Shown here piece by piece: positions 1 through 64,000 of a DNA stretch of 64,000 nucleotides. Below the pieces are notes generated by a model that did no database searches, was not told the DNA's origin, and saw only the letters and a program-made list of their open reading frames with translations. Source of the DNA: Betaproteobacteria bacterium HGW-Betaproteobacteria-6 (GTDB taxonomy: Bacteria; Pseudomonadota; Gammaproteobacteria; Burkholderiales; Rhodocyclaceae); assembly GCA_002842145.1 (NCBI GenBank), contig PHCF01000004.1:1-64000 (forward strand). The letters are read 5' to 3'. The number at the start of each line of letters is the position of its first letter. The stretch's first letter is position 1. The position numbers and the translations under genes were made by a program.

Positions 1-184
1 CGGCAAGCAAGGCTCGACTCGCCAGCATATCGCGGAGCACCGTCGGAAAGATTCGCTGCGTGATGCCGGTCAACTGGCCGGTTCGGAAGTCTGCCCCCGA
101 CACTATCCCTTCATAGGCTTCCAGGAAGCCACTGATGTCGCGCTCTTCCAGGCATGTCCGCAGATTCTCGATGATCGCATTCAT
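1..184 (-). CDS. Partial CDS (N-terminus only, runs off the window); hypothetical protein, translationally coupled to the upstream gene
   Basis: Reverse strand reads MNAIIENLRTCLEERDISGFLEAYEGIVSGADFRTGQLTGITQRIFPTVLRDML... open to position 1; ATG at 184-182 overlaps the TGA of the 184..2025 ORF (TGATG). Confidence 0.5.
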   Translation of the reverse strand, partial: MNAIIENLRTCLEERDISGFLEAYEGIVSGADFRTGQLTGITQRIFPTVLRDMLASRALLA

Positions 185-1845
185 CACACACCCCCTTCCA
201 TGAAGTCGACGTCGAGAAACAGACTGTGTCCGAATGCGTAAGACCACATGTTGGGCAGCTTCTCGACCACGCCCTCGGTAGGGAACAAATGCGGCATAAC
301 CCCCGCGTACATCACGAGACCTTCGGCTTCGAGCTTCAACCGGAGTTCTTCACCGTCGCCGGCATAGACCAAATACGGCAGCAGATCATCCGGATCGGTC
401 AGTTGCCCAGCGGCCATCAGCGCCTGCATGCGGATCGATGTACCGAACTCGTCGATGGCTTCGCGGACAGTCTGCCTGACTTCGTCGGAGACGCCACGCA
501 CGATCCGGTAGCGCACGACGTCAATGCGGGGCAGCAAGGTTCTCAGCAGAGAATCGTCATCGGCTTGGGCCAGCTCCGCCCGGCTCGGCAACGCAAAGAA
601 ACGATTCGGGTCCTTCGGCTTCAGTCGTTCGATGATGGTCATCGCAAAACCGACTGGCAACTCGGGGACCATCGCCTGCTGCATCCCGGTTTCCTGGCAA
701 AAGCCCTCCCAGGTCAAACCCACCTCATTCAATGCCAAAAGGAGTCTGTGCAAATCAACCCGGTAGCTATCCGATGGACCGCTCAGATACTGCAAGCGCT
801 TGGTCACCTCGTGATGCCTAAAGCTGTTCGAAAGTACCCGCTGGACAAGCTTGTAGCGGCGCAGCAGCTTTTCCGAGTCGGTCTCGTTCAGCATCGTGAC
901 CACCAGCCCGGGGACGAAGTCCTTGGGGTGGATCGTCGACAACTGCCACACATAGCGCCCCCCGGCGATCCGCCAAGCCCCGTCATCCAGGGTGATTCCA
1001 TCGGACTTGTGGTCCTTCATCGCCAGATGGAGCTGTGACCAGCATGTCAGCTCGTCGCCACGGGCGATTTCGTAGCCCGATCCCGGCATGAGCTCATCAT
1101 CCTCGCGCAGCAAGACCAGCTCGGAATTGCAGGCATCCGTGGGTCGCACCGGCTGCGGTATCGACGGCAAGCGGTCCGATACTGCCTGACCGTAGCAATT
1201 GCATAACTGCAGCACGGCAACACCGTCCAGGACCGCCTTTCCGGACTCTTCCAAGTGCCGGCGCAGAGTTTCGAACGCCGCAGGCGCATTCTGCAACCAA
1301 AGTTCGGCATCCCCGACCGGAGTGACCATCAGCAGCGGCAGCTCGTCCATGCTTCCGGCCGGTCCGCCCTCCTTGGGTGTTGACACACTGAGCATCATAT
1401 AGCCGGGGCCGAAACGCGCCGCGAAGATCTTGCCACCTTTTTCCCTAAGCCACGCGTCGCACCAGGCACACAGGCGAGGTGCAAGTTGGCGCCAGTCAGC
1501 GAACAACTCCTCCGCGGCGTCGGCCATCGGCGTCAGTTTGAGGGTCGTCTTCGGCTGCGTGCGACTGGCGGCATGCCAATCGGCGTGACCGAGCAGCCGT
1601 GCCGCCGCATCGAGCGCATTGACATGCTTGAGGGCGATGCCGTGCTCGAGCAGGGATTTGCGCAGACGTTTAGCCAGGTGCTTGGGATCCTCGCCGGCGA
1701 TTGGCATCAAGTGCCGAACCACATCGAGTGCGCCTTCGGAGGTAAAGCGAGGAGTTTTCAGGTGGACGAAAGTCCAGAGCGAAACAGCCTGAAACTGTTC
1801 AGAAGGGGGATTGGCATCCGTAGACGCCGCAACGGTAGCTGCCAT
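184..1845 (-). CDS. Hypothetical protein, possibly glyoxalase-related N-terminal domain type seen in ICEs/plasmids
   Basis: Long ORF; internal ATG at 1845 (MAATVAASTDANPPSEQF) preferred over the ORF-track start at 2025; in line with downstream ORF. Confidence 0.55.
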   Translation of the reverse strand: MAATVAASTDANPPSEQFQAVSLWTFVHLKTPRFTSEGALDVVRHLMPIAGEDPKHLAKRLRKSLLEHGIALKHVNALDAAARLLGHADWHAASRTQPKTTLKLTPMADAAEELFADWRQLAPRLCAWCDAWLREKGGKIFAARFGPGYMMLSVSTPKEGGPAGSMDELPLLMVTPVGDAELWLQNAPAAFETLRRHLEESGKAVLDGVAVLQLCNCYGQAVSDRLPSIPQPVRPTDACNSELVLLREDDELMPGSGYEIARGDELTCWSQLHLAMKDHKSDGITLDDGAWRIAGGRYVWQLSTIHPKDFVPGLVVTMLNETDSEKLLRRYKLVQRVLSNSFRHHEVTKRLQYLSGPSDSYRVDLHRLLLALNEVGLTWEGFCQETGMQQAMVPELPVGFAMTIIERLKPKDPNRFFALPSRAELAQADDDSLLRTLLPRIDVVRYRIVRGVSDEVRQTVREAIDEFGTSIRMQALMAAGQLTDPDDLLPYLVYAGDGEELRLKLEAEGLVMYAGVMPHLFPTEGVVEKLPNMWSYAFGHSLFLDVDFMEGGV

Positions 1846-2328
1846 TGATGATCTCCTTAGCGGAAAGCATTTCAGGACGGCACGCGTTGTCCGGCTTTCC
1901 AGGAGTTCACCTAGCCGGGAGTTTGCTTGCGGATATTCAACTGGCTTTGCCGTGCCGGAATAACTCCGGTGCGTGCACTGACGGGCGCCAACTTGCCCAC
2001 GGTTCGGCTTGAACCATAGGGACATGATAGGTCAATGAAGCAAATTCCGTCAACGCACCGATGACACATTTGCCGTTCACCAGCGATCCCGCCGGCTTGG
2101 GCACGCCCCCGAACTCAACCAAAAGCTACGGGCAGACTCATCAGTTGGGGCCCAGCCGCCCAAGGAAATTCTGCAGTTGTCCGGTCTCCAGGTAGGCCAT
2201 CAACCCCGTGTCGGCGAGTTTGCCAGCATAAAGCACATGCTGCCAAGCATTAATGGACCTGGTTATTGCCCTGTTCCAACAGAGTCTTGGCGACCGTTAC
2301 TTATGCAGCGGCCTGACCATCCAACCCG

Positions 2329-4869
2329 TCAAACCATGTCTGGCACCTGCGACTGCGCGAACACCTCCAGATCGATTACCATATCGGCCATCGCCGTCAA
2401 CTCCGGCGCCTGTGATATGAAAATTTCCCGTGCATAGCCCCCCAGGCGCAGCACTTCCCGCTTCATCGCCAGGAACATCCGCTTGCGGGCCGGGTCCAGC
2501 GCCCCATGGGCAAGGTACAGCGCCACGGCCCGCACCAGGCATTCGTTGATCCACGTCCGCTCCCCGCCACTCATCTGCTCGACGCGTTTGCTCTGCCCTG
2601 ATTCCCCGTCGTGGACCTCGATGACGAAACTTTCGCGCTGCTCGCCCTTCTTCGTCTCGACCTGGGTCAGCAGAGAGACGGTAAAGCGCGGTCCATAGCA
2701 GGCCAGCAGCAGGTCATTGGCGAACCCGGCTAGGGTCGGTCCGGCATCGTCGATGGCCAGTGCGATCAGCCCGTCATTACTCAGGCAGCGGGCGAGCAGA
2801 TTCCAACTGCCCAGATCGGATTCCACTTTAGCGATGCGTGCCGCGACGGTTTCCTGCTGGCGTTTCAATTCCTCGCCCTGCCGATTGAGGGCGGCACGCG
2901 CTTCCGCGTCCCTGACCGCCTGCAGGTGATCGCGGTCGGCCTGGGCGGCGTTTGCCTGGGCACTCGCCAGGGCGCTCCGGGCATCGGACAGCAGGCCAGT
3001 GTCGAAGGCCGGCGGTAAGGCGGCCAGCGAGGCATCCAGCCGGTCGAGCATCTGCAGGTAGTGCTTGGCCTGCTGGTCGTGCAGGGTTGCCAGCGCCTGC
3101 AATGCCGCCTCGATCCCGCGGCGCTCGGCGCGCTCTTCCCCGGTCTCGGCATCCGCCAGGCCATCGGCGGGCACCAAGGCCGCCAGTTCCCGGTCGATCT
3201 CCGCGAGCCGCGCCCGCGCCTGACGAATCTCGCCTTCCCTGGCCGACAGGCGGGCATAGCTGGCGGAGCGGTCCCGGGATCGGTTCTCCCGTATCTCGGC
3301 CCAGACCAGCTCCTGCGGAGCATCCTGCAAGGATGCCCACTGTGCATTCAGGCACTCCAGATCACGCTGGGCCGCTGACTTCTCGTTCGCCAGACGCCGG
3401 ATCACCTCCTGTGCGTCCGGCATCAGGGTCTGTGCCTCGCGCGCATCGCCCAAAAGCTTGCACAGCCCCTGCAGGTCGCTGCCGGCACAGGGCACTTCGC
3501 GGGTCAGGCCGAAACGGCGGCTGAGATCTTCGACGCGAAGCGCGGCCTGGCCGGCCTCCCGCTCAATTGCCCGGCTCCTCTGACGGGCGGCTTCCCGCTT
3601 CATCGCGCACCGGTGCAGTTCCGACACCCGCTCCCGGGTGACCTGGACGCGCACCGTGCGGGCTGCGAGCAGGGTCTCGGCCAACGGGAAACGCCGGCCG
3701 GCGCGCCGTACGGCCGCCGCCGATTGCAGCGCGGTTTCGCACTGCAGGCGCTGGCGAACCAGCTCCTGCCGTTGCGCTGCTACCTGGGCCTTGCGGGTGG
3801 CGATACGCCGCTCAAGGTGGTCGAGGCACTGCCTTTGGCTGGTTTCCTGGGCGGTGATGGCTTCGATAGCCTGCTTGCCCACACTGATCAGTTCCGTCCG
3901 TTCTCCGCTCAACTGAGTGCGCCGGACCTCGGTACCTCGGGAATGGTCGAACGCAGTCTGCTGTTGGACCAGCCCAACGCGGGCTGTCTCCAGCACCAGC
4001 CCGCGCTCGCGCTGGATGCGCGCCTGGGCTTCGACCCGGCCGGTCGCATCCGCCAGCCGGTGGCGTTCGGCGTTCACCCGTTGCCACTGGGTATCGAGCC
4101 CGGCCTCTTCCCGGCGTATGGCGACCAGTCCGGCCTTCAGCAGGTCGGCGACCTGTCCGGCCTTCCTCCCCTCGGTGCGGATGTCCTCCTGGCCCAGCAG
4201 GTCGGCGAGCAAGGTCTTGATCTCGCCGGCCTGGTAGGCGCTCAACTGGCGCTTGCCCTGGGCCGCGAACGCGGAAGTGAAAAAGGTCTCCGCGCTGCCC
4301 AGCAGGTGCTCGACACACTGCGTATAGGTCCCGGTCTTGCCGTCGGAGATCGTGCCATCGGGAAGTTGCAACGGCCGCCATTGCCCGGACTCGTCCCGGG
4401 CGAACAGGTAGGCTTCGGTAGCACGCCGGCCATTGCTGCGGATGACTACCTGCGAGCGGTAGCATAGCCCGGCGTGGGACCAGACCAGATCCTTCTCTGC
4501 CTCGGCCAGGTAGACTTGGTCGTAGAAAGAAAAGCCGCCGGCGCCGGCCACTGTGGCCCTTGAGGGCATCGTCAGGTATGGATGCAGATTGTCGAGGATC
4601 GTGGTCTTGCCGCGGCCGTTGGCCCCGGCCAGCGCCACCAGTTGGGCGTCGCCGGCCAGCCGCACCAGGTCGAGGGTCTCGGCGAACGGTTGGACGCGCC
4701 CAAACAGGAGAACTGGCAGGAAGGCGATGGACAGGCCCAGGTCATGACTGTCGTCAGCATCGACGGCAACACGGCGCGCATCCTGCTTCCGGCGGCGCCG
4801 AGCTGCCCGTATCTGGCCGAAAGGGCGGAGCAGTTGGAGAAGCACCGGCTGGCCTGCCGCCTTTGGCAA
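2329..4869 (-). CDS. SbcC/SMC-like AAA ATPase, probably defective (Walker B segment missing)
   Basis: Walker A LAGANGRGKTT near N-term, long coiled-coil-like middle, ABC signature MSGGERTW, D-loop ALDP; no hhhhDE between signature and D-loop. Confidence 0.75.
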   Translation of the reverse strand: MPKAAGQPVLLQLLRPFGQIRAARRRRKQDARRVAVDADDSHDLGLSIAFLPVLLFGRVQPFAETLDLVRLAGDAQLVALAGANGRGKTTILDNLHPYLTMPSRATVAGAGGFSFYDQVYLAEAEKDLVWSHAGLCYRSQVVIRSNGRRATEAYLFARDESGQWRPLQLPDGTISDGKTGTYTQCVEHLLGSAETFFTSAFAAQGKRQLSAYQAGEIKTLLADLLGQEDIRTEGRKAGQVADLLKAGLVAIRREEAGLDTQWQRVNAERHRLADATGRVEAQARIQRERGLVLETARVGLVQQQTAFDHSRGTEVRRTQLSGERTELISVGKQAIEAITAQETSQRQCLDHLERRIATRKAQVAAQRQELVRQRLQCETALQSAAAVRRAGRRFPLAETLLAARTVRVQVTRERVSELHRCAMKREAARQRSRAIEREAGQAALRVEDLSRRFGLTREVPCAGSDLQGLCKLLGDAREAQTLMPDAQEVIRRLANEKSAAQRDLECLNAQWASLQDAPQELVWAEIRENRSRDRSASYARLSAREGEIRQARARLAEIDRELAALVPADGLADAETGEERAERRGIEAALQALATLHDQQAKHYLQMLDRLDASLAALPPAFDTGLLSDARSALASAQANAAQADRDHLQAVRDAEARAALNRQGEELKRQQETVAARIAKVESDLGSWNLLARCLSNDGLIALAIDDAGPTLAGFANDLLLACYGPRFTVSLLTQVETKKGEQRESFVIEVHDGESGQSKRVEQMSGGERTWINECLVRAVALYLAHGALDPARKRMFLAMKREVLRLGGYAREIFISQAPELTAMADMVIDLEVFAQSQVPDMV

Positions 4870-5185
4870 GCCAGGAGGAATCCTTGCGGCAGGCTGCGTA
4901 GCGATTCAGGGCCAGAAAAATGGAAAACCCGGCACTGTCGTTTCAATGATTTGCCTGGAATATCTAGGCATGGATGTGACCCCACTGACCCTCATCGATG
5001 AAATCCGTGAGGACCCCGACGCGGCTGGCGAAATCAACCTTGCCGGTGATGACCGTAACGTCTGTATGCGATTCCAACGCGTAGAGATCGTCACCTCGGT
5101 CGTTCAGGACGGTCATGCGCTCCGCGAATGTCGGTGTCGCCACGGATAGACTGATCTCCGGCAGCCCCGCGAAGAGCTTTTCGTC

Positions 5186-6481
5186 TTACGGATCGACCAC
5201 CTCAATGGCATGGGTGCCGGCGTCGGTAGCTTGGTCGGGCGAAGCGCGGGGAACCCCCGCCTGTTCTCCCAGCAGCCGGGCGGCGATCTCCGCCGGACTG
5301 TCCTGGCTCAAGGCATCCAGGCACGCCAGGACGCAGGCCGGTTCGACCCCGCAGAGTTGCCCCCAACGCTGTACCTTAGCCGCCAGCGAGTCCAACTGGC
5401 TGATGCCGGGCGCCCGGGTTCGCAGCACCGGTACGATCCGCCCTTCCAGCCTGGTTTGCTCCGCCCCGACCAAGAGACGCATGATCGCGGCCCGGTCCAC
5501 TGCATGGCGATCCTCATCCGCCACCGTCCAGCGCACCCGAACATGGGCACCCTCGACGCCATGGCGGTCGACGGCCGCCTGCAGCACCGTCAGGTCGGGT
5601 CGCCCCTCGAACACGATATCCACCGTCCGGCGCGCTGGCGTCGGCACCAGTTCGCAGTAGGCGGCACCGGCGGCCACCTCCCACAGCAGGAAGCCCTTGT
5701 CGCCCTCCTCTCCATAGTGAAAGCGCCCGATGGAACCGGCGTAGGCGATGCACTGGCGGCCGACCGTCCCCTGCTGTCCCCAACACTGGTGGCCATGGAT
5801 GTGGCCGAGCATCACGGCCTGGGCCTCCGTGGCAAACAGGAAGCCGGTGGTGAACTCATGGTCGGCGCCGGCCATGGGCACCCCGTGCTCGTTCAGGCTA
5901 CCGAACACCGTGCCATGGGACAGTGCAAGCGTCGGGATACCCTGCCCGCGAGCCCGCCGGTTGATCGGCGCGAATCCCGCCAGCAGCAGCGCCAAGTGTT
6001 CGCCAACCGCCTGGGCGGCTTCGGCGGCGCCGACGACAGCGGCCACCACGGCCTTGTTGATGGTCGGCACGCAGGAGACCAGCACCCGCACCCCGCCAGG
6101 CAGCGCATCGAAACACCAAGCGGACGAGGCCAGCCACCGGCCATCCGCCAGCAAGGCCACCTGCTCGATACGTTCGGCTACGTGGACCGGATACCGCGCC
6201 CCGAGCAGCCGGAACACCGCGAGGGTACCTGGCGGCTCGTGAGAAAACGTCCCCTGCAGGATCAGGACCGGGCAGTGATTGGCGAGCCGGCGCACCTGGC
6301 CGAGCAGGCGGATGGTGGCGGGTTCGTGCAGGTCCAGGCCATGGTCAGTGGCATCCCCGGAGAGCACCGCCACCTCGACCCCCGCCGCGATAGCGCGGTC
6401 GATGGCCGCGCCGAAGCAGCGATCGGCCTCTTCGAGGGTCGCTGTGCCGTAGTGCAGATCGGAAAAGTGAGCCAGGCGCAA
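5186..6481 (-). CDS. SbcD-like metallophosphoesterase / DNA repair exonuclease
   Basis: MRLAHFSDLHYG, SGDATDHG, GHIHGHQ calcineurin-like phosphoesterase motifs; next to SbcC-like gene. Confidence 0.8.
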   Translation of the reverse strand: MRLAHFSDLHYGTATLEEADRCFGAAIDRAIAAGVEVAVLSGDATDHGLDLHEPATIRLLGQVRRLANHCPVLILQGTFSHEPPGTLAVFRLLGARYPVHVAERIEQVALLADGRWLASSAWCFDALPGGVRVLVSCVPTINKAVVAAVVGAAEAAQAVGEHLALLLAGFAPINRRARGQGIPTLALSHGTVFGSLNEHGVPMAGADHEFTTGFLFATEAQAVMLGHIHGHQCWGQQGTVGRQCIAYAGSIGRFHYGEEGDKGFLLWEVAAGAAYCELVPTPARRTVDIVFEGRPDLTVLQAAVDRHGVEGAHVRVRWTVADEDRHAVDRAAIMRLLVGAEQTRLEGRIVPVLRTRAPGISQLDSLAAKVQRWGQLCGVEPACVLACLDALSQDSPAEIAARLLGEQAGVPRASPDQATDAGTHAIEVVDP

Positions 6482-6483
6482 GG

Positions 6484-7773
6484 TCAGGCCCTCCCCCCCG
6501 GCCCGCCCAGGGCGCAGTCAATCTTGTCGGCGTAGCCCTCAGGATCGTTGGCGTGGCGCTCCAGCTCTTCCCAGGCCCGGGCACGGCCATGGGGATTGAT
6601 CTTCCAGCCGCGCCCCCAGCGCCGGTCCGCGTAGTGCTGGAAACATTCCCCGGCGATGCCCATGGCCTCGGCCCGGCCCAGCAGTTGATCCAGCGTGGGA
6701 TTGCCCGGCCGCATGGGCGGCTCGTCCGGCGTCGGCAGCGCTTCCCCTTCTCCGTCCAAGACGGTTTCCTCCTGGGCATTGTCCATCGACGCGCCTTCCA
6801 GCACGTGCTCGGCCATGGTGGCCTGCATGATCGCCGTCTCCGGGTCCTCGCCGTCACGCAGTAAGGCGGTCACATCGACCGGGGCCTCCAGTTCGATGAT
6901 CCATTGCGGCACCCGCAGCGCCCGCCCGTCCTCGTCGATGTGGGGCACATCCCGCAACACCTTGGTGAGGTAGAAGGTTTCGCGCGAGTGTCCGAGAAAG
7001 CCCGAGATGCGGCCGCCGCGCATGTGGCCGATGGTCTGGAAGCGCTGGATCGCGTTGCTCATCGCGTAGAAGCTGGTGGTTGGCAGCTCAAGCGCGGTGA
7101 TGGTGCGGATGCCCGGGATGAAGAACAGGAAGCGGCCGGTCAGGTTGCACTGGCGCGCCTGATATTCGGGGCAGGATTCGGGGTCGCAGATGCCGCCGTT
7201 GTCCTCGCGCTGCATCGCCTTGCGCCCACCGAAGATGCGGATGCTGCGCCGGCCGGTGTGATCCATCGGCACCGGTGCGTGGCACATGCAATGGCGCACC
7301 TGGCCGTCGGCCGAATACTGCGACCAGAAACGCTTCTCATGCGTGCTCCAGACCGCCATCTCGTGGGGCATCACGCTCTGCCAGTGGTCGGCCGGAAAGA
7401 CCACCGGGAAGCGATACAGGCGCCGGCCCTGGCCGCGGTCTTCGCCATAGGTGTCGAGGATATGCCGGGCGACTTCCGGATTCGGAAAGTCCTGCGCCCG
7501 CACGGTGAACCAGGGCACGTTACGCGGCACCAGCGGCGACCTGAGCTGCGGCAACGCCTCCTTCAAGGCTCGTTCGATCTGCTCGAAGGACTGCCCGTCG
7601 ACCACGCCGTGCTTGTAGATGTCCTTGGCCTGGGGAACCTCGGCTGCCATCTTGGTCAGCACCATGATGCCCGGACGGATCTTGCCGCCAGTCGGAATGC
7701 GGGCCGAGCCCTGCCCCAGCAGGCTCGGCAGCACGGTGCTGCCGCCTTGCACCGTGACGATTGCGTTCGTCAT
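6484..7773 (-). CDS. Gp3-like / recombination-directionality-factor-like protein (often annotated hydrolase or metal-binding protein)
   Basis: Cys cluster CMC...CDPESCPEYQARQC followed by GRFLFFIPGIRTITALELPTTSFYAMSNAIQRFQ. Confidence 0.6.
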   Translation of the reverse strand: MTNAIVTVQGGSTVLPSLLGQGSARIPTGGKIRPGIMVLTKMAAEVPQAKDIYKHGVVDGQSFEQIERALKEALPQLRSPLVPRNVPWFTVRAQDFPNPEVARHILDTYGEDRGQGRRLYRFPVVFPADHWQSVMPHEMAVWSTHEKRFWSQYSADGQVRHCMCHAPVPMDHTGRRSIRIFGGRKAMQREDNGGICDPESCPEYQARQCNLTGRFLFFIPGIRTITALELPTTSFYAMSNAIQRFQTIGHMRGGRISGFLGHSRETFYLTKVLRDVPHIDEDGRALRVPQWIIELEAPVDVTALLRDGEDPETAIMQATMAEHVLEGASMDNAQEETVLDGEGEALPTPDEPPMRPGNPTLDQLLGRAEAMGIAGECFQHYADRRWGRGWKINPHGRARAWEELERHANDPEGYADKIDCALGGPGGRA

Positions 7774-7874
7774 GATTTTGCTCCTTCATAAATTTCGGCG
7801 GATGCCGACGATTCATGCTTTCAGGGAGCGAAGGGCTTTCAAGCCCCTCCAAGGAGGCATACAGTGCACTCACC

Positions 7875-9002
7875 ATGTCCGTGCCGATCCACGACTTTGC
7901 ATTTAGCCTCACCGCTGCCAACGACGACGAAGACTTGAGAGTTCAGCTTATCAAGTACTTTAAGACCGACGAGCTCTCAGCGCCCGGCAAGTCCGAACTG
8001 GTCGATGCGACAAGCGATGTGATGACCTTGGTGATTCAACAGGCGCGGTCGCTGTATGTGTGCGAACCAGAGCGTCTTGTCGGAGCAATCTCGGCATCCA
8101 GCACCGCCAATGCGCTTGCAGTGTGGAGTCGCACCCGGCTCGACTGGATCGTCATCAGCGAAGGATTGATGGAATTGCTGCGCGACGCAGCCGATGATAT
8201 GGGCCGGCGCTTCGTCAAGGCGTTTCCCGAGCTGGTTGACTCTCAAATCTGGCAATGTCTTCAAGGCAAGCCCCCCTTGAAAGGAGGATTCCAGACCACG
8301 CTTGGCTCTCTCCTCTACTTTGCGGCGATCACGTTCTTCGCCGGCCACGAAGCAGGCCATCATCTCGATGGTCACGACGGCTACTTCGTCAAGGGTTCTC
8401 ATGCTGAGGCCCCGAACGATCCACCAGATCAAAGTGTCGCACCCAGGCTCACGGACCAAGCGCTCGAACGGGAAGCTGACTGGATCGGGCTGACGATCTG
8501 CCGAATATCGATGATCAAGTTGCTGAGTAACTTGTGGGAGGTACGAGAGTTCAACGAAGCGGAACGTCAGTCCTACCAGAGATCAATCGCGGCACTCCTT
8601 TGCGCAGGCGCGATGATGGCAGTAATGAAGATCACGCCGAGCGAGATCGATTGGACCGAGATACCGGGTCGTTCGCATCCTCCGGCCGTGGTCCGCATCC
8701 TGAATCTTGCGACAACCCTGTCACGAGCCATCAAGGAAAACTTTGGCGACCTCGATGACGTGTCACGTCGCTGGATCCGCTTGATGTGCATGGAAGTCGC
8801 CGTCGGGGCAACCATCAAACCGGGAACAGACGTTGACAGGGTCTACCAGGAACGCATTGCGCGCGGCGGTGAACCCGCTGCAATCAGGGCGGTTGGAATT
8901 CGCAAAGCCATACACGATCCACAGCTAGCGCAGTACAACGAAGCACTCAGCACCAGCTTGCAAGGCATCAAACCACTGTTGCGACCACGAAAAAGGGTCT
9001 GA
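7875..9002 (+). CDS. Hypothetical protein with HExxH + ExxAD (gluzincin/M48-like) metallopeptidase motifs
   Basis: FFAGHEAGHHLDGHDG and downstream LEREADWIGLTI; start taken at MSVPIHDF within the 7815 ORF. Confidence 0.6.
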   Translation: MSVPIHDFAFSLTAANDDEDLRVQLIKYFKTDELSAPGKSELVDATSDVMTLVIQQARSLYVCEPERLVGAISASSTANALAVWSRTRLDWIVISEGLMELLRDAADDMGRRFVKAFPELVDSQIWQCLQGKPPLKGGFQTTLGSLLYFAAITFFAGHEAGHHLDGHDGYFVKGSHAEAPNDPPDQSVAPRLTDQALEREADWIGLTICRISMIKLLSNLWEVREFNEAERQSYQRSIAALLCAGAMMAVMKITPSEIDWTEIPGRSHPPAVVRILNLATTLSRAIKENFGDLDDVSRRWIRLMCMEVAVGATIKPGTDVDRVYQERIARGGEPAAIRAVGIRKAIHDPQLAQYNEALSTSLQGIKPLLRPRKRV

Positions 9003-9189
9003 CAGGACAACTTAACCAGATGCCATCTTGACAGCACCATGCTCCACTTACGGCAGACGAGGCGCTACCTCCTGAAACCGGCTCACTTTTGCTTCCAAAT
9101 AATCGAACTCTTTGAAAGTCACCTCTTTAGGGTAGGGCTGCATGCAACCATCTTTTTTAGGCTTCTCATTCTCAATGCAATGCACCTAA

Positions 9190-9215
9190 GGCATATGCCC
9201 ACTCTGGCATATGCC
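9190..9215. repeat. Two copies of the 10-bp palindrome GGCATATGCC
   Basis: GGCATATGCC at 9190-9199 and 9206-9215. Confidence 0.8.
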
Positions 9216-9245
9216 GAAAAACGAGGTGTATTTCAAGTTTAAAGA

Positions 9246-10577
9246 ATGATAGGGATAAAAATGTGGATCAGCCGCCGCAAGCTTAGAAAGCTTCTAGAAA
9301 ATATCGCAAATCAATTTGCCGTTCAAAGCGAAACCGTGGTTCAGCTTGAGGCATCAGGATTTGAAGCAGAGTTAAGAAGAATCACTGATGCAAAAAATGA
9401 AATCGTTAGTCAAGTAAAGAGCGCAGAGGCACGGCTTGAGAGTGCACTAGCGAACGAGAGATCGTTGCGCCATAGCTTTGAAAGTGCTGAACAGGTAGTA
9501 ACTGAACTGTCTTCCAGAATTACGTTAATGAAAGAATCTAACGGCGAGACATCGTGGGAAATTAACTCACCCACCTCCCCCTTGGATCCAGGTCAAATAG
9601 TTACCTGGTCTAGTCAGTTTCGCAACCTTCTCGGCTTTAAAGACGAGGCAGATTTTCCAAATCTCTTGCGCAGTTGGATAACCAGACTGCACCCAGAGGA
9701 TCATGAGCATGCCATTAGTGCCATGGAAGACCATTTAAGTGATCGAGCTGGGCGGCACCCCTATGACAGCACTTACCGCCTCGCATGCAAAAACAATGAA
9801 TACCGTTGGTTTCGTTCTTACGGCATTGCCACTCGCGACAAGAGCGGCGCCCCTGTTCTGATGTCTGGCGCCATAAAGGATGTCACCGATGTCATAACAA
9901 GACAGCGCCAGTTCGATATTACTTTGGCACGTTTTGAACTCTCGCTAGAGATGTTAAATGACGGACTTTGGGACGTTGAACTTGTCGATGGCGATCCGCT
10001 GAATCCTATGAGCGCATACTGGTGGTCCGCACAACTCAGGCGCCTTCTAGGATATGAAACAGCGAATGAATTCCCCGACGTACTGGAAAGCTTGACCTCC
10101 AAGATTCACCCGGATGATAAAAATGCAGTTTTGTCTGCATTAGCAAATCACTTAGGCGATCGATCAGGGAATACTCCGTACGATATTGAGTACCGACTTA
10201 AGTGCAAAAATGGACAGTACCGCTGGTTTAGAGCTAGAGGTCAGTCACGTCGAATGAAAGATGGCACACCGTTGAGAATTGTTGGCGCCCTCACCGACAT
10301 TGAAGCTGCCAAGCATGAAGCGGAGCTGCAAGTAAATGAACGCCACCACCGAACCAAGCTAGAAGAGCACCTGACCAGTGTCTCTGAAATCATGATCACA
10401 ATTAAGGATATCGCTAGTCAAACAAACCTATTGGCCTTGAATGCGGCGATTGAAGCTGCCCGAGCAGGAGAGGCCGGAAGGGGATTCGCAGTCGTGGCGG
10501 ATGAAGTCAGAAAGTTGGCGGGGCGAACAAAAGATGCCACGGACTACGTCGCATCGATAACCACCATAAACCGCTGA
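9246..10577 (+). CDS. Soluble tandem-PAS methyl-accepting chemotaxis-like protein with a truncated signalling hairpin
   Basis: Two PAS_3-like repeats ([10 protein letters not shown]..., [10 protein letters not shown]...) and [40 protein letters not shown]; no TM segment. Confidence 0.85.
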
Positions 10578-10624
10578 TCCACGCGGATTTATCGCTTCGT
10601 TCGAACTGTAAAAGCTCTATTAGG

Positions 10625-10653
10625 CAAAAAAATCCGGCATTTTCAGCCGGATT
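10625..10653 (-). terminator. Rho-independent terminator of the CoA-transferase operon
   Basis: AATCCGGC-ATTTTCA-GCCGGATT hairpin; on the minus strand followed by TTTTTTT. Confidence 0.75.
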
Positions 10654-10748
10654 GAAAGTGCCAGCCTGAGAGCTGATGCTGGCAGGAGGAGACGCGAGTA
10701 TCGCCAGGCGAGCCTCAACGAGAAAATCGAACGTGCTATGGCAAAGAA

Positions 10749-11402
10749 CTAGCGAGCAAAAGCCATTTCCTTTATATCCTGGGAAACCAAAAGACGTGCT
10801 TGAGTCCTATCTCTAACGTAGTCGAGCGAGACGCCAGGGGCTAGTTCTCGAAGGACAAATTCACCATGCACAACGCTGAGGACAGCAAGCTCCGTGACAA
10901 CCAAGGAAACACGAGCCTTAGCGGTCAGCGGCAGCGTGCATTGGGTCAGTAACCGCGGTTCACCATCCTTGGTGCAATGTTCCATGGCGACGATGACCCT
11001 CTTTGCTCCAGTAACCAGGTCCATTGCCCCTCCCATGCCTGGCACCATTTTTCCAGGGACCATCCAGTTTGCAAGATTTCCTTGCTGATCGACCTCTAAC
11101 CCACCCAAAACCGTCACATCGACGTGACCGCCGCGAATAAATGCGAAAGACGTTGCACTGTCAAAAATAGCAGCCCCTGGAATAAGCCCGCAAGGTTGCC
11201 CTCCCGCGTTGACAACGCCCGGTTGGGCATCACCAACCAATGGACCGAGGCCGAGAAAGCCATTCTCCGACTGTAGCGTGATCTCCACCCCAATTGGCAG
11301 AAAGCTAGGGATCATCGTCGGCAAGCCAATACCCAGATTGACGACATAACCCTCTTTCAGCTCTTGGGCAACGCGACGCGCGATAAGCTCTTTAGAATCC
11401 AT
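10749..11402 (-). CDS. 3-oxoacid/acetate CoA-transferase subunit B
   Basis: [36 protein letters not shown]...[12 protein letters not shown] (catalytic SENG motif). Confidence 0.88.
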
Positions 11403-12066
11403 CGCAAAGCCCCGTCGATAAAACTATCTTGTCCACCAGGGCACCGGGAGTCATGACCATGTCAGGATCAATATCACCGACTTCCACAAGCTCATCCACT
11501 TCGACGATGACTAGATCCGCGGCAAATGCAATAACTGGATTGAAGTTACGGGCGGCCCGTTCGTAGACCAAATTACCGGCTTTGTCAGCTCGCTTCGCTT
11601 TGAGGATGGCGACGTCGGCGCGAATGGGTAACTCAACAAGGAATTCTTGACCATTTACGACCATTTTGGTCTTTCCCTCTTCAACCACGGTGCCGACTCC
11701 AGTAGGCGTCAAAACGCCACCCAGACCGGCACCGCCACATCGAATTCGTTCAATTAAGGTGCCTTGCGGGACAAGATCGACTTCTAATTCGCCCGCAATC
11801 ATTTTCTTACCTGTGAGTGCATTTGTCCCAATGTGGGAAACGATTACTTTTTTGACCTGCCCGCTTGAAATGAGCGGACCTACGCCAGTCTTCTCAAAAG
11901 CCGTATCGTTACCAATCAATGTCAGATTTTTGGTGCCATTTTCAATCAAAACGGATACCAATCCCGTGGGCGTCCCTACCCCCATAAAGCCACCAAACAA
12001 AATACTGTTTCCATCTTGGAACATAGCCCCTACTTCGGACCACTCAACAATTTTGCGGACTGACAC
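11392..12066 (-). CDS. 3-oxoacid/acetate CoA-transferase subunit A
   Basis: Family I CoA-transferase N-terminal pattern [33 protein letters not shown]; overlaps subunit B start. Confidence 0.88.
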
Positions 12067-12187
12067 TTTTCCCTCCTCAATGAATCAATAGCAACAACTC
12101 ATTCACGCTAGGCACGTGGACAAGAGGCGGATACCACCTACCGAATGATCGATAGGGAATTTGGTAATGAGGCGCCACCAAGGCCAT

Positions 12188-13090
12188 TCACTCCGCCTCA
12201 CTACGCAACGCCTGGCCTACCCGAGATTTATTGCTGCGGCCAAGCTTGGCCGAAATCCAGGCACCGACCTCGACTAAGGACAGCAGATCGATGCCTGTTT
12301 CAATACCCAAGCCGTCCAGCAGGTAAACGACGTCTTCAGTCGCCACATTGCCCGAAGCACCCTTCGCATAGGGGCAGCCGCCTAGGCCGGCGATGGAACT
12401 GTCAAAAACTGCCATCCCGAGTTGCAGCGAGGCATGGATGTTGGCAATCGCCATGCCGTAGGTATCGTGATAATGGCCGGCCAGCTTGGCGATTGGCACG
12501 ACACGGGTGCAAGCCTCGATCATGCGCTGGATCGAAGCCGGGTAACCGACACCGATGGTGTCGCCGAGCGATACTTCGTAACACCCCATGTCGAACAGCG
12601 TCCTGGCAACACTGGCCGCCTGCTCAGGGGCGATGGCCCCTTCGTAGGGGCAGCCGACGACGCAGGAAACATAGCCGCGGACCGGGATTTCGAGCTCCGA
12701 CGCGGCCGAAACGATAGGTTCGAAACGTTTCAGGCTCTCGGCAATCGAGCAGTTGATGTTCTTGCGCGAAAAAGACTCGGAAGCTGAACCAAAAATGGCG
12801 ACTTCAGTGGCCCCGGCCTGCACGGCCGCATTGAAACCCTGCAGATTGGGCGTCAGGACGGGGTAACCCGTCCCCGGATGACGTTTGATACCCAGCATCA
12901 CCGCGCTATTGTCCTCCATCTGCGGCACCCACTTCGGCGACACGAACGAAGTCGCCTCGATGGCGCGCAACCCTGCATCGGCCAAGCGTTCGATCAGCTC
13001 GATCTTGGTCGCGGTCGGGACAATCTGCTTTTCATTCTGCAAGCCGTCGCGTGGACCAACTTCGACGAGCTTAACTTTGCTGGGCAACAT
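12188..13090 (-). CDS. liuE: Hydroxymethylglutaryl-CoA lyase
   Basis: [47 protein letters not shown]. Confidence 0.93.
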
Positions 13091-15090
13091 CAGGCGTCCC
13101 CTTCGAATTCGACCAATGCCGCTCCATCGCTTACCTGTTCGCCAGCCGCATAGCAGAAAGCCTTGACGGTGCCTGCAGCAGGGGCGGTGATGGTGTGTTC
13201 CATCTTCATCGCTTCGAGGATGAGCAGCGGTGCACCCTTATCCACCTTCTGGCCAGGTTGGGCGAGCAACGCAACGACCTTACCGGGCATCGGTGCGGTC
13301 AGGCCGCCGCCCTGGGCGCCGCCGGCCTCGACCAGATGCAGCGGATCGTCGCGGAGCAGGATGTGGGTTGCCCCCTGCAGGAAGATGTGTCGTTTGTCTT
13401 CGACGGCGACGACGCTGGCAATCAGCCGGCGGTCATCGATTTCGATGGCCAGCTGGTCGCCATCCAGCTTTCTGCCGCGGGCCACAGCCGTCTGTCCATT
13501 GATGGTGATCTGCCATTGATCGCGACCGTATTTGACCAAAGCTTCGATCAGGCTGGCACCATCCCTGAAGCCGATCATGCGAGCGGCTGACAGGTTCATG
13601 CGCCAGCCGTCCCGGGCGTGCCACGGCGAGCAAGGGTCGCCGCTGGTATTGGCGGCCTGCCGGGCTTGGTGCTGTTCCCAGAGCAGTTCGCCGACCGTGG
13701 CGACGAGCAGCGCATCGCGTGGCACGGCCTGGGCGGCGGGGAAGAGGAAGTCCTTCTGGCGTTCGATGAGGCCGGTGTCGAGATCGGCGCCGGCAAAGGC
13801 CGGGCAGGCGACCAGTCGTGACAGGAAGTCGATGTTGGTGGTAACGCCGGCCACCTGGTAGTCGGCCAGGGCCTTGCGCATGCGGGCCAGCGCGGCGTCG
13901 CGGTGCTCATCCCAGACGATCAGCTTGGCGATCATCGGGTCGTAGAAGGGCGTGATTTCATCGCCTTCCTCGACGCCGGTATCGACGCGCACGTTGAGGC
14001 TTTCGGCCGGCGGTGAGAGGCGGATCAGTTTGCCGGTCGAGGGCAGGAAACCCTTGTTGGCATCTTCGGCGTAGATCCGCGCTTCCAGCGCATGGCCTCG
14101 AATCTGCAACTGTTCCTGGGCGAGCGGCAGCGGTTGGCCGGCGGCGACGCGCAACTGCCATTCGACCAGATCCTGGCCGGTGATCATTTCCGTGACCGGA
14201 TGCTCGACCTGCAGGCGAGTGTTCATTTCCATGAAATAGAACGAGCCATCCTGATTGGCGATGAACTCGACCGTGCCGGCGCCGACGTAACCGACAGCCT
14301 TGGCGGCGGCGACGGCGGCTTCGCCCATCTGGCGGCGGCGTTCAAGGGTCATGCCAGGGGCGGGGGCTTCTTCGAGCACTTTCTGGTGGCGGCGCTGCAC
14401 TGAGCAATCGCGTTCGAACAGGTAAACGCAGTTGCCCTGGGTGTCGGCGAAGACCTGGATTTCGATGTGGCGTGGTTTGGTGATGTATTTCTCGATCAGC
14501 ACGTGATCGTTGCCGAAGCTGGAAGTCGCTTCGCGCTGGCAGGAAGCGAGGGCATCGAGGAAATCTTCAGTTTTTTCGACGAGGCGCATGCCCTTGCCGC
14601 CGCCGCCAGCTGCGGCCTTGATCAGCACCGGGTAGCCGATCTGGTCCGCTTCTTTGTGCAGCAAGGCGGGGGTCTGATCATCGCCGTGGTAGCCCGGTGT
14701 CAGAGGCACGGCTGCCTTGCCCATCAGTTTCTTGGCTTCGGATTTCGAACCCATGGCACGGATCGCGGAGGCCGGCGGGCCGATGAAGGCGATGCCGTTG
14801 GCGGCCAGCGCATCGGCGAAGTCGGCGTTCTCGGAGAGGAAGCCGTAGCCGGGATGGACGGCCTGGGCGCCGGTGCGCTTGCAGGCATCGACGATCTTCT
14901 CGGCGACCAGATAGGACTCGCGGGCGGCGGCCGGACCGAGCAGTACGGCTTCGTCGGCCAGGCGAACGTGGCGGGCGTTGGCATCGGCCTCGGAATAGAC
15001 GGCGACGGTACGGATGCCCATGCGGCGAGCCGTCTTGATGACCCGGCAGGCGATTTCGCCGCGGTTGGCGATCAGGATTTTGTTGAACAT
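13090..15090 (-). CDS. liuD: 3-methylcrotonyl-CoA carboxylase alpha subunit (biotin carboxylase + BCCP)
   Basis: [18 protein letters not shown]...; [12 protein letters not shown]-terminal biotinyl motif LEAMKMEHT; operon context. Confidence 0.93.
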
Positions 15091-15102
15091 TGCACGTGAT
15101 CC

Positions 15103-16095
15103 TTACTTTTGAGCAGCAACCAGCCCAAGCCGGCTGAAAAGAGTTTTGTCGTCTTCAAAGGCGGGGTTGCCAGTAGTCAGCAATTTGTCGCCATAAAATA
15201 TGGAATTCGCACCTGCCAAAAAACATAGCCCTTGCCCCAAATCCCCGAGCGCCTTACGGCCTGCGGAAAGGCGCACACGCGTCGTGGGCATGGTGATGCG
15301 TACTGCAGCTATGACGCGAACGAACTCCAGAGGATCCAGTATGTCCGCTCCTTCCAATGGAGTTCCCTCCATCCGTACGAGCTGATTGATTGGAACCGAT
15401 TCAGGAAAAGGATCAAGATTAGCTAGTTGGGCAATCAAGGCAGCCCGTTGCGCGCGCGACTCCCCCATGCCGAGGATCCCACCGCTACATACCTTGAGGC
15501 CAGCCGCACGGACTGTTTCAAGCGTTTCAAGGCGATCCTGAAAGGTATGCGACGGAATGAAATTTCCATATATTTCTGGCGCGGTATCCAGATTGTGGTT
15601 GTAGTAGTCAAGCCCAGCGGCCCTAAGGACCGTTGCCTGATGAGGCTTGAGCATTCCGGCGGTAAGACAACTCTCCAGTCCCAATTCACCTACGGTTTCA
15701 ACTAGGCGGGTAACCGCAGGCAAATCTCGATCTCGAATCTGTCGCCAAGCAGCTCCCATACAGAAGCGCGTCGCACCAGCAACCTTCGCAGCAGTGGCGG
15801 CAGCTTTGACTGCGCTCGCATCAAGCATCGGCTCGTCAGCAACTGGGGCATGATGGTGGGCGGATTGGGAACAATAGCCGCACTTTTCCGGACAGCCGCC
15901 CGACTTAATTGACAATAGCGTGGAAAGTTGAACTTCGCAGGGATTGAAATGTTCCCGATGCACCAATTGAGCCCTGAACATAAGCTCAGGAATAGGCAAA
16001 TCCAACAATTCGCTCACAGACTCCCGGCTCCAGTACATATCTTTTGGCGTGGGAGTTTTTATCGGTAAATGCATTAAGACGGGGCTGGACTTCAT
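15103..16095 (-). CDS. bioB: Biotin synthase
   Basis: Radical [33 protein letters not shown]; start set at [11 protein letters not shown] (16095) to avoid overlapping liuC. Confidence 0.93.
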
Positions 16096-16109
16096 CGCAA
16101 TATTTCCAT

Positions 16110-16898
16110 CTAACTTGCTATCGCCCAAGGGGCATGGCTTTTACCGAGGAAAGCAGCGATGCCGTCCCGGGCTTCCGGCGTTGCTCGCAGATGGGCGATG
16201 CGATGGGCGGTGTCTTCGACCAGGGTATCGTTGATCGGCTGGTTATCGACGGCGCGGATCAGTTCCTTGGCGGCTGCCTGAGCGAGCGGGCCGCCCTGGA
16301 TCAGCGCGTCGACAATCTCCTGGACCTTGGCGTCGAGCTGTTCAGGCCCGACGGCCTCATGGACGAGGCCGAGTTCGCGGGCGCGAATGGCGTCGATGCG
16401 CTCGGCCGACTGGAAGTAGCGGTAGGCTTGGCGGGCGCCGATGGCGCGCACGACATAGGGGCTGATCGCCGAGGGGATGATGCCAAATTTGACTTCCGAG
16501 GTGGCGAAGAAGGCCTTGGTCGAGGCGACGGCAATGTCGCAGGCGGCGGCCAGGCCAGTACCGCCGCCGAGGGCGGCACCCTGGATGCGGGCGATGGTCG
16601 GCTTCTTCATCTCGGCCAGCGTGCGCAACATGCCAGCCAGGCCACGGGCGTCGTTGAGGTTGTCGTCGAGCCCATTGTTGGCGGCACGCTTCATCCAGTT
16701 GAGGTCGGCCCCGGCCGAGAAGCTTTTTCCCCGTCCGGCGAGGATGACGACGCGGACATCGGGATCGGCATCAAGCGCAACGCAGGCAGCTGTCAGGTCG
16801 GCGATCAAGGTCTCATCGAAGGCATTGTGCATATCCGGACGGTTCATCCAGATCGTTGCAACCTTGCCCGAGAGTTCGATTTCCAGTGTTGTAAACAT
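16110..16898 (-). CDS. liuC: Methylglutaconyl-CoA hydratase (enoyl-CoA hydratase family)
   Basis: Crotonase fold motifs [30 protein letters not shown]; liu operon context. Confidence 0.88.
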
Positions 16899-16907
16899 GT
16901 CCTTTCC

Positions 16908-18515
16908 TTACATCCGGAAGATGCCGAACTTCGTTTCTTCGGCCGGGGCATTCATCGAGGCGGACAGGCCGAGGCCAAGCACGCGGCGGGTGTCGGCTGG
17001 ATCGATGATGCCGTCGTCCCAGAGACGGGCGCTGGCGTAGTAGGGGTGGCCCTGGGTTTCGTATTGCTCGCGGATCGGCGTCTTGAAGGCGGCTTCGTCT
17101 TCGACGCTCCAGGTTTTGCCGGAAGCCTCCATACCATCCCGCTTGACGGTAGCCAGCACACCAGCCGCCTGCTCACCGCCCATCACCGAGATGCGGGCAT
17201 TCGGCCACATCCACAGGAAGCGCGGCGAATAGGCGCGGCCGCACATGCCGTAGTTGCCGGCACCGAAGCTGCCACCGATGACGACGGTGAATTTCGGTAC
17301 CTTGGCGGTGGCGACAGCCGTGACCATCTTGGCGCCGTCGCGGGCGATGCCGCCGTTTTCATACTTGCGGCCGACCATGAAGCCGGTAATGTTCTGCAGG
17401 AAAACGAGCGGAATGCCGCGCTGGGCACAGAGTTCGATGAAGTGGGCGCCCTTGAGGGCCGATTCGGAGAACAAAATCCCGTTGTTGGCGACGATCCCCA
17501 CCGGGTAGCCGTAGATGCGCGCAAAACCGCAGACCAGCGTCGTGCCATAACGGGCCTTAAATTCGTCGAAGTCAGAGCCATCGACGATGCGGGCGATAAT
17601 TTCGCGCACGTCGAATGGCTTTTTCGAGTCGGTCGGGATGACGCCGTACAATTCTTCGGCGGCGTAGGCCGGTTCGGTGGGGATCGTCAGTGTGACTGGC
17701 GGCTGTTTCTTCCAGTTCAGATCCTTGACGATGCGGCGGGCGATGGCCAGGGCGTGAGCGTCGTTCTCGGCCAGATGGTCGACGACGCCGGAAATGCGCG
17801 TATGGACGTCGGCCCCACCCAAGTCCTCGGCCGAGACGACTTCGCCGGTGGCGGCTTTCACCAGCGGCGGGCCGCCCAAAAAGATCGTGCCCTGGTTCTT
17901 GACGATGATCGACTCGTCGCACATCGCCGGCACGTAGGCGCCGCCGGCTGTGCACGAGCCCATGACGGCGGCGATCTGCGGAATGCCGGCGGCCGAGAGG
18001 TTGGCCTGATTGAAGAAGATGCGGCCGAAATGTTCCTTGTCCGGAAAAACCTCGTCCTGCATGGGCAGGAAGGCGCCGCCGGAATCGACCAGATAGACGC
18101 AGGGCAGGCGATTTTCGAGGGCGATTTCCTGGGCGCGCAGGTGTTTCTTGACGGTCAGTGGGTAATAAGTGCCGCCCTTCACGGTCGCGTCGTTGGCGAC
18201 GACCACGCATTCGACGCCATTGACCCGGCCGATGCCGGCGATCACCGAGGCCGCCGGCACGTCCCCGCCGTACATGCCATAGGCCGCGAACTGGCCGATC
18301 TCGAGGAAGGGCGTGCCGGGGTCGAGCAGGCCATTGACGCGCTCGCGGGGGAGTAGTTTGCCGCGGGCGAGATGCTTCTGACGCGCGGCTTCCGGGCCGC
18401 CGAGGGCAATTTTTTCTGCTTTTTCATGCAGGTCGGCGACGACCGTTCGCATGGCGTCCGCGTTGGTCTGGAAGTCGGCAGAACGAGGATTGAGTTGGGT
18501 TTTAATGGTGGGCAT
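16908..18515 (-). CDS. liuB: 3-methylcrotonyl-CoA carboxylase beta subunit (carboxyltransferase)
   Basis: Carboxyltransferase motifs [60 protein letters not shown]. Confidence 0.93.
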
Positions 18516-18526
18516 TCGGACTTACC

Positions 18527-19699
18527 TCACGTTGTCTCTGCAAACAACTCGCGGCCAATCAACATTCGCCGGATTTCCGAGGTGCCTGCCCCGATCTCGT
18601 AGAGCTTGGCATCACGCCACAGGCGGCCGACCGGATACTCGTTGGTATAGCCGACGCCACCCAGGGTCTGGATCGCCTCGCCGGCCATCCACGTGGCCTT
18701 TTCGGCGGAGTACAGAATGGCGCCGGCGGCATCCTTGCGCAGCGTCCGGGCATGGTCGGTGTTGTCGCAGGCGCGGCCCAGGGCATAGACATAGGCGCGG
18801 TTGGCCATCCAGGTCGAATACATGTCGGCGACCTTGCCCTGCATGAGCTGGAATTCGCCGATCGCCTGACCGAACTGCTTGCGCTCATGAATGAAGGGCA
18901 CGACGACGTCCATGCAGGCCGCCATGATGCCGAGTGGGCCGCCACAGAGCACGGCACGCTCGTAATCAAGACCGGACATCAGCACCTTGGTACCATTGCC
19001 GACGCCGCCCAGCACGTTTTCTTCGGGCACTTCGCAGTCGTCGAAGAACAAGGGGAAGGTGTTGGAGCCGCGCATGCCCAGCTTGTCGAGGTGGGTGCCG
19101 TGGCTGAACCCCTTCATGCCCTTTTCGACGATGAAGGCGGTCATGCCCTTGGCGCCGGCGTTCATGTCGGTCTTGGCGTAGACGACCAGGGTGTCGGCGT
19201 CGCCGCCGTTGGTGATCCACATCTTGGAACCGTTCAATACGTAGCTGTCGCCCTTCTTGTCTGCGCGCAGCGTCATCGACACGACGTCGGAGCCGGCGCC
19301 CGGCTCCGACATGGCCAGTGCGCCGACGTGATCGCCGGAAATCAGCTTGGGCAGATATTTCTGGCGCTGGGCCTCGTTGCCGTTGCGGCGGATCTGGTTG
19401 ACGCACAGATTCGAGTGAGCACCGTAAGACAGACCGATGGAGGCGGAGGCGCGCGAAATTTCTTCGAGCGCGACGATGTGGGCGAGGTAGCCCATGTTGG
19501 TGCCGCCGTATTCCTCACCGGCGGTCATGCCGAGCAGGCCCATGTCGCCGAATTTCTTCCAGAGGTCGGCCGGGAATTCATTGACACGATCCACTTCCGC
19601 GGCGCGCGGCGCTATTTCTGCGTCGGCAAAGGCCTTCACCGCGTCGCGCAACATGTTGATGTCTTCGCCGAGGCCGAAGTCGAGGCTGGGAATATTCAT
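18527..19699 (-). CDS. liuA: Isovaleryl-CoA dehydrogenase
   Basis: Acyl-CoA dehydrogenase motifs [62 protein letters not shown]. Confidence 0.93.
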
Positions 19700-19744
19700 G
19701 GGTTGTCTCCAGTTTCAGGTGGAGCAATGCTAGGTTCAAATATC

Positions 19745-19782
19745 GTTGGCAGTGTGCCAACCTAGTTGCAAATCATGCCAAC
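19745..19782. promoter_or_regulatory. Candidate AraC-family operator in the liuA/araC divergent region: GTTGGCA / TGCCAAC / TGCCAAC
   Basis: GTTGGCAGTGTGCCAAC inverted repeat (19745-19761) plus a second TGCCAAC at 19776-19782, 21 bp from the first direct copy. Confidence 0.55.
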
Positions 19783-19802
19783 TATTTGTATGGTTATCGA
19801 AC

Positions 19803-20843
19803 ATGTCGACTATCATCATTCCCTCGCCAAACTCTTCGAATAGCTCCGCAACAATACCGATCGCCTATATCCGGGCAATACTTGTTGGGTACCAGCGATA
19901 TGGTGCGGATCCTGCCAATGCACTGAGGGCAGCGAATATCACACAGGTATCGCTAACCGATCCTCACGGCCGAGTGACAGCTACTCAAATGGAAATCATG
20001 TCAGCCATGGCCATGCAGGAGCTTGACGATGAGGCTCTCGGCTGGTTTTCTCGCCGGCTGCCCTGGGGCAGCTATGGCATGCTGTGTCGTGCATCCTTGG
20101 CGTCACCCAATCTCGGCGTGGCGCTAAAGAGATGGTGCCGGCACCATCGGCTGCTGACCCAAGATATCGAGCTGAAATTGACCGTCTCCCGTTCGGTAGC
20201 ATCCCTAGTAATTGACGTCAATTTTGACTTGGGAGAGATACGCGAGTTTTGCTTGGTAACCAGTTTGCGCTATATGTTGGGCTATGCGTGCTGGGCTGTT
20301 GACTCGCGAATTCCCTTGATTGAAGCACGCTTTCCTTACGCCGAACCCGAACACAAGAGCATTTATCCCAGGCTTTTTCCTGGCGCAATATTTTTTGACG
20401 CGATACAGGCAGGATTCAGCTTCGATGCTGAATATCTGGAATTGCCGCTCAGGCGGGACGAGAACGCTCTGCAACTCATGCTGCAACGCGCAATACCGCT
20501 AACGGTATTGCCATATCGCCGTGACCGGTTGTTGGTACTGCGAGTGCGACAGGTTCTACGCAGCCAAGCAGAAGAAGCACTTACCGCCGAAATGGTCGCG
20601 GAACGACTTCATATTTCAGTGCGGACCCTACATCGACAATTGCAGGATGAAGGAATTGCCTTGCAGCGACTTAAAGATGAGGTGCGGCGAGATCGAGCAA
20701 TTGATCTTCTCAACAAAACCTCCAAGCCCGTAAAACTGGTCGCGCACGCCGTTGGATTCCGCAGTGAAAAGAGCTTTTCAAGAGCATTTCGGCTATGGAC
20801 AGGGCTTCCTCCAAGCTTTTTCAGAAGAAATACTTGTGAGTAG
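19803..20843 (+). CDS. AraC family transcriptional regulator (arabinose-binding-like N-terminal domain)
   Basis: C-terminal AraC HTH AEMVAERLHISVRTLHRQLQDEGIALQRLKDEVRRDRAIDLL...VGFRSEKSFSRAFRLWTGLPPS. Confidence 0.88.
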   Translation: MSTIIIPSPNSSNSSATIPIAYIRAILVGYQRYGADPANALRAANITQVSLTDPHGRVTATQMEIMSAMAMQELDDEALGWFSRRLPWGSYGMLCRASLASPNLGVALKRWCRHHRLLTQDIELKLTVSRSVASLVIDVNFDLGEIREFCLVTSLRYMLGYACWAVDSRIPLIEARFPYAEPEHKSIYPRLFPGAIFFDAIQAGFSFDAEYLELPLRRDENALQLMLQRAIPLTVLPYRRDRLLVLRVRQVLRSQAEEALTAEMVAERLHISVRTLHRQLQDEGIALQRLKDEVRRDRAIDLLNKTSKPVKLVAHAVGFRSEKSFSRAFRLWTGLPPSFFRRNTCE

Positions 20844-21015
20844 TGGTCAATGCAAACATGTGTTTAGTGAGTTTCTTCTAAAGAATATGAAGGTGGAATT
20901 TGATCTATCAGATTCAGATTGTTCACCAACCCGGCAAGAGCCGCTTGAAATTGCGGATCGCCACCCCCGCTCCGCCGTTCCTTGATGACAACTTACTGAC
21001 TTTTCGAGGTATCTT

Positions 21016-22023
21016 TCAAACCAACTCGTCAAGCAACTCCGCTAGCGTCGGTTTGGGCCGCGGCAGCAATTCCCGAACCGCACTGCGTTCGGCAATACCT
21101 AGAATTGCACCCACCTGTTCCTCGTCGGCTCCACGCTCATACATTCGCGAAATCACCGTCAGTCGCGCTGACTGTGCGCTCAGGCCCCGGAGATCTGCAT
21201 AGCGGAATAATTTGCGATAGATCTCCAGCATCGCTCGGCAGACATAACGCTTCTGACCCGGGCCTCCGTTGGGGGAAATCACGTATTCCACCCCCGTTGC
21301 CGACAAGAACAACCGACTTCGAGGCTTCAGGCCACGGTAACTGTCCGCCTCGCCTAAACCGTGCATTTGCTCATGACGCTCACGAAAGTAAGCGTTGAGC
21401 GCATCATCCAGTCGGCTACTACTAAAATACAGCGGCCTGACCTTACCATTAATTGCAGATTCGGCCCTCAACTCAGATTCCCGACACACGCTACCATCGG
21501 CATTCAGATAATCGCGCACTTCAAGGCGCGCTATCTCGAGTGGGCGCAGCCCGGTGGCGAACATGAGATAGTACAAGGCTAGGTCATGCCAAGTACGGCT
21601 GGCACGGCCTTTAATGCGCACCGCCCCCTGCTCCACTTCGAGTTCCGATAGCACACGCGCTGGACGGCCAGAAATTGGTGGCATCGGCACAAAATCTTCA
21701 AGCGCAACGTGAATGGCATCGCGATTTATGCGTAGCCGCCGAACAAAAGCAGCCCCCTCTTCCCTCAGCCCATCCACCCCCACAACTTGCGTCAATTGCA
21801 CGGCGACCGATTTGATACGCCGCTCTACCGCTGTCCGCGAGAGACCAAAGCATGCCGCCACCCCTTCGTAGGTGCCACCATCGATCACTGCCTTGAACAT
21901 CTCTATGGATTGAGCCGACGTCTCCAGATGTTGATTGCGATCCTGCGCGCTTATCATTCCGCCACCTTCCAGACCAACGAACCCCAAACTGCTCCTATGC
22001 TCTTCTAGCCCGCGGCCTGCCAC
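21016..22023 (-). CDS. Tyrosine-recombinase-like protein with N-terminal HTH (copy A), no obvious catalytic Tyr
   Basis: HTH TYEGVAACFGLSRTAVERRIKS; FATGLRPLEIARLEVRDYL (box I Arg); QSARLTVISRMYERGADEEQVGAILGIAERSAVRELLPRP. Confidence 0.72.
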   Translation of the reverse strand: MAGRGLEEHRSSLGFVGLEGGGMISAQDRNQHLETSAQSIEMFKAVIDGGTYEGVAACFGLSRTAVERRIKSVAVQLTQVVGVDGLREEGAAFVRRLRINRDAIHVALEDFVPMPPISGRPARVLSELEVEQGAVRIKGRASRTWHDLALYYLMFATGLRPLEIARLEVRDYLNADGSVCRESELRAESAINGKVRPLYFSSSRLDDALNAYFRERHEQMHGLGEADSYRGLKPRSRLFLSATGVEYVISPNGGPGQKRYVCRAMLEIYRKLFRYADLRGLSAQSARLTVISRMYERGADEEQVGAILGIAERSAVRELLPRPKPTLAELLDELV

Positions 22024-22166
22024 TAGCTGAAGGAGGATTTTGCAATCAGCTTGGAAAGAGCAGCCATCTGGAAATCAACCGTATTTGGATTGGCATTCAG
22101 AGGCAAACTGCCCATCCGCATTTTGGAAGAGCACATACACCAAGTCACAAGGGGCTTTCCTAAATC

Positions 22167-23546
22167 TCAACCACCAAGGCGCTGCAGAGCCCCGACAGTG
22201 AGATATTTTTCGTAGATACTTTGATCATTAACCAGCATGGTGTGTCCACCAGGAATCGTCCGCACTTGCTCAATACGAGTCATCCGATTCGTTTGAACGT
22301 TATAGGCATGAACCGTGGTCCAAGACCAATAGGGGCTATTTCCATCCGTGACCCGCCTTTTTCCATCATCATAGAGAGAGAAGGCGCCATCAAAAAAACG
22401 GAACATTTGTCCTTTTCGATCAAATGAAACCATGGCCAAAGGCAGGAGCGTTCTGGCATCAAACCAAACCCGTTTCTTACTAACTGGTGCCCGGGGAAAG
22501 CCGATCGGTGTAGCTTCGACAACAATGGCCTCAGGAATCAACTCAACCGAGGTATCCCAGAACAACGCCCCCTTTGGGCCTCCGTGAGTCTTATGCTCCC
22601 AGTTCGGATGCTCCGAGTTCCAGCCGTTAGATACGGCGGCAAGACAGGGACCTCGATGCACGATTTGGTAATCACCCCACGTCAGAAATGGGTCGCCAGC
22701 AGCCCACGCATCTGAAAGATATAACTCGGAGCCCGGATTTAACGGCTCGAATCGCTGGTTGGTGGGAAACCGACGAACACGCTTGAAGGCTGGAAGATAT
22801 CCATATAATTCGGGAAATTGTGTTTGGTCATACGGCCAAACGCTCAAGTAAGCGATGCCTTTCGAATCGCTAGGTTCGACGAAAAAAACCGATTGATAGC
22901 GCAGTTTATCCTCATGCCCTGGCAAATAAGGCCGGGGGCTCATAACGACGCGTCCCACCGAGGACATTTCAGCCCAGCCCGACGAGTATTGATATTGAAT
23001 ATTACCCGCTTGGTCCAAATCATATTCTTTGGAGACGTATAGACAGGAGTCATGGCGCCCCCAACTCAGGGTATGCGCGGCAAAGACTTCGACTGCGCTT
23101 TGTGGCTCAGGAAAAGGATTCCCCCCAATCCAGGGTTGGCCACTACGCGTGACTACGTTACCTTTATGGTCAAACATCGCTTGGCCTTGATTCTTGAGCG
23201 TTGCCTCAAGATAAGACGCTGGATTCAATTTGCTTAGGTCATTGGTCGTGGGCGCCAAGACCAATTTTCGTCCCATTTCGGATATCTGTAGAAAACGGAC
23301 GGGATCCAGCAGATCCTTCACAAGATGGACATTTTCCTTTGTAATCACATCGCCAGATTTTAATCGGCCACGTGTATACATTTCAATGGAAAGCAATTCG
23401 TCTGGATAAGCAGTAGCCACGCTGCCAGTCCGTGCAAAAGCTGACCAGGCTGAACAGAATACGCCGGCCCTGAACATACCTTTTGCGCTATTCGCCAGGA
23501 ACACTCGCCGACTAAAATCGTGGTCATACTTGCCCAGAAAAGCCAT
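22167..23546 (-). CDS. DUF1329 domain-containing protein, Tat-exported (copy 2)
   Basis: Paralogous to the 26435 ORF across its length; twin-Arg HDFSRRVFLANSAKG; start at MAFLGKYDHDF. Confidence 0.8.
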   Translation of the reverse strand: MAFLGKYDHDFSRRVFLANSAKGMFRAGVFCSAWSAFARTGSVATAYPDELLSIEMYTRGRLKSGDVITKENVHLVKDLLDPVRFLQISEMGRKLVLAPTTNDLSKLNPASYLEATLKNQGQAMFDHKGNVVTRSGQPWIGGNPFPEPQSAVEVFAAHTLSWGRHDSCLYVSKEYDLDQAGNIQYQYSSGWAEMSSVGRVVMSPRPYLPGHEDKLRYQSVFFVEPSDSKGIAYLSVWPYDQTQFPELYGYLPAFKRVRRFPTNQRFEPLNPGSELYLSDAWAAGDPFLTWGDYQIVHRGPCLAAVSNGWNSEHPNWEHKTHGGPKGALFWDTSVELIPEAIVVEATPIGFPRAPVSKKRVWFDARTLLPLAMVSFDRKGQMFRFFDGAFSLYDDGKRRVTDGNSPYWSWTTVHAYNVQTNRMTRIEQVRTIPGGHTMLVNDQSIYEKYLTVGALQRLGG

Positions 23547-23561
23547 TCTTTTCTCCGGCAG

Positions 23562-23589
23562 CGGCTCTGACAAAAAATTGCCAGAGCCG
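23562..23589. promoter_or_regulatory. Intercistronic hairpin (attenuator or processing site) between DUF1302 and DUF1329 genes
   Basis: CGGCTCTG-ACAAAAAATTGC-CAGAGCCG perfect 8-bp arms. Confidence 0.5.
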
Positions 23590-23612
23590 CAGCACTTCAG
23601 ACTTGCACGAGA

Positions 23613-25412
23613 CTAGAAATAATAAGATGCACGGACGAAAACCTCTCGTGCATAGTCAAGTCCTTGACCAAAGTCCTTCCCCTTATCGCTGCTCTTGAGG
23701 TAGTTGGCATAAATATCGAGTTGAGCTGATTTATTGATTTTCCATTTCGCGCCCGGCTGCAGTAACCAGCCTCCATTAAGATCAGTCAGCGCGGCAAAAT
23801 CAAACCGCCATTCCAAAGAGGGAGAAGGTTGCTGGAGAACAAATGCAATATTGTTCGATCCCCCGCTTTCACCCCTCGGCGCCGACCCGGGAATATTATT
23901 GCTACCTGCTAAGGATCGCCCGAAAAGATCACTTGCAGACTTGTGCATCCACTGGAAGACCATATAGGTCGCCGGCAGCGCCTGGCTAAACTTGTGATAT
24001 TTTTCAAAAATAAAGGCGAAGTTTGTTTCGTCCTTGACGATGTAGTCGCGGGACAAGGTTGGATTAGTAAACTTTTTGTTCGGCGTATAAGACAACTCAA
24101 ATCGACCAATCAATTGATCGGTGATTGAGTCCGGCTCTCCACTAAAGACTGTATTAAGACCGAATCCAAAAACATTCTCACGGGGATACTCACGTACCAA
24201 CCAGCCTCGCAAATCACCACCAGTGAAAAATCCATCAAGAATACAAGAGGCAGAGTTTGAATTTACGCTGATGTTCCCTGTGCTACCCGCCGTACCTGCA
24301 GCTCCGGATGCACCACACGCTCCAGCAAGGGCCGTAGCACCCAAGGGAGCCGTATTGAACTCATTCAGAGCGGTTTGAAGTGCCCCGAGACCATCCAGTC
24401 GTACCGAGCTAGCGTAGCGAAACCACTCTTGGGCGCTATAGACACCAACCCCTGAACCACCGGCAAAGGCAGAATCACCGACAGCTCCGGTTCCCTGAGC
24501 TTTTGTCCACCGGAAGACTCCGTCAGGATTATTTCTCCGAAGCGCAAAGGCCTGAACCCCAATATTGTCGTACTGCCCTTGAAGCCGGAAACCAAAATTC
24601 AATTTATCCTTGACTTCGTCGTAGCCGGTTTTCTGGTCGACGATAAATTGCGCCGGGATTGCGTTGTATGGTGAGTTCTCTGTAGGCAGCACGGTTGGTC
24701 TGAACATCTGAACAAAACCCTCCAACTGAGTATTGTCAGTCGCCCGCCAGGTACCGCGAACTGCCGGCGAAGAAACGCGTTTATCAGAAAACTCCTCGGC
24801 AGCGACATCCAATATGCTATGGCGTCTAAGATCAAGGCCGTTTGCCATATCGGCAACCCGGAAGAACAACGCCTCACCCCAGGCAATCTGTTGATTCCCG
24901 ATGCGCAACCATACCGGACCCTTCGCGTAATCGAGGTAAGCAGCAGGCAAATCAAGGATCCAGTCTTTCCCTGCTGCACCGAGAACACCACCAGATTTCG
25001 ACGCACCAAAACTCTGCTCAAAAAGGTTCTTGTCTTTGAAGGCATCTTCCACTTTACCGACCTGGTCGGTAAATCCCCGCAGCTTTAAATGCGCAGCCCA
25101 GTTATCAGTCAGTTTCCCATCGAGATTCAACTCAAGTCGGGTCGCCAACATATTCAGATTGGCGTCTTTTTTTTGTGAAGCTGGGCGGGTTAAAGTCGTA
25201 TCAGTACCAAGCACCTGTTTCGTAAATGTATTTGGCACCGCTACGCCGTTGTACGGATTCCCTGCCCAGTTATTGATATTCTGGTCATCGGTCATTTTCA
25301 CTGCGACTTCTTCCCGAATCAAGCCAGAAAAGCTCCAATCCGCCCCAAATGCAGATCCCATTGCGGCAGCCATACTAATAAATGCCACTCCGTGTAGCTT
25401 TGAATTTTTCAT
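23613..25412 (-). CDS. DUF1302 family outer-membrane-type protein
   Basis: Signal peptide, WSFSGLIREEVAVKMTDDQN, LRLRGF-type repeats, QQIAWGEALFFRVADMANGLDLRRH, C-terminal VRASYYF. Confidence 0.82.
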   Translation of the reverse strand: MKNSKLHGVAFISMAAAMGSAFGADWSFSGLIREEVAVKMTDDQNINNWAGNPYNGVAVPNTFTKQVLGTDTTLTRPASQKKDANLNMLATRLELNLDGKLTDNWAAHLKLRGFTDQVGKVEDAFKDKNLFEQSFGASKSGGVLGAAGKDWILDLPAAYLDYAKGPVWLRIGNQQIAWGEALFFRVADMANGLDLRRHSILDVAAEEFSDKRVSSPAVRGTWRATDNTQLEGFVQMFRPTVLPTENSPYNAIPAQFIVDQKTGYDEVKDKLNFGFRLQGQYDNIGVQAFALRRNNPDGVFRWTKAQGTGAVGDSAFAGGSGVGVYSAQEWFRYASSVRLDGLGALQTALNEFNTAPLGATALAGACGASGAAGTAGSTGNISVNSNSASCILDGFFTGGDLRGWLVREYPRENVFGFGLNTVFSGEPDSITDQLIGRFELSYTPNKKFTNPTLSRDYIVKDETNFAFIFEKYHKFSQALPATYMVFQWMHKSASDLFGRSLAGSNNIPGSAPRGESGGSNNIAFVLQQPSPSLEWRFDFAALTDLNGGWLLQPGAKWKINKSAQLDIYANYLKSSDKGKDFGQGLDYAREVFVRASYYF

Positions 25413-25446
25413 GGTTGTCCCACCTCCATAATTTCTTAACAGTCAA

Positions 25447-26433
25447 TTAGAACGTTAATTTAAGAATCTCGCCGGCACTGCCGGCAACGAATGCCGTTCT
25501 CGCTCCTTCAGCCCCCTCAATTCCCTTTACGGCCGAATGCATTCCCCTGGTTGTCGCTTTGGAAACCTCAGGCGAAAAGGTCAGCCCGCTGTCGGTTGAG
25601 GTCACGACAGTGCGAATCCCTACTGCGATTGCATCCTGGCCATCCGGACTCGACCAAACATCTGTCAAGATTGCCGACGTGCCACTTTTTATGGGAGTCC
25701 ATGATTTGCCGTCATTGACGGACCGAAGAATCAAGCCCTCCTGTCCAACAGCAAGCATTCGTCCATTTTCACCAACATGGATCCCAAAAAGGGAGCGCTC
25801 TCCTTTATGCAAAACGCCCCAATTCAAGCCACCATCGGTCGACCGGATGATGAGTTCGAACTCCCCCGTCACGATTACCGAGCCATCCTCTCCAACATTC
25901 ACACTGTAGAGATGAGGTTCAGCCTCCGTGCCCAAGATGGACTTCCAGTCGACTGCCAACTGATTCCATGACGCCCCCCAATCTGACGACTTGAGCAGAG
26001 CGCCAAATTCGCCAACGGCATATGCATTACCCTTGGAGTTAGCATGTATCGACAGCATTCGCGCATTGGTAACTGGTGGAACATTCGCCCATTTAATGCA
26101 ATCATCCGATCTGACAATGGAGCCCTGCTGACCAGCTGCCATGCACTTTCCGGATTTCCTGACCACAGAGAAAAGGCCGTCTTTGACGCCAGATTTATCA
26201 AGCTTCCGCCAGGTTGCGCCCCCATCTGCGGTATCCATCAGCAGCCCATGATCACCAACGGCGATGCCATGCTTTCCTTCAAAGCTAAGCCCATAAAGAA
26301 AATCATGCGGAATGCCACTAGCTACGGCCTGAGCGCTAACGTTGCCAGCGGCAACGGCATGTGTAATGCCGATGCCCGTCAACATGGCGAGAACCATCGT
26401 CATACCAAGCAACTTCATACGATGGCTCTCCAT
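25447..26433 (-). CDS. YCF48/BNR-repeat photosystem II assembly factor-like periplasmic protein
   Basis: Signal peptide and repeated G-D-x-G / DGGxTW BNR-type motifs (DTADGGATWRKL, RSTDGGLNWGVL, RSVNDGKSWTPI). Confidence 0.8.
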   Translation of the reverse strand: MESHRMKLLGMTMVLAMLTGIGITHAVAAGNVSAQAVASGIPHDFLYGLSFEGKHGIAVGDHGLLMDTADGGATWRKLDKSGVKDGLFSVVRKSGKCMAAGQQGSIVRSDDCIKWANVPPVTNARMLSIHANSKGNAYAVGEFGALLKSSDWGASWNQLAVDWKSILGTEAEPHLYSVNVGEDGSVIVTGEFELIIRSTDGGLNWGVLHKGERSLFGIHVGENGRMLAVGQEGLILRSVNDGKSWTPIKSGTSAILTDVWSSPDGQDAIAVGIRTVVTSTDSGLTFSPEVSKATTRGMHSAVKGIEGAEGARTAFVAGSAGEILKLTF

Positions 26434-26434
26434 A

Positions 26435-27805
26435 TCACGCCCCGAGGCGGCTGATAGCTTGCTCAGTCAGGTATTTGTCGTAAATTCCTTCTGGATTTCG
26501 TACCGACTTGATGCCCCCGGCAATCTCCTTGGCTTGAACTATTCGCGACATCCGATTCGACTGAATGTCATGACTCATAATGGAGGTCCAGGTCCAGGCT
26601 GTATGCTTGCCCGTCATTTCGCGGACATTACCTTTCTCGAGGAGGCTATAAGTTGGCTCAAAGCTCTTAAACAACTCGCCGCGTCGATCGTAGGTGTGAT
26701 AACCGATATACATCATGTTTCGCGCATCGAGCCAGACACGCTTTTTCCCAACCGGGGCACGGGGATAACCGACAGGTTCTGCATCTAGAACCAGACACTC
26801 AGGAATCAGCTCCATACTGATTTCAAAGAAGGTTTGCCCAGCAGGCCCACCGTGAACTGGCATTTCCCAGTTCGGATGCTCAAGTTGATTTTGGGAGACA
26901 GCGCCTAGCATTGGTCTGCGCTCGACAAGCTTGTAATTACCCCATGTAAGCATAGGATCACCCGACCCCCATGCATCAGAGAGATAAAACGTCAAGCCGG
27001 GAGCTAGCGGTTCAAAACGCTGATTGGTAGGGAACTTTCTTACCCGCTTAAAAGCTGGGACATAACCCACGAGCTCGGGAAATTTACGTTGGTCGTAATT
27101 CCATGTGCTCAGATAAGCAGTACCCCGTACATCAGAGGGCGCGGAGAACAAAACCGTTTGGTAACGAAGTTTGTCCTTATGTGTATCTCCGCTAAAACCA
27201 CCGGGAGAACTGAGGCGCCCGCTAACATTTTCTTCATACCAGCCAAAATCGTATTGATAGGATACTTTTCCATCAGGTCCAATATCCCAGTCGCGCATCG
27301 CATAGACGGCGCTGTCATGCCGCCCCCAACTTAGCGTAATATTTGCAAAGGCCTCCAAAGCTGTTTTCGCATCTGGGAACGGGTTACCACCAATCCAGCG
27401 CTCCCCATTACTTGTATAGACGTTGCCATCACTATCTAGCTTTGCCTTCCCGGCATTTTTAAGCGTTGCCTCTAGATAATCATGGGGAAAGAGTCGTGAA
27501 ACATCTTTCGTCGTCGGCACAATTCGAATACGACGCCCCATCTCTTTCACCTGCTTGTAGGCAATCGGGGTCAGCAAATCTTTAACAATATCGACGTTAG
27601 CTGCCGTGATTAGGTCACCAGTCTTAACCTTGCCCTTGGTATAAGCATCAATTGACAACAATTCGTCGGGATACGCCTTTGTGATATCGGCACCCTTGGC
27701 GATCAACGGCCAAAGCGGTGTAAGAATCCCCGCCCCCGCCATGGTCCCCATCTTGGCGATAAACGCCCGGCGGCTATAGTCAAAATCATATTTTCTAATA
27801 TGCAT
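26435..27805 (-). CDS. DUF1329 domain-containing protein, Tat-exported (copy 1)
   Basis: YSRRAFIAKMGTMAGAGIL Tat signal; same repertoire as 22167 ORF (RVRKFPTNQRFEPL, YLSDAWGSGDPMLTWG). Confidence 0.82.
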   Translation of the reverse strand: MHIRKYDFDYSRRAFIAKMGTMAGAGILTPLWPLIAKGADITKAYPDELLSIDAYTKGKVKTGDLITAANVDIVKDLLTPIAYKQVKEMGRRIRIVPTTKDVSRLFPHDYLEATLKNAGKAKLDSDGNVYTSNGERWIGGNPFPDAKTALEAFANITLSWGRHDSAVYAMRDWDIGPDGKVSYQYDFGWYEENVSGRLSSPGGFSGDTHKDKLRYQTVLFSAPSDVRGTAYLSTWNYDQRKFPELVGYVPAFKRVRKFPTNQRFEPLAPGLTFYLSDAWGSGDPMLTWGNYKLVERRPMLGAVSQNQLEHPNWEMPVHGGPAGQTFFEISMELIPECLVLDAEPVGYPRAPVGKKRVWLDARNMMYIGYHTYDRRGELFKSFEPTYSLLEKGNVREMTGKHTAWTWTSIMSHDIQSNRMSRIVQAKEIAGGIKSVRNPEGIYDKYLTEQAISRLGA

Positions 27806-27849
27806 GTTTTGTCTCCTGGTTAAAGGTTTTAAAAATCAAGTAAAGGCAA

Positions 27850-30288
27850 TTACGGGTACGGGGTCAGCGGCTTGGCGGCGTGATCGGTATCAAGCCAGCC
27901 ATCGACAGATTCCGAAAGAAAGTGGTGCTCCGCCGAAACAAACTTGGGTTTGATGAGGTAAATCAATAATGGAACGAGCACCAAAGCCAAAAGCGTGTTG
28001 ATAGCCATCACAACCACCAACAGCAAACCCATCTCTGCGAGAAACTTCAACTCCGAAAGGAAATACCAAGGGGTGATTCCAATCGTCATCAGGAGCGCTG
28101 TAAATAGAATGGCTTTTCCACAGGTGCTGAGCGCAGCCTGAATTGCGTTGCCGAAATGCTGGGCGTCCTTGTACTCTTCACAGATTCGACTCACCAGATA
28201 GATGCCGTAATCAATACCGACACCAATACCGATCGCCAAAATCGGAAGAGAATTGACATCGAGCCCCATTCCCGCAAAAACCATAAATGCAGTCAGGACG
28301 GCATTTGCCAAATTAACCGGGATGAGCAAAATCACTGCAGCCAGAACCGAACGGTAGGCCAAAGCACAGCCAATACCGATCGCCAGGTTCAGACCTGCAA
28401 GAATCCACCATTGATAGATATCTACCGTGTCATTTACTGACTGTTGGAGGGCAATTGATCCCGTGGCCAATCTAATTAGAAATTTCTCATGGTCAGGACC
28501 AACTTCCGCGATGCAGCTTCGTGCGTCCGCCAGCGCAACATTTACGGTTTCCTGTTTGTTGTCGGAGTACCACAAGGAGACTGTTGCGTTCTTTTGTTCA
28601 AAATCGGCAATATGGAGAAAAGCCGTTGGGCTAGTACCGAGCATCAGGGCCCCAGATGCCGCACCTGCTGCTGCATCCGACTTATCCAGAGGCAACCACT
28701 TTGGATTCCCGCCGTTAAACAAGCGATTGGCTTCCGGCGCATAGTCGGCAAAAGATAGCGTAGCCCTGGGTGGATGCTCCTTGCTCTCCAAACAGCGCTG
28801 GAGGGCGGACATCGTCTGCAAGGCATCAGACTGGCGAACGATTCGCCCTTCTTTTCCTTCAAACACGATCTCAAGGGTCATGCTGCCAGGAAAGTGAGCG
28901 TTGATTTGGCGGACTGCAGTATTGAATTGGCTGTCGTCACGCAACAGGTTGCTCCCCTCGACAGGATTCCCGACCTGAAGTCGGAGCATCATGAGGATGG
29001 CGCCCAAGGTGAGCAGCACAAAAAACGCGGCTGTAAATTTCGCGCGTCGTCCAGTGCTGACGTAACCGGCCACCGAAAGCGCCGAATAGAGCACTCTATG
29101 AACGAATCCGACCTCGCCCTTCCCATGGTCCGAGACGCCGACCAAATCCTTAAGATTCTTTGGAGCAGGCAGCAATGCCAGGATAACGGGTGTCATCAAG
29201 ACGCTGGTCGGCACCAGCGTCATAGCCCAAAATCCGGTGAAGAGCGCAAACCGTTCCATTGCGGGAATCGGTGCAAGTCCCACAAGCATCAGGCCGCAGA
29301 CATCTGTGAATATGCCCAACGTGCCCGGGGCAAACATCATCGCCAGGGACATTTCGGCCGCTTTCTTCTTGTCCCCGACTTCAAGGAGGAGTTCGTAGTA
29401 GCGTTCAGTAGCTTGCACACAATGACTGAATGATCGTGCGACCAACAAGAGTGGAACAACCATCAACAGTGGCTCAACCGGCTGATGAATCCATCCTACA
29501 AAGCCGAATCCCCAAATCGCCGCCATGAGACTTACGATGACTGGAGTAACCACGCCGGCAACGTTTCGCATCGCGAAAAATAGGCAAACAAACATCAAGC
29601 CAAGCGTCACAGCGAAAATCTTTGGCGTTTGATCACCAAAGAAATAAACCCACCCAGTCAGCATCGGCCAACCCGCTGCATACACCTTGTGATTTCCGTC
29701 CGAGTACTTGTCGCTTAAGGCTTGGACCGCATCGAAAACCTGCTTGTAATCAACCAATCTTTCAATGAAGGTCGCATTGATAATTAATGAGGTCTGATCC
29801 TCGGAGACCAGAAAGGTCTTTACGTAGGGGGATTCGTTAACACGGCGACGAATCTCATTGAGCTCCTCAGCCGTAGCCGGAGGACGGTTATCAAGAATCG
29901 GATTGGAAAATATCCCATCCGCCGTCAGAACCGTATAACGAGCTTTTTCGGTAGCGATAGAGACAATCTGATCGTGATCAACACCCGGTGTCAGATCGAT
30001 ATCCCGAGACATATTCCACACTTTTTCCATCGTCTCGGCGTTAAATACATCTTTCCCATCCGTGCGTTTCACCATGATGGTCACGGTGAGCGGATTGCCA
30101 AAATTAGGATGATCCTTGTAGGTTTTAACAAACGGATGCGTCGAAGGAAAAAGGTCCGAGAAGATAGTCCTGGCCTCGACATGCAACGCCCCATAACCGA
30201 AGAACAAGGTGATCAGTAGGCCAATGGCAAGCGAAATCCATGGACTTTTAAGAACCCAGTGTGCAATTCGATGTCTGATTGTATTCAT
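27850..30288 (-). CDS. RND/MMPL family transporter
   Basis: 812 aa, multiple TM segments, PILAIGIGVGIDYGIYLVSRI. Confidence 0.87.
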   Translation of the reverse strand: MNTIRHRIAHWVLKSPWISLAIGLLITLFFGYGALHVEARTIFSDLFPSTHPFVKTYKDHPNFGNPLTVTIMVKRTDGKDVFNAETMEKVWNMSRDIDLTPGVDHDQIVSIATEKARYTVLTADGIFSNPILDNRPPATAEELNEIRRRVNESPYVKTFLVSEDQTSLIINATFIERLVDYKQVFDAVQALSDKYSDGNHKVYAAGWPMLTGWVYFFGDQTPKIFAVTLGLMFVCLFFAMRNVAGVVTPVIVSLMAAIWGFGFVGWIHQPVEPLLMVVPLLLVARSFSHCVQATERYYELLLEVGDKKKAAEMSLAMMFAPGTLGIFTDVCGLMLVGLAPIPAMERFALFTGFWAMTLVPTSVLMTPVILALLPAPKNLKDLVGVSDHGKGEVGFVHRVLYSALSVAGYVSTGRRAKFTAAFFVLLTLGAILMMLRLQVGNPVEGSNLLRDDSQFNTAVRQINAHFPGSMTLEIVFEGKEGRIVRQSDALQTMSALQRCLESKEHPPRATLSFADYAPEANRLFNGGNPKWLPLDKSDAAAGAASGALMLGTSPTAFLHIADFEQKNATVSLWYSDNKQETVNVALADARSCIAEVGPDHEKFLIRLATGSIALQQSVNDTVDIYQWWILAGLNLAIGIGCALAYRSVLAAVILLIPVNLANAVLTAFMVFAGMGLDVNSLPILAIGIGVGIDYGIYLVSRICEEYKDAQHFGNAIQAALSTCGKAILFTALLMTIGITPWYFLSELKFLAEMGLLLVVVMAINTLLALVLVPLLIYLIKPKFVSAEHHFLSESVDGWLDTDHAAKPLTPYP

Positions 30289-30520
30289 ATTATGTCTTTA
30301 GGATGTTAGGTGACAGGGCAGATATTCATTACTATTGCAATCAATCTCCGTTGGAATCAGACCGGCTATTCGCCATCAAGAGGGACCCGTCACGATTCTC
30401 ATGAAGACCATCTTCTAGGCGAGAAACCCCCAACCTGAACCTTGGCTCACGAAGGAAGATTGCTTAGTCGCAAATCGATTTACTTAAACGATATTTAAAC
30501 GCTCCCCGCTCCGACTAACC

Positions 30521-30540
30521 CTACCCCCCAGGGTAGTTTT
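30521..30540. promoter_or_regulatory. Candidate regulatory element CTACCCCCCAGGGTAGTTTT (RND side)
   Basis: 17/20 identical to CTACCCCGGAGTGTAGTTTT at 45757-45776; CTACCC...GGGTAG dyad. Confidence 0.5.
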
Positions 30541-30566
30541 GCGGGTGATTTCACTTTTTAAGCGTG

Positions 30567-31215
30567 CCTACCAGCCAGCGCGAAGGGCCGACCACGGTTG
30601 ACCGGAAACGCGTCAAGGAACTGGAGCGCGAGGTCAAAGAGCTCCGCAAAGCCAAGGAGATCCTCGTGCTGGCCGGCCCTACAGCGCAATCCTGAACAGC
30701 GCACCCAGAGAGTGCGGCGTGATGAGATGTTGATACCCGAAATCGAGCGCATCTGGCAGGCCAACCTGAAGGTCTATGGTGCCGACAAGGTCTGGCGACA
30801 ACTGAACCGTGAAGGCGTTGTGGTGGCCCGTTGTACGGTCGAGCGCCTCATGCAACGTCAAGGCTTGCGGGGTGTCGTGCGCGGCAAGGTGGTGCGCATC
30901 ACGATCAGCGACCACAAAGCGCCTTGCCCGCTGGATCGGGGCAATCGGCAGTTCAAGGCCGAGCGTCCCAATCAGTTGTGGGTCTCGGACTTCACCTATG
31001 TCTCGACCTGGCAAGGATGGCTATATGTGGCTTTTGTCATCGACGTTTTTGCCCGACGCATCGTCGGGTGGCGCGCGAGCAGTTCCATGCATACGGACTT
31101 CGTGCTCGATGCGCTGGAACAGGCGGCCGTACGTCCACCAGCCGAGTCCCGAGGAAGCCTTGATCGACCACTCGGGGCTCGCAGCATGTATTGATCCGAT
31201 ACGGCGAGCGAGTGG
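30567..31215 (+). pseudogene. IS3-family transposase remnant (orfA C-terminus + truncated/frameshifted orfB)
   Basis: orfA tail RKRVKELEREVKELRKAKEILVL; orfB YGADKVWRQLNREGVVVARCTVERLMQRQGLRG...RPNQLWVSDFTYVSTWQGWLYVAFVIDVFARRIVGW, DDE domain incomplete. Confidence 0.85.
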
Positions 31216-31233
31216 CCGAAGCCTGATTAAGAT

Positions 31234-32268
31234 TCAAGCAACGACAGGCTCATCGGAAACCTTAATTAATAGTTTTCCGGTATTAGTGCCTCTGAAGAGC
31301 TTATCCAGAGCGCTTGGCGCATTCTGAAGGCCTTCGACAATATCCAATCGATATTTCATGCGCCCCTGCAAAAACCATTGTGTCATATCATCATGCGCAA
31401 TGGCCCACCAGCGTGCGTCAGCTGCGTAATCAAGCACGATGAAGCCTTCTATCTTCGCCCGCTTCATTAGCAAATTGTAGATATTAGGTGGGGCGTAAGG
31501 CTTCTCGTCTGTGCCATATTGGGAAATGGCACCACACATGGCAATCCGTGCCTTCATGTTAATCTGGTCTAGCACAGCCTCCAGAGTCTCACCCCCGACA
31601 TTGTCAAAGAAAGTATCTATGCCGTTCGGACATGCTTCTCTTAGTGCGGTCTTGAGAGGTTGTTTTTTGTAATTAATAACTGCATCGGCACCCAACTCAT
31701 TCTTCAGCCAGGCGCACTTTTCTTCCGAACCAGCAATCGCAACTACACGACAGCCCAAAATTTTGCCAATCTGAACTGCTATGGAGCCCACTGCACCTGC
31801 GGCTCCCGATACCACCATCGTTTCCCCGAACTTTGGACGCAGCAAATCGACAATTCCAAAATATGCGGTCAGCCCGATATGCTCAAAAAGCCCAAAGCGT
31901 GCCGTCAGCGGCAAACGAGGATCCATTTCCACACGGGTAACAATGCCACTACCATCGGAAATCGAGTATTCCTCCCATCCGAATACGCCGGTGACAATAG
32001 CTCCGATGGGATACTGCAAATTATTCGACTTTTCTACGACACCCATCGTGAATCCGCGCATAACGTCGCCAAGCCTAACCGAAGGCATATAGCTATCCTG
32101 CTCACGCGCCCAAAGCCTAAGGGTAGGGTCGAGAGAAAGATAAATGGTTCGAATTAGGAACTCGTTCGCTCCTAGATCACGAACAACACTTTCTCGAATC
32201 TCAAAGTTTTCTGGCTTTAGATCACCAGTCGGTCGACTGATCAGATGCCACTGTTTATTGATCGGCAT
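31234..32268 (-). CDS. NADP-dependent oxidoreductase (zinc-free MDR / alkenal reductase type)
   Basis: VSGAAGAVGSIAVQIGKILGCRVVAIAGSEEKCAWLKNELGADAVINYK, DNVGGETLEAVL. Confidence 0.87.
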   Translation of the reverse strand: MPINKQWHLISRPTGDLKPENFEIRESVVRDLGANEFLIRTIYLSLDPTLRLWAREQDSYMPSVRLGDVMRGFTMGVVEKSNNLQYPIGAIVTGVFGWEEYSISDGSGIVTRVEMDPRLPLTARFGLFEHIGLTAYFGIVDLLRPKFGETMVVSGAAGAVGSIAVQIGKILGCRVVAIAGSEEKCAWLKNELGADAVINYKKQPLKTALREACPNGIDTFFDNVGGETLEAVLDQINMKARIAMCGAISQYGTDEKPYAPPNIYNLLMKRAKIEGFIVLDYAADARWWAIAHDDMTQWFLQGRMKYRLDIVEGLQNAPSALDKLFRGTNTGKLLIKVSDEPVVA

Positions 32269-32504
32269 AGTAAATTATCTCCATTTGTAATTGCTTATAA
32301 ATGCACTGCGGAATTAAAAAACAACCAACATCGAACATCACATTAACAAGACACAACTCAGAGATTGAAGCCAGAAAACACTCAAGCTTAGCAATCTAGA
32401 ATAGATTAAAACCCAAAAAAACCGCTCAATTTAGCAGCCCATAAAACCAAAATAAATTCGACATCAAAACCTTAAAAACAAAATAAAATTTAACACCATT
32501 AAAT

Positions 32505-32930
32505 TCAGACAGAACACTGTGGACCAGAACTACATTTAGGGCAAACCCGGCAAAAACTATTATTTAGAATATGGCCAGCAATAAGAGATATGCTGGAAAA
32601 AATAGTTATCAAATTATCTGAGTTTTCACCAATCAAGTCACCAACCCAAAAGGCCGCAAAAAACACCCCAAAAATGCCTATTGAAATTAACATCATAGGC
32701 AAAATACGTCGATGAAACCGGAAGCCTGGCAGAGCAGAAAACAAAGCGGGAATCGTCAGAAAAAACGCCAAATATTGATGGGTAACGCCATCATGCAAAA
32801 ATAGCGCTCCTGACACCGAAAAGGCTGCCAAGAGGACAGGTAAAGCGAGACAGTGCAGCAAACAAACCATTGACAGCACGACTCCTAATTGGTCCCACCT
32901 ATTTCTAATGCTTGAAAAATTAGAATACAT
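32505..32930 (-). CDS. MerC domain-containing membrane protein
   Basis: DQLGVVLSMVCLLHCLALPVLLA, HRRILPMMLISIG, Cys-rich C-terminus; AT-rich gene. Confidence 0.75.
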   Translation of the reverse strand: MYSNFSSIRNRWDQLGVVLSMVCLLHCLALPVLLAAFSVSGALFLHDGVTHQYLAFFLTIPALFSALPGFRFHRRILPMMLISIGIFGVFFAAFWVGDLIGENSDNLITIFSSISLIAGHILNNSFCRVCPKCSSGPQCSV

Positions 32931-32989
32931 ATATATATATTTATTACCAAATTATCGCAAAGGTATTTTTTGTTAATAATATTTTTTAG

Positions 32990-33757
32990 TTACTGAGCCG
33001 TATAACCACCATCTATTACTAGCTCGCTACCTGTCACGAACAATGCCTCGTCCGAAGCAAGGTACAAGATTGCATAAGCAATCTCTTTGGGATCTCCGAG
33101 TCGACCGATAGGGTGCAGCTTTTCCGCCAAGGGCCGTGTAGCCTTCAAATCCCCAAGACTAGCCAAGAAGTTCTCGACCATCGGAGTCCAGATATATCCG
33201 GGGTGGACGGTATTGACACGAATTTGATACTGCTCTTTCGCGCAATAAAGAGCGGCCGACTTGGAAAAAAGACGCACGCCCCCTTTGCTAGCGTTGTAGG
33301 CGGCAAGATTCGGATCTGCGACGATCCCCTCGACCGAAGATAAATTGATGATCGAGCCATTTCCGGTTTTCATCGCCGCAATGGCATGTTTGGTACCAAG
33401 AAATACGCCATCAAGGTTGACAGCCATAAGCTGTCGCCAACGCTCCAAAGTCTCGTATTCGGCATTGCCGTCAAGAGCCATGCCAGCGTTGTTGACAAGG
33501 ATATTCAGTGCTCCGAAGTTATCCTGGGTTGATTGAATCACTTTGATCCACTGCACTTCTTCGGTAACGTCATGGTGGAAAAATATCGCATTGCCACCAG
33601 CATCCCGAATCTCCTTGGCGACGCTCTCGCCTGCAACATCGTCGACGTCGGTCAATGCAACCTTAGCCCCCTCTTCGGCCAGCAGGATTGCTGTTGCTCG
33701 GCCAATGCCCTTTGCTGCACCAGTAACCAATGCCACTTTGTTGCGAACACGTTCCAT
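32990..33757 (-). CDS. SDR family NAD(P)-dependent alcohol dehydrogenase/oxidoreductase
   Basis: TGAAKGIG, NNAGMA, SS...YNASKGG, CDD-typical C-term DGGYTAQ. Confidence 0.88.
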   Translation of the reverse strand: MERVRNKVALVTGAAKGIGRATAILLAEEGAKVALTDVDDVAGESVAKEIRDAGGNAIFFHHDVTEEVQWIKVIQSTQDNFGALNILVNNAGMALDGNAEYETLERWRQLMAVNLDGVFLGTKHAIAAMKTGNGSIINLSSVEGIVADPNLAAYNASKGGVRLFSKSAALYCAKEQYQIRVNTVHPGYIWTPMVENFLASLGDLKATRPLAEKLHPIGRLGDPKEIAYAILYLASDEALFVTGSELVIDGGYTAQ

Positions 33758-33772
33758 GAAATATTCCTTTAT

Positions 33773-34963
33773 CTACAGTTTTTCGAAAATTGTCACGTTG
33801 GCCATCCCCCCACCTTCGCACATGGACTGGAGACCATATCGCCCTCCACGCTTATGCAGGGCATGGATCAACGTGCTTGCCAACTTCGTACCTGATGCTC
33901 CCAATGGATGCCCAAGCGCGATGGCGCCACCGTTGACATTCAAGCGTCCGGGATCAGCCCCGGTTGCTTGTAGCCAGGCCAGAGGAATAGATGCAAAGGC
34001 TTCATTTATTTCAAAGAGGTCAATATCATTGATCTTCAGCCCAGCCTTTTCCAAAGCTCGAGCTGTGGCTGGAATTGGGGCCTCAAGCATGATCACTGGA
34101 TCGTGTCCAAAAACGCTGAGGTGATGGACCCGTGCCAAAGGCTTTACACCCAAAACTTTCAGGGCGCGCTCGCTCACTACCAACACGCCACTGGCTCCGT
34201 CGCAAATTTGACTACTATTGGCGGCGGTACAACGCCCACCTTCCGCCATTAACTTGACGCTGGAAATACCTTCAAGCGATGCATCAAATCGGATTCCTTC
34301 ATCGATCAGATGAAGCTCCTCAGATGATTCGACACCAGCGCTTTTCACTGAAACCGGTAAAATTTCATCAGTAAAGAATCCAGCTTTTGTAGCTGCAATG
34401 GCGCGCTGGTGACTTTGATATGCAAATTGATCTAGTTGCTCTCGACTCAACTCGTATTTGCGAGCAACCATTTCAGCACCAGTAAACTGGCTGAACTCAC
34501 CAACCCCCGGATAGCGAAGCTCCATCCCCGGACTGAAATAGAAACCCATCCCGTTCTTTTTTGCCAAAGTGGAAGGAGTAAACATGGGAACCCGACTCAT
34601 GCTTTCTACCCCAGCGGCAATAACAACATCCATTGTTCCGGACATAACTGCTTGTGCAGCAAATTGGAGTGCTTGCTGCGATGATCCGCACTGGCGATCG
34701 ATTGAGCATGCAGAAACCGATTCCGGCAAGTTCGATGCAAGGACCACGTTCCGTGCAACGTTGTTCGATTGCTCGCCCGCTTGGCTAACACAACCCAAAA
34801 TCACATCCTCAACCAACGCCGGATCACAATCAGCATGGGCGACCAAACCATTCAAAAGGTGTGCTGCAAGGTCGACGGGATGCCACCCAGAGAGCCGACC
34901 ACCTCGACGCCCACCTGCTGTCCTCAGTGCCGCAACTATGTAAGCTTCTGCCACGTTTTTCAC
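33773..34963 (-). CDS. Thiolase (acetyl-CoA acyltransferase)
   Basis: SACSIDRQCGSSQQALQFAAQAVMSG active Cys; NVNGGAIALGHPLGASGTK; SMCEGGGMANVTIFE. Confidence 0.9.
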   Translation of the reverse strand: MKNVAEAYIVAALRTAGGRRGGRLSGWHPVDLAAHLLNGLVAHADCDPALVEDVILGCVSQAGEQSNNVARNVVLASNLPESVSACSIDRQCGSSQQALQFAAQAVMSGTMDVVIAAGVESMSRVPMFTPSTLAKKNGMGFYFSPGMELRYPGVGEFSQFTGAEMVARKYELSREQLDQFAYQSHQRAIAATKAGFFTDEILPVSVKSAGVESSEELHLIDEGIRFDASLEGISSVKLMAEGGRCTAANSSQICDGASGVLVVSERALKVLGVKPLARVHHLSVFGHDPVIMLEAPIPATARALEKAGLKINDIDLFEINEAFASIPLAWLQATGADPGRLNVNGGAIALGHPLGASGTKLASTLIHALHKRGGRYGLQSMCEGGGMANVTIFEKL

Positions 34964-34969
34964 TCCTTA

Positions 34970-36982
34970 TTAGGCGACAGTCGACCGCCATTGATAATCT
35001 TTCGACTCCTCAGCAAAACGAACAAAATAGTCGATCGCTTCCGGATTCTTCATCGCATCTCGGCTTGCAGCCTTTTCCAAAGGCGTCCCCATTAATATCT
35101 TGCGGACAGGAACCTCCATTTTCTTGGCAGTGAGCGTATAAGGCACGGCATCGATGGCGTACATGCGGTCCGGTACGTGCCGAGGACTGCAGTCGGCACG
35201 CAAACGAGATGTAATTGCCGCGACCAATGCTGCATCAAGCACTACGCCAGGCTTAAGTGACACGAACAAGGGCATGAAAAAATTCCCCCCTGGCAGTTCG
35301 CAGCAAACAACCAAGCTATCTGCCACACCTTCCACTTGTTCCACTGCCCGATATATCTCAGCAGTCCCAATACGAACACCGTAGCGATTCAATGTGGAGT
35401 CCGAACGCCCCTTGATGTAGCAACCCCCACGGGCATTTATTCTGATGAAATCGCCATGACGCCAAACATCCTTGAAAACATCAAAGTACGACTCGTGATA
35501 GCGTCTGCCGTCCACATCATTCCAAAAGCTGATGGGCATCGATGGAAATGGGCTAGTGACGACAAGTTCCCCAACCTCATCTACGAGATCCTTGCCATCA
35601 TCGCTCCAGGCGCGAACATCCATCCCAAGGCAACGACACTGGATTTCACCCGCGTACACCGGCAAGACAGGAACAGAACCAACAAAAGCACCGGCTACCT
35701 CGGTGCCACCTGATTGCGAGGTCAGCCAAAGGTCTGGCTTCACACAATCGTAGAACCAAGAGAATGTTTCGGGCGTGGCAGGAGCACCTGAGACAAATAT
35801 CGATTCAATGCGACTCACATCGAAATGGTCGCCAGGTCTCAATCCAGCTTTTTCAAGTACTTGCACATACGTTGGACTAGCACCAAACGAAGTCACGCCA
35901 GTCTGTTCTGCAATCTTCCATAGCAGCTCTGGCCCCGGGTGTGTCGGGCTTCCGTCATAAAGAACGATTGCCGAACCAGTCAATAGAGCCCCAAGCAGCA
36001 TGTTGAACATGACCCAACCAGTGGTGGTGTAGAAGAACATCACCGACTCAGGACCCAGGTTGACGTGGAAATGCATCATTTTCAGATGCTCCATCAACAC
36101 ACCCACGTGGCTATGCACAATCGCCTTGGGCAACCCAGTTGTCCCGGATGAGAACAAAATCCACAGCGGATGATCACAACCGACTCGCTCGTAATTGAAT
36201 GATTCACGAGGGATGTCAGGATGTCGCATCAGGTCTGGCCAGGCGATGCTGTTGGAGATTTCTTGCGAAGTGGTATTCGCATTTCCCAGACAGGCACACC
36301 ACACGACCTGCTGTAGAGATGGAAGTGCGTTAATGATTTGTCGAACTTCGCTCTCTCGACGGAAGTCCTTTCCGCCAAAACGATAGCCATCAGACGCAAA
36401 AAGTACTTTCGGCTCGATTTGCGAAAAACGCTCAATAACTGTTTTGACCCCGAATTCAGGCGCCGCAGAGGACCATACTGCACCAATAGCAATCGTGGCC
36501 AGCATTGCCACGGCCGTCTCCGGAATATTGGGCATGTACGAGACAACCCGATCACCAGGAACAACCCCCATCGACCGCAACTGTGTGGCTACGATCCGAA
36601 CCTGCCGGCCCAATTCACCCCAAGTCATGGCAGCAAATGGACGGAACTCAGTTCCGTGGTGGATGACCGTACGGTCGCTGGCCGATGCTTCAAAACGCAA
36701 CATATGCTCAGCGTAGTTCAGGAGACTTCCCTCGAACCATTTTGCCCCCGGCATTACCCGACGATCGAGGACATGCAGGTAGGGAGTGGAAGACTGAACG
36801 TCAAAATACTCCCATAATGAACCCCAAAAATCTTCTATATTCGTAACCGACCAACGACGTAATGTCTCGTAATCCTCGAAGACGAGAGCACGCGTTTTTT
36901 CAAGCCAGCGCATGTACTGCGAAAGATTGGAGCCTTTCGAAAAGTCATCACTGGGACTCCATAGCAACTGTCCTTCTTGCAT
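34970..36982 (-). CDS. Acetoacetate-CoA ligase family; candidate beta-keto-acid (benzoylacetate-like) CoA ligase
   Basis: LWILFSSGTTGLPKAIVHSHVG; ANL superfamily, ~670 aa with AACS-type N-term; linked to carboxylase genes and thiolase. Confidence 0.85.
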   Translation of the reverse strand: MQEGQLLWSPSDDFSKGSNLSQYMRWLEKTRALVFEDYETLRRWSVTNIEDFWGSLWEYFDVQSSTPYLHVLDRRVMPGAKWFEGSLLNYAEHMLRFEASASDRTVIHHGTEFRPFAAMTWGELGRQVRIVATQLRSMGVVPGDRVVSYMPNIPETAVAMLATIAIGAVWSSAAPEFGVKTVIERFSQIEPKVLFASDGYRFGGKDFRRESEVRQIINALPSLQQVVWCACLGNANTTSQEISNSIAWPDLMRHPDIPRESFNYERVGCDHPLWILFSSGTTGLPKAIVHSHVGVLMEHLKMMHFHVNLGPESVMFFYTTTGWVMFNMLLGALLTGSAIVLYDGSPTHPGPELLWKIAEQTGVTSFGASPTYVQVLEKAGLRPGDHFDVSRIESIFVSGAPATPETFSWFYDCVKPDLWLTSQSGGTEVAGAFVGSVPVLPVYAGEIQCRCLGMDVRAWSDDGKDLVDEVGELVVTSPFPSMPISFWNDVDGRRYHESYFDVFKDVWRHGDFIRINARGGCYIKGRSDSTLNRYGVRIGTAEIYRAVEQVEGVADSLVVCCELPGGNFFMPLFVSLKPGVVLDAALVAAITSRLRADCSPRHVPDRMYAIDAVPYTLTAKKMEVPVRKILMGTPLEKAASRDAMKNPEAIDYFVRFAEESKDYQWRSTVA

Positions 36983-37026
36983 TAACCAATTCCTCTCATT
37001 GACGTTCGGCCTAGCGGAACGGCGGC

Positions 37027-37932
37027 TCAGCGCAAAGCTGATAAGCGTTCAAGCACGTGTTCAGGATTTTCATCTGCCGGAATCTCAAGGAAAACGAAGC
37101 CGCCATCCGGGCGCCTGGGCCCCGCTTCACCGCTCCAGAAGGCCTTAGACACCGACAAACCGAGCGGAACGCCAGGTACGCTGTGCGGTGCTATCCAGAA
37201 ATCTGGGCCGGACAAAGATTCGATGGCAGATCCAGTCGGAACTTTGATACCAAGCGCCCAACGATAGTGATCCGACAAATTCAAAAGCGGCTTGTAGAGG
37301 TCAACCACCTCCTGGCTGCTTGGTTCGCTTTCGCTGCTTTCTTCAAGCAGCAAGATATCGATGCCGGCATCCGAAAAACCACGCAAAAAGTCTGCGATGT
37401 ACACGGCTGCTGAATCGATAGCATCCATGTCAATCACTGCCGCCTGCCTTAGGCGCTTGTGTGCAGCAATTTCTTGATCAAGCGAATCGACAATATCTAT
37501 CTCTACAGCAATCTTTTCCCCCGGGAATGCCTGTGCATGGGCCAGAGAAACCCAAACAGCAGGAGACGGTAAAACCAGCGCAAGAGGAGTTTTCGGAAAG
37601 CAAGCACGTAGCCCGGTCGACAAATCGACAAGATGCTTTCGCAGGGCAGGATCGGCAAGCAGTGTGCGCAGTGCAAAACCAGGCCGCTGCTTTGCTCCCA
37701 TGGCCTCGACCAACTTGGGATTTTCCGAGAGCCATTGAATAACCACCGCCGCAACTGGCAAAGAAACCACATCTGTCGGCAGCAAGCCAGCTGCCTTACG
37801 CTGCCAATTGATCAGTTGGTCGACCTCTAGCCAAGGCACCTTCCCGCCGCTAAGCAGCTTACCCGCATAATTTCCGTACTCGATCCAAAGCAGACCGGAA
37901 GGCTGTACAAGACGTTCGGTAAAGGAGTTCAT
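37027..37932 (-). CDS. Uncharacterised ~33 kDa protein; candidate acetophenone-carboxylase epsilon (Apc5)-like subunit
   Basis: Position in operon and size; start at MNSFTERLVQPSGLLWIEYGNYA. Confidence 0.5.
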   Translation of the reverse strand: MNSFTERLVQPSGLLWIEYGNYAGKLLSGGKVPWLEVDQLINWQRKAAGLLPTDVVSLPVAAVVIQWLSENPKLVEAMGAKQRPGFALRTLLADPALRKHLVDLSTGLRACFPKTPLALVLPSPAVWVSLAHAQAFPGEKIAVEIDIVDSLDQEIAAHKRLRQAAVIDMDAIDSAAVYIADFLRGFSDAGIDILLLEESSESEPSSQEVVDLYKPLLNLSDHYRWALGIKVPTGSAIESLSGPDFWIAPHSVPGVPLGLSVSKAFWSGEAGPRRPDGGFVFLEIPADENPEHVLERLSALR

Positions 37933-37939
37933 GATCGTA

Positions 37940-38791
37940 TCAAATGGCAGTAAAGCCACCATCAACAGCTAATTCCGCACCGGTCACCCAACGCGCAGCA
38001 TCCGAAGCCAGATAGAGCGCCGCTAGTGCAATATCGACAGGTTCGCCGAGAAATCCAATTGGATGGGCTGCAACAAATTCACTTTTCGCAGAGTCGAGGT
38101 CTGGAACCAGCTTGAAATCAACATATTGTTGCAGCACCTGCTGGCCCATCTCGGTCTTTACCAAGCCGGGATGGATTGAGTTGCAGCGAATTCCCAGGCC
38201 AAGTTGACCGCACTCGACTGCAACTGATTTAGTGAGAAGGCGAACAGCACCTTTTGAAGCAACATACGCCCCCAATCCCGTGAATCCGACGAGGCCGCCA
38301 ATGGAGGACAAATTGATAATCGAACCGCCATTGCCAGCCGCGCCCCCGGGACGCATTGCACGCATTGCGTGCTTGCATCCAAGGAACACTCCCGTCACGT
38401 TCACGTCAAGAATGCGTCTAAAATCCTCGACTCGGGTATCGGTCAAAAATTGAAACAATTCAATACCCGCGTTGTTCACGAGCACATCGAGACCACCGAA
38501 GCGTTGAAGTGTTGTGGCCAAGACTGACTCCCAGTTGGCCTCATCTGCTGCATCAAGTCGCATAAACTCGGCCACGCCTCCGAATGAAGCGATTTTCTCT
38601 ACCGTTTGACGACCCTGCTCCTCATTAATATCAGTCACCATGACATTGGCACCTGCCGAAGCGAAAGCAAGCGCAATTTCCGCACCGATACCCCGCGCCC
38701 CACCGCTGATCAGCGCCACTCTACCGGCAAGGCTAAAGGCCTTCATGGCTTCGGAACTATTGGGCACCCGCCCTTTATCCAGAGAATTCAT
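37940..38791 (-). CDS. SDR family oxidoreductase
   Basis: SGGARGIGAEIALAFASAGANVMVTDI, NNAGIEL, YVASKGAVRLLTKS, DGGFTAI. Confidence 0.88.
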   Translation of the reverse strand: MNSLDKGRVPNSSEAMKAFSLAGRVALISGGARGIGAEIALAFASAGANVMVTDINEEQGRQTVEKIASFGGVAEFMRLDAADEANWESVLATTLQRFGGLDVLVNNAGIELFQFLTDTRVEDFRRILDVNVTGVFLGCKHAMRAMRPGGAAGNGGSIINLSSIGGLVGFTGLGAYVASKGAVRLLTKSVAVECGQLGLGIRCNSIHPGLVKTEMGQQVLQQYVDFKLVPDLDSAKSEFVAAHPIGFLGEPVDIALAALYLASDAARWVTGAELAVDGGFTAI

Positions 38792-38858
38792 TTTGTCTCC
38801 TTTATTATTTGAGATGCTCTAGGGGCTATTCCCCCTAGGCACCAAATTTCCAGCCGGT

Positions 38859-41120
38859 TCAAACGCCAAACTTGGCGAGTTCTAATCGAGCTCGAGAGAG
38901 TTCTGCCTGTAGTTCGCCAATCAGAACGTCTTTCGGATTCGGCATGAACATGCTGTTCAGCTTGTCGCCATCCATCCGAATGCGCTGCCCGTTGGACACG
39001 CCATAAATGACATTTCGGTCATCCCAGGAGCCAAAATAAGGCAAATATGCAGGCGGCTCAGCTGTGTTCCATTCCTGGATGAAGTCATCAAAAGACTTAC
39101 CGCGAGCAATTCGGGCGCGCCGCTCAGCTTCCCGCAACTCCTTGGTCGCAATCTCATCCACAAAATGCGTAACAGGATCGATAATCACCTTGTAGATATC
39201 GAGTGCCGTTTCGTGAGAAATCAGCTCCTCTTCGAGATCCTTGGCAACCAATGCAGGATCGCGCAATAGCACATCGCCATAGCCGCTACCGCCGCCCTGA
39301 CAGATCATGTACACCTCACCAGGTTGAACCAGTTCGAATGTCATGCCCATGTCATGGGTGCTATAAGTTGCTCCCTCAATCGGTTGGTTGTTCATCAAAT
39401 CGATGATGTCGAAATTGATGTTTTCCGGTGCAGACTTCAATTTCTCGAAAATATCGATGTTACGAATCTTGCACAACGGATAAACGGGGGGCCCATAGCC
39501 GCCAAAAAGCGGTTGGGACGGGGTAAACACGGAGCCAGTACATCCGGTCATGAATCCCCAGAAGCCAGTGCCTCGCGTCGTGGCAATCTGCTCATAGCCC
39601 AGACCACCACGATACATACCAAAGCCGACACGGTCCTTAGCGAGCGTGAACGCGCCCAGACGAACAATGGGAATTTCTTCCTCAATCAGTTCCATTTCAC
39701 CGATGTCACACATTGCTGCAAACGGCGGAGAAATTGAGTGCTCGCCATCGGCGTTGGCACGACCGCCCTGGCCATTGCCATTGATATCCGCACAGAAGTT
39801 TCCTACTTGCTCGGTATGCTGAGTCAATCCACCATAGATAAGCGTTGCCGGTTGATCATATTGAGGCGCAACGATTGACGTGTATCGGTGCGGCAGCATA
39901 TAGCTGAGCTTCGCCATAGGAATGGTTGGCAAAGTCATTGCCTTAAACAAGGGAATTAGACTCATGGCCTGAGGCGTATCAAACGACCCGTTAAGCACTG
40001 ATTTTTCATCGAAGATGAAATCCATCGGTGACAAAATCGACAGGGTTTGCGGCAAATCCGGCCAAATATTCTGAAGGAAGCACGTCAGCAAGATGGTCTT
40101 GAAGGACGCTTGATTGGTATTGATCGAGCGATTCAGAAACTCCGGTGACGATCCCCTAAAGTCCAACAACATCCGGTCGCCCTTGACCGTAACGGCAAGG
40201 TTGAACTTCATTAAGACGTTTTCACGCAAGGTCGAATCGGGAAAAGCAACCACTCGGGTAGTGCCATCGGGCAATTCGGCAATGCGCCGACGCACCTCGA
40301 CCTCAACGTCCTCTAGATTCTTCCTAAGCGTCCCGATTAGTGCTTCTTCACCAAACTCCTCCAACACCTTCAGCACGCGCTCTCGCAGTCGCAACACTGA
40401 GTGGAGTTTGACTTTCATATCTTCATACTGAAGTTTCGGGTCGCGCACCGAGTTCTGCAGGAAAGTTTGAAGATCGCGCCGAATCTGGAAATTTTCGATG
40501 ATTTTGAAAGGCGACATTTTTAGCCCTTCATCGAACTTGCTTTCTGCTGCTGCAGGCATGCCGCCAGGCTCGCAGGCTCCGTTCTCCCCTTCGTGAATTG
40601 TTGCCGAAAGCCAAGCGACCAACTTGCCTTTCCAGAACAGGGGAACAATCGTCGATTGGTCGGTATTATGAATCCCGCCGTAACGGGCATCATTGTGAAT
40701 AAAACCATCGCCATCACGAATTCCGACTGTAGGATCATCCTTCCAATACTTGGAAATAAACTTGATCGGATAGTGACAGCAGCCGGCAAAGCCCACGACG
40801 CCGTGGGGAGAGATCATTGACAGGTCGCCATTCGCGGTGAAAATGGCAGCGACAATATCGCCCCATTTGGCCCCCGGAGCGGCCCCCATCTGTTCAATCA
40901 TGGTGTTGCTCTCGTCGAGAGCAGCTAGTAGGCGACCGCGAACTTCATTGACCAGATGCGGATCCATGCCTTTTGAGAGAACGGATTCCTCCATCTCATT
41001 GCGAGCCCCAACCCGATGGTCTTCCATAATTTCTGGGTCAGGCGCATGAAACAGGGTGTTCTCTTCGAGAAATTTGGCGAGAACTTTTTGCTCGTCGAAT
41101 GCATTGCTAACGTTAGTCAT
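38859..41120 (-). CDS. Hydantoinase B/oxoprolinase family; ketone (acetone/acetophenone) carboxylase HyuB-type subunit
   Basis: HyuB family features (GGIHNTDQSTIVPLFWKGKLVAWLSATIHEGE; FRGSSPEFLNRSINTN); followed by SDR and Apc5-like ORF. Confidence 0.82.
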   Translation of the reverse strand: MTNVSNAFDEQKVLAKFLEENTLFHAPDPEIMEDHRVGARNEMEESVLSKGMDPHLVNEVRGRLLAALDESNTMIEQMGAAPGAKWGDIVAAIFTANGDLSMISPHGVVGFAGCCHYPIKFISKYWKDDPTVGIRDGDGFIHNDARYGGIHNTDQSTIVPLFWKGKLVAWLSATIHEGENGACEPGGMPAAAESKFDEGLKMSPFKIIENFQIRRDLQTFLQNSVRDPKLQYEDMKVKLHSVLRLRERVLKVLEEFGEEALIGTLRKNLEDVEVEVRRRIAELPDGTTRVVAFPDSTLRENVLMKFNLAVTVKGDRMLLDFRGSSPEFLNRSINTNQASFKTILLTCFLQNIWPDLPQTLSILSPMDFIFDEKSVLNGSFDTPQAMSLIPLFKAMTLPTIPMAKLSYMLPHRYTSIVAPQYDQPATLIYGGLTQHTEQVGNFCADINGNGQGGRANADGEHSISPPFAAMCDIGEMELIEEEIPIVRLGAFTLAKDRVGFGMYRGGLGYEQIATTRGTGFWGFMTGCTGSVFTPSQPLFGGYGPPVYPLCKIRNIDIFEKLKSAPENINFDIIDLMNNQPIEGATYSTHDMGMTFELVQPGEVYMICQGGGSGYGDVLLRDPALVAKDLEEELISHETALDIYKVIIDPVTHFVDEIATKELREAERRARIARGKSFDDFIQEWNTAEPPAYLPYFGSWDDRNVIYGVSNGQRIRMDGDKLNSMFMPNPKDVLIGELQAELSRARLELAKFGV

Positions 41121-41161
41121 GATTTGCTATTTGCCTCCTAATTCTTGAATTTGTACTTGGC

Positions 41162-43297
41162 TCATTGGGAGACCCGTGTGAACCACACGGCCCCCATTGC
41201 AGCAGCCTGGTAGCGCCAGCCCGGCTCAACCAAGTAGGTAGTAGCCTTGGTTACGACAACGGCTGGCCCCTCAATCAACGTTCCAGGCAGCAGGGCCGCT
41301 TCGTCGTAAATCGGGGTATGAATAGGTTCGGCATACCCGACGTAATGGCAAGCCCGCTGGCCGACAGGTGCCGGAGGAGGCAAATGGTCACTGCTTGGCA
41401 CCAGATTCTGAAATGCGATACCAGGCTGATTCACAAATGAACAAACTCGGATGGTATTGATTCGAACACCAGCCTCAGTTGCTTGACTGCCTTCGCCAAA
41501 GCGTTCTCCATAGCGCTTATCAAACTGATCGATGAGCTTCAAGACATCATGCTGCCCGGCTAGGCGATGAAGATCCGTTACCACTGCTGTCTGGACGCGC
41601 TGATTGCCATAACGCATATCCAGTTCAAGACGATAGGAAATATCCTCTGGGGCAAAACCTTGGCGGACCAGATCCTCTCGGCCACGACGTTCGAGCTCTT
41701 CGACATTTCGGTTGAACCCGTCGTAGTCGTTAAAGAAACTCTTCATGTTCGCGTTGAACAATACCGTCCAAGTGTTCATTTCATGGAGGTGCATCTGCGC
41801 CGTGCTTCCTGCCCCAACTGCCGAAAAAACGGACGAGAAGGGTGGCGCAAGAATCTTTCTTGCACCCAAGGCGTTTGCGATACCGCACGCGTGCAGCGGG
41901 CCATTCCCGCCATAGGCCAGAACGGTAAAGTCTTCGGGTTCATAGCCACGAGTGCGCAATTCTGTGGCAATACCATTGGCCATCTGACCATCAACCGTCC
42001 GCTTGATCAGCTTGGCAGCCTCAAGGACTTCCATATCAAGATCGTCGCACAGGCTTTCTTCAATCGCATTCTTTGCCCGGCGGGGATTGAGTTTGATATG
42101 ACCACCAGCGTAGTTCTGAGGATCGAGATAACCGAGAATAAGGTCAGCATCAGTCACCGTAGGCTCGAGGCCACCACGGTCATAACAGGCCGGCCCCGGG
42201 TCGGAACCCGCACTACGAGGACCAACCGCGATGGTCTGGTATACCGGGTCATAAGTGCAGATGGACCCCCCGCCTGCACCGAGCGTGACCAAGTGCACCA
42301 TCGGTACGCTAACCATCCAGCGCTCAATTACTGGGTTGAAGTCGTAATGCTTCACCCCGCCCTCTGCAACCAGACCGATATCGAAGCTTGTCCCCCCCAT
42401 GTCTGTGGCGACAACATTTCCCAACCCGGTAGATGCTGCCAAGTGCTCACAAGCCGCGATCCCCGAAACAGGCCCCGAATGAACCGTCTGCAGTGCATCC
42501 GTCGAATTCAACTGAGCCATGCCGCCGGAGTTGTGATTCACAAGCATCGGCTTGTCATAACCCGAAGCACGGAGATTGAGTTCCAAGGTTCCCAACCCGT
42601 GATACATCACCTGATGAAGAAAACCGTCCATGATGGTCGACATAGCCCGGACATACTCACCCTTACGACCAACAATCTGATGAGACAAGAGCATGGGAAT
42701 TGCACCCAGCATGTGCCCAGGATACTCATCCAAAAAGATTTCACGGATTCGAAGTTCGTGCTCGGGATTTACAACGCTGTTCGCCAGAACAACGACAAGG
42801 ACTTCGGCACCCTTGTCCACGAGTTCTCGAATTTTGCTGCGCAAGTCCTCTTCGTCCAGAACAAGAACCACGTCACCTTCATAGTCAACGCGCTCTCGTA
42901 CCTCTTTAATCATCGGAATCGGAACGATGGGGTCTGGACGCTTTGCATTTGGCACGTCCAATTGCTGCTTTTGATCCAGACCCGCTCCGTAACCTCTTGC
43001 CCGAGCAAGAGGAACCGAACTACGGAAGCCCATCGTAGTCAGGAGACCCAAGCGCGGGCCTTTTCGCTCGATCAGTGCATTTGTACCAAGCGTCGTTGCG
43101 TAGCGTACGGAATCTACCTGGGACAGCAACTCAGGTACCGTAACATCCAATTCAGCGCATGCATTTGCCAGCGCCTCATTAAACCCCAGCGCGAGGTTTT
43201 GATGAGTTGTTAGTGCTTTGCTTTGGAGGTATTTACCACCCCAAGCCACGAAACAGTCGGTGAATGTCCCACCGATATCAACGGATACCCGCTTCAT
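41162..43297 (-). CDS. Hydantoinase A/oxoprolinase family; ketone carboxylase HyuA-type subunit (larger)
   Basis: VDIGGTFTDCFV, TTLGTNALIERKGPRLGLLTTMGF, DMGGTSFDIGLV; start at MKRVSVDIGG. Confidence 0.85.
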   Translation of the reverse strand: MKRVSVDIGGTFTDCFVAWGGKYLQSKALTTHQNLALGFNEALANACAELDVTVPELLSQVDSVRYATTLGTNALIERKGPRLGLLTTMGFRSSVPLARARGYGAGLDQKQQLDVPNAKRPDPIVPIPMIKEVRERVDYEGDVVLVLDEEDLRSKIRELVDKGAEVLVVVLANSVVNPEHELRIREIFLDEYPGHMLGAIPMLLSHQIVGRKGEYVRAMSTIMDGFLHQVMYHGLGTLELNLRASGYDKPMLVNHNSGGMAQLNSTDALQTVHSGPVSGIAACEHLAASTGLGNVVATDMGGTSFDIGLVAEGGVKHYDFNPVIERWMVSVPMVHLVTLGAGGGSICTYDPVYQTIAVGPRSAGSDPGPACYDRGGLEPTVTDADLILGYLDPQNYAGGHIKLNPRRAKNAIEESLCDDLDMEVLEAAKLIKRTVDGQMANGIATELRTRGYEPEDFTVLAYGGNGPLHACGIANALGARKILAPPFSSVFSAVGAGSTAQMHLHEMNTWTVLFNANMKSFFNDYDGFNRNVEELERRGREDLVRQGFAPEDISYRLELDMRYGNQRVQTAVVTDLHRLAGQHDVLKLIDQFDKRYGERFGEGSQATEAGVRINTIRVCSFVNQPGIAFQNLVPSSDHLPPPAPVGQRACHYVGYAEPIHTPIYDEAALLPGTLIEGPAVVVTKATTYLVEPGWRYQAAAMGAVWFTRVSQ

Positions 43298-43314
43298 TTT
43301 TCCTGATCCCCTGA

Positions 43315-43728
43315 TTAATGGTTGTGACCGCAATGCCCGTGCGCCTTGCGCTTGGGAGGAGCATTGCCGATGGGCGCCTCAAGCACTTCTTCCCTATCCT
43401 TCCATTGCTCTTTTAGCGCATCGATATCAAGTTCAATGTCATGGAGCGGCGGATGACCAGGCGGCAGATATTCGGTTTCCATCATGGTTCCGCACTTGGG
43501 ACAGTAGTACTCAAGAATCCGGCACCAATCCGGGTTCGGCGAATAGTTCCGGGGGTACTTGCTCGGGTCCAATAGGGGCTTATGGATTTCACGCGGATCA
43601 CGGTTGTATACGAGCAGTCCGCGCTTATAGCTTTCACGAGCAGAGACGAGTTCGGTGCCACAATGTCGGCACTCATAGAGCTCGGTATCTAGATCGATCC
43701 GAAGGTTCTCTGTGACAAGGACTTTCAT
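43315..43728 (-). CDS. Acetone/acetophenone carboxylase gamma-type small subunit, two CxxC motifs
   Basis: ECRHCGTELVSARESYKRGLLVYNRDPREIHKPLLD...YYCPKCGTMMETEYLPPGHPPLHDIELDID; between the two HyuA genes. Confidence 0.8.
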   Translation of the reverse strand: MKVLVTENLRIDLDTELYECRHCGTELVSARESYKRGLLVYNRDPREIHKPLLDPSKYPRNYSPNPDWCRILEYYCPKCGTMMETEYLPPGHPPLHDIELDIDALKEQWKDREEVLEAPIGNAPPKRKAHGHCGHNH

Positions 43729-43763
43729 AATTTGCCTCGAAGGTATTGTGTTTATTGCAAGGA

Positions 43764-45686
43764 TTAGATGCGGGTCAACAAGATGTCGCCCGAGTCGCTA
43801 AACTCGAATTGCCATCCTTTGTCGATGCGGCTGGTGTAGTACGCTTCCTCAAGCACACATGGCCCTGATGCAACAGCCCCACTAGGTTGTTCTTCAGCCC
43901 GATAGAGAGAGACATCTTCAAACGCTGTGCCGTGCAGGATTTTCCGGACCTTGTCGCTCAAGGCGTTGGTCGAGGCACCCCCAAAGCTTCCGCGCAAAGT
44001 TGGTCGAGAGATCGGTTTGATCACCGACAAGGCCACGGATAACGTAGCACCAACGGGAATATTGCTTGGCAGCTTTACGCCATCCAAAACCACAGTTTGG
44101 TCGCCTTCGTTGCTTGAAATCTGGAGCACTCTACTCAGGACGCACTCATTGAGATCGAAGCCTTCGGCAAACATGCCTCGCCGACCACGTTCCATGAGGT
44201 CATTGAGCGACGCATCCAATGCGTCCGGAGTCGCCGACGCGAGTGGTGCCTCATAACGGTGACCAATATCAGAGAAGCCAACACCGAATGCCGAGAAAAC
44301 AGCAGCCAGCCCAGGAATCAAAACACGCGATATGCCAGCCGCTTCTGCTACAGCGCAGACAGCAAATGGCCCCGCACCACCAAACGCAGCAAGCGTGGTA
44401 TCCGAGGTAATCTCAGTGAACGCTTTAAGACTAAGCGCGATCTTCTCGACCCATGCTCGCTCCATTGCCACCACCGCATCGTCCTGAGATATCCCGAGAG
44501 GCTCAGCAACGCTCTTAGCGATAGCCGTCGCTGCACGATCCCGATCGATCCGCATTTCGCCACCAAAATACGAGGCGGGATCAAGCAGACCGCTCAGCAG
44601 GAAAGCATCTGTAATAGTCGCTTCCTTGCCACCAAGACCGAAGCATGCCGGGCCAGGTGCGCTACCCACACTCTCTGGGCCAACCTTAATCTTGCCGGCC
44701 TCCGCCTTAATGATCGAACTACCACCAACACCTACGCTGACCACGTCACATAGCGGGAAAGAAACTTCAACTCCCTCGACCCGACCACGTGCATCAGTAC
44801 GTACCAAGCCGCGCCTGACCTCGCCAATATCGGTGGTTGTGCCACCGATATCCATCATCAACAGGTGCTCAAAATTGTAGTGTGCTGCGATCGCCTTGGT
44901 ACCTTCCATCCCACCCCGCGGCCCCGAACTGTAGGTTTTGAGGGCGATAGTCTTCGCCACACGCGCCGACTCACCGTCATTGCGGAAGATCAACAAAGGA
45001 TTTTTTACCCTGTAAGCCCGCAATTTATGTTCGGCGTTATAGAGAAAGCGTTCCATTGCAGGGTGCAGGAAGGAATTAAAAAGTGCCGTCCAGACTCGTC
45101 GTGTGTCATCCTCATCCTCAACCACTTCATGAGAGTAAAGAATTGGCACCGCACCAAGCAGGTGTTGCGGAAATTTGCGGATCAGAACTGCTTTAGTACG
45201 CAACTCATGGAGTCTTCGCTCAGCACCACCGTAAGCGACAACAATTCGGCTGGCACCTGACGATGCAAGCTGACCTACAGCCTTGACCGCAGCGACCTCA
45301 AAGGCATCGCCATCAAGACCCATATCGAGTTCCGCAACCCGATCACCGACAAGCGCATCAAACAGCCCTTCGTCGCCGCCCTCCTGCCGGATCTTGAATG
45401 CTGTCAGGCTACCGGAAACAATCAGCCCCAGCCGAGGACCTTTCCGCTCCACGAGGGCGTTAGTGCCCTGCGTCGTCGAATAGCGAATGTGGTCTGTGGA
45501 CAAAAGCAGCGACGGCAAATCCTCCTTGCCATAAATGGCTTTGGATGCCTTTGCCAGCCCATCAATGAAACACCGTGACAGGTCATGCGGCGTTGTAAGC
45601 GTCTTGACTCGATGCACGTTAACACCATCAACAATACAGATATCGGTCAAAGTTCCACCGTTATCGATGTTTATTAGTTTCCCCAT
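43764..45686 (-). CDS. Hydantoinase A/oxoprolinase family; second ketone carboxylase HyuA-type subunit (smaller)
   Basis: INIDNGGTLTDICIVDG, TQGTNALVERKGPRLGLIVSG, DIGGTTTDIGEV; start at MGKLINID. Confidence 0.83.
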   Translation of the reverse strand: MGKLINIDNGGTLTDICIVDGVNVHRVKTLTTPHDLSRCFIDGLAKASKAIYGKEDLPSLLLSTDHIRYSTTQGTNALVERKGPRLGLIVSGSLTAFKIRQEGGDEGLFDALVGDRVAELDMGLDGDAFEVAAVKAVGQLASSGASRIVVAYGGAERRLHELRTKAVLIRKFPQHLLGAVPILYSHEVVEDEDDTRRVWTALFNSFLHPAMERFLYNAEHKLRAYRVKNPLLIFRNDGESARVAKTIALKTYSSGPRGGMEGTKAIAAHYNFEHLLMMDIGGTTTDIGEVRRGLVRTDARGRVEGVEVSFPLCDVVSVGVGGSSIIKAEAGKIKVGPESVGSAPGPACFGLGGKEATITDAFLLSGLLDPASYFGGEMRIDRDRAATAIAKSVAEPLGISQDDAVVAMERAWVEKIALSLKAFTEITSDTTLAAFGGAGPFAVCAVAEAAGISRVLIPGLAAVFSAFGVGFSDIGHRYEAPLASATPDALDASLNDLMERGRRGMFAEGFDLNECVLSRVLQISSNEGDQTVVLDGVKLPSNIPVGATLSVALSVIKPISRPTLRGSFGGASTNALSDKVRKILHGTAFEDVSLYRAEEQPSGAVASGPCVLEEAYYTSRIDKGWQFEFSDSGDILLTRI

Positions 45687-45756
45687 AGTCTTTTCCTCTA
45701 TACCCATTGCTAACCGGAGTGAGACTGCATAGTTACAGCGTCAACAAGCCCGGTCC

Positions 45757-45776
45757 CTACCCCGGAGTGTAGTTTT
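45757..45776. promoter_or_regulatory. Candidate regulatory element CTACCCCGGAGTGTAGTTTT (carboxylase/regulator divergent region)
   Basis: 17/20 match to 30521-30540; lies between divergent carboxylase operon and LuxR gene. Confidence 0.5.
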
Positions 45777-45777
45777 C

Positions 45778-45811
45778 ATGGTGCATTGCACCATTTATGC
45801 AATTAATTGCA
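45778..45811. promoter_or_regulatory. Two palindromes ATGGTGCA-T-TGCACCAT and TGCAATTAATTGCA
   Basis: Perfect inverted repeats at 45778-45794 and 45798-45811. Confidence 0.55.
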
Positions 45812-45973
45812 CCTATCGAAACTCCGCCAAATGAACGCCACAAAGGCCAAGCTCATTTCAGCTTTCCTGAGCACGAAGGCTGGTTCAACGAAGACCATTC
45901 ACATACTCCATTCGGGATCTGCTATCTCCTCTTGCCAATTACCTGATGATGGAACTAGGATGGTCGTCAAACG

Positions 45974-48714
45974 GTGATCACAGGGGGCCAACTAAGCCCC
46001 AATCAGCGAAGGAATTGCGTATCTATTGCAAGCCTTCGTGAAGAAAAAGCAGGTCAGGCGCACCAAAACGCTGTCGAACGAACTGAGTTGCTTGAGCATA
46101 TTTTCAGTTCGAGTTCTCGAATCGTGGTTTTTCAGGGTCCCGCCGGTCACGGCAAAACAAGCCTGATGCTCCAGGCAGAAGCGGCCTGCAGTGCCAACCA
46201 GATGCTCACGGGTTGGCTCTCCCTGAACGGCTCAGATAACGACCTTCACCGTTTTTTTCAGAATTTCCAAGGCATCCTCAAGAAGCTAAGCGCTGAAGCC
46301 AAGGCATCGGAAAACGACAGTTATGAGCTTGATGAAGGAGTAATTACTTCGACCAGCGATTGGGTATTGAGTCAGCTTCTGAGTCTGGGTCGAGAGGTTG
46401 CAATTTTCCTCGACGATCTTCACGATATTAGCGGACGTGCGACGCTGAGTTTTCTGCGAGAATTGCTTGCGAATTCGCCGAGTCGAATTCGCTGGTTTCT
46501 GGCAAGTCGGGTCGTACCTGAAGTTGGCCTACCGCGCCTTGTCGTTGGTGATCAAGCTCTTCTGATTCACCCCTCAGATCTACGCTTCACTCGGGGAGAA
46601 TTGCAGCGCTTTTTTTCCCGGGATTGCTCCCCTGCGTTGAGCGATCCGGAACTTGATGTCGTTTTCGCGGCAACAGAGGGATGGCCTGCAGCGGCACAAT
46701 TGTATCGACTCGCTTTGCGCTCCCCACCGATTCGCCATTCTCTGCTATCTGGAAAAGCCACTCATTTGCGCGAGATGTCAGGTTACTTGGCAGACAATGT
46801 CTTGGGTCAGCAGGAACCTCGAATTCAGGAGTTCCTCCTGAAAACGTCAATACTCGAACGCCTCTCACCATCGCAATGTAACGCATTACTAGGAAGAAAC
46901 GACTCCGCCAAGATTCTTGAAGAGCTTGAGCACCTCGGGCTTTTTGTACGCCGGCTGGAGTCGCAAGACAACTGGTTCACTTATCACGCTTTGTTCTCGA
47001 AATTTCTGCAAGAGCATTTGGAAGCCACGCAAAAATGGGCGGTGGTTGAACTACATCTTCGCGCTGCCGAATGGTACCGGGAGCATCGCTATTTTGAAGA
47101 GGCTATGCATCACCTATTGCGGGCGGGTGACTACTCCTCGGCCTGCCTACTATTTGATGAATGGGCTGATGCACTTATTCCCGATGGCTATCTGGCGACC
47201 GTCGATCACTGGTCAGCCCAAATTCCCATAGAGGAACTCTCCAAGTTTCCGAGCCTAGTTGCAAAAATTGTATGGGCACTCCTCTTTCTCAGCCGGCATC
47301 ACAAGCTTGAGCCCTTGCTGCCCATCGTCAGAGCGAATCTCGAAAACCATTGCTAGCAATTCTCGAAGACAATTTAGCCGATTCGATGAAATATGCCGAG
47401 TCCATAGACACGCACATTCAGACCGATCAGCGCTTTCGTATCTTCGGCCTCAGTGCGATATCTAACGCCCGGGGTTACGTTGCCATGAGCAATGGAAACT
47501 TCGACGCTGCCTTGGAAATACTATCGCACGGTCGAGCGCTGAGTGAGCGAGCTAATGCTACGTTTACTCTTGCCTACTCCACCGCAAAAATCGGGATCAT
47601 ATTATTTGCCCAAGGTCACCTTCCGGAGGCGTTGGTGCAATTTCGCTCTGCGATGTCGGATTCGCGGATGCTCCTTGCTGAATCCGTATCGAAAACTTGT
47701 CTGGCTTGTGGACTGATCATGTCTCTCTACGAAGTCAACGATATGGATAGTGCGCTGGAGCAGTTTCACCAATCTCGCGAAATGATCGAAGAAGCCGGAC
47801 TCCACGATTATCTAATAATTTGCTATCGCGCAATTGCACGCATCCACGATCAAAATGGGCGCCCAGAAGAAGCCCTCAAAATATTGGAAGCAGTAGAGCG
47901 TCGTGCCTATGCGCGACAATGGCCAAGGGTCGTTGAACTCATTAACTGGGAAAGGGTACGCCGCGAGTTAATAGCAGGATGCCTCGATCGAGCAGAGACA
48001 ATCGCCAACCGAATGTCTGAAACCAACATTCACGATAACGATGATTGGATTCGTTTCTCGGAAGAGGCAGAAGACTCGATTATAGGACGGATTCGTTTGT
48101 CCATTCACGCGGGACGCTATGCCCAGGCCATTGACTCCATCCAGCGTCCATTGCGTTCTGCATCCGTACATAGACGGGTATTCCGGCAGATCAAATTGCA
48201 TCTGCTCGCCGCTCTTGCCTGGCATGGTCGTGGAGACGACAAACAGGCTCAACGTAGTCTGTATCATGCAATAGAGCTAGCCGCACCAGGATGTTATTTG
48301 CGCTCATTCCTCGATGAAGGACCGACGCTTATCCAACTGGTACAGAGAAATTTGCGCCTACAGTCAGCAGTACCGACCTCAGCACTGAATCAACAATCAC
48401 TCAGCTTTCTGAAAAAAGTTATTGAAATAGCGGCTGTCAAATCACCTGAAGCAAGTTATGTAGTTTCTGAGCCAAATGCTAGAACTGAATGGCCCTTACT
48501 CCCCAAATCCGTACCCCAGCCATTGACAAAAAAAGAGACCAAAATTTTGAGCATGCTCATTGCTTATATGTCAAATGAACAAATCGCAGATTCTTTATTC
48601 GTCAGCCGTGATACCGTCAAATACCATGTCAAGAATATTTATGGAAAACTGGGAGTAAAAAATCGCCTGGAGGCAATCAGGGCAGCGATAGGACTTGGAC
48701 TTGGAACCAATTAA
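45974..48714 (+). pseudogene. MalT/LAL-type LuxR family ATP-binding regulator, split into two ORFs (45974-47356, 47350-48714)
   Basis: P-loop GPAGHGKTS in ORF1, TPR-like middle, C-terminal LuxR HTH LTKKETKILSMLIAYMSNEQIADSLFVSRDTVKYHVKNIYGKLGVKNRLEAIRAA in ORF2; reading frame changes within 47311-47356. Confidence 0.75.
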
Positions 48715-49310
48715 CCCGCGTGGGGTACCAAGCACAAATTACCATCGTGACTATCGGCGCAGTCATATTGACAGATATTCTCTCTCAGATCGGGGAAGTA
48801 GAAATACAGGACATCCATCAGAAAAAGGATGTTGGCTTGTCCGTAAAAACTGATTTGCTTATCCATCTCTAAGGCAAATTAGGCACGGCCGGATGGAGAA
48901 CTGCCTTGCGATCTAGCCATATTTTTCCAAACAATATCGTCCTTGATAGCTTTCCGTTAACTCGATAAACGGGGGCTTTTCTATGCCCTCTTCCAGCCAT
49001 CCTCATGGAGATGCAGCCAAAACTTCCCGGCGCTTGCGGGTGGCAAACCTAATTCCGGCCTTGAGACACGCAACGGCTCACTTGCTACTACTAGTTCTTC
49101 TTCGAGAAATGCTTCAACCACGTCTAACAACTACCAAATACCGAGCCAACAACTTTCATCGGTTAGATAAAAACGAAAAAACCACAAACGTCTTCTATGG
49201 CTGGCGATTGAGGGTGGCAAACGAGGTGCAAATCAAAGACAAAGACCAATCTAGGCAATTTTTGCAAACAAAATTGTTACTTTGCAACAAACGCTTTGGC
49301 ATAGTCGGAA

Positions 49311-49370
49311 TGTCTCCATCACTCCTTATCCGGATTGGACTTGAGCCCGCCTTAAAGCGGGCTCTTTTTT
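49311..49370 (+). ncRNA. Putative sRNA 1 ending in a Rho-independent terminator
   Basis: CTTTGGCATAGT promoter-like box then TCTCC...CGGATTGGACTTGAGCCCGC-CTTAAA-GCGGGCTCTTTTTT; resembles 51554-51616. Confidence 0.5.
49343..49370 (+). terminator. Rho-independent terminator
   Basis: GAGCCCGC-CTTAAA-GCGGGCTC-TTTTTT. Confidence 0.85.
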
Positions 49371-49639
49371 CGATGATTCCAGCAAGATATGTTAGAGCAC
49401 GTATTCCCAACCTCAAGTTGCAGATCAATTGTCTGCATGGCCTTGAAAAATTCACAAAGACCAACCGCATTTCGTCACAGTATGCATCAATTGCAGCCCA
49501 TATTTCTGTCCCACAAATAATCATCCTATTGCGACTTGCACAAGTAATATGAAAACAAGAACAAGATTTGTATCTATTTAACGAGATTTTTCCGTCCGGC
49601 ATACATTCGCAACAAACAATTACATTTATGGAGATCAAG

Positions 49640-51307
49640 ATGTCCAACCCCCTACTCGAGAAGCACCGCGCCACGCTCGACGGCGCGCTCAACGCCATCC
49701 ATACCCGCGGCTACTGGTCGGCCTTCAATGAAATGCCGAGTCCCAAGGTCTATGGCGAAACGGCGCCGGATGATGGCAAGAAAGCCTACGAAGCCCACCT
49801 TGGCCAGCAGTTCGTCCTCGACCAGCCCGGCCAGAGTGGCTGGGTGGGCGGCGAGCAGTCGCCCTACGGTGTCGACCTCAACGTGCAATACCCGGTCTGC
49901 GACATCGAGGCCCTGATCGCCGCTGGCGAAAAGGCCATGGTTGGCTGGCAGGCCGCCGGCGCCGACGGCCGCACCGGCCTCTGCCTGGAAATCCTGAGCC
50001 GCCTGAACCAGCAGAGCTTCGAACTCGCCCACTCGGTCATGATGACCACCGGCCAGGGCTGGATGATGGCCTTCCAGGCCGGCGCCCCGCACGCCCAGGA
50101 TCGCGGCCTCGAAGCCGTTGCCTACGCCTACCGCGAGCAGAAGTTCGTGCCCCGCGAAGCGACCTGGGAAAAGCCGCAGGGCAAGAATCCGCCGCTGGTC
50201 ATGAAGAAGCACTTCCAGATCGTCGGCCGTGGCGTCGGCGTCGTCGTCGGCTGCGGCACTTTCCCGACCTGGAACACCTATCCCGGCCTGTTCGCCGCCC
50301 TGGCCACCGGCAACGCGGTGATCGCCAAGCCGCACAGCAACGCCATCCTGCCGGCCGCGATCACCGTCCGCACCATCCGCGCCGTGCTCGCCGAGAACGG
50401 CATTGACCCCAACCTGGTCAGCCTGTGCGTCACCGACCAGCGCGAAACGACGCAGAAGCTGGTCACCCACAAGGCCGTCAAGTCGGTCGACTTCACCGGT
50501 GGCAACGTCTTCGGCCAGTGGCTGATCGACAACTGCCGCCAGGCCCAGGTCTATGCCGAGCTGGCCGGCGTAAACAACATCGTCATTGACTCGACCGACA
50601 GCTATAAGAAGATGCTCGGCAACCTGGCCTTCACGCTGTCGCTCTACTCCGGCCAGATGTGCACGACCTCGCAGGCCATCCTGGTCCCGACTGGCGGCAT
50701 AGCCACCGACGAAGGACACAAGTCTTACGATGACGTCTGTACCGACCTGGCGATGGCCGTCACCGGCTTCCTGGCCAAGCCGGAAGTCGCCCATGCCGTG
50801 CTCGGCGCCATCCAGTCGGCCGATACTTTGAAGCGCATCGAGGAAGCCGGTTCGGGCAAGCTGGGCAAGGTCATCCTGGCCTCGACCAAGCTCGACAACC
50901 CGGAATTCCCGAAGGCCGAAGTCCGCACCCCGGTGCTTCTCGCCTGCGACGCCGACGATGAAGCCAAGTACATGGAAGAACGTTTCGGCCCAATCAGCTT
51001 CATCGTCAAGGTCGCCGACACCCGAGCCGCCATCGCCCTCTCCGAGCACATCATCAGCACCCACGGCGCGCTGACCGCCGGCGTCTATTCGACCAAGCCC
51101 GAAGTCATCGACGCGATGACCGCTGCCACCTGGCGTTCCAAAGTCGCGCTGTCAATCAACTTAGCCGAAGGCATCATCGTAAACCACTCGTCGGCTTACT
51201 CGGACTACCACGGCACCGGCGGCAACCCCTCGGCCAACGCCTCCTACGCCGACTCGGCCTTCGTCGCCAATCGTTTCCGGGTTGTCCAGCGACGCTATCA
51301 CGTCTGA
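49640..51307 (+). CDS. paaN: Aldehyde dehydrogenase, phenylacetic acid degradation protein PaaN type
   Basis: Aldehyde dehydrogenase fold with PaaN-type sequence (RGYWSAFNEMPSPKVYGETAPDDGKKAYEAHLG; YSGQMCTTSQAILVP catalytic Cys); alternative start ATG 49628. Confidence 0.8.
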   Translation: MSNPLLEKHRATLDGALNAIHTRGYWSAFNEMPSPKVYGETAPDDGKKAYEAHLGQQFVLDQPGQSGWVGGEQSPYGVDLNVQYPVCDIEALIAAGEKAMVGWQAAGADGRTGLCLEILSRLNQQSFELAHSVMMTTGQGWMMAFQAGAPHAQDRGLEAVAYAYREQKFVPREATWEKPQGKNPPLVMKKHFQIVGRGVGVVVGCGTFPTWNTYPGLFAALATGNAVIAKPHSNAILPAAITVRTIRAVLAENGIDPNLVSLCVTDQRETTQKLVTHKAVKSVDFTGGNVFGQWLIDNCRQAQVYAELAGVNNIVIDSTDSYKKMLGNLAFTLSLYSGQMCTTSQAILVPTGGIATDEGHKSYDDVCTDLAMAVTGFLAKPEVAHAVLGAIQSADTLKRIEEAGSGKLGKVILASTKLDNPEFPKAEVRTPVLLACDADDEAKYMEERFGPISFIVKVADTRAAIALSEHIISTHGALTAGVYSTKPEVIDAMTAATWRSKVALSINLAEGIIVNHSSAYSDYHGTGGNPSANASYADSAFVANRFRVVQRRYHV

Positions 51308-51553
51308 GTGACACCTACCCATGGCAACTAACTTCAAAGCAAACTCGATCTGTTCGACTCTCGGTCAGAACAACTTCAAAGCACTTGGGAATATATCTGG
51401 AGTAATTGCATCGTGGTGGTCGCGTGACCGTGCCAACGAAATCAATCGAAATGGCGACTCCTTGGTAGTGGCAAACGATTAGTCACAACAGATCGACTTG
51501 TTTTTTCTGCAATAATTATTGCAGCGCAATATCGTCTTTGACATAGTTGCAAG

Positions 51554-51616
51554 AGTATCTCTCTGCGTCCACCTTCGGGTTGGATTTAAGCCTGCGGTAG
51601 CGCAGGCTTTTTTTTG
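51554..51616 (+). ncRNA. Putative sRNA 2 ending in a Rho-independent terminator
   Basis: TTGCAG-N17-CATAGT promoter-like boxes then TCTC...TTCGGGTTGGATTTAAGCCTGCG-GTAG-CGCAGGCTTTTTTTT; resembles 49311-49370. Confidence 0.5.
51588..51616 (+). terminator. Rho-independent terminator
   Basis: AAGCCTGCG-GTAG-CGCAGGCTT followed by T-run. Confidence 0.85.
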
Positions 51617-51710
51617 CTTGGCGTTTCAAATCTGAATTCAGTGCGTTAATAGTCACAACATTAATTTATTAACAGATTGATGAATGTGGTTGAGAGGAGG
51701 CCATTTTAGT

Positions 51711-52298
51711 ATGCCAAGCAAACGAGTTAGTGAATGGCCAATCGATAATGCATTTCTGAAACGCCACTCCCCAAGAGCCTTTTCTAAAGAAAAAATAACT
51801 GAGTCAATGTTATTGACTCTTCTTGAAGCAGCCCGCTGGGCACCATCATCGTTGAACATACAACCGTGGCGCTTTGTATATTCCTTGCGGGGTGACCAAG
51901 CCTGGAATGGATTGATTAGCAGCTTGAGACCTTACAACCATACAAGCGCATGCTCAGCTTCTGCTCTCGTCGTGTTCGCTTCAAATCGATTTCATCTCCC
52001 TGAAGGAACAGAGGACCCGGTTCTTAATCCGTTTCATGTATTCGACACGGGGGCCGCGTGGAGTTGCTTTTCTATCCAAGCAGCAATGAGTGATTGGTAC
52101 GTATTACCAATGGGCGGATTCGACTCCGCTGCAATTGCCAAGAATATCCGTTTGCCGTCAGATTACTCAGTTCACATTGTCGCAGCAATCGGCCGAATGC
52201 TAGACCCTTCGGCCCTGACTACGAATCTCGGACAGAACGATGCCGCCAATAACCGCCGCCCCCTATCGGAGACAGCTTTTTTAGGGCATTTCCCTTAA
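51711..52298 (+). CDS. Nitroreductase family protein
   Basis: RHSPRAFSKEKITESMLLTLLEAARWAPSSLNIQPWRFVY; start at MPSKRVSEWP. Confidence 0.85.
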   Translation: MPSKRVSEWPIDNAFLKRHSPRAFSKEKITESMLLTLLEAARWAPSSLNIQPWRFVYSLRGDQAWNGLISSLRPYNHTSACSASALVVFASNRFHLPEGTEDPVLNPFHVFDTGAAWSCFSIQAAMSDWYVLPMGGFDSAAIAKNIRLPSDYSVHIVAAIGRMLDPSALTTNLGQNDAANNRRPLSETAFLGHFP

Positions 52299-52467
52299 AT
52301 ACTTCAATGCGATTCCATTGAGATAGGAATCTGAATCGCAAAACCTTATCTACATTCTTGGTGCGATCATAATGAAGTACCTCTGCCGAAGCATATTAGC
52401 CAGCACTTAACTAGCTATTTAAGTGAAAGTCTCCCATGACAAATCAGCTTTGCACATCCTAGAACTG

Positions 52468-53241
52468 CTATCCCCTCAAGAAAATACCCTCCGGATCAAC
52501 TACCCGGCGCAGAATTTCCAACTCATCATTCGATGGTGCAGAAGTTTCAACCGCTTCGCTACAATCAATCTCAAACCCTGTCTCAGCTTTCACGTTTAGG
52601 GGCGTCGCCCCCGGATGATAGGACGCAAGGTATGGCTCTCTAGTTATTGGACGATACTTAATTACCCCCAAAGTAGTAACCACAGCAGCAGGTCCTCCAC
52701 CGGGAATACCTGCACGTTCTCGACTGTTTCCGCCAACAAGCCAGCCGGGACTGGTTCGATAGTCCACCCGTTCAGGGAAACGCCGCTTTTCATGCCGGGC
52801 AATGATGACCGTTCTCGAAGACAACGCCGAGACATCTGCCGAACCACCACTTCCCGGCAAACGCACTTTCGGATGTCGATAATCAGGACCCAGTGCGGTT
52901 GAATTCAGATTGCCATAACGATCAATCTGAGCCCCCCCTAGAAACCCAACGTCGACACGCCCACCCTGGAGTATGTAGTTGAACACGTCGAAAAGCCCCG
53001 CAGCTTGCGCCGCTCCAAACAGGGTCCGAGAGTCGCCAACGCTCATCGGGAGATGGAGCATGCGGGGTGCTACTGCCCCTGCCTCGAAAACAATGTCGCA
53101 ATTTGGTGCATGCATCCGCTGCGCCAGCATCGCGCCAAGAATAGGCAATCCGGTTCCTGCAAAAACAACCTCACCGTCAGCAATCTCTCTGGCTGCTGCA
53201 ACCACCATAATTTCAGTAGTTGAATGCTGCAATATTTTCAT
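52468..53241 (-). CDS. CoA-transferase family beta subunit (glutaconate CoA-transferase / IpdB-like)
   Basis: VFAGTGLPILGAMLAQRMHAPN, FEAGAVAPRMLHLPMSVGDSRT, GGAQIDRYGNLNSTALG. Confidence 0.82.
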   Translation of the reverse strand: MKILQHSTTEIMVVAAAREIADGEVVFAGTGLPILGAMLAQRMHAPNCDIVFEAGAVAPRMLHLPMSVGDSRTLFGAAQAAGLFDVFNYILQGGRVDVGFLGGAQIDRYGNLNSTALGPDYRHPKVRLPGSGGSADVSALSSRTVIIARHEKRRFPERVDYRTSPGWLVGGNSRERAGIPGGGPAAVVTTLGVIKYRPITREPYLASYHPGATPLNVKAETGFEIDCSEAVETSAPSNDELEILRRVVDPEGIFLRG

Positions 53242-54200
53242 GCGACCCGCCGCCTAAGTTTCGGATTGTATCCAAAGCCTGAATGCGCCTTAAGCGCTTC
53301 CAATTGCACTCGTCCCCCTACCGCATTGAGGTAACTGGCCTGATCCTCGACACCATAAACAAAGCGATCCAGATAACGCACCAATCCATCTTCAGTTTCG
53401 GCGGAATTGTTATATAGGATCAGGTGATCAGGATCGTAATCATAATAGTTATGCACGCCATGCGGATGCGCACCAAAAGGAACATGGACAACCCCATGCA
53501 CCGCGAACGACGGAATGCGATTCCGCTCCGGCTCGCGCCGGAGCTCCTCGTCGTCAACCAACTCCTCACACGTAACAATCACTCTCCGGGACGCCAGCGC
53601 CATCTGAACATCAAGAAACTCCTGCCCCTCAATTCGTACAAGCCCTGCTGGGCTTGCTTTCTGGACATGCAGGAGACAAAAGTCAGTCGTTATTGCCGGC
53701 ACCAGAACGACTTTTCGCTTGGAAAACGGACAGTCCATAAGAACTGCCTTGCATACTGCTGCTTCAGGGTCACGCTCCCTGGATTCCGGTGACAGGCCAT
53801 CCTGTTCCAACATGTCAGTACCCAGCATTGACAACGTTGGAAAAAATGGCAACCCCATCGCCCCCGCTGTAAAACGGGCCATCATCGCCGCGTTCGAATA
53901 GTCTTCAAACTCAAGTTCACCGCTCTCAATGAAACGTCTCCAGTTAGGTGCGATGGGTGCCAAGACCCCGTCTGCGAGATACGCAGCCTCAACTCTACGT
54001 ACACAGCCGGCACCAATCAGTAAATCGAGCTCGCTTCCCGCAGAATGTGCGTAAACAACGAAATCCTTTCGTTTTTGTCGAATCAGTTCGCGTAGCAAGG
54101 CCGTAGGGTGACGCTGACTTGTAAACCCTCCGATCGCTAAAGATGCTCCAGAATTAATTTGCTGTGCGGCAGCAGTGAGTTCCAATAACTTGTTTTGCAC
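53238..54200 (-). CDS. CoA-transferase family alpha subunit (glutaconate CoA-transferase / IpdA-like)
   Basis: ASLAIGGFTSQRHPTALLRELIRQKRKDFVVYAHSAGSELDLLIGAGCVRRVEAAY; GTG start at VQNKLLEL. Confidence 0.82.
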   Translation of the reverse strand: MQNKLLELTAAAQQINSGASLAIGGFTSQRHPTALLRELIRQKRKDFVVYAHSAGSELDLLIGAGCVRRVEAAYLADGVLAPIAPNWRRFIESGELEFEDYSNAAMMARFTAGAMGLPFFPTLSMLGTDMLEQDGLSPESRERDPEAAVCKAVLMDCPFSKRKVVLVPAITTDFCLLHVQKASPAGLVRIEGQEFLDVQMALASRRVIVTCEELVDDEELRREPERNRIPSFAVHGVVHVPFGAHPHGVHNYYDYDPDHLILYNNSAETEDGLVRYLDRFVYGVEDQASYLNAVGGRVQLEALKAHSGFGYNPKLRRRVA

Positions 54201-54216
54201 CGCCCCTCCTTCTCGG

Positions 54217-55149
54217 CTACAGGGCTCTGCACAGCTGCGGGACCAGTTCAAATAGGTCACCGACAAGACCATAGTCGGCCACTTGAAAAATAGGGGCTTC
54301 GGGATCCTTGTTGATGGCGACAATAACCTTGGATTCCTTCATTCCGGCCAGATGCTGGATAGCACCGGAGATGCCAACGGCAATGTAGAGTTGCGGCGCA
54401 ACGATCTTTCCTGTCTGCCCAACCTGATAGTCATTGGGCACAAAACCTGCATCGACTGCGGCACGCGAGGCACCAAGCGCAGCACCCAAGGCGTCAGCAA
54501 GGGGTTCCAGTAATTTGTGATAGTTCTCACCATTCCCGAGTCCCCGACCGCCAGAGACAATGATCTTGGCGGCCCCCAGTTCCGGACGCTCTGACTTGCT
54601 CAATTCGCGACCAATGAGTTTGGTCTGATTCGTATCAACTCCCCCCGCGATAGCTTCGATCAACGCACTATTATTTCCCTCTTGGGCAGCATCGAAAGCA
54701 GTGGTGCGAACAGTAATAACCTTAATCCGGTCGGTACTCATTACCGTTGCCAGCGCGTTGCCAGCGTAAATTGGACGCACGAACGTATCCGTGGATTCGA
54801 TAGCTGTGATTTCGGATATCTGGGCGACATCAAGCAACGCTGCAACCCGCGGCATAAGGTTCTTACCGAAGGTTGTTGCGGGGACGAGAATGTGAGTATA
54901 TCCAGCAGAATGAGCGATGACCAAGGCAGCGATATTCTCGGCAGTCTGACTTTCGTAGTGGACTGCGTCTACCACCTTCACTCGGCTCACACCGAGAAGG
55001 GTAGCGGTTTGTTGGGCAACGCTGGTGCAGCTTGCACCGACAACGAGGACGTGAATATCGTCCCCCAGTTGCTGGGCTGCGGTGATCGTGTTGCGGGTAG
55101 CCGCTTTAAGCACCTGATTGTCGTGTTCGGCAATAACGAGGATGGACAT
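54217..55149 (-). CDS. etfA: Electron transfer flavoprotein alpha subunit
   Basis: C-terminal [52 protein letters not shown]. Confidence 0.93.
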
Positions 55150-55151
55150 AT

Positions 55152-55901
55152 TTAGATCACCTTGGCTTCATTCTTGAGTTTATTGACCAGTTCGGCCACG
55201 TCGGCAACCAGAATGCCGGCGCTGCGTTTTGGCGGTTCGGACACCTTCAGGGTGGTAAGTCGGGGAGCAACGTCAACTCCGAGCTCCGCTGGCGTAACAG
55301 TATTGAGCGGCTTTTTCTTGGCCTTCATGATGTTAGGCAAAGTCGCATAGCGTGGCTCGTTGAGGCGCAGGTCGGTTGATACCACAGCCGGCAGGCTGAT
55401 CTCGAGGGTTTCGAGGCCGCCATCGATTTCACGAGTAACCTGTGCAGAGGCCTCAGCAATCACCACCTTCGAGGCAAAGGTAGCTTGTGGCCAGTCGGCT
55501 AGGGCAGCAAGCATTTGGCCAGTCTGGTTGGCATCGTCATCGATAGCTTGCTTCCCGCAGATGACAAGACCCGGGGCTTCCTTATCGCATAGTGCTTTCA
55601 GGAGTTTGGCAACGGCAAGAGGTTGGAGGTCAGCATCGGTCTCAACTAGGATTCCACGATCGGCACCGATGGCCATCGCAGTGCGCAATGTTTCCTGACA
55701 GGCAGAAACACCACAACAGACAGCGATGACTTCGCTGGCGACTCCAGCCTCCTTGAGGCGGACACCTTCTTCAACGGCGATTTCGTCAAATGGATTCATG
55801 CTCATTTTGACATTGGCCAAATCAACACCAGATCCGTCACTCTTGACGCGAATCTTCACGTTGTAATCAACCACGCGTTTTACGGGCACCAGAATCTTCA
55901 T
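55152..55901 (-). CDS. etfB: Electron transfer flavoprotein beta subunit
   Basis: [19 protein letters not shown]...[18 protein letters not shown]...[32 protein letters not shown]. Confidence 0.93.
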
Positions 55902-56036
55902 TATTTCAACACTCCTCTTAATCGACAGGACTAATACGAACAAACGGTAAGCCTTGAAATTATTACTGTTCGGCTTATTTTGCGTGGCATGCTACGGTGA
56001 GCAAGACTGTTGCGCAAACGACTTGAATGAACAACG

Positions 56037-56055
56037 TTGTGCATAAAATGCACAA
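56037..56055. promoter_or_regulatory. Candidate LysR-type operator TTGTGCAT-AAA-ATGCACAA
   Basis: Perfect 8-bp inverted repeat between divergent etfB and LysR gene; TTGCGCAA at 56010-56017 upstream. Confidence 0.5.
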
Positions 56056-56075
56056 GTTGTATCCTCAGCCTTAGA

Positions 56076-56107
56076 CAAACATGCGCCGAAGCAAACATGC
56101 GCCGAAG
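56076..56107. repeat. Perfect 16-bp tandem duplication (CAAACATGCGCCGAAG)x2 across the LysR start codon
   Basis: 56076-56091 and 56092-56107 identical. Confidence 0.9.
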
Positions 56108-56993
56108 AATTCCCAGTACTCGAGCACTTCTGGCTTTCGAAGCCGCAGCAAGCCATGAAAACTTTTCAAAGGCTGCTGAAGATTTATGCGTGACGCAAAG
56201 TGCCATTTGCAGGCAGATTGCCTACCTCGAAAGTTTTGTCGGGCTAAAACTCTTTCGTCGGTCAAAGCGCGGGGTGACCTTGACCGAAGCGGGCAAGACT
56301 TATGCCCGAAAGATTTCCAGTCAGCTGGATGCAGTGGAACGAGATACCACTCACCTCATGTCAGAAACAGGATTCGGCGGGTCCATCGAACTGGCCGTCT
56401 CCCCTACCCTTGCATCGAGATGGTTAATACCGCGCCTCGCCGATTTTCGCCAGGTGCAGCCGGAAATTACCGTCCATCTAACGACTTGTACACGCCCTTT
56501 CCTTTTTGATGAAACCGAGTTTGACGCGGCAATTCTCGCCAGCGGCGCAACATGGCCAGGTGCGGAATCCGTTTATCTCATGAGCGAGGCAGTGACACCG
56601 GTCTGCAGTCCGAGACTAATCGCGCCAGACTCGCGAATTGTCCCCGAAGCGATCTGCCAATTCCCATTGCTTCAGCAAACTACACGGCCTTACGCATGGC
56701 GATTGTGGTTCGAGTCGATTGGAATAAATTTCCAGAGCGACATGGTTGGCCCAAGATACGACCTGTTTTCCATGTTGAGCCAAGCTGCAATGTTAGACAT
56801 GGGAATCGCCCTCATTCCCCCACAACTGATCGAGCATGAGCTTTCTCAAGGACTACTGATTACCCCAACGCCGGAATGCACATTCAGTGACCGCGCCTAC
56901 TATCTGACTTATCCTGAGGCGCGATCCAACAGCGAAAACCTTCGAGTATTTCGTCAATGGTTAACTGAACAAACATCAGGACGACTTATTTAA
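56097..56993 (+). CDS. LysR family transcriptional regulator (GcvA-like)
   Basis: MRRRIPSTRALLAFEAAASHENFSKAAEDLCVTQSAICRQIAYLESFVGLKLFRRSKRGVTLTEAGK. Confidence 0.88.
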   Translation: MRRRIPSTRALLAFEAAASHENFSKAAEDLCVTQSAICRQIAYLESFVGLKLFRRSKRGVTLTEAGKTYARKISSQLDAVERDTTHLMSETGFGGSIELAVSPTLASRWLIPRLADFRQVQPEITVHLTTCTRPFLFDETEFDAAILASGATWPGAESVYLMSEAVTPVCSPRLIAPDSRIVPEAICQFPLLQQTTRPYAWRLWFESIGINFQSDMVGPRYDLFSMLSQAAMLDMGIALIPPQLIEHELSQGLLITPTPECTFSDRAYYLTYPEARSNSENLRVFRQWLTEQTSGRLI

Positions 56994-57850
56994 TTAGGTT
57001 GGGCTTTGATAATCACCGTGTTTTACGCCTAGCAGATGGGATACCCATTATTTCGGACAATGGCCTTCCAAAGTTCTCGTGTAGTTAAATTACTTATCGG
57101 CACATTGTGCTACCACTCCCAAAAAATGGAATATGCATGAAAAATCTATGCAATCCGTTACATACACCTTATATTGAACAGCGATACATATTACTCTGGA
57201 TAAATAGCGTAACTTTGCAGAAAAATTATTTACCGACTTTCGCAGCTTCAACTCAGCCTATTCGCTGGAGATGCAAGTATTTTGTTAACCATCGCCATAG
57301 TCGCAGGAATGCCAACTCCCTTGTTTGAATTAAGTTGGCGGCACGAGATAGCAATGATGAACCACCTACTGTCATTATCAACGCCATTCGCAAGCCATTA
57401 GAATTCCGAGCGCTTTCGAATGGCGCCTCCTCTCGTTGCATTGAAGCCTGCCAGTCAATTCCGGAAACTGATCGTGCTTTCACCCATTCGATTCTGGAAT
57501 GGTACCGGCTCCAAGTCGACGTCGCAGTCAATAACTGACTAATTTATCTTGTCAGACAATGCCGGTTAATTGTCCTTACACCTATCCCACACAGGGACAC
57601 CGTCTTCTTGTGGTAAGCGTTCCCGTCTTGCAACTTCGTTAAGAATAACGCCATGAATATGTCTATCTTGTCTCGCGCCGATATAGTCATTGAGTTATAC
57701 GTTTTCTCCACTCAGGTGACTGTAAGCTGATCACTAGACTCGAACACCTGCACAGATTCCGTTGACGCAACCGCGACATTACTTGTAACCGTCAGACTGA
57801 CAGACTCTCGAAGATTGAGTCGATACTCCATCAAAAGGTAGGAGACCTAT

Positions 57851-58147
57851 ATGAAAACTGCTTCAGTGACATGTCTGAGAACACTGGCTGAACCGCTGGC
57901 AGCCTTATCCCTCTCGCATTTGAACTCGGACACCCGCCAGAGGCTGGCCGATGATGACCTTTCAGTCAATGCCTATCCGACCGCCTGTGGCGGCATCCTC
58001 TACGTCGGTAGGCCACGCCAACGTATTCCGACCGAAGCGGATTTGGCTGCAATCTTTGAGATCGCCGAGCAGGCTGGTATCGTCTGGTTAAAATTCGATA
58101 ACGAGGCCGCGGTAATCGACGGTCTACCAATTTTTGAGACAAAATAG
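57851..58147 (+). CDS. DUF5983-like protein typical of ICEs/plasmids
   Basis: LADDDLSVNAYPTACGGILYVGRPRQRIPTEADLAAIFEIAEQAGIVWLKFDNEAAVIDGLPIFE. Confidence 0.65.
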   Translation: MKTASVTCLRTLAEPLAALSLSHLNSDTRQRLADDDLSVNAYPTACGGILYVGRPRQRIPTEADLAAIFEIAEQAGIVWLKFDNEAAVIDGLPIFETK

Positions 58148-58239
58148 CCCGCATCGTGAGTGGCGCTACTTTAGGTCTATGCATTAGGACCGGCCCATAC
58201 ATGAATTTTTCCTGCGACTATTGCACGTTAGCCATGCCA

Positions 58240-59448
58240 TCAGGGAGAGCCGGCAACACATTTCAGGGATGGCATCGGTTGTTCGGTCGACCATACCCAG
58301 GTCGCGTCGCCCCCGCGCTTGATGGCTTTTTCCTTTGCCGCCCGCTCCTTGGCATCCAGAAATGGACTGACTATGTGCAATGGGATAATGGACGGTCCTG
58401 CATCGAGTAGCAACGCATTCGGGAAACCCGCAACACTTCTCGCATCGTAGCGCAGCGGCTTGATGAAATGTCGGCGCTGTGCGACCAGGGCGTCAATCAG
58501 CGGCAACTCGTGCACTCCCTCGACGGGAATCCAGTGTTCGCTAAGCAGCATTAAACTCACCGTATCAATTTCATAGGTATATTCGCGACGGGCGCGGATC
58601 AATGAGGTCATGATCAGGCGTGTCGGACGACCTAGATCGGCATCCCGCGCCTCGAACAAAGGTGCAAACACACGTTCGATGCGATCCCAACTTCGGCTTG
58701 TTATCAGCAACGGCGTATCTGGCATATGGCGGATCCACACCCGGCGCCCCAACATCGTCGCTTCATTTGCCTTGTACTCGCCGATTACGACGGCCAGCGA
58801 CGCCTCTTCTTCCCGAAGGCTTAGCACCGCAAGTTTCTCGTGTCGGCGTTGCGCTACGCCAACTTTAGAGCTTTCGCTAAAGGGTTCTGGCACATACAAC
58901 CTATCGACCAGTGGCACGCCCTTCACCATGATCCCCACGGCTGCCTCCATCAGGTATTTGCACAGCACCCCTTGATTGCGTTTTCCAAACATAGCAGGTG
59001 TCCAGCGGTTGAAACCCGCGCGCTCGAAAAGGAAGTGCGCCAAGGCGCGCAAGGACATACGCAGCCTAGGTACATCAACCTCCCGCACCTCCCGAGACTC
59101 TGCTCGTGGCACACTTCGCCCTAATTTTCGCGACCAGGGGAAATCAACACGCAACTCCACCTTGCCGGGTTCTGGCTCCAGCACCGCTTCACCCATGAGT
59201 TCGCCCAAGCCTGACTGTTGTGGTTCCGGGTCGTAGGATGGACAAGCAGGATGATGGGCACTACCGCTACCCGGCATCCGCTTAACCACAAAGTTGCTGT
59301 GCCTAGCGACATACATTTCAATACCACCTGGTACGCACAGACAGCGCGGTCGCACAAGAGTGTCATAAGCATCAGCAAGTGCCGCCTGCAGTTGCGGATC
59401 CTCCTCTTCGAACTCGCAGCCTTTAATGGCAAACCGCTGGCGCTCCAT
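58240..59448 (-). CDS. DUF1173 family protein
   Basis: RPRCLCVPGGIEMYVARHSNFVVKRMPGSGSAHHPACPSYDPEPQQSGLGELMGEAV. Confidence 0.7.
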   Translation of the reverse strand: MERQRFAIKGCEFEEEDPQLQAALADAYDTLVRPRCLCVPGGIEMYVARHSNFVVKRMPGSGSAHHPACPSYDPEPQQSGLGELMGEAVLEPEPGKVELRVDFPWSRKLGRSVPRAESREVREVDVPRLRMSLRALAHFLFERAGFNRWTPAMFGKRNQGVLCKYLMEAAVGIMVKGVPLVDRLYVPEPFSESSKVGVAQRRHEKLAVLSLREEEASLAVVIGEYKANEATMLGRRVWIRHMPDTPLLITSRSWDRIERVFAPLFEARDADLGRPTRLIMTSLIRARREYTYEIDTVSLMLLSEHWIPVEGVHELPLIDALVAQRRHFIKPLRYDARSVAGFPNALLLDAGPSIIPLHIVSPFLDAKERAAKEKAIKRGGDATWVWSTEQPMPSLKCVAGSP

Positions 59449-59456
59449 CGCGGCAC

Positions 59457-60398
59457 TCAGACTAAATCGTCGAGCAATTCTGCGAGCGTCGGCTTGGGTC
59501 GTGGGAGCAGTTCCCTTACCGCGCTTCGCTCTCCAATACCAAGGATTGTACCGACCTGATCCTCATCGCCCCCCCTTGTGTACATCCGTGATATCACCGT
59601 TAGACGGGCCGATTGCGCACTCAGTCCCTTGAGTTCAGCGTAGCGAAACAATTTTCGATAAATTTCCAGCAAGACGCGGCATACGTAGCGTTTCTGGCCA
59701 GGCCCACCATTTGAAGTAATTTTGTAAGCCTCGCCAGTCGGCGACAAAAACAAGCTGCTGTTCGGATCTAGGCCTCGATAAAGATCCGGCTCGCCAATGC
59801 CATGCCTACACTCACACCGTTCGCGAAAGTAGGCAGCCAGTGCATTTTCAAGGCGCCTGCTACTAAAATATAAAGGGCGCAGCTTGCCATTGATCGCTGC
59901 CTCGGGTCGCAATTCCGACTCCCGACAAACGCTTCCGTCCGGATTTAGATAATCGCGCACCTCAAGACGCGCAATCTCTAGAGGGCGCAAACCTGTTGCA
60001 AAAAGAATGTAGTACAAGGCCAAATCGTGCCAAGGGCGACTAGTCCGGCCCTTGATGCGAATTGCGCCCTGCTCAACTTCAAGTACCGATAGCACCCTCG
60101 CTGTGCGGGCATTCAAGGCCGCCTGCGGCACAAAACCGGCCAGCGCAACGTGGATAGCTTCCCGATGCAGACGCAAGCGTCGGACAAAGGCTGCACCTTC
60201 CTCTTTAAGGCCCTCGACACCAACAGCCTGGGTTAGTTGGATGGCAAGCGATTTTATGCGCCGCTCAACTGCAGTACGCGAAATACCGAAACGTACCGCT
60301 GCCGCTTCATAGGTGAGGCCATCGACCACCGCCTTAAGCATTTCGGCTGATTGCGCCAACATATCCGTGCGTTGATGGGTTTCATTTTCACCTGACAT
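59457..60398 (-). CDS. Tyrosine-recombinase-like protein with N-terminal HTH (copy B), no obvious catalytic Tyr
   Basis: Collinear paralog of 21016..22023: TYEAAAVRFGISRTAVERRIKS, FATGLRPLEIARLEVRDYLN, ARLTVISRMYTRGGDEDQVGTILGIGERSAVRELLPRP. Confidence 0.72.
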   Translation of the reverse strand: MSGENETHQRTDMLAQSAEMLKAVVDGLTYEAAAVRFGISRTAVERRIKSLAIQLTQAVGVEGLKEEGAAFVRRLRLHREAIHVALAGFVPQAALNARTARVLSVLEVEQGAIRIKGRTSRPWHDLALYYILFATGLRPLEIARLEVRDYLNPDGSVCRESELRPEAAINGKLRPLYFSSRRLENALAAYFRERCECRHGIGEPDLYRGLDPNSSLFLSPTGEAYKITSNGGPGQKRYVCRVLLEIYRKLFRYAELKGLSAQSARLTVISRMYTRGGDEDQVGTILGIGERSAVRELLPRPKPTLAELLDDLV

Positions 60399-60785
60399 GC
60401 CTTACTCCCTTCTCAAACCACTGACCAAAATGCGTCCTTATGCTCAACCGCTCAGCACACTTTCACCAGGTGAAATCACTATTAAAACAAAGGGATTTCG
60501 ACATCGCTCTGGGAATATTAGTCGTCTGAAAATGGACTTTTCGTTGCAAAATTGTTCCGTTGTAAATACGAAAACTAGAGATAGCCACAAACGAAAACTG
60601 TCATTAGAAATGAGAGCCAGACCAGCTTCGTTGCGCAGCACCCCCTTTTCTTCAAATAACGCACCCAAACCATCATGTTTTAGTTGATATGAATTTCGCT
60701 CCGGCCCTTGGACGAGAACCTTCAGAGCAAGCAATCTTTTTGGCCCCTCCAAAGAACGCAAAAGCAAAGATTGTTCTCCGTTATC

Positions 60786-61640
60786 TCAATTCCTTAGCTC
60801 ACCGGCATTTGCGTATCCGTAACCAAGTCGTATCGAGAGCTTTGTAGCTGCCTCCTTGACGCAGAGCGCCAAGGAACTATCCCATTCCATATTGAAGTGA
60901 CCAATTGTCCCGCCCGACATGATTGCCGCCACCATACTTCCCGTATGGTCGAATACTGGTGCGCTAAAGCCGTTTATTCCTGGCGCGAAACCACCGCTCG
61001 CCCGGGCTATGCCACGGCAGCGAATTTCTGTTAATCGCTCTTCAAATTCGCGCATCAGCGCCATCTGGGTTGTTTTTCCCGCTTTCGCAGCCACCCCCAG
61101 TTCCGCATCGAGCACCTTTTTCAATAAGGGAGATTGATAAAAGGCGGCAAAGACTCGGCCGGTTGCTGTGGTGGTGAGCGGCAAAACTATCCCTGTCCGA
61201 AGAGTTACTGTTACCGGCCCGGTTGCTTCGATGCAACGTACGCAAGTAGCGCCATTGGTACCCCATACAGCCAGTGCAACGGTCTCGCCAATTTCTTCAC
61301 AAAGATCTTCAAGAATAGGCGTTGCCAAACTGACCGGTTCAATCCGCGCAAGGCTAGCAAGCCCCAGAGTCAAGGCAAAATGGCCTAGGGCATAGCGACC
61401 GGTATTGGCATCCTGCTCTACCAGTCCCATGCGTACAAAGCTCACCAAATAGCGATGTGCTTTTGATGCCGGCATCCCAACAGACTTGGCAAGATCACGC
61501 AACATCATCGATTTGCCGTTGGCGGCGAGCGCAGCTAGTAGCCTCGAGCCAATTTCGACAGATTGAACACCTTGTGCCTGCTTGACAGGATCGCTCGTCA
61601 TTGTTTGAGGTAAAGCTTTGATCCGCCTTTGACTGCCCAT
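60786..61640 (-). CDS. IclR family transcriptional regulator
   Basis: VQSVEIGSRLLAALAANGKSMMLRDLAKSVGMPASKAHRYLVSFVRMGLVEQDANTGRYALG; start at MGSQRRIKAL. Confidence 0.87.
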   Translation of the reverse strand: MGSQRRIKALPQTMTSDPVKQAQGVQSVEIGSRLLAALAANGKSMMLRDLAKSVGMPASKAHRYLVSFVRMGLVEQDANTGRYALGHFALTLGLASLARIEPVSLATPILEDLCEEIGETVALAVWGTNGATCVRCIEATGPVTVTLRTGIVLPLTTTATGRVFAAFYQSPLLKKVLDAELGVAAKAGKTTQMALMREFEERLTEIRCRGIARASGGFAPGINGFSAPVFDHTGSMVAAIMSGGTIGHFNMEWDSSLALCVKEAATKLSIRLGYGYANAGELRN

Positions 61641-61644
61641 AAAA

Positions 61645-63291
61645 TTACATATTTGGATAATTGGGACCCTCACCACCTTGCGGGACCACCCAGTTGATGT
61701 TCTGTGTCGGATCCTTGATATCGCAAGTCTTACAATGCACGCAGTTCTGGGCATTGATCTGCAAGCGAGGATTCTGACCAGTTTCATCGCGCACGATCTC
61801 GTACACCCCGGCAGGGCAATAGCGTTGCTCAGGGGCATCGTAATATGCAAGGTTCAGGCAAATCGGCACAGAACTATCTTTGAGCCTCAAATGACAGGGC
61901 TCGTCTTCCTCATGATTGGTGTTCGAGATAAAAACTGACGAGAGACGGTCAAAGGTGAGTACGCCATCTGGCTTGGGGTAATCGATTCGCTGACATTCAG
62001 CTGCCCTCTTTAGCTTCTCGTGGTCGGGGCCGCTGTGGTGAAGTGTCCACGGCGCCTTACCGCGAAAAAGAAGCTGATCGATTCCGAACATCAAGCTGCC
62101 CAGATAGAGTCCCTTGGCCATCCATGGCTTGAAGTTACGGGCTCTGTACAACTCCTCATACAGCCAACTCTTGCTGAATGATTCCGGAAAAGCAGCAAGT
62201 TCATCGCCACTACGACCAGCAAGGACTGCATCGAAAGCCGCCTCTGCAGCCAGGGAGCCACTCTTGATTGCGCAGTGCGAGCCTTTGATGCGCGACGCAT
62301 TCAAGAAGCCAGCATCATCACCAAGCAACGCCCCACCTGGAAACACCAGTTTGGGTAGCGACTGCAGCCCTCCTGCAGCAATGGCGCGCGCACCATAGGC
62401 AATGCGCTTGCCACCTTCAAGAAACGTACGAATCGCCGGATTGGTTTTCAGCCGCTGGAATTCTTCGTAAGGAGAAAGATATGGGTTTGTGTAACCAAGT
62501 CCGGTCACGAAACCAACCGAAACAAGGTTATCTTCCATGTGATAAAGAAAACCGCCGCCATACGTATCTGGGTCAAGTGGCCAACCGCCGGTATGGATAA
62601 CAAGGCCAGATTGGTGCTTCTCCGGATTAATCTCCCAGAGCTCTTTTATTCCAATACCATAAACCTGTGGGTCAACATGATTGCGCAGATTGAATTTTTG
62701 CTCAATCTCCTTGCCAAGATGGCCACGGCAACCCTCAGCAAACAAAGTGTATTTAGCGTGCAATTCCATACCTGGCTGATACGCTGGACCATGACTGCCG
62801 TCCTTGAGAACCCCCATGTTGCCAGTCGCGACGCCCTTCACTGAACCATCATCGTGGTACAACACCTCCGCCCCGGCAAAACCGGGGTATATTTCGACGC
62901 CGAGCTCTTCAGCTTGCTGGCCTAACCAGCGGCAGAGATTACCAAGGCTAATTACATAGTTGCCCGCATTGTGAAAACAGCTTGGCAGCAACCAGTTTGG
63001 AATCTTTGAAGCTCCACCTTCCTTGAGAATCAGGAACCGGTCTTCCGTGACAATAGCGTTGAGAGGTGCGCCGAGAGCTTTCCATTCGGGTAGAAGTTCA
63101 GTCAGTGCCTTTGGATCCATCACCGCACCAGAAAGAATATGACCGCCGATTTCTGAGGCTTTATCAATTAGACAGACACCAATCTCGTTCCCACCCTGGG
63201 CCGCCAGCAGCTTTAGGCGAATCGCCGCGGCAAGCCCTGCAGGGCCGCCACCAACAATTACGACGTCGTATTCCATCGCTTCACGTTGCAT
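61645..63291 (-). CDS. Electron transfer flavoprotein-ubiquinone oxidoreductase
   Basis: VVIVGGGPAGLAAAIRLK, C-terminal 4Fe-4S CVHCKTCDIKDPTQNINWVVPQGGEGPNYPNM. Confidence 0.95.
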   Translation of the reverse strand: MQREAMEYDVVIVGGGPAGLAAAIRLKLLAAQGGNEIGVCLIDKASEIGGHILSGAVMDPKALTELLPEWKALGAPLNAIVTEDRFLILKEGGASKIPNWLLPSCFHNAGNYVISLGNLCRWLGQQAEELGVEIYPGFAGAEVLYHDDGSVKGVATGNMGVLKDGSHGPAYQPGMELHAKYTLFAEGCRGHLGKEIEQKFNLRNHVDPQVYGIGIKELWEINPEKHQSGLVIHTGGWPLDPDTYGGGFLYHMEDNLVSVGFVTGLGYTNPYLSPYEEFQRLKTNPAIRTFLEGGKRIAYGARAIAAGGLQSLPKLVFPGGALLGDDAGFLNASRIKGSHCAIKSGSLAAEAAFDAVLAGRSGDELAAFPESFSKSWLYEELYRARNFKPWMAKGLYLGSLMFGIDQLLFRGKAPWTLHHSGPDHEKLKRAAECQRIDYPKPDGVLTFDRLSSVFISNTNHEEDEPCHLRLKDSSVPICLNLAYYDAPEQRYCPAGVYEIVRDETGQNPRLQINAQNCVHCKTCDIKDPTQNINWVVPQGGEGPNYPNM

Positions 63292-63463
63292 GTTTTTCCT
63301 TTACAGGTACCAACCGTCAGCCCGAGACTCACAGAGCCAATGCTGAACGGTTAGAAAATATAACCAGATAAAACTCAGTTCCACTTTCGACAGCCAGCAC
63401 GGCCGCTTACGCAAATATCTAAAATATTTGCCATATAAAAAACCTCGCAACAATTAAAACTGT

Positions 63464-63757
63464 TCAAATAGATTGCCGCAGAAAATTTAGTTGTTCATCC
63501 AGTTGCTGATAAGATTCATCGATCCAATCTGAGAGATACATGAGCGATAAGTAGCGAGGCTGAATATCCGTATCAATCGTCTTATCTAAGCGCCGCTGAA
63601 GTGCCGCCAACAAATTCGAATTATTGCCCGGAAAATCTATTACCCTATTAATTAATTCGATTCGCAATTTTTCAAACTCAACAGGGTCTGACTCTGCCAA
63701 CAGAAATATATCCTGAAGATTAATTTCCGTCCCACCAAATGAGAAATTACCATTCAC
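63464..63757 (-). CDS. Small hypothetical protein, DUF3135-like
   Basis: LLAESDPVEFEKLRIELINRVID...LLAALQRRLDKTID. Confidence 0.5.
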   Translation of the reverse strand: MNGNFSFGGTEINLQDIFLLAESDPVEFEKLRIELINRVIDFPGNNSNLLAALQRRLDKTIDTDIQPRYLSLMYLSDWIDESYQQLDEQLNFLRQSI

Positions 63758-64000
63758 CTTAGATTCCTCGTGCTTTAAAGTTAGGCATTAATACTCGCTT
63801 ACCCTAAACAAGATTCGCATTACACCCACCCTGGCAGTAGCACAATAAACGAGATAAGCAGTCAACAACTCAGAAAATAACTCTCCTCACATTTAGCAAT
63901 ATCTGCAGTGCAACGATAAACATCAGCCAGCCGGAGATTTTGAAGAACAAAGCAGCAGAAAAAATATCAATCCAAAGATATTTTTCATAAACACCGACTT

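Follow-up and report, generated by a model that had tools for sequence, protein, structure and literature searches.

The question raised by this locus is whether two similar 20-bp elements, one upstream of an RND/DUF1329/DUF1302 efflux cluster (site A) and the other upstream of a carboxylase operon (site B), are copies of a common operator. The window, i.e. the whole stretch of 64,000 nucleotides that was analysed, also carries a gene for a MalT-like regulator of the LAL type, and the original prediction was that a common operator, probably of this regulator, joins export and ketone degradation in one regulon. Orthologous promoters, fixed promoter spacing and the class of the recognition helix support this proposal. 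Judged from sequence, we put at roughly 80% the probability that the dyads within the elements are class-II activation sites of the adjacent LAL, through which an AmeABCD-like efflux system is tied to a pathway of the acetophenone-carboxylase-like kind. The features concerned are as follows.

22167..27805, - strand: DUF1329, Ycf48-like (BNR), DUF1302 and DUF1329 genes of the efflux cluster
27850..30288, - strand: RND (MMPL/HAE3-like) transporter gene, first behind site A (Pfam MMPL; orthologs 72-74%)
30493..30498, - strand: -10-like hexamer TTAAAT, 22 bp downstream of site A in the gene sense
30521..30536, - strand: site A, perfect dyad CTACCC-N4-GGGTAG in the promoter of the RND/DUF1329/DUF1302 cluster (served gene on the - strand)
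31234..43728, - strand: rest of the catabolic block, with genes for acetone-carboxylase-gamma-like, HyuA (Apc gamma-like), HyuB, SDR, 312-aa, CoA-ligase-like, thiolase, SDR, MerC-like and ADH_N_2 oxidoreductase proteins
43764..45707, - strand: HyuA-type gene, acetophenone carboxylase alpha-like, first behind site B
45729..45735, - strand: weak -10-like stretch TAACTAT, 21-22 bp downstream of site B in the gene sense, the weakest of seven
45757..45772, - strand: site B, dyad with one mismatch in the carboxylase operon promoter (CTACCC-CGGA-GTGTAG on the + strand)
45974..47356, + strand: LAL regulator, N-terminal ATPase part, frame ends early
47350..48714, + strand: LAL regulator, TPR and LuxR-type HTH part in another frame, recognition helix TVKYHVKNIY

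Both 20-mers are present where they had been placed, CTACCCCCCAGGGTAGTTTT at 30521-30540 and CTACCCCGGAGTGTAGTTTT at 45757-45776, and they agree at 17 of 20 positions. Two 20-mer matches with at most three mismatches are found in the window, versus 0.04 expected. Comparison of the intergenic regions of A and B gives a best common 20-mer of 17/20, a score reached in none of 60 Markov shuffles. A genome scan had been proposed, with many random matches as the outcome that would speak against the prediction; in the assembly scanned (G000, 4.3 Mb in 226 contigs), exact matches to CTACCCCNNAGKGTAGTTTT are confined to sites A and B, and the next best are two matches with three mismatches each. The symmetric core of the element is a 16-bp dyad, CTACCC-N4-GGGTAG, which is perfect at site A and has one mismatch at site B; the only third dyad in the genome with one mismatch or fewer (C225:28546) falls within a 453-aa ORF. 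Of the motif first described, a dyad followed by TTTT, the dyad is upheld as CTACCC-N4(5)-GGGTAG and the TTTT is not, the T-run being present in three of eight sites; TTTT on the + strand (AAAA upstream in the gene sense) is common only to A, B and one relative. The near edge of site A lies 233 bp from the start of the RND ORF, in line with the ~230 bp given earlier, and the ~70 bp given for the carboxylase side is corrected to 50 bp between the near edge of site B and the start codon. Site B also lies within the divergent region shared with the LAL gene.

The inverted repeat is conserved at several promoters beyond what chance would give: outside this genome, dyads with at most one mismatch precede orthologous RND or carboxylase genes in two further members of the family and in one Cupriavidus plasmid. 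Upstream of the RND ortholog of genome G313 (73% identity) there is a perfect dyad, CTACCCTCGAGGGTAG, which is the sole perfect dyad of that genome; outside the dyad, the sequence upstream of this ortholog cannot be aligned with the window, so that the dyad is the conserved part. The HyuA1 ortholog of G316 (74%) is preceded by CCACCC-GTAAT-GGGTAG, and a second G316 contig has CTACAC-N4-GGGTAG between a HyuA-type gene and the closest homolog of the regulator in the family (38-41% identity). Plasmid pBB1 of Cupriavidus necator N-1 carries a syntenic operon (HyuA1, gamma, HyuA2, HyuB, SDR, 312-aa homolog and CoA ligase, then a LAL) with two dyads, one before HyuA1 and one before the preceding SDR gene; a plasmid search by DNA similarity of the intergenic region gave no match. 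When 68 upstream regions of RND or HyuA1 homologs were searched with a gap of 4 or 5, the CTACCC arms gave three perfect dyads and six with at most one mismatch, versus no perfect and at most three near-perfect dyads for any of 29 permuted arms. The dyad is absent at the RND orthologs of G316:C59, G354, G398, G402 and G406. None of the regulator homologs of Limnobacter (44%) has a good dyad, and TTATCC-TNAA-GGCTAG, a weak candidate upstream of the regulator there, is at most suggestive.

Another shared element, AAATACCTAC(C/T)C(A/G)AATAC, was observed upstream of dyad-less RND orthologs in G316, G402 and G406 (L052:1326, L056 and L054), and once directly behind a LAL gene (L081:11584, G316:C59). 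LALs that carry a different recognition helix may use it as their operator.

Pattern searches of wider scope were negative. The TTTT-bearing pattern has 12 matches in 399 genomes of the family, which is not above the reversed control; away from the known loci, the matches checked fall within ORFs or beside unrelated genes. The strict dyad combined with a -10 pattern has three matches in 399 genomes of the order, again not above the reversed control, and the neighbouring genes examined include none for a carboxylase, an RND protein or a LAL. A regulator that has very few targets is expected to show no enrichment of this kind; the result nevertheless limits the trust that can be placed in the pattern alone. 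A sequence-only model built from the five sites outside the window was also run on whole genomes. Its single match in the genome of the window is site A, on the strand that reads towards the RND gene. Site B scores 7.4 bits and ranks third in the window, and would therefore have been missed by the model alone. The model also predicts a new G316 site, CCACCC-TTAA-GGGTGG at C7:5882; behind it lies an ORF, truncated at the contig end, for the N-terminus of an RND protein, which shares 74% identity with its G313 counterpart across 35 residues.

A -10-like hexamer is found downstream of all seven dyads in the gene sense, with the summed score, calculated from an approximate sigma-70 frequency table made for the present analysis, peaking at 29.7 for a distance of 22-23 bp. 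The second-best sum, 11.9, comes from an overlapping offset, and the peak was reached at no offset from 10 to 34 in 5000 shuffles. From this spacing alone, the dyad centre is predicted at about -42.5 or -43.5 relative to the transcription start, within the range of -41 to -45.

The gene next to the carboxylase-side element, which the original prediction called a LuxR regulator, encodes a MalT-like LAL transcribed divergently from the carboxylase operon. It has the architecture of this class, about 900 aa with an ATPase, MalT-like TPRs and a C-terminal LuxR HTH (Pfam AAA_16, TPR_MalT and GerE). LAL regulators have been described as poorly studied (PMC3282765). The gene (45974-48714) is frameshifted in this assembly at a junction around 47341-47350, and its homologs are continuous; the break may be a real mutation or a sequencing error. 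The genome has no second close homolog of the regulator, and among its LuxR-type genes found in a partial census, the K[YF]H helix occurs in the LAL alone.

Loci from other phyla were fetched with regulator peptides, including the recognition-helix peptide KYHVKNIY. In these, four dyads lie within 1 kb of LuxR-type genes, versus two in almost six times more sequence, and permuted arms give at most one. A dyad occurs within 1.5 kb of 9 of 28 genes with the K[YF]H helix (8 of 27 without a duplicate), versus none of 20 with other helices and at most two for permuted arms; taxon and composition are not matched between the two groups, for which the control with permuted arms corrects only in part. 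The LuxR-type genes of other phyla that adjoin a dyad share the helix K[YF]H[VL]KNIY, and the LALs of genomes with dyad-less RND promoters have other helices, e.g. KTHMRNINSKL. This association with one recognition-helix class makes a GerE-domain protein the candidate binding partner of the dyad. CTACCC-N4/5-GGGTAG dyads were seen near LuxR-type (GerE) genes of other phyla in L014, L017, L019, L028 and L030, the one in L028 lying 45 bp upstream of a response regulator gene; their position suggests autoregulation through the same operator class. We lean slightly towards a code that holds across phyla, in which GerE domains with T(V/I/L)K(Y/F)H(V/L)KNIY, in LALs and response regulators alike, would read CTACCC-N4/5-GGGTAG. 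A literature search of partial coverage brought no paper that we recognised as describing CTACCC or GGGTAG as a LuxR-type operator. If the code is true, regulator targets would be predictable from sequence alone, LuxR-type regulons of distant phyla could be annotated, and solvent-type RND efflux and ketone carboxylation would be linked in one regulon here.

In the mechanism that we propose, CTACCC-N4-GGGTAG is bound by two symmetrically arranged HTH domains of an activator of the LuxR/GerE type, for which the adjacent MalT-like LAL is the most likely candidate; the centre of the bound pair would lie about 42.5 bp ahead of the transcription start. The bound regulator would take the place of a -35 element and recruit RNA polymerase (class-II activation), so that one regulator would switch on the carboxylase ketone operon from site B and the RND efflux cluster from site A together. 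Binding by the LAL, activation rather than repression, the response to an inducer and co-expression of the two operons are all predicted parts of this scheme. The frameshift of the LAL, the weakness of site B with the poorest of the -10 stretches, the dyad-less RND orthologs, the Limnobacter homologs lacking a good dyad, the G313 assembly with a perfect site and no LAL found, and the pattern counts in family and order are points against this scheme. An unlikely competitor is another LuxR/NarL-type regulator encoded elsewhere in the genome, e.g. a two-component response regulator, which would act in the same manner and answer to a different signal. Response-regulator-type GerE genes of other phyla adjoin the same dyad (L028), the G313 assembly has a perfect site and yielded no LAL, and the known acetophenone operon is thought to be under the two-component system AdiRS (PMC4729919). 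However, it is the LAL that adjoins site B, its closest homolog in the family and the pBB1 LAL are likewise linked to dyad-bearing carboxylase genes, and in the partial census of the LuxR-type genes of this genome the K[YF]H helix is limited to the LAL.

Two further explanations appear very improbable. At A and B, TTTT on the + strand comes after a GC-containing stem of 6 bp, which could be an intrinsic transcription terminator, with its double occurrence a coincidence of hairpin design; however, the T-run is missing in five of eight sites, site A is not immediately preceded by the end of any plus-strand gene, the sequence of loop and arms is conserved beyond what pairing would need, and the distance to the -10 is fixed. 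Equally improbable is a chance similarity or a repeat left by an insertion element, for which the transposase fragment near site A (30598-31194, ~60 bp away) might speak. Against it stand the 0.04 matches expected in the window and the mere two in the genome, and no IS gene is recognised beside site B; conservation of the dyad at the same kinds of promoter elsewhere and the leave-out model also contradict this explanation. Regulation by the adjacent LAL is the reading that we retain. It gives this LAL a concrete predicted operator, a promoter geometry and a regulon of two operons; if true, export of hydrophobic compounds and degradation of ketones would be switched together.

In the acetophenone carboxylase structure PDB 5l9w, the alpha and gamma subunits are the matches of the HyuA proteins encoded behind site B. 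No Pfam or PDB match was obtained for the 312-aa protein (37027-37965), which recurs in the syntenic operons; its size and its place there would fit a counterpart of the Apc epsilon subunit of 34 kDa. A gene for a MerC-like membrane protein (32505-32930) lies inside the catabolic operon, and a remnant of an IS3-type transposase (HTH_21 and rve) separates this operon from the efflux cluster. The regulator is absent from all same-genus genomes sampled, and the RND and carboxylase orthologs are absent from the two sampled for them, which makes the block look accessory.

Among known systems, MalT is a LAL regulator of the same architecture (ATPase, MalT-like TPRs and GerE HTH), and its boxes have the sequence GGA(G/T)GA. 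Identity of the element with a MalT box was rejected, as there is no GGA(G/T)GA in ~450 bp around each of sites A and B. NarL is also a GerE-domain regulator, with TAC(C/T)-type heptamers, and it resembles the present case in an inverted repeat of TACCC-like half-sites just upstream of or over the -35 region. The adjacent LAL differs from it in having no receiver domain, and the NarL 7-2-7 site spans 16 bp, whereas TACCC-N4-GGGTA here spans 14 bp; with half-sites 4 bp apart, this is 7-0-7 in NarL terms. A 7-2-7 site was rejected, since 6-bp arms are enriched at a gap of 4-5 only. At the ogt promoter, the 7-2-7 site is centred at -44.5 (PMC7419079), not far from the centre predicted for the present dyads.

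The apcABCDE-bal operon of Aromatoleum aromaticum, which encodes acetophenone carboxylase (PMC4729919), resembles the present operon in its series of HyuA, acetone-carboxylase-gamma-like, HyuA, HyuB, a ~34-kDa protein and a CoA ligase (PMC4729919, PDB 5l9w). It differs in its predicted control, which is by the two-component system AdiRS there (PMC4729919) and by a LAL here. The cluster behind site A is similarly close to AmeABCD, the monoterpene efflux system of Castellaniella, in which DUF1302, DUF1329, Ycf48-like and RND genes form one cassette adjoining a degradation operon (PMC6394551). Compared with AmeABCD, the present cluster has an extra DUF1329 gene and a reversed gene order; it also has a predicted shared operator, of which the parts consulted of that description make no mention. 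As to the element itself, the lux box bound by LuxR-type activators is centred at -42.5 (PMC3376562, PMC7585371), and is likewise an inverted repeat for a dimer of LuxR-type HTHs over the -35 region, matching the centre of about -42.5 predicted here. The lux box differs in sequence, is 20 bp long and serves an AHL receptor, whereas CTACCC-N4-GGGTAG is 16 bp long and would serve a large ATP-binding LAL protein. With the sequence characters of a GerE-type operator, the element would thus work like a class-II operator of the lux box type.
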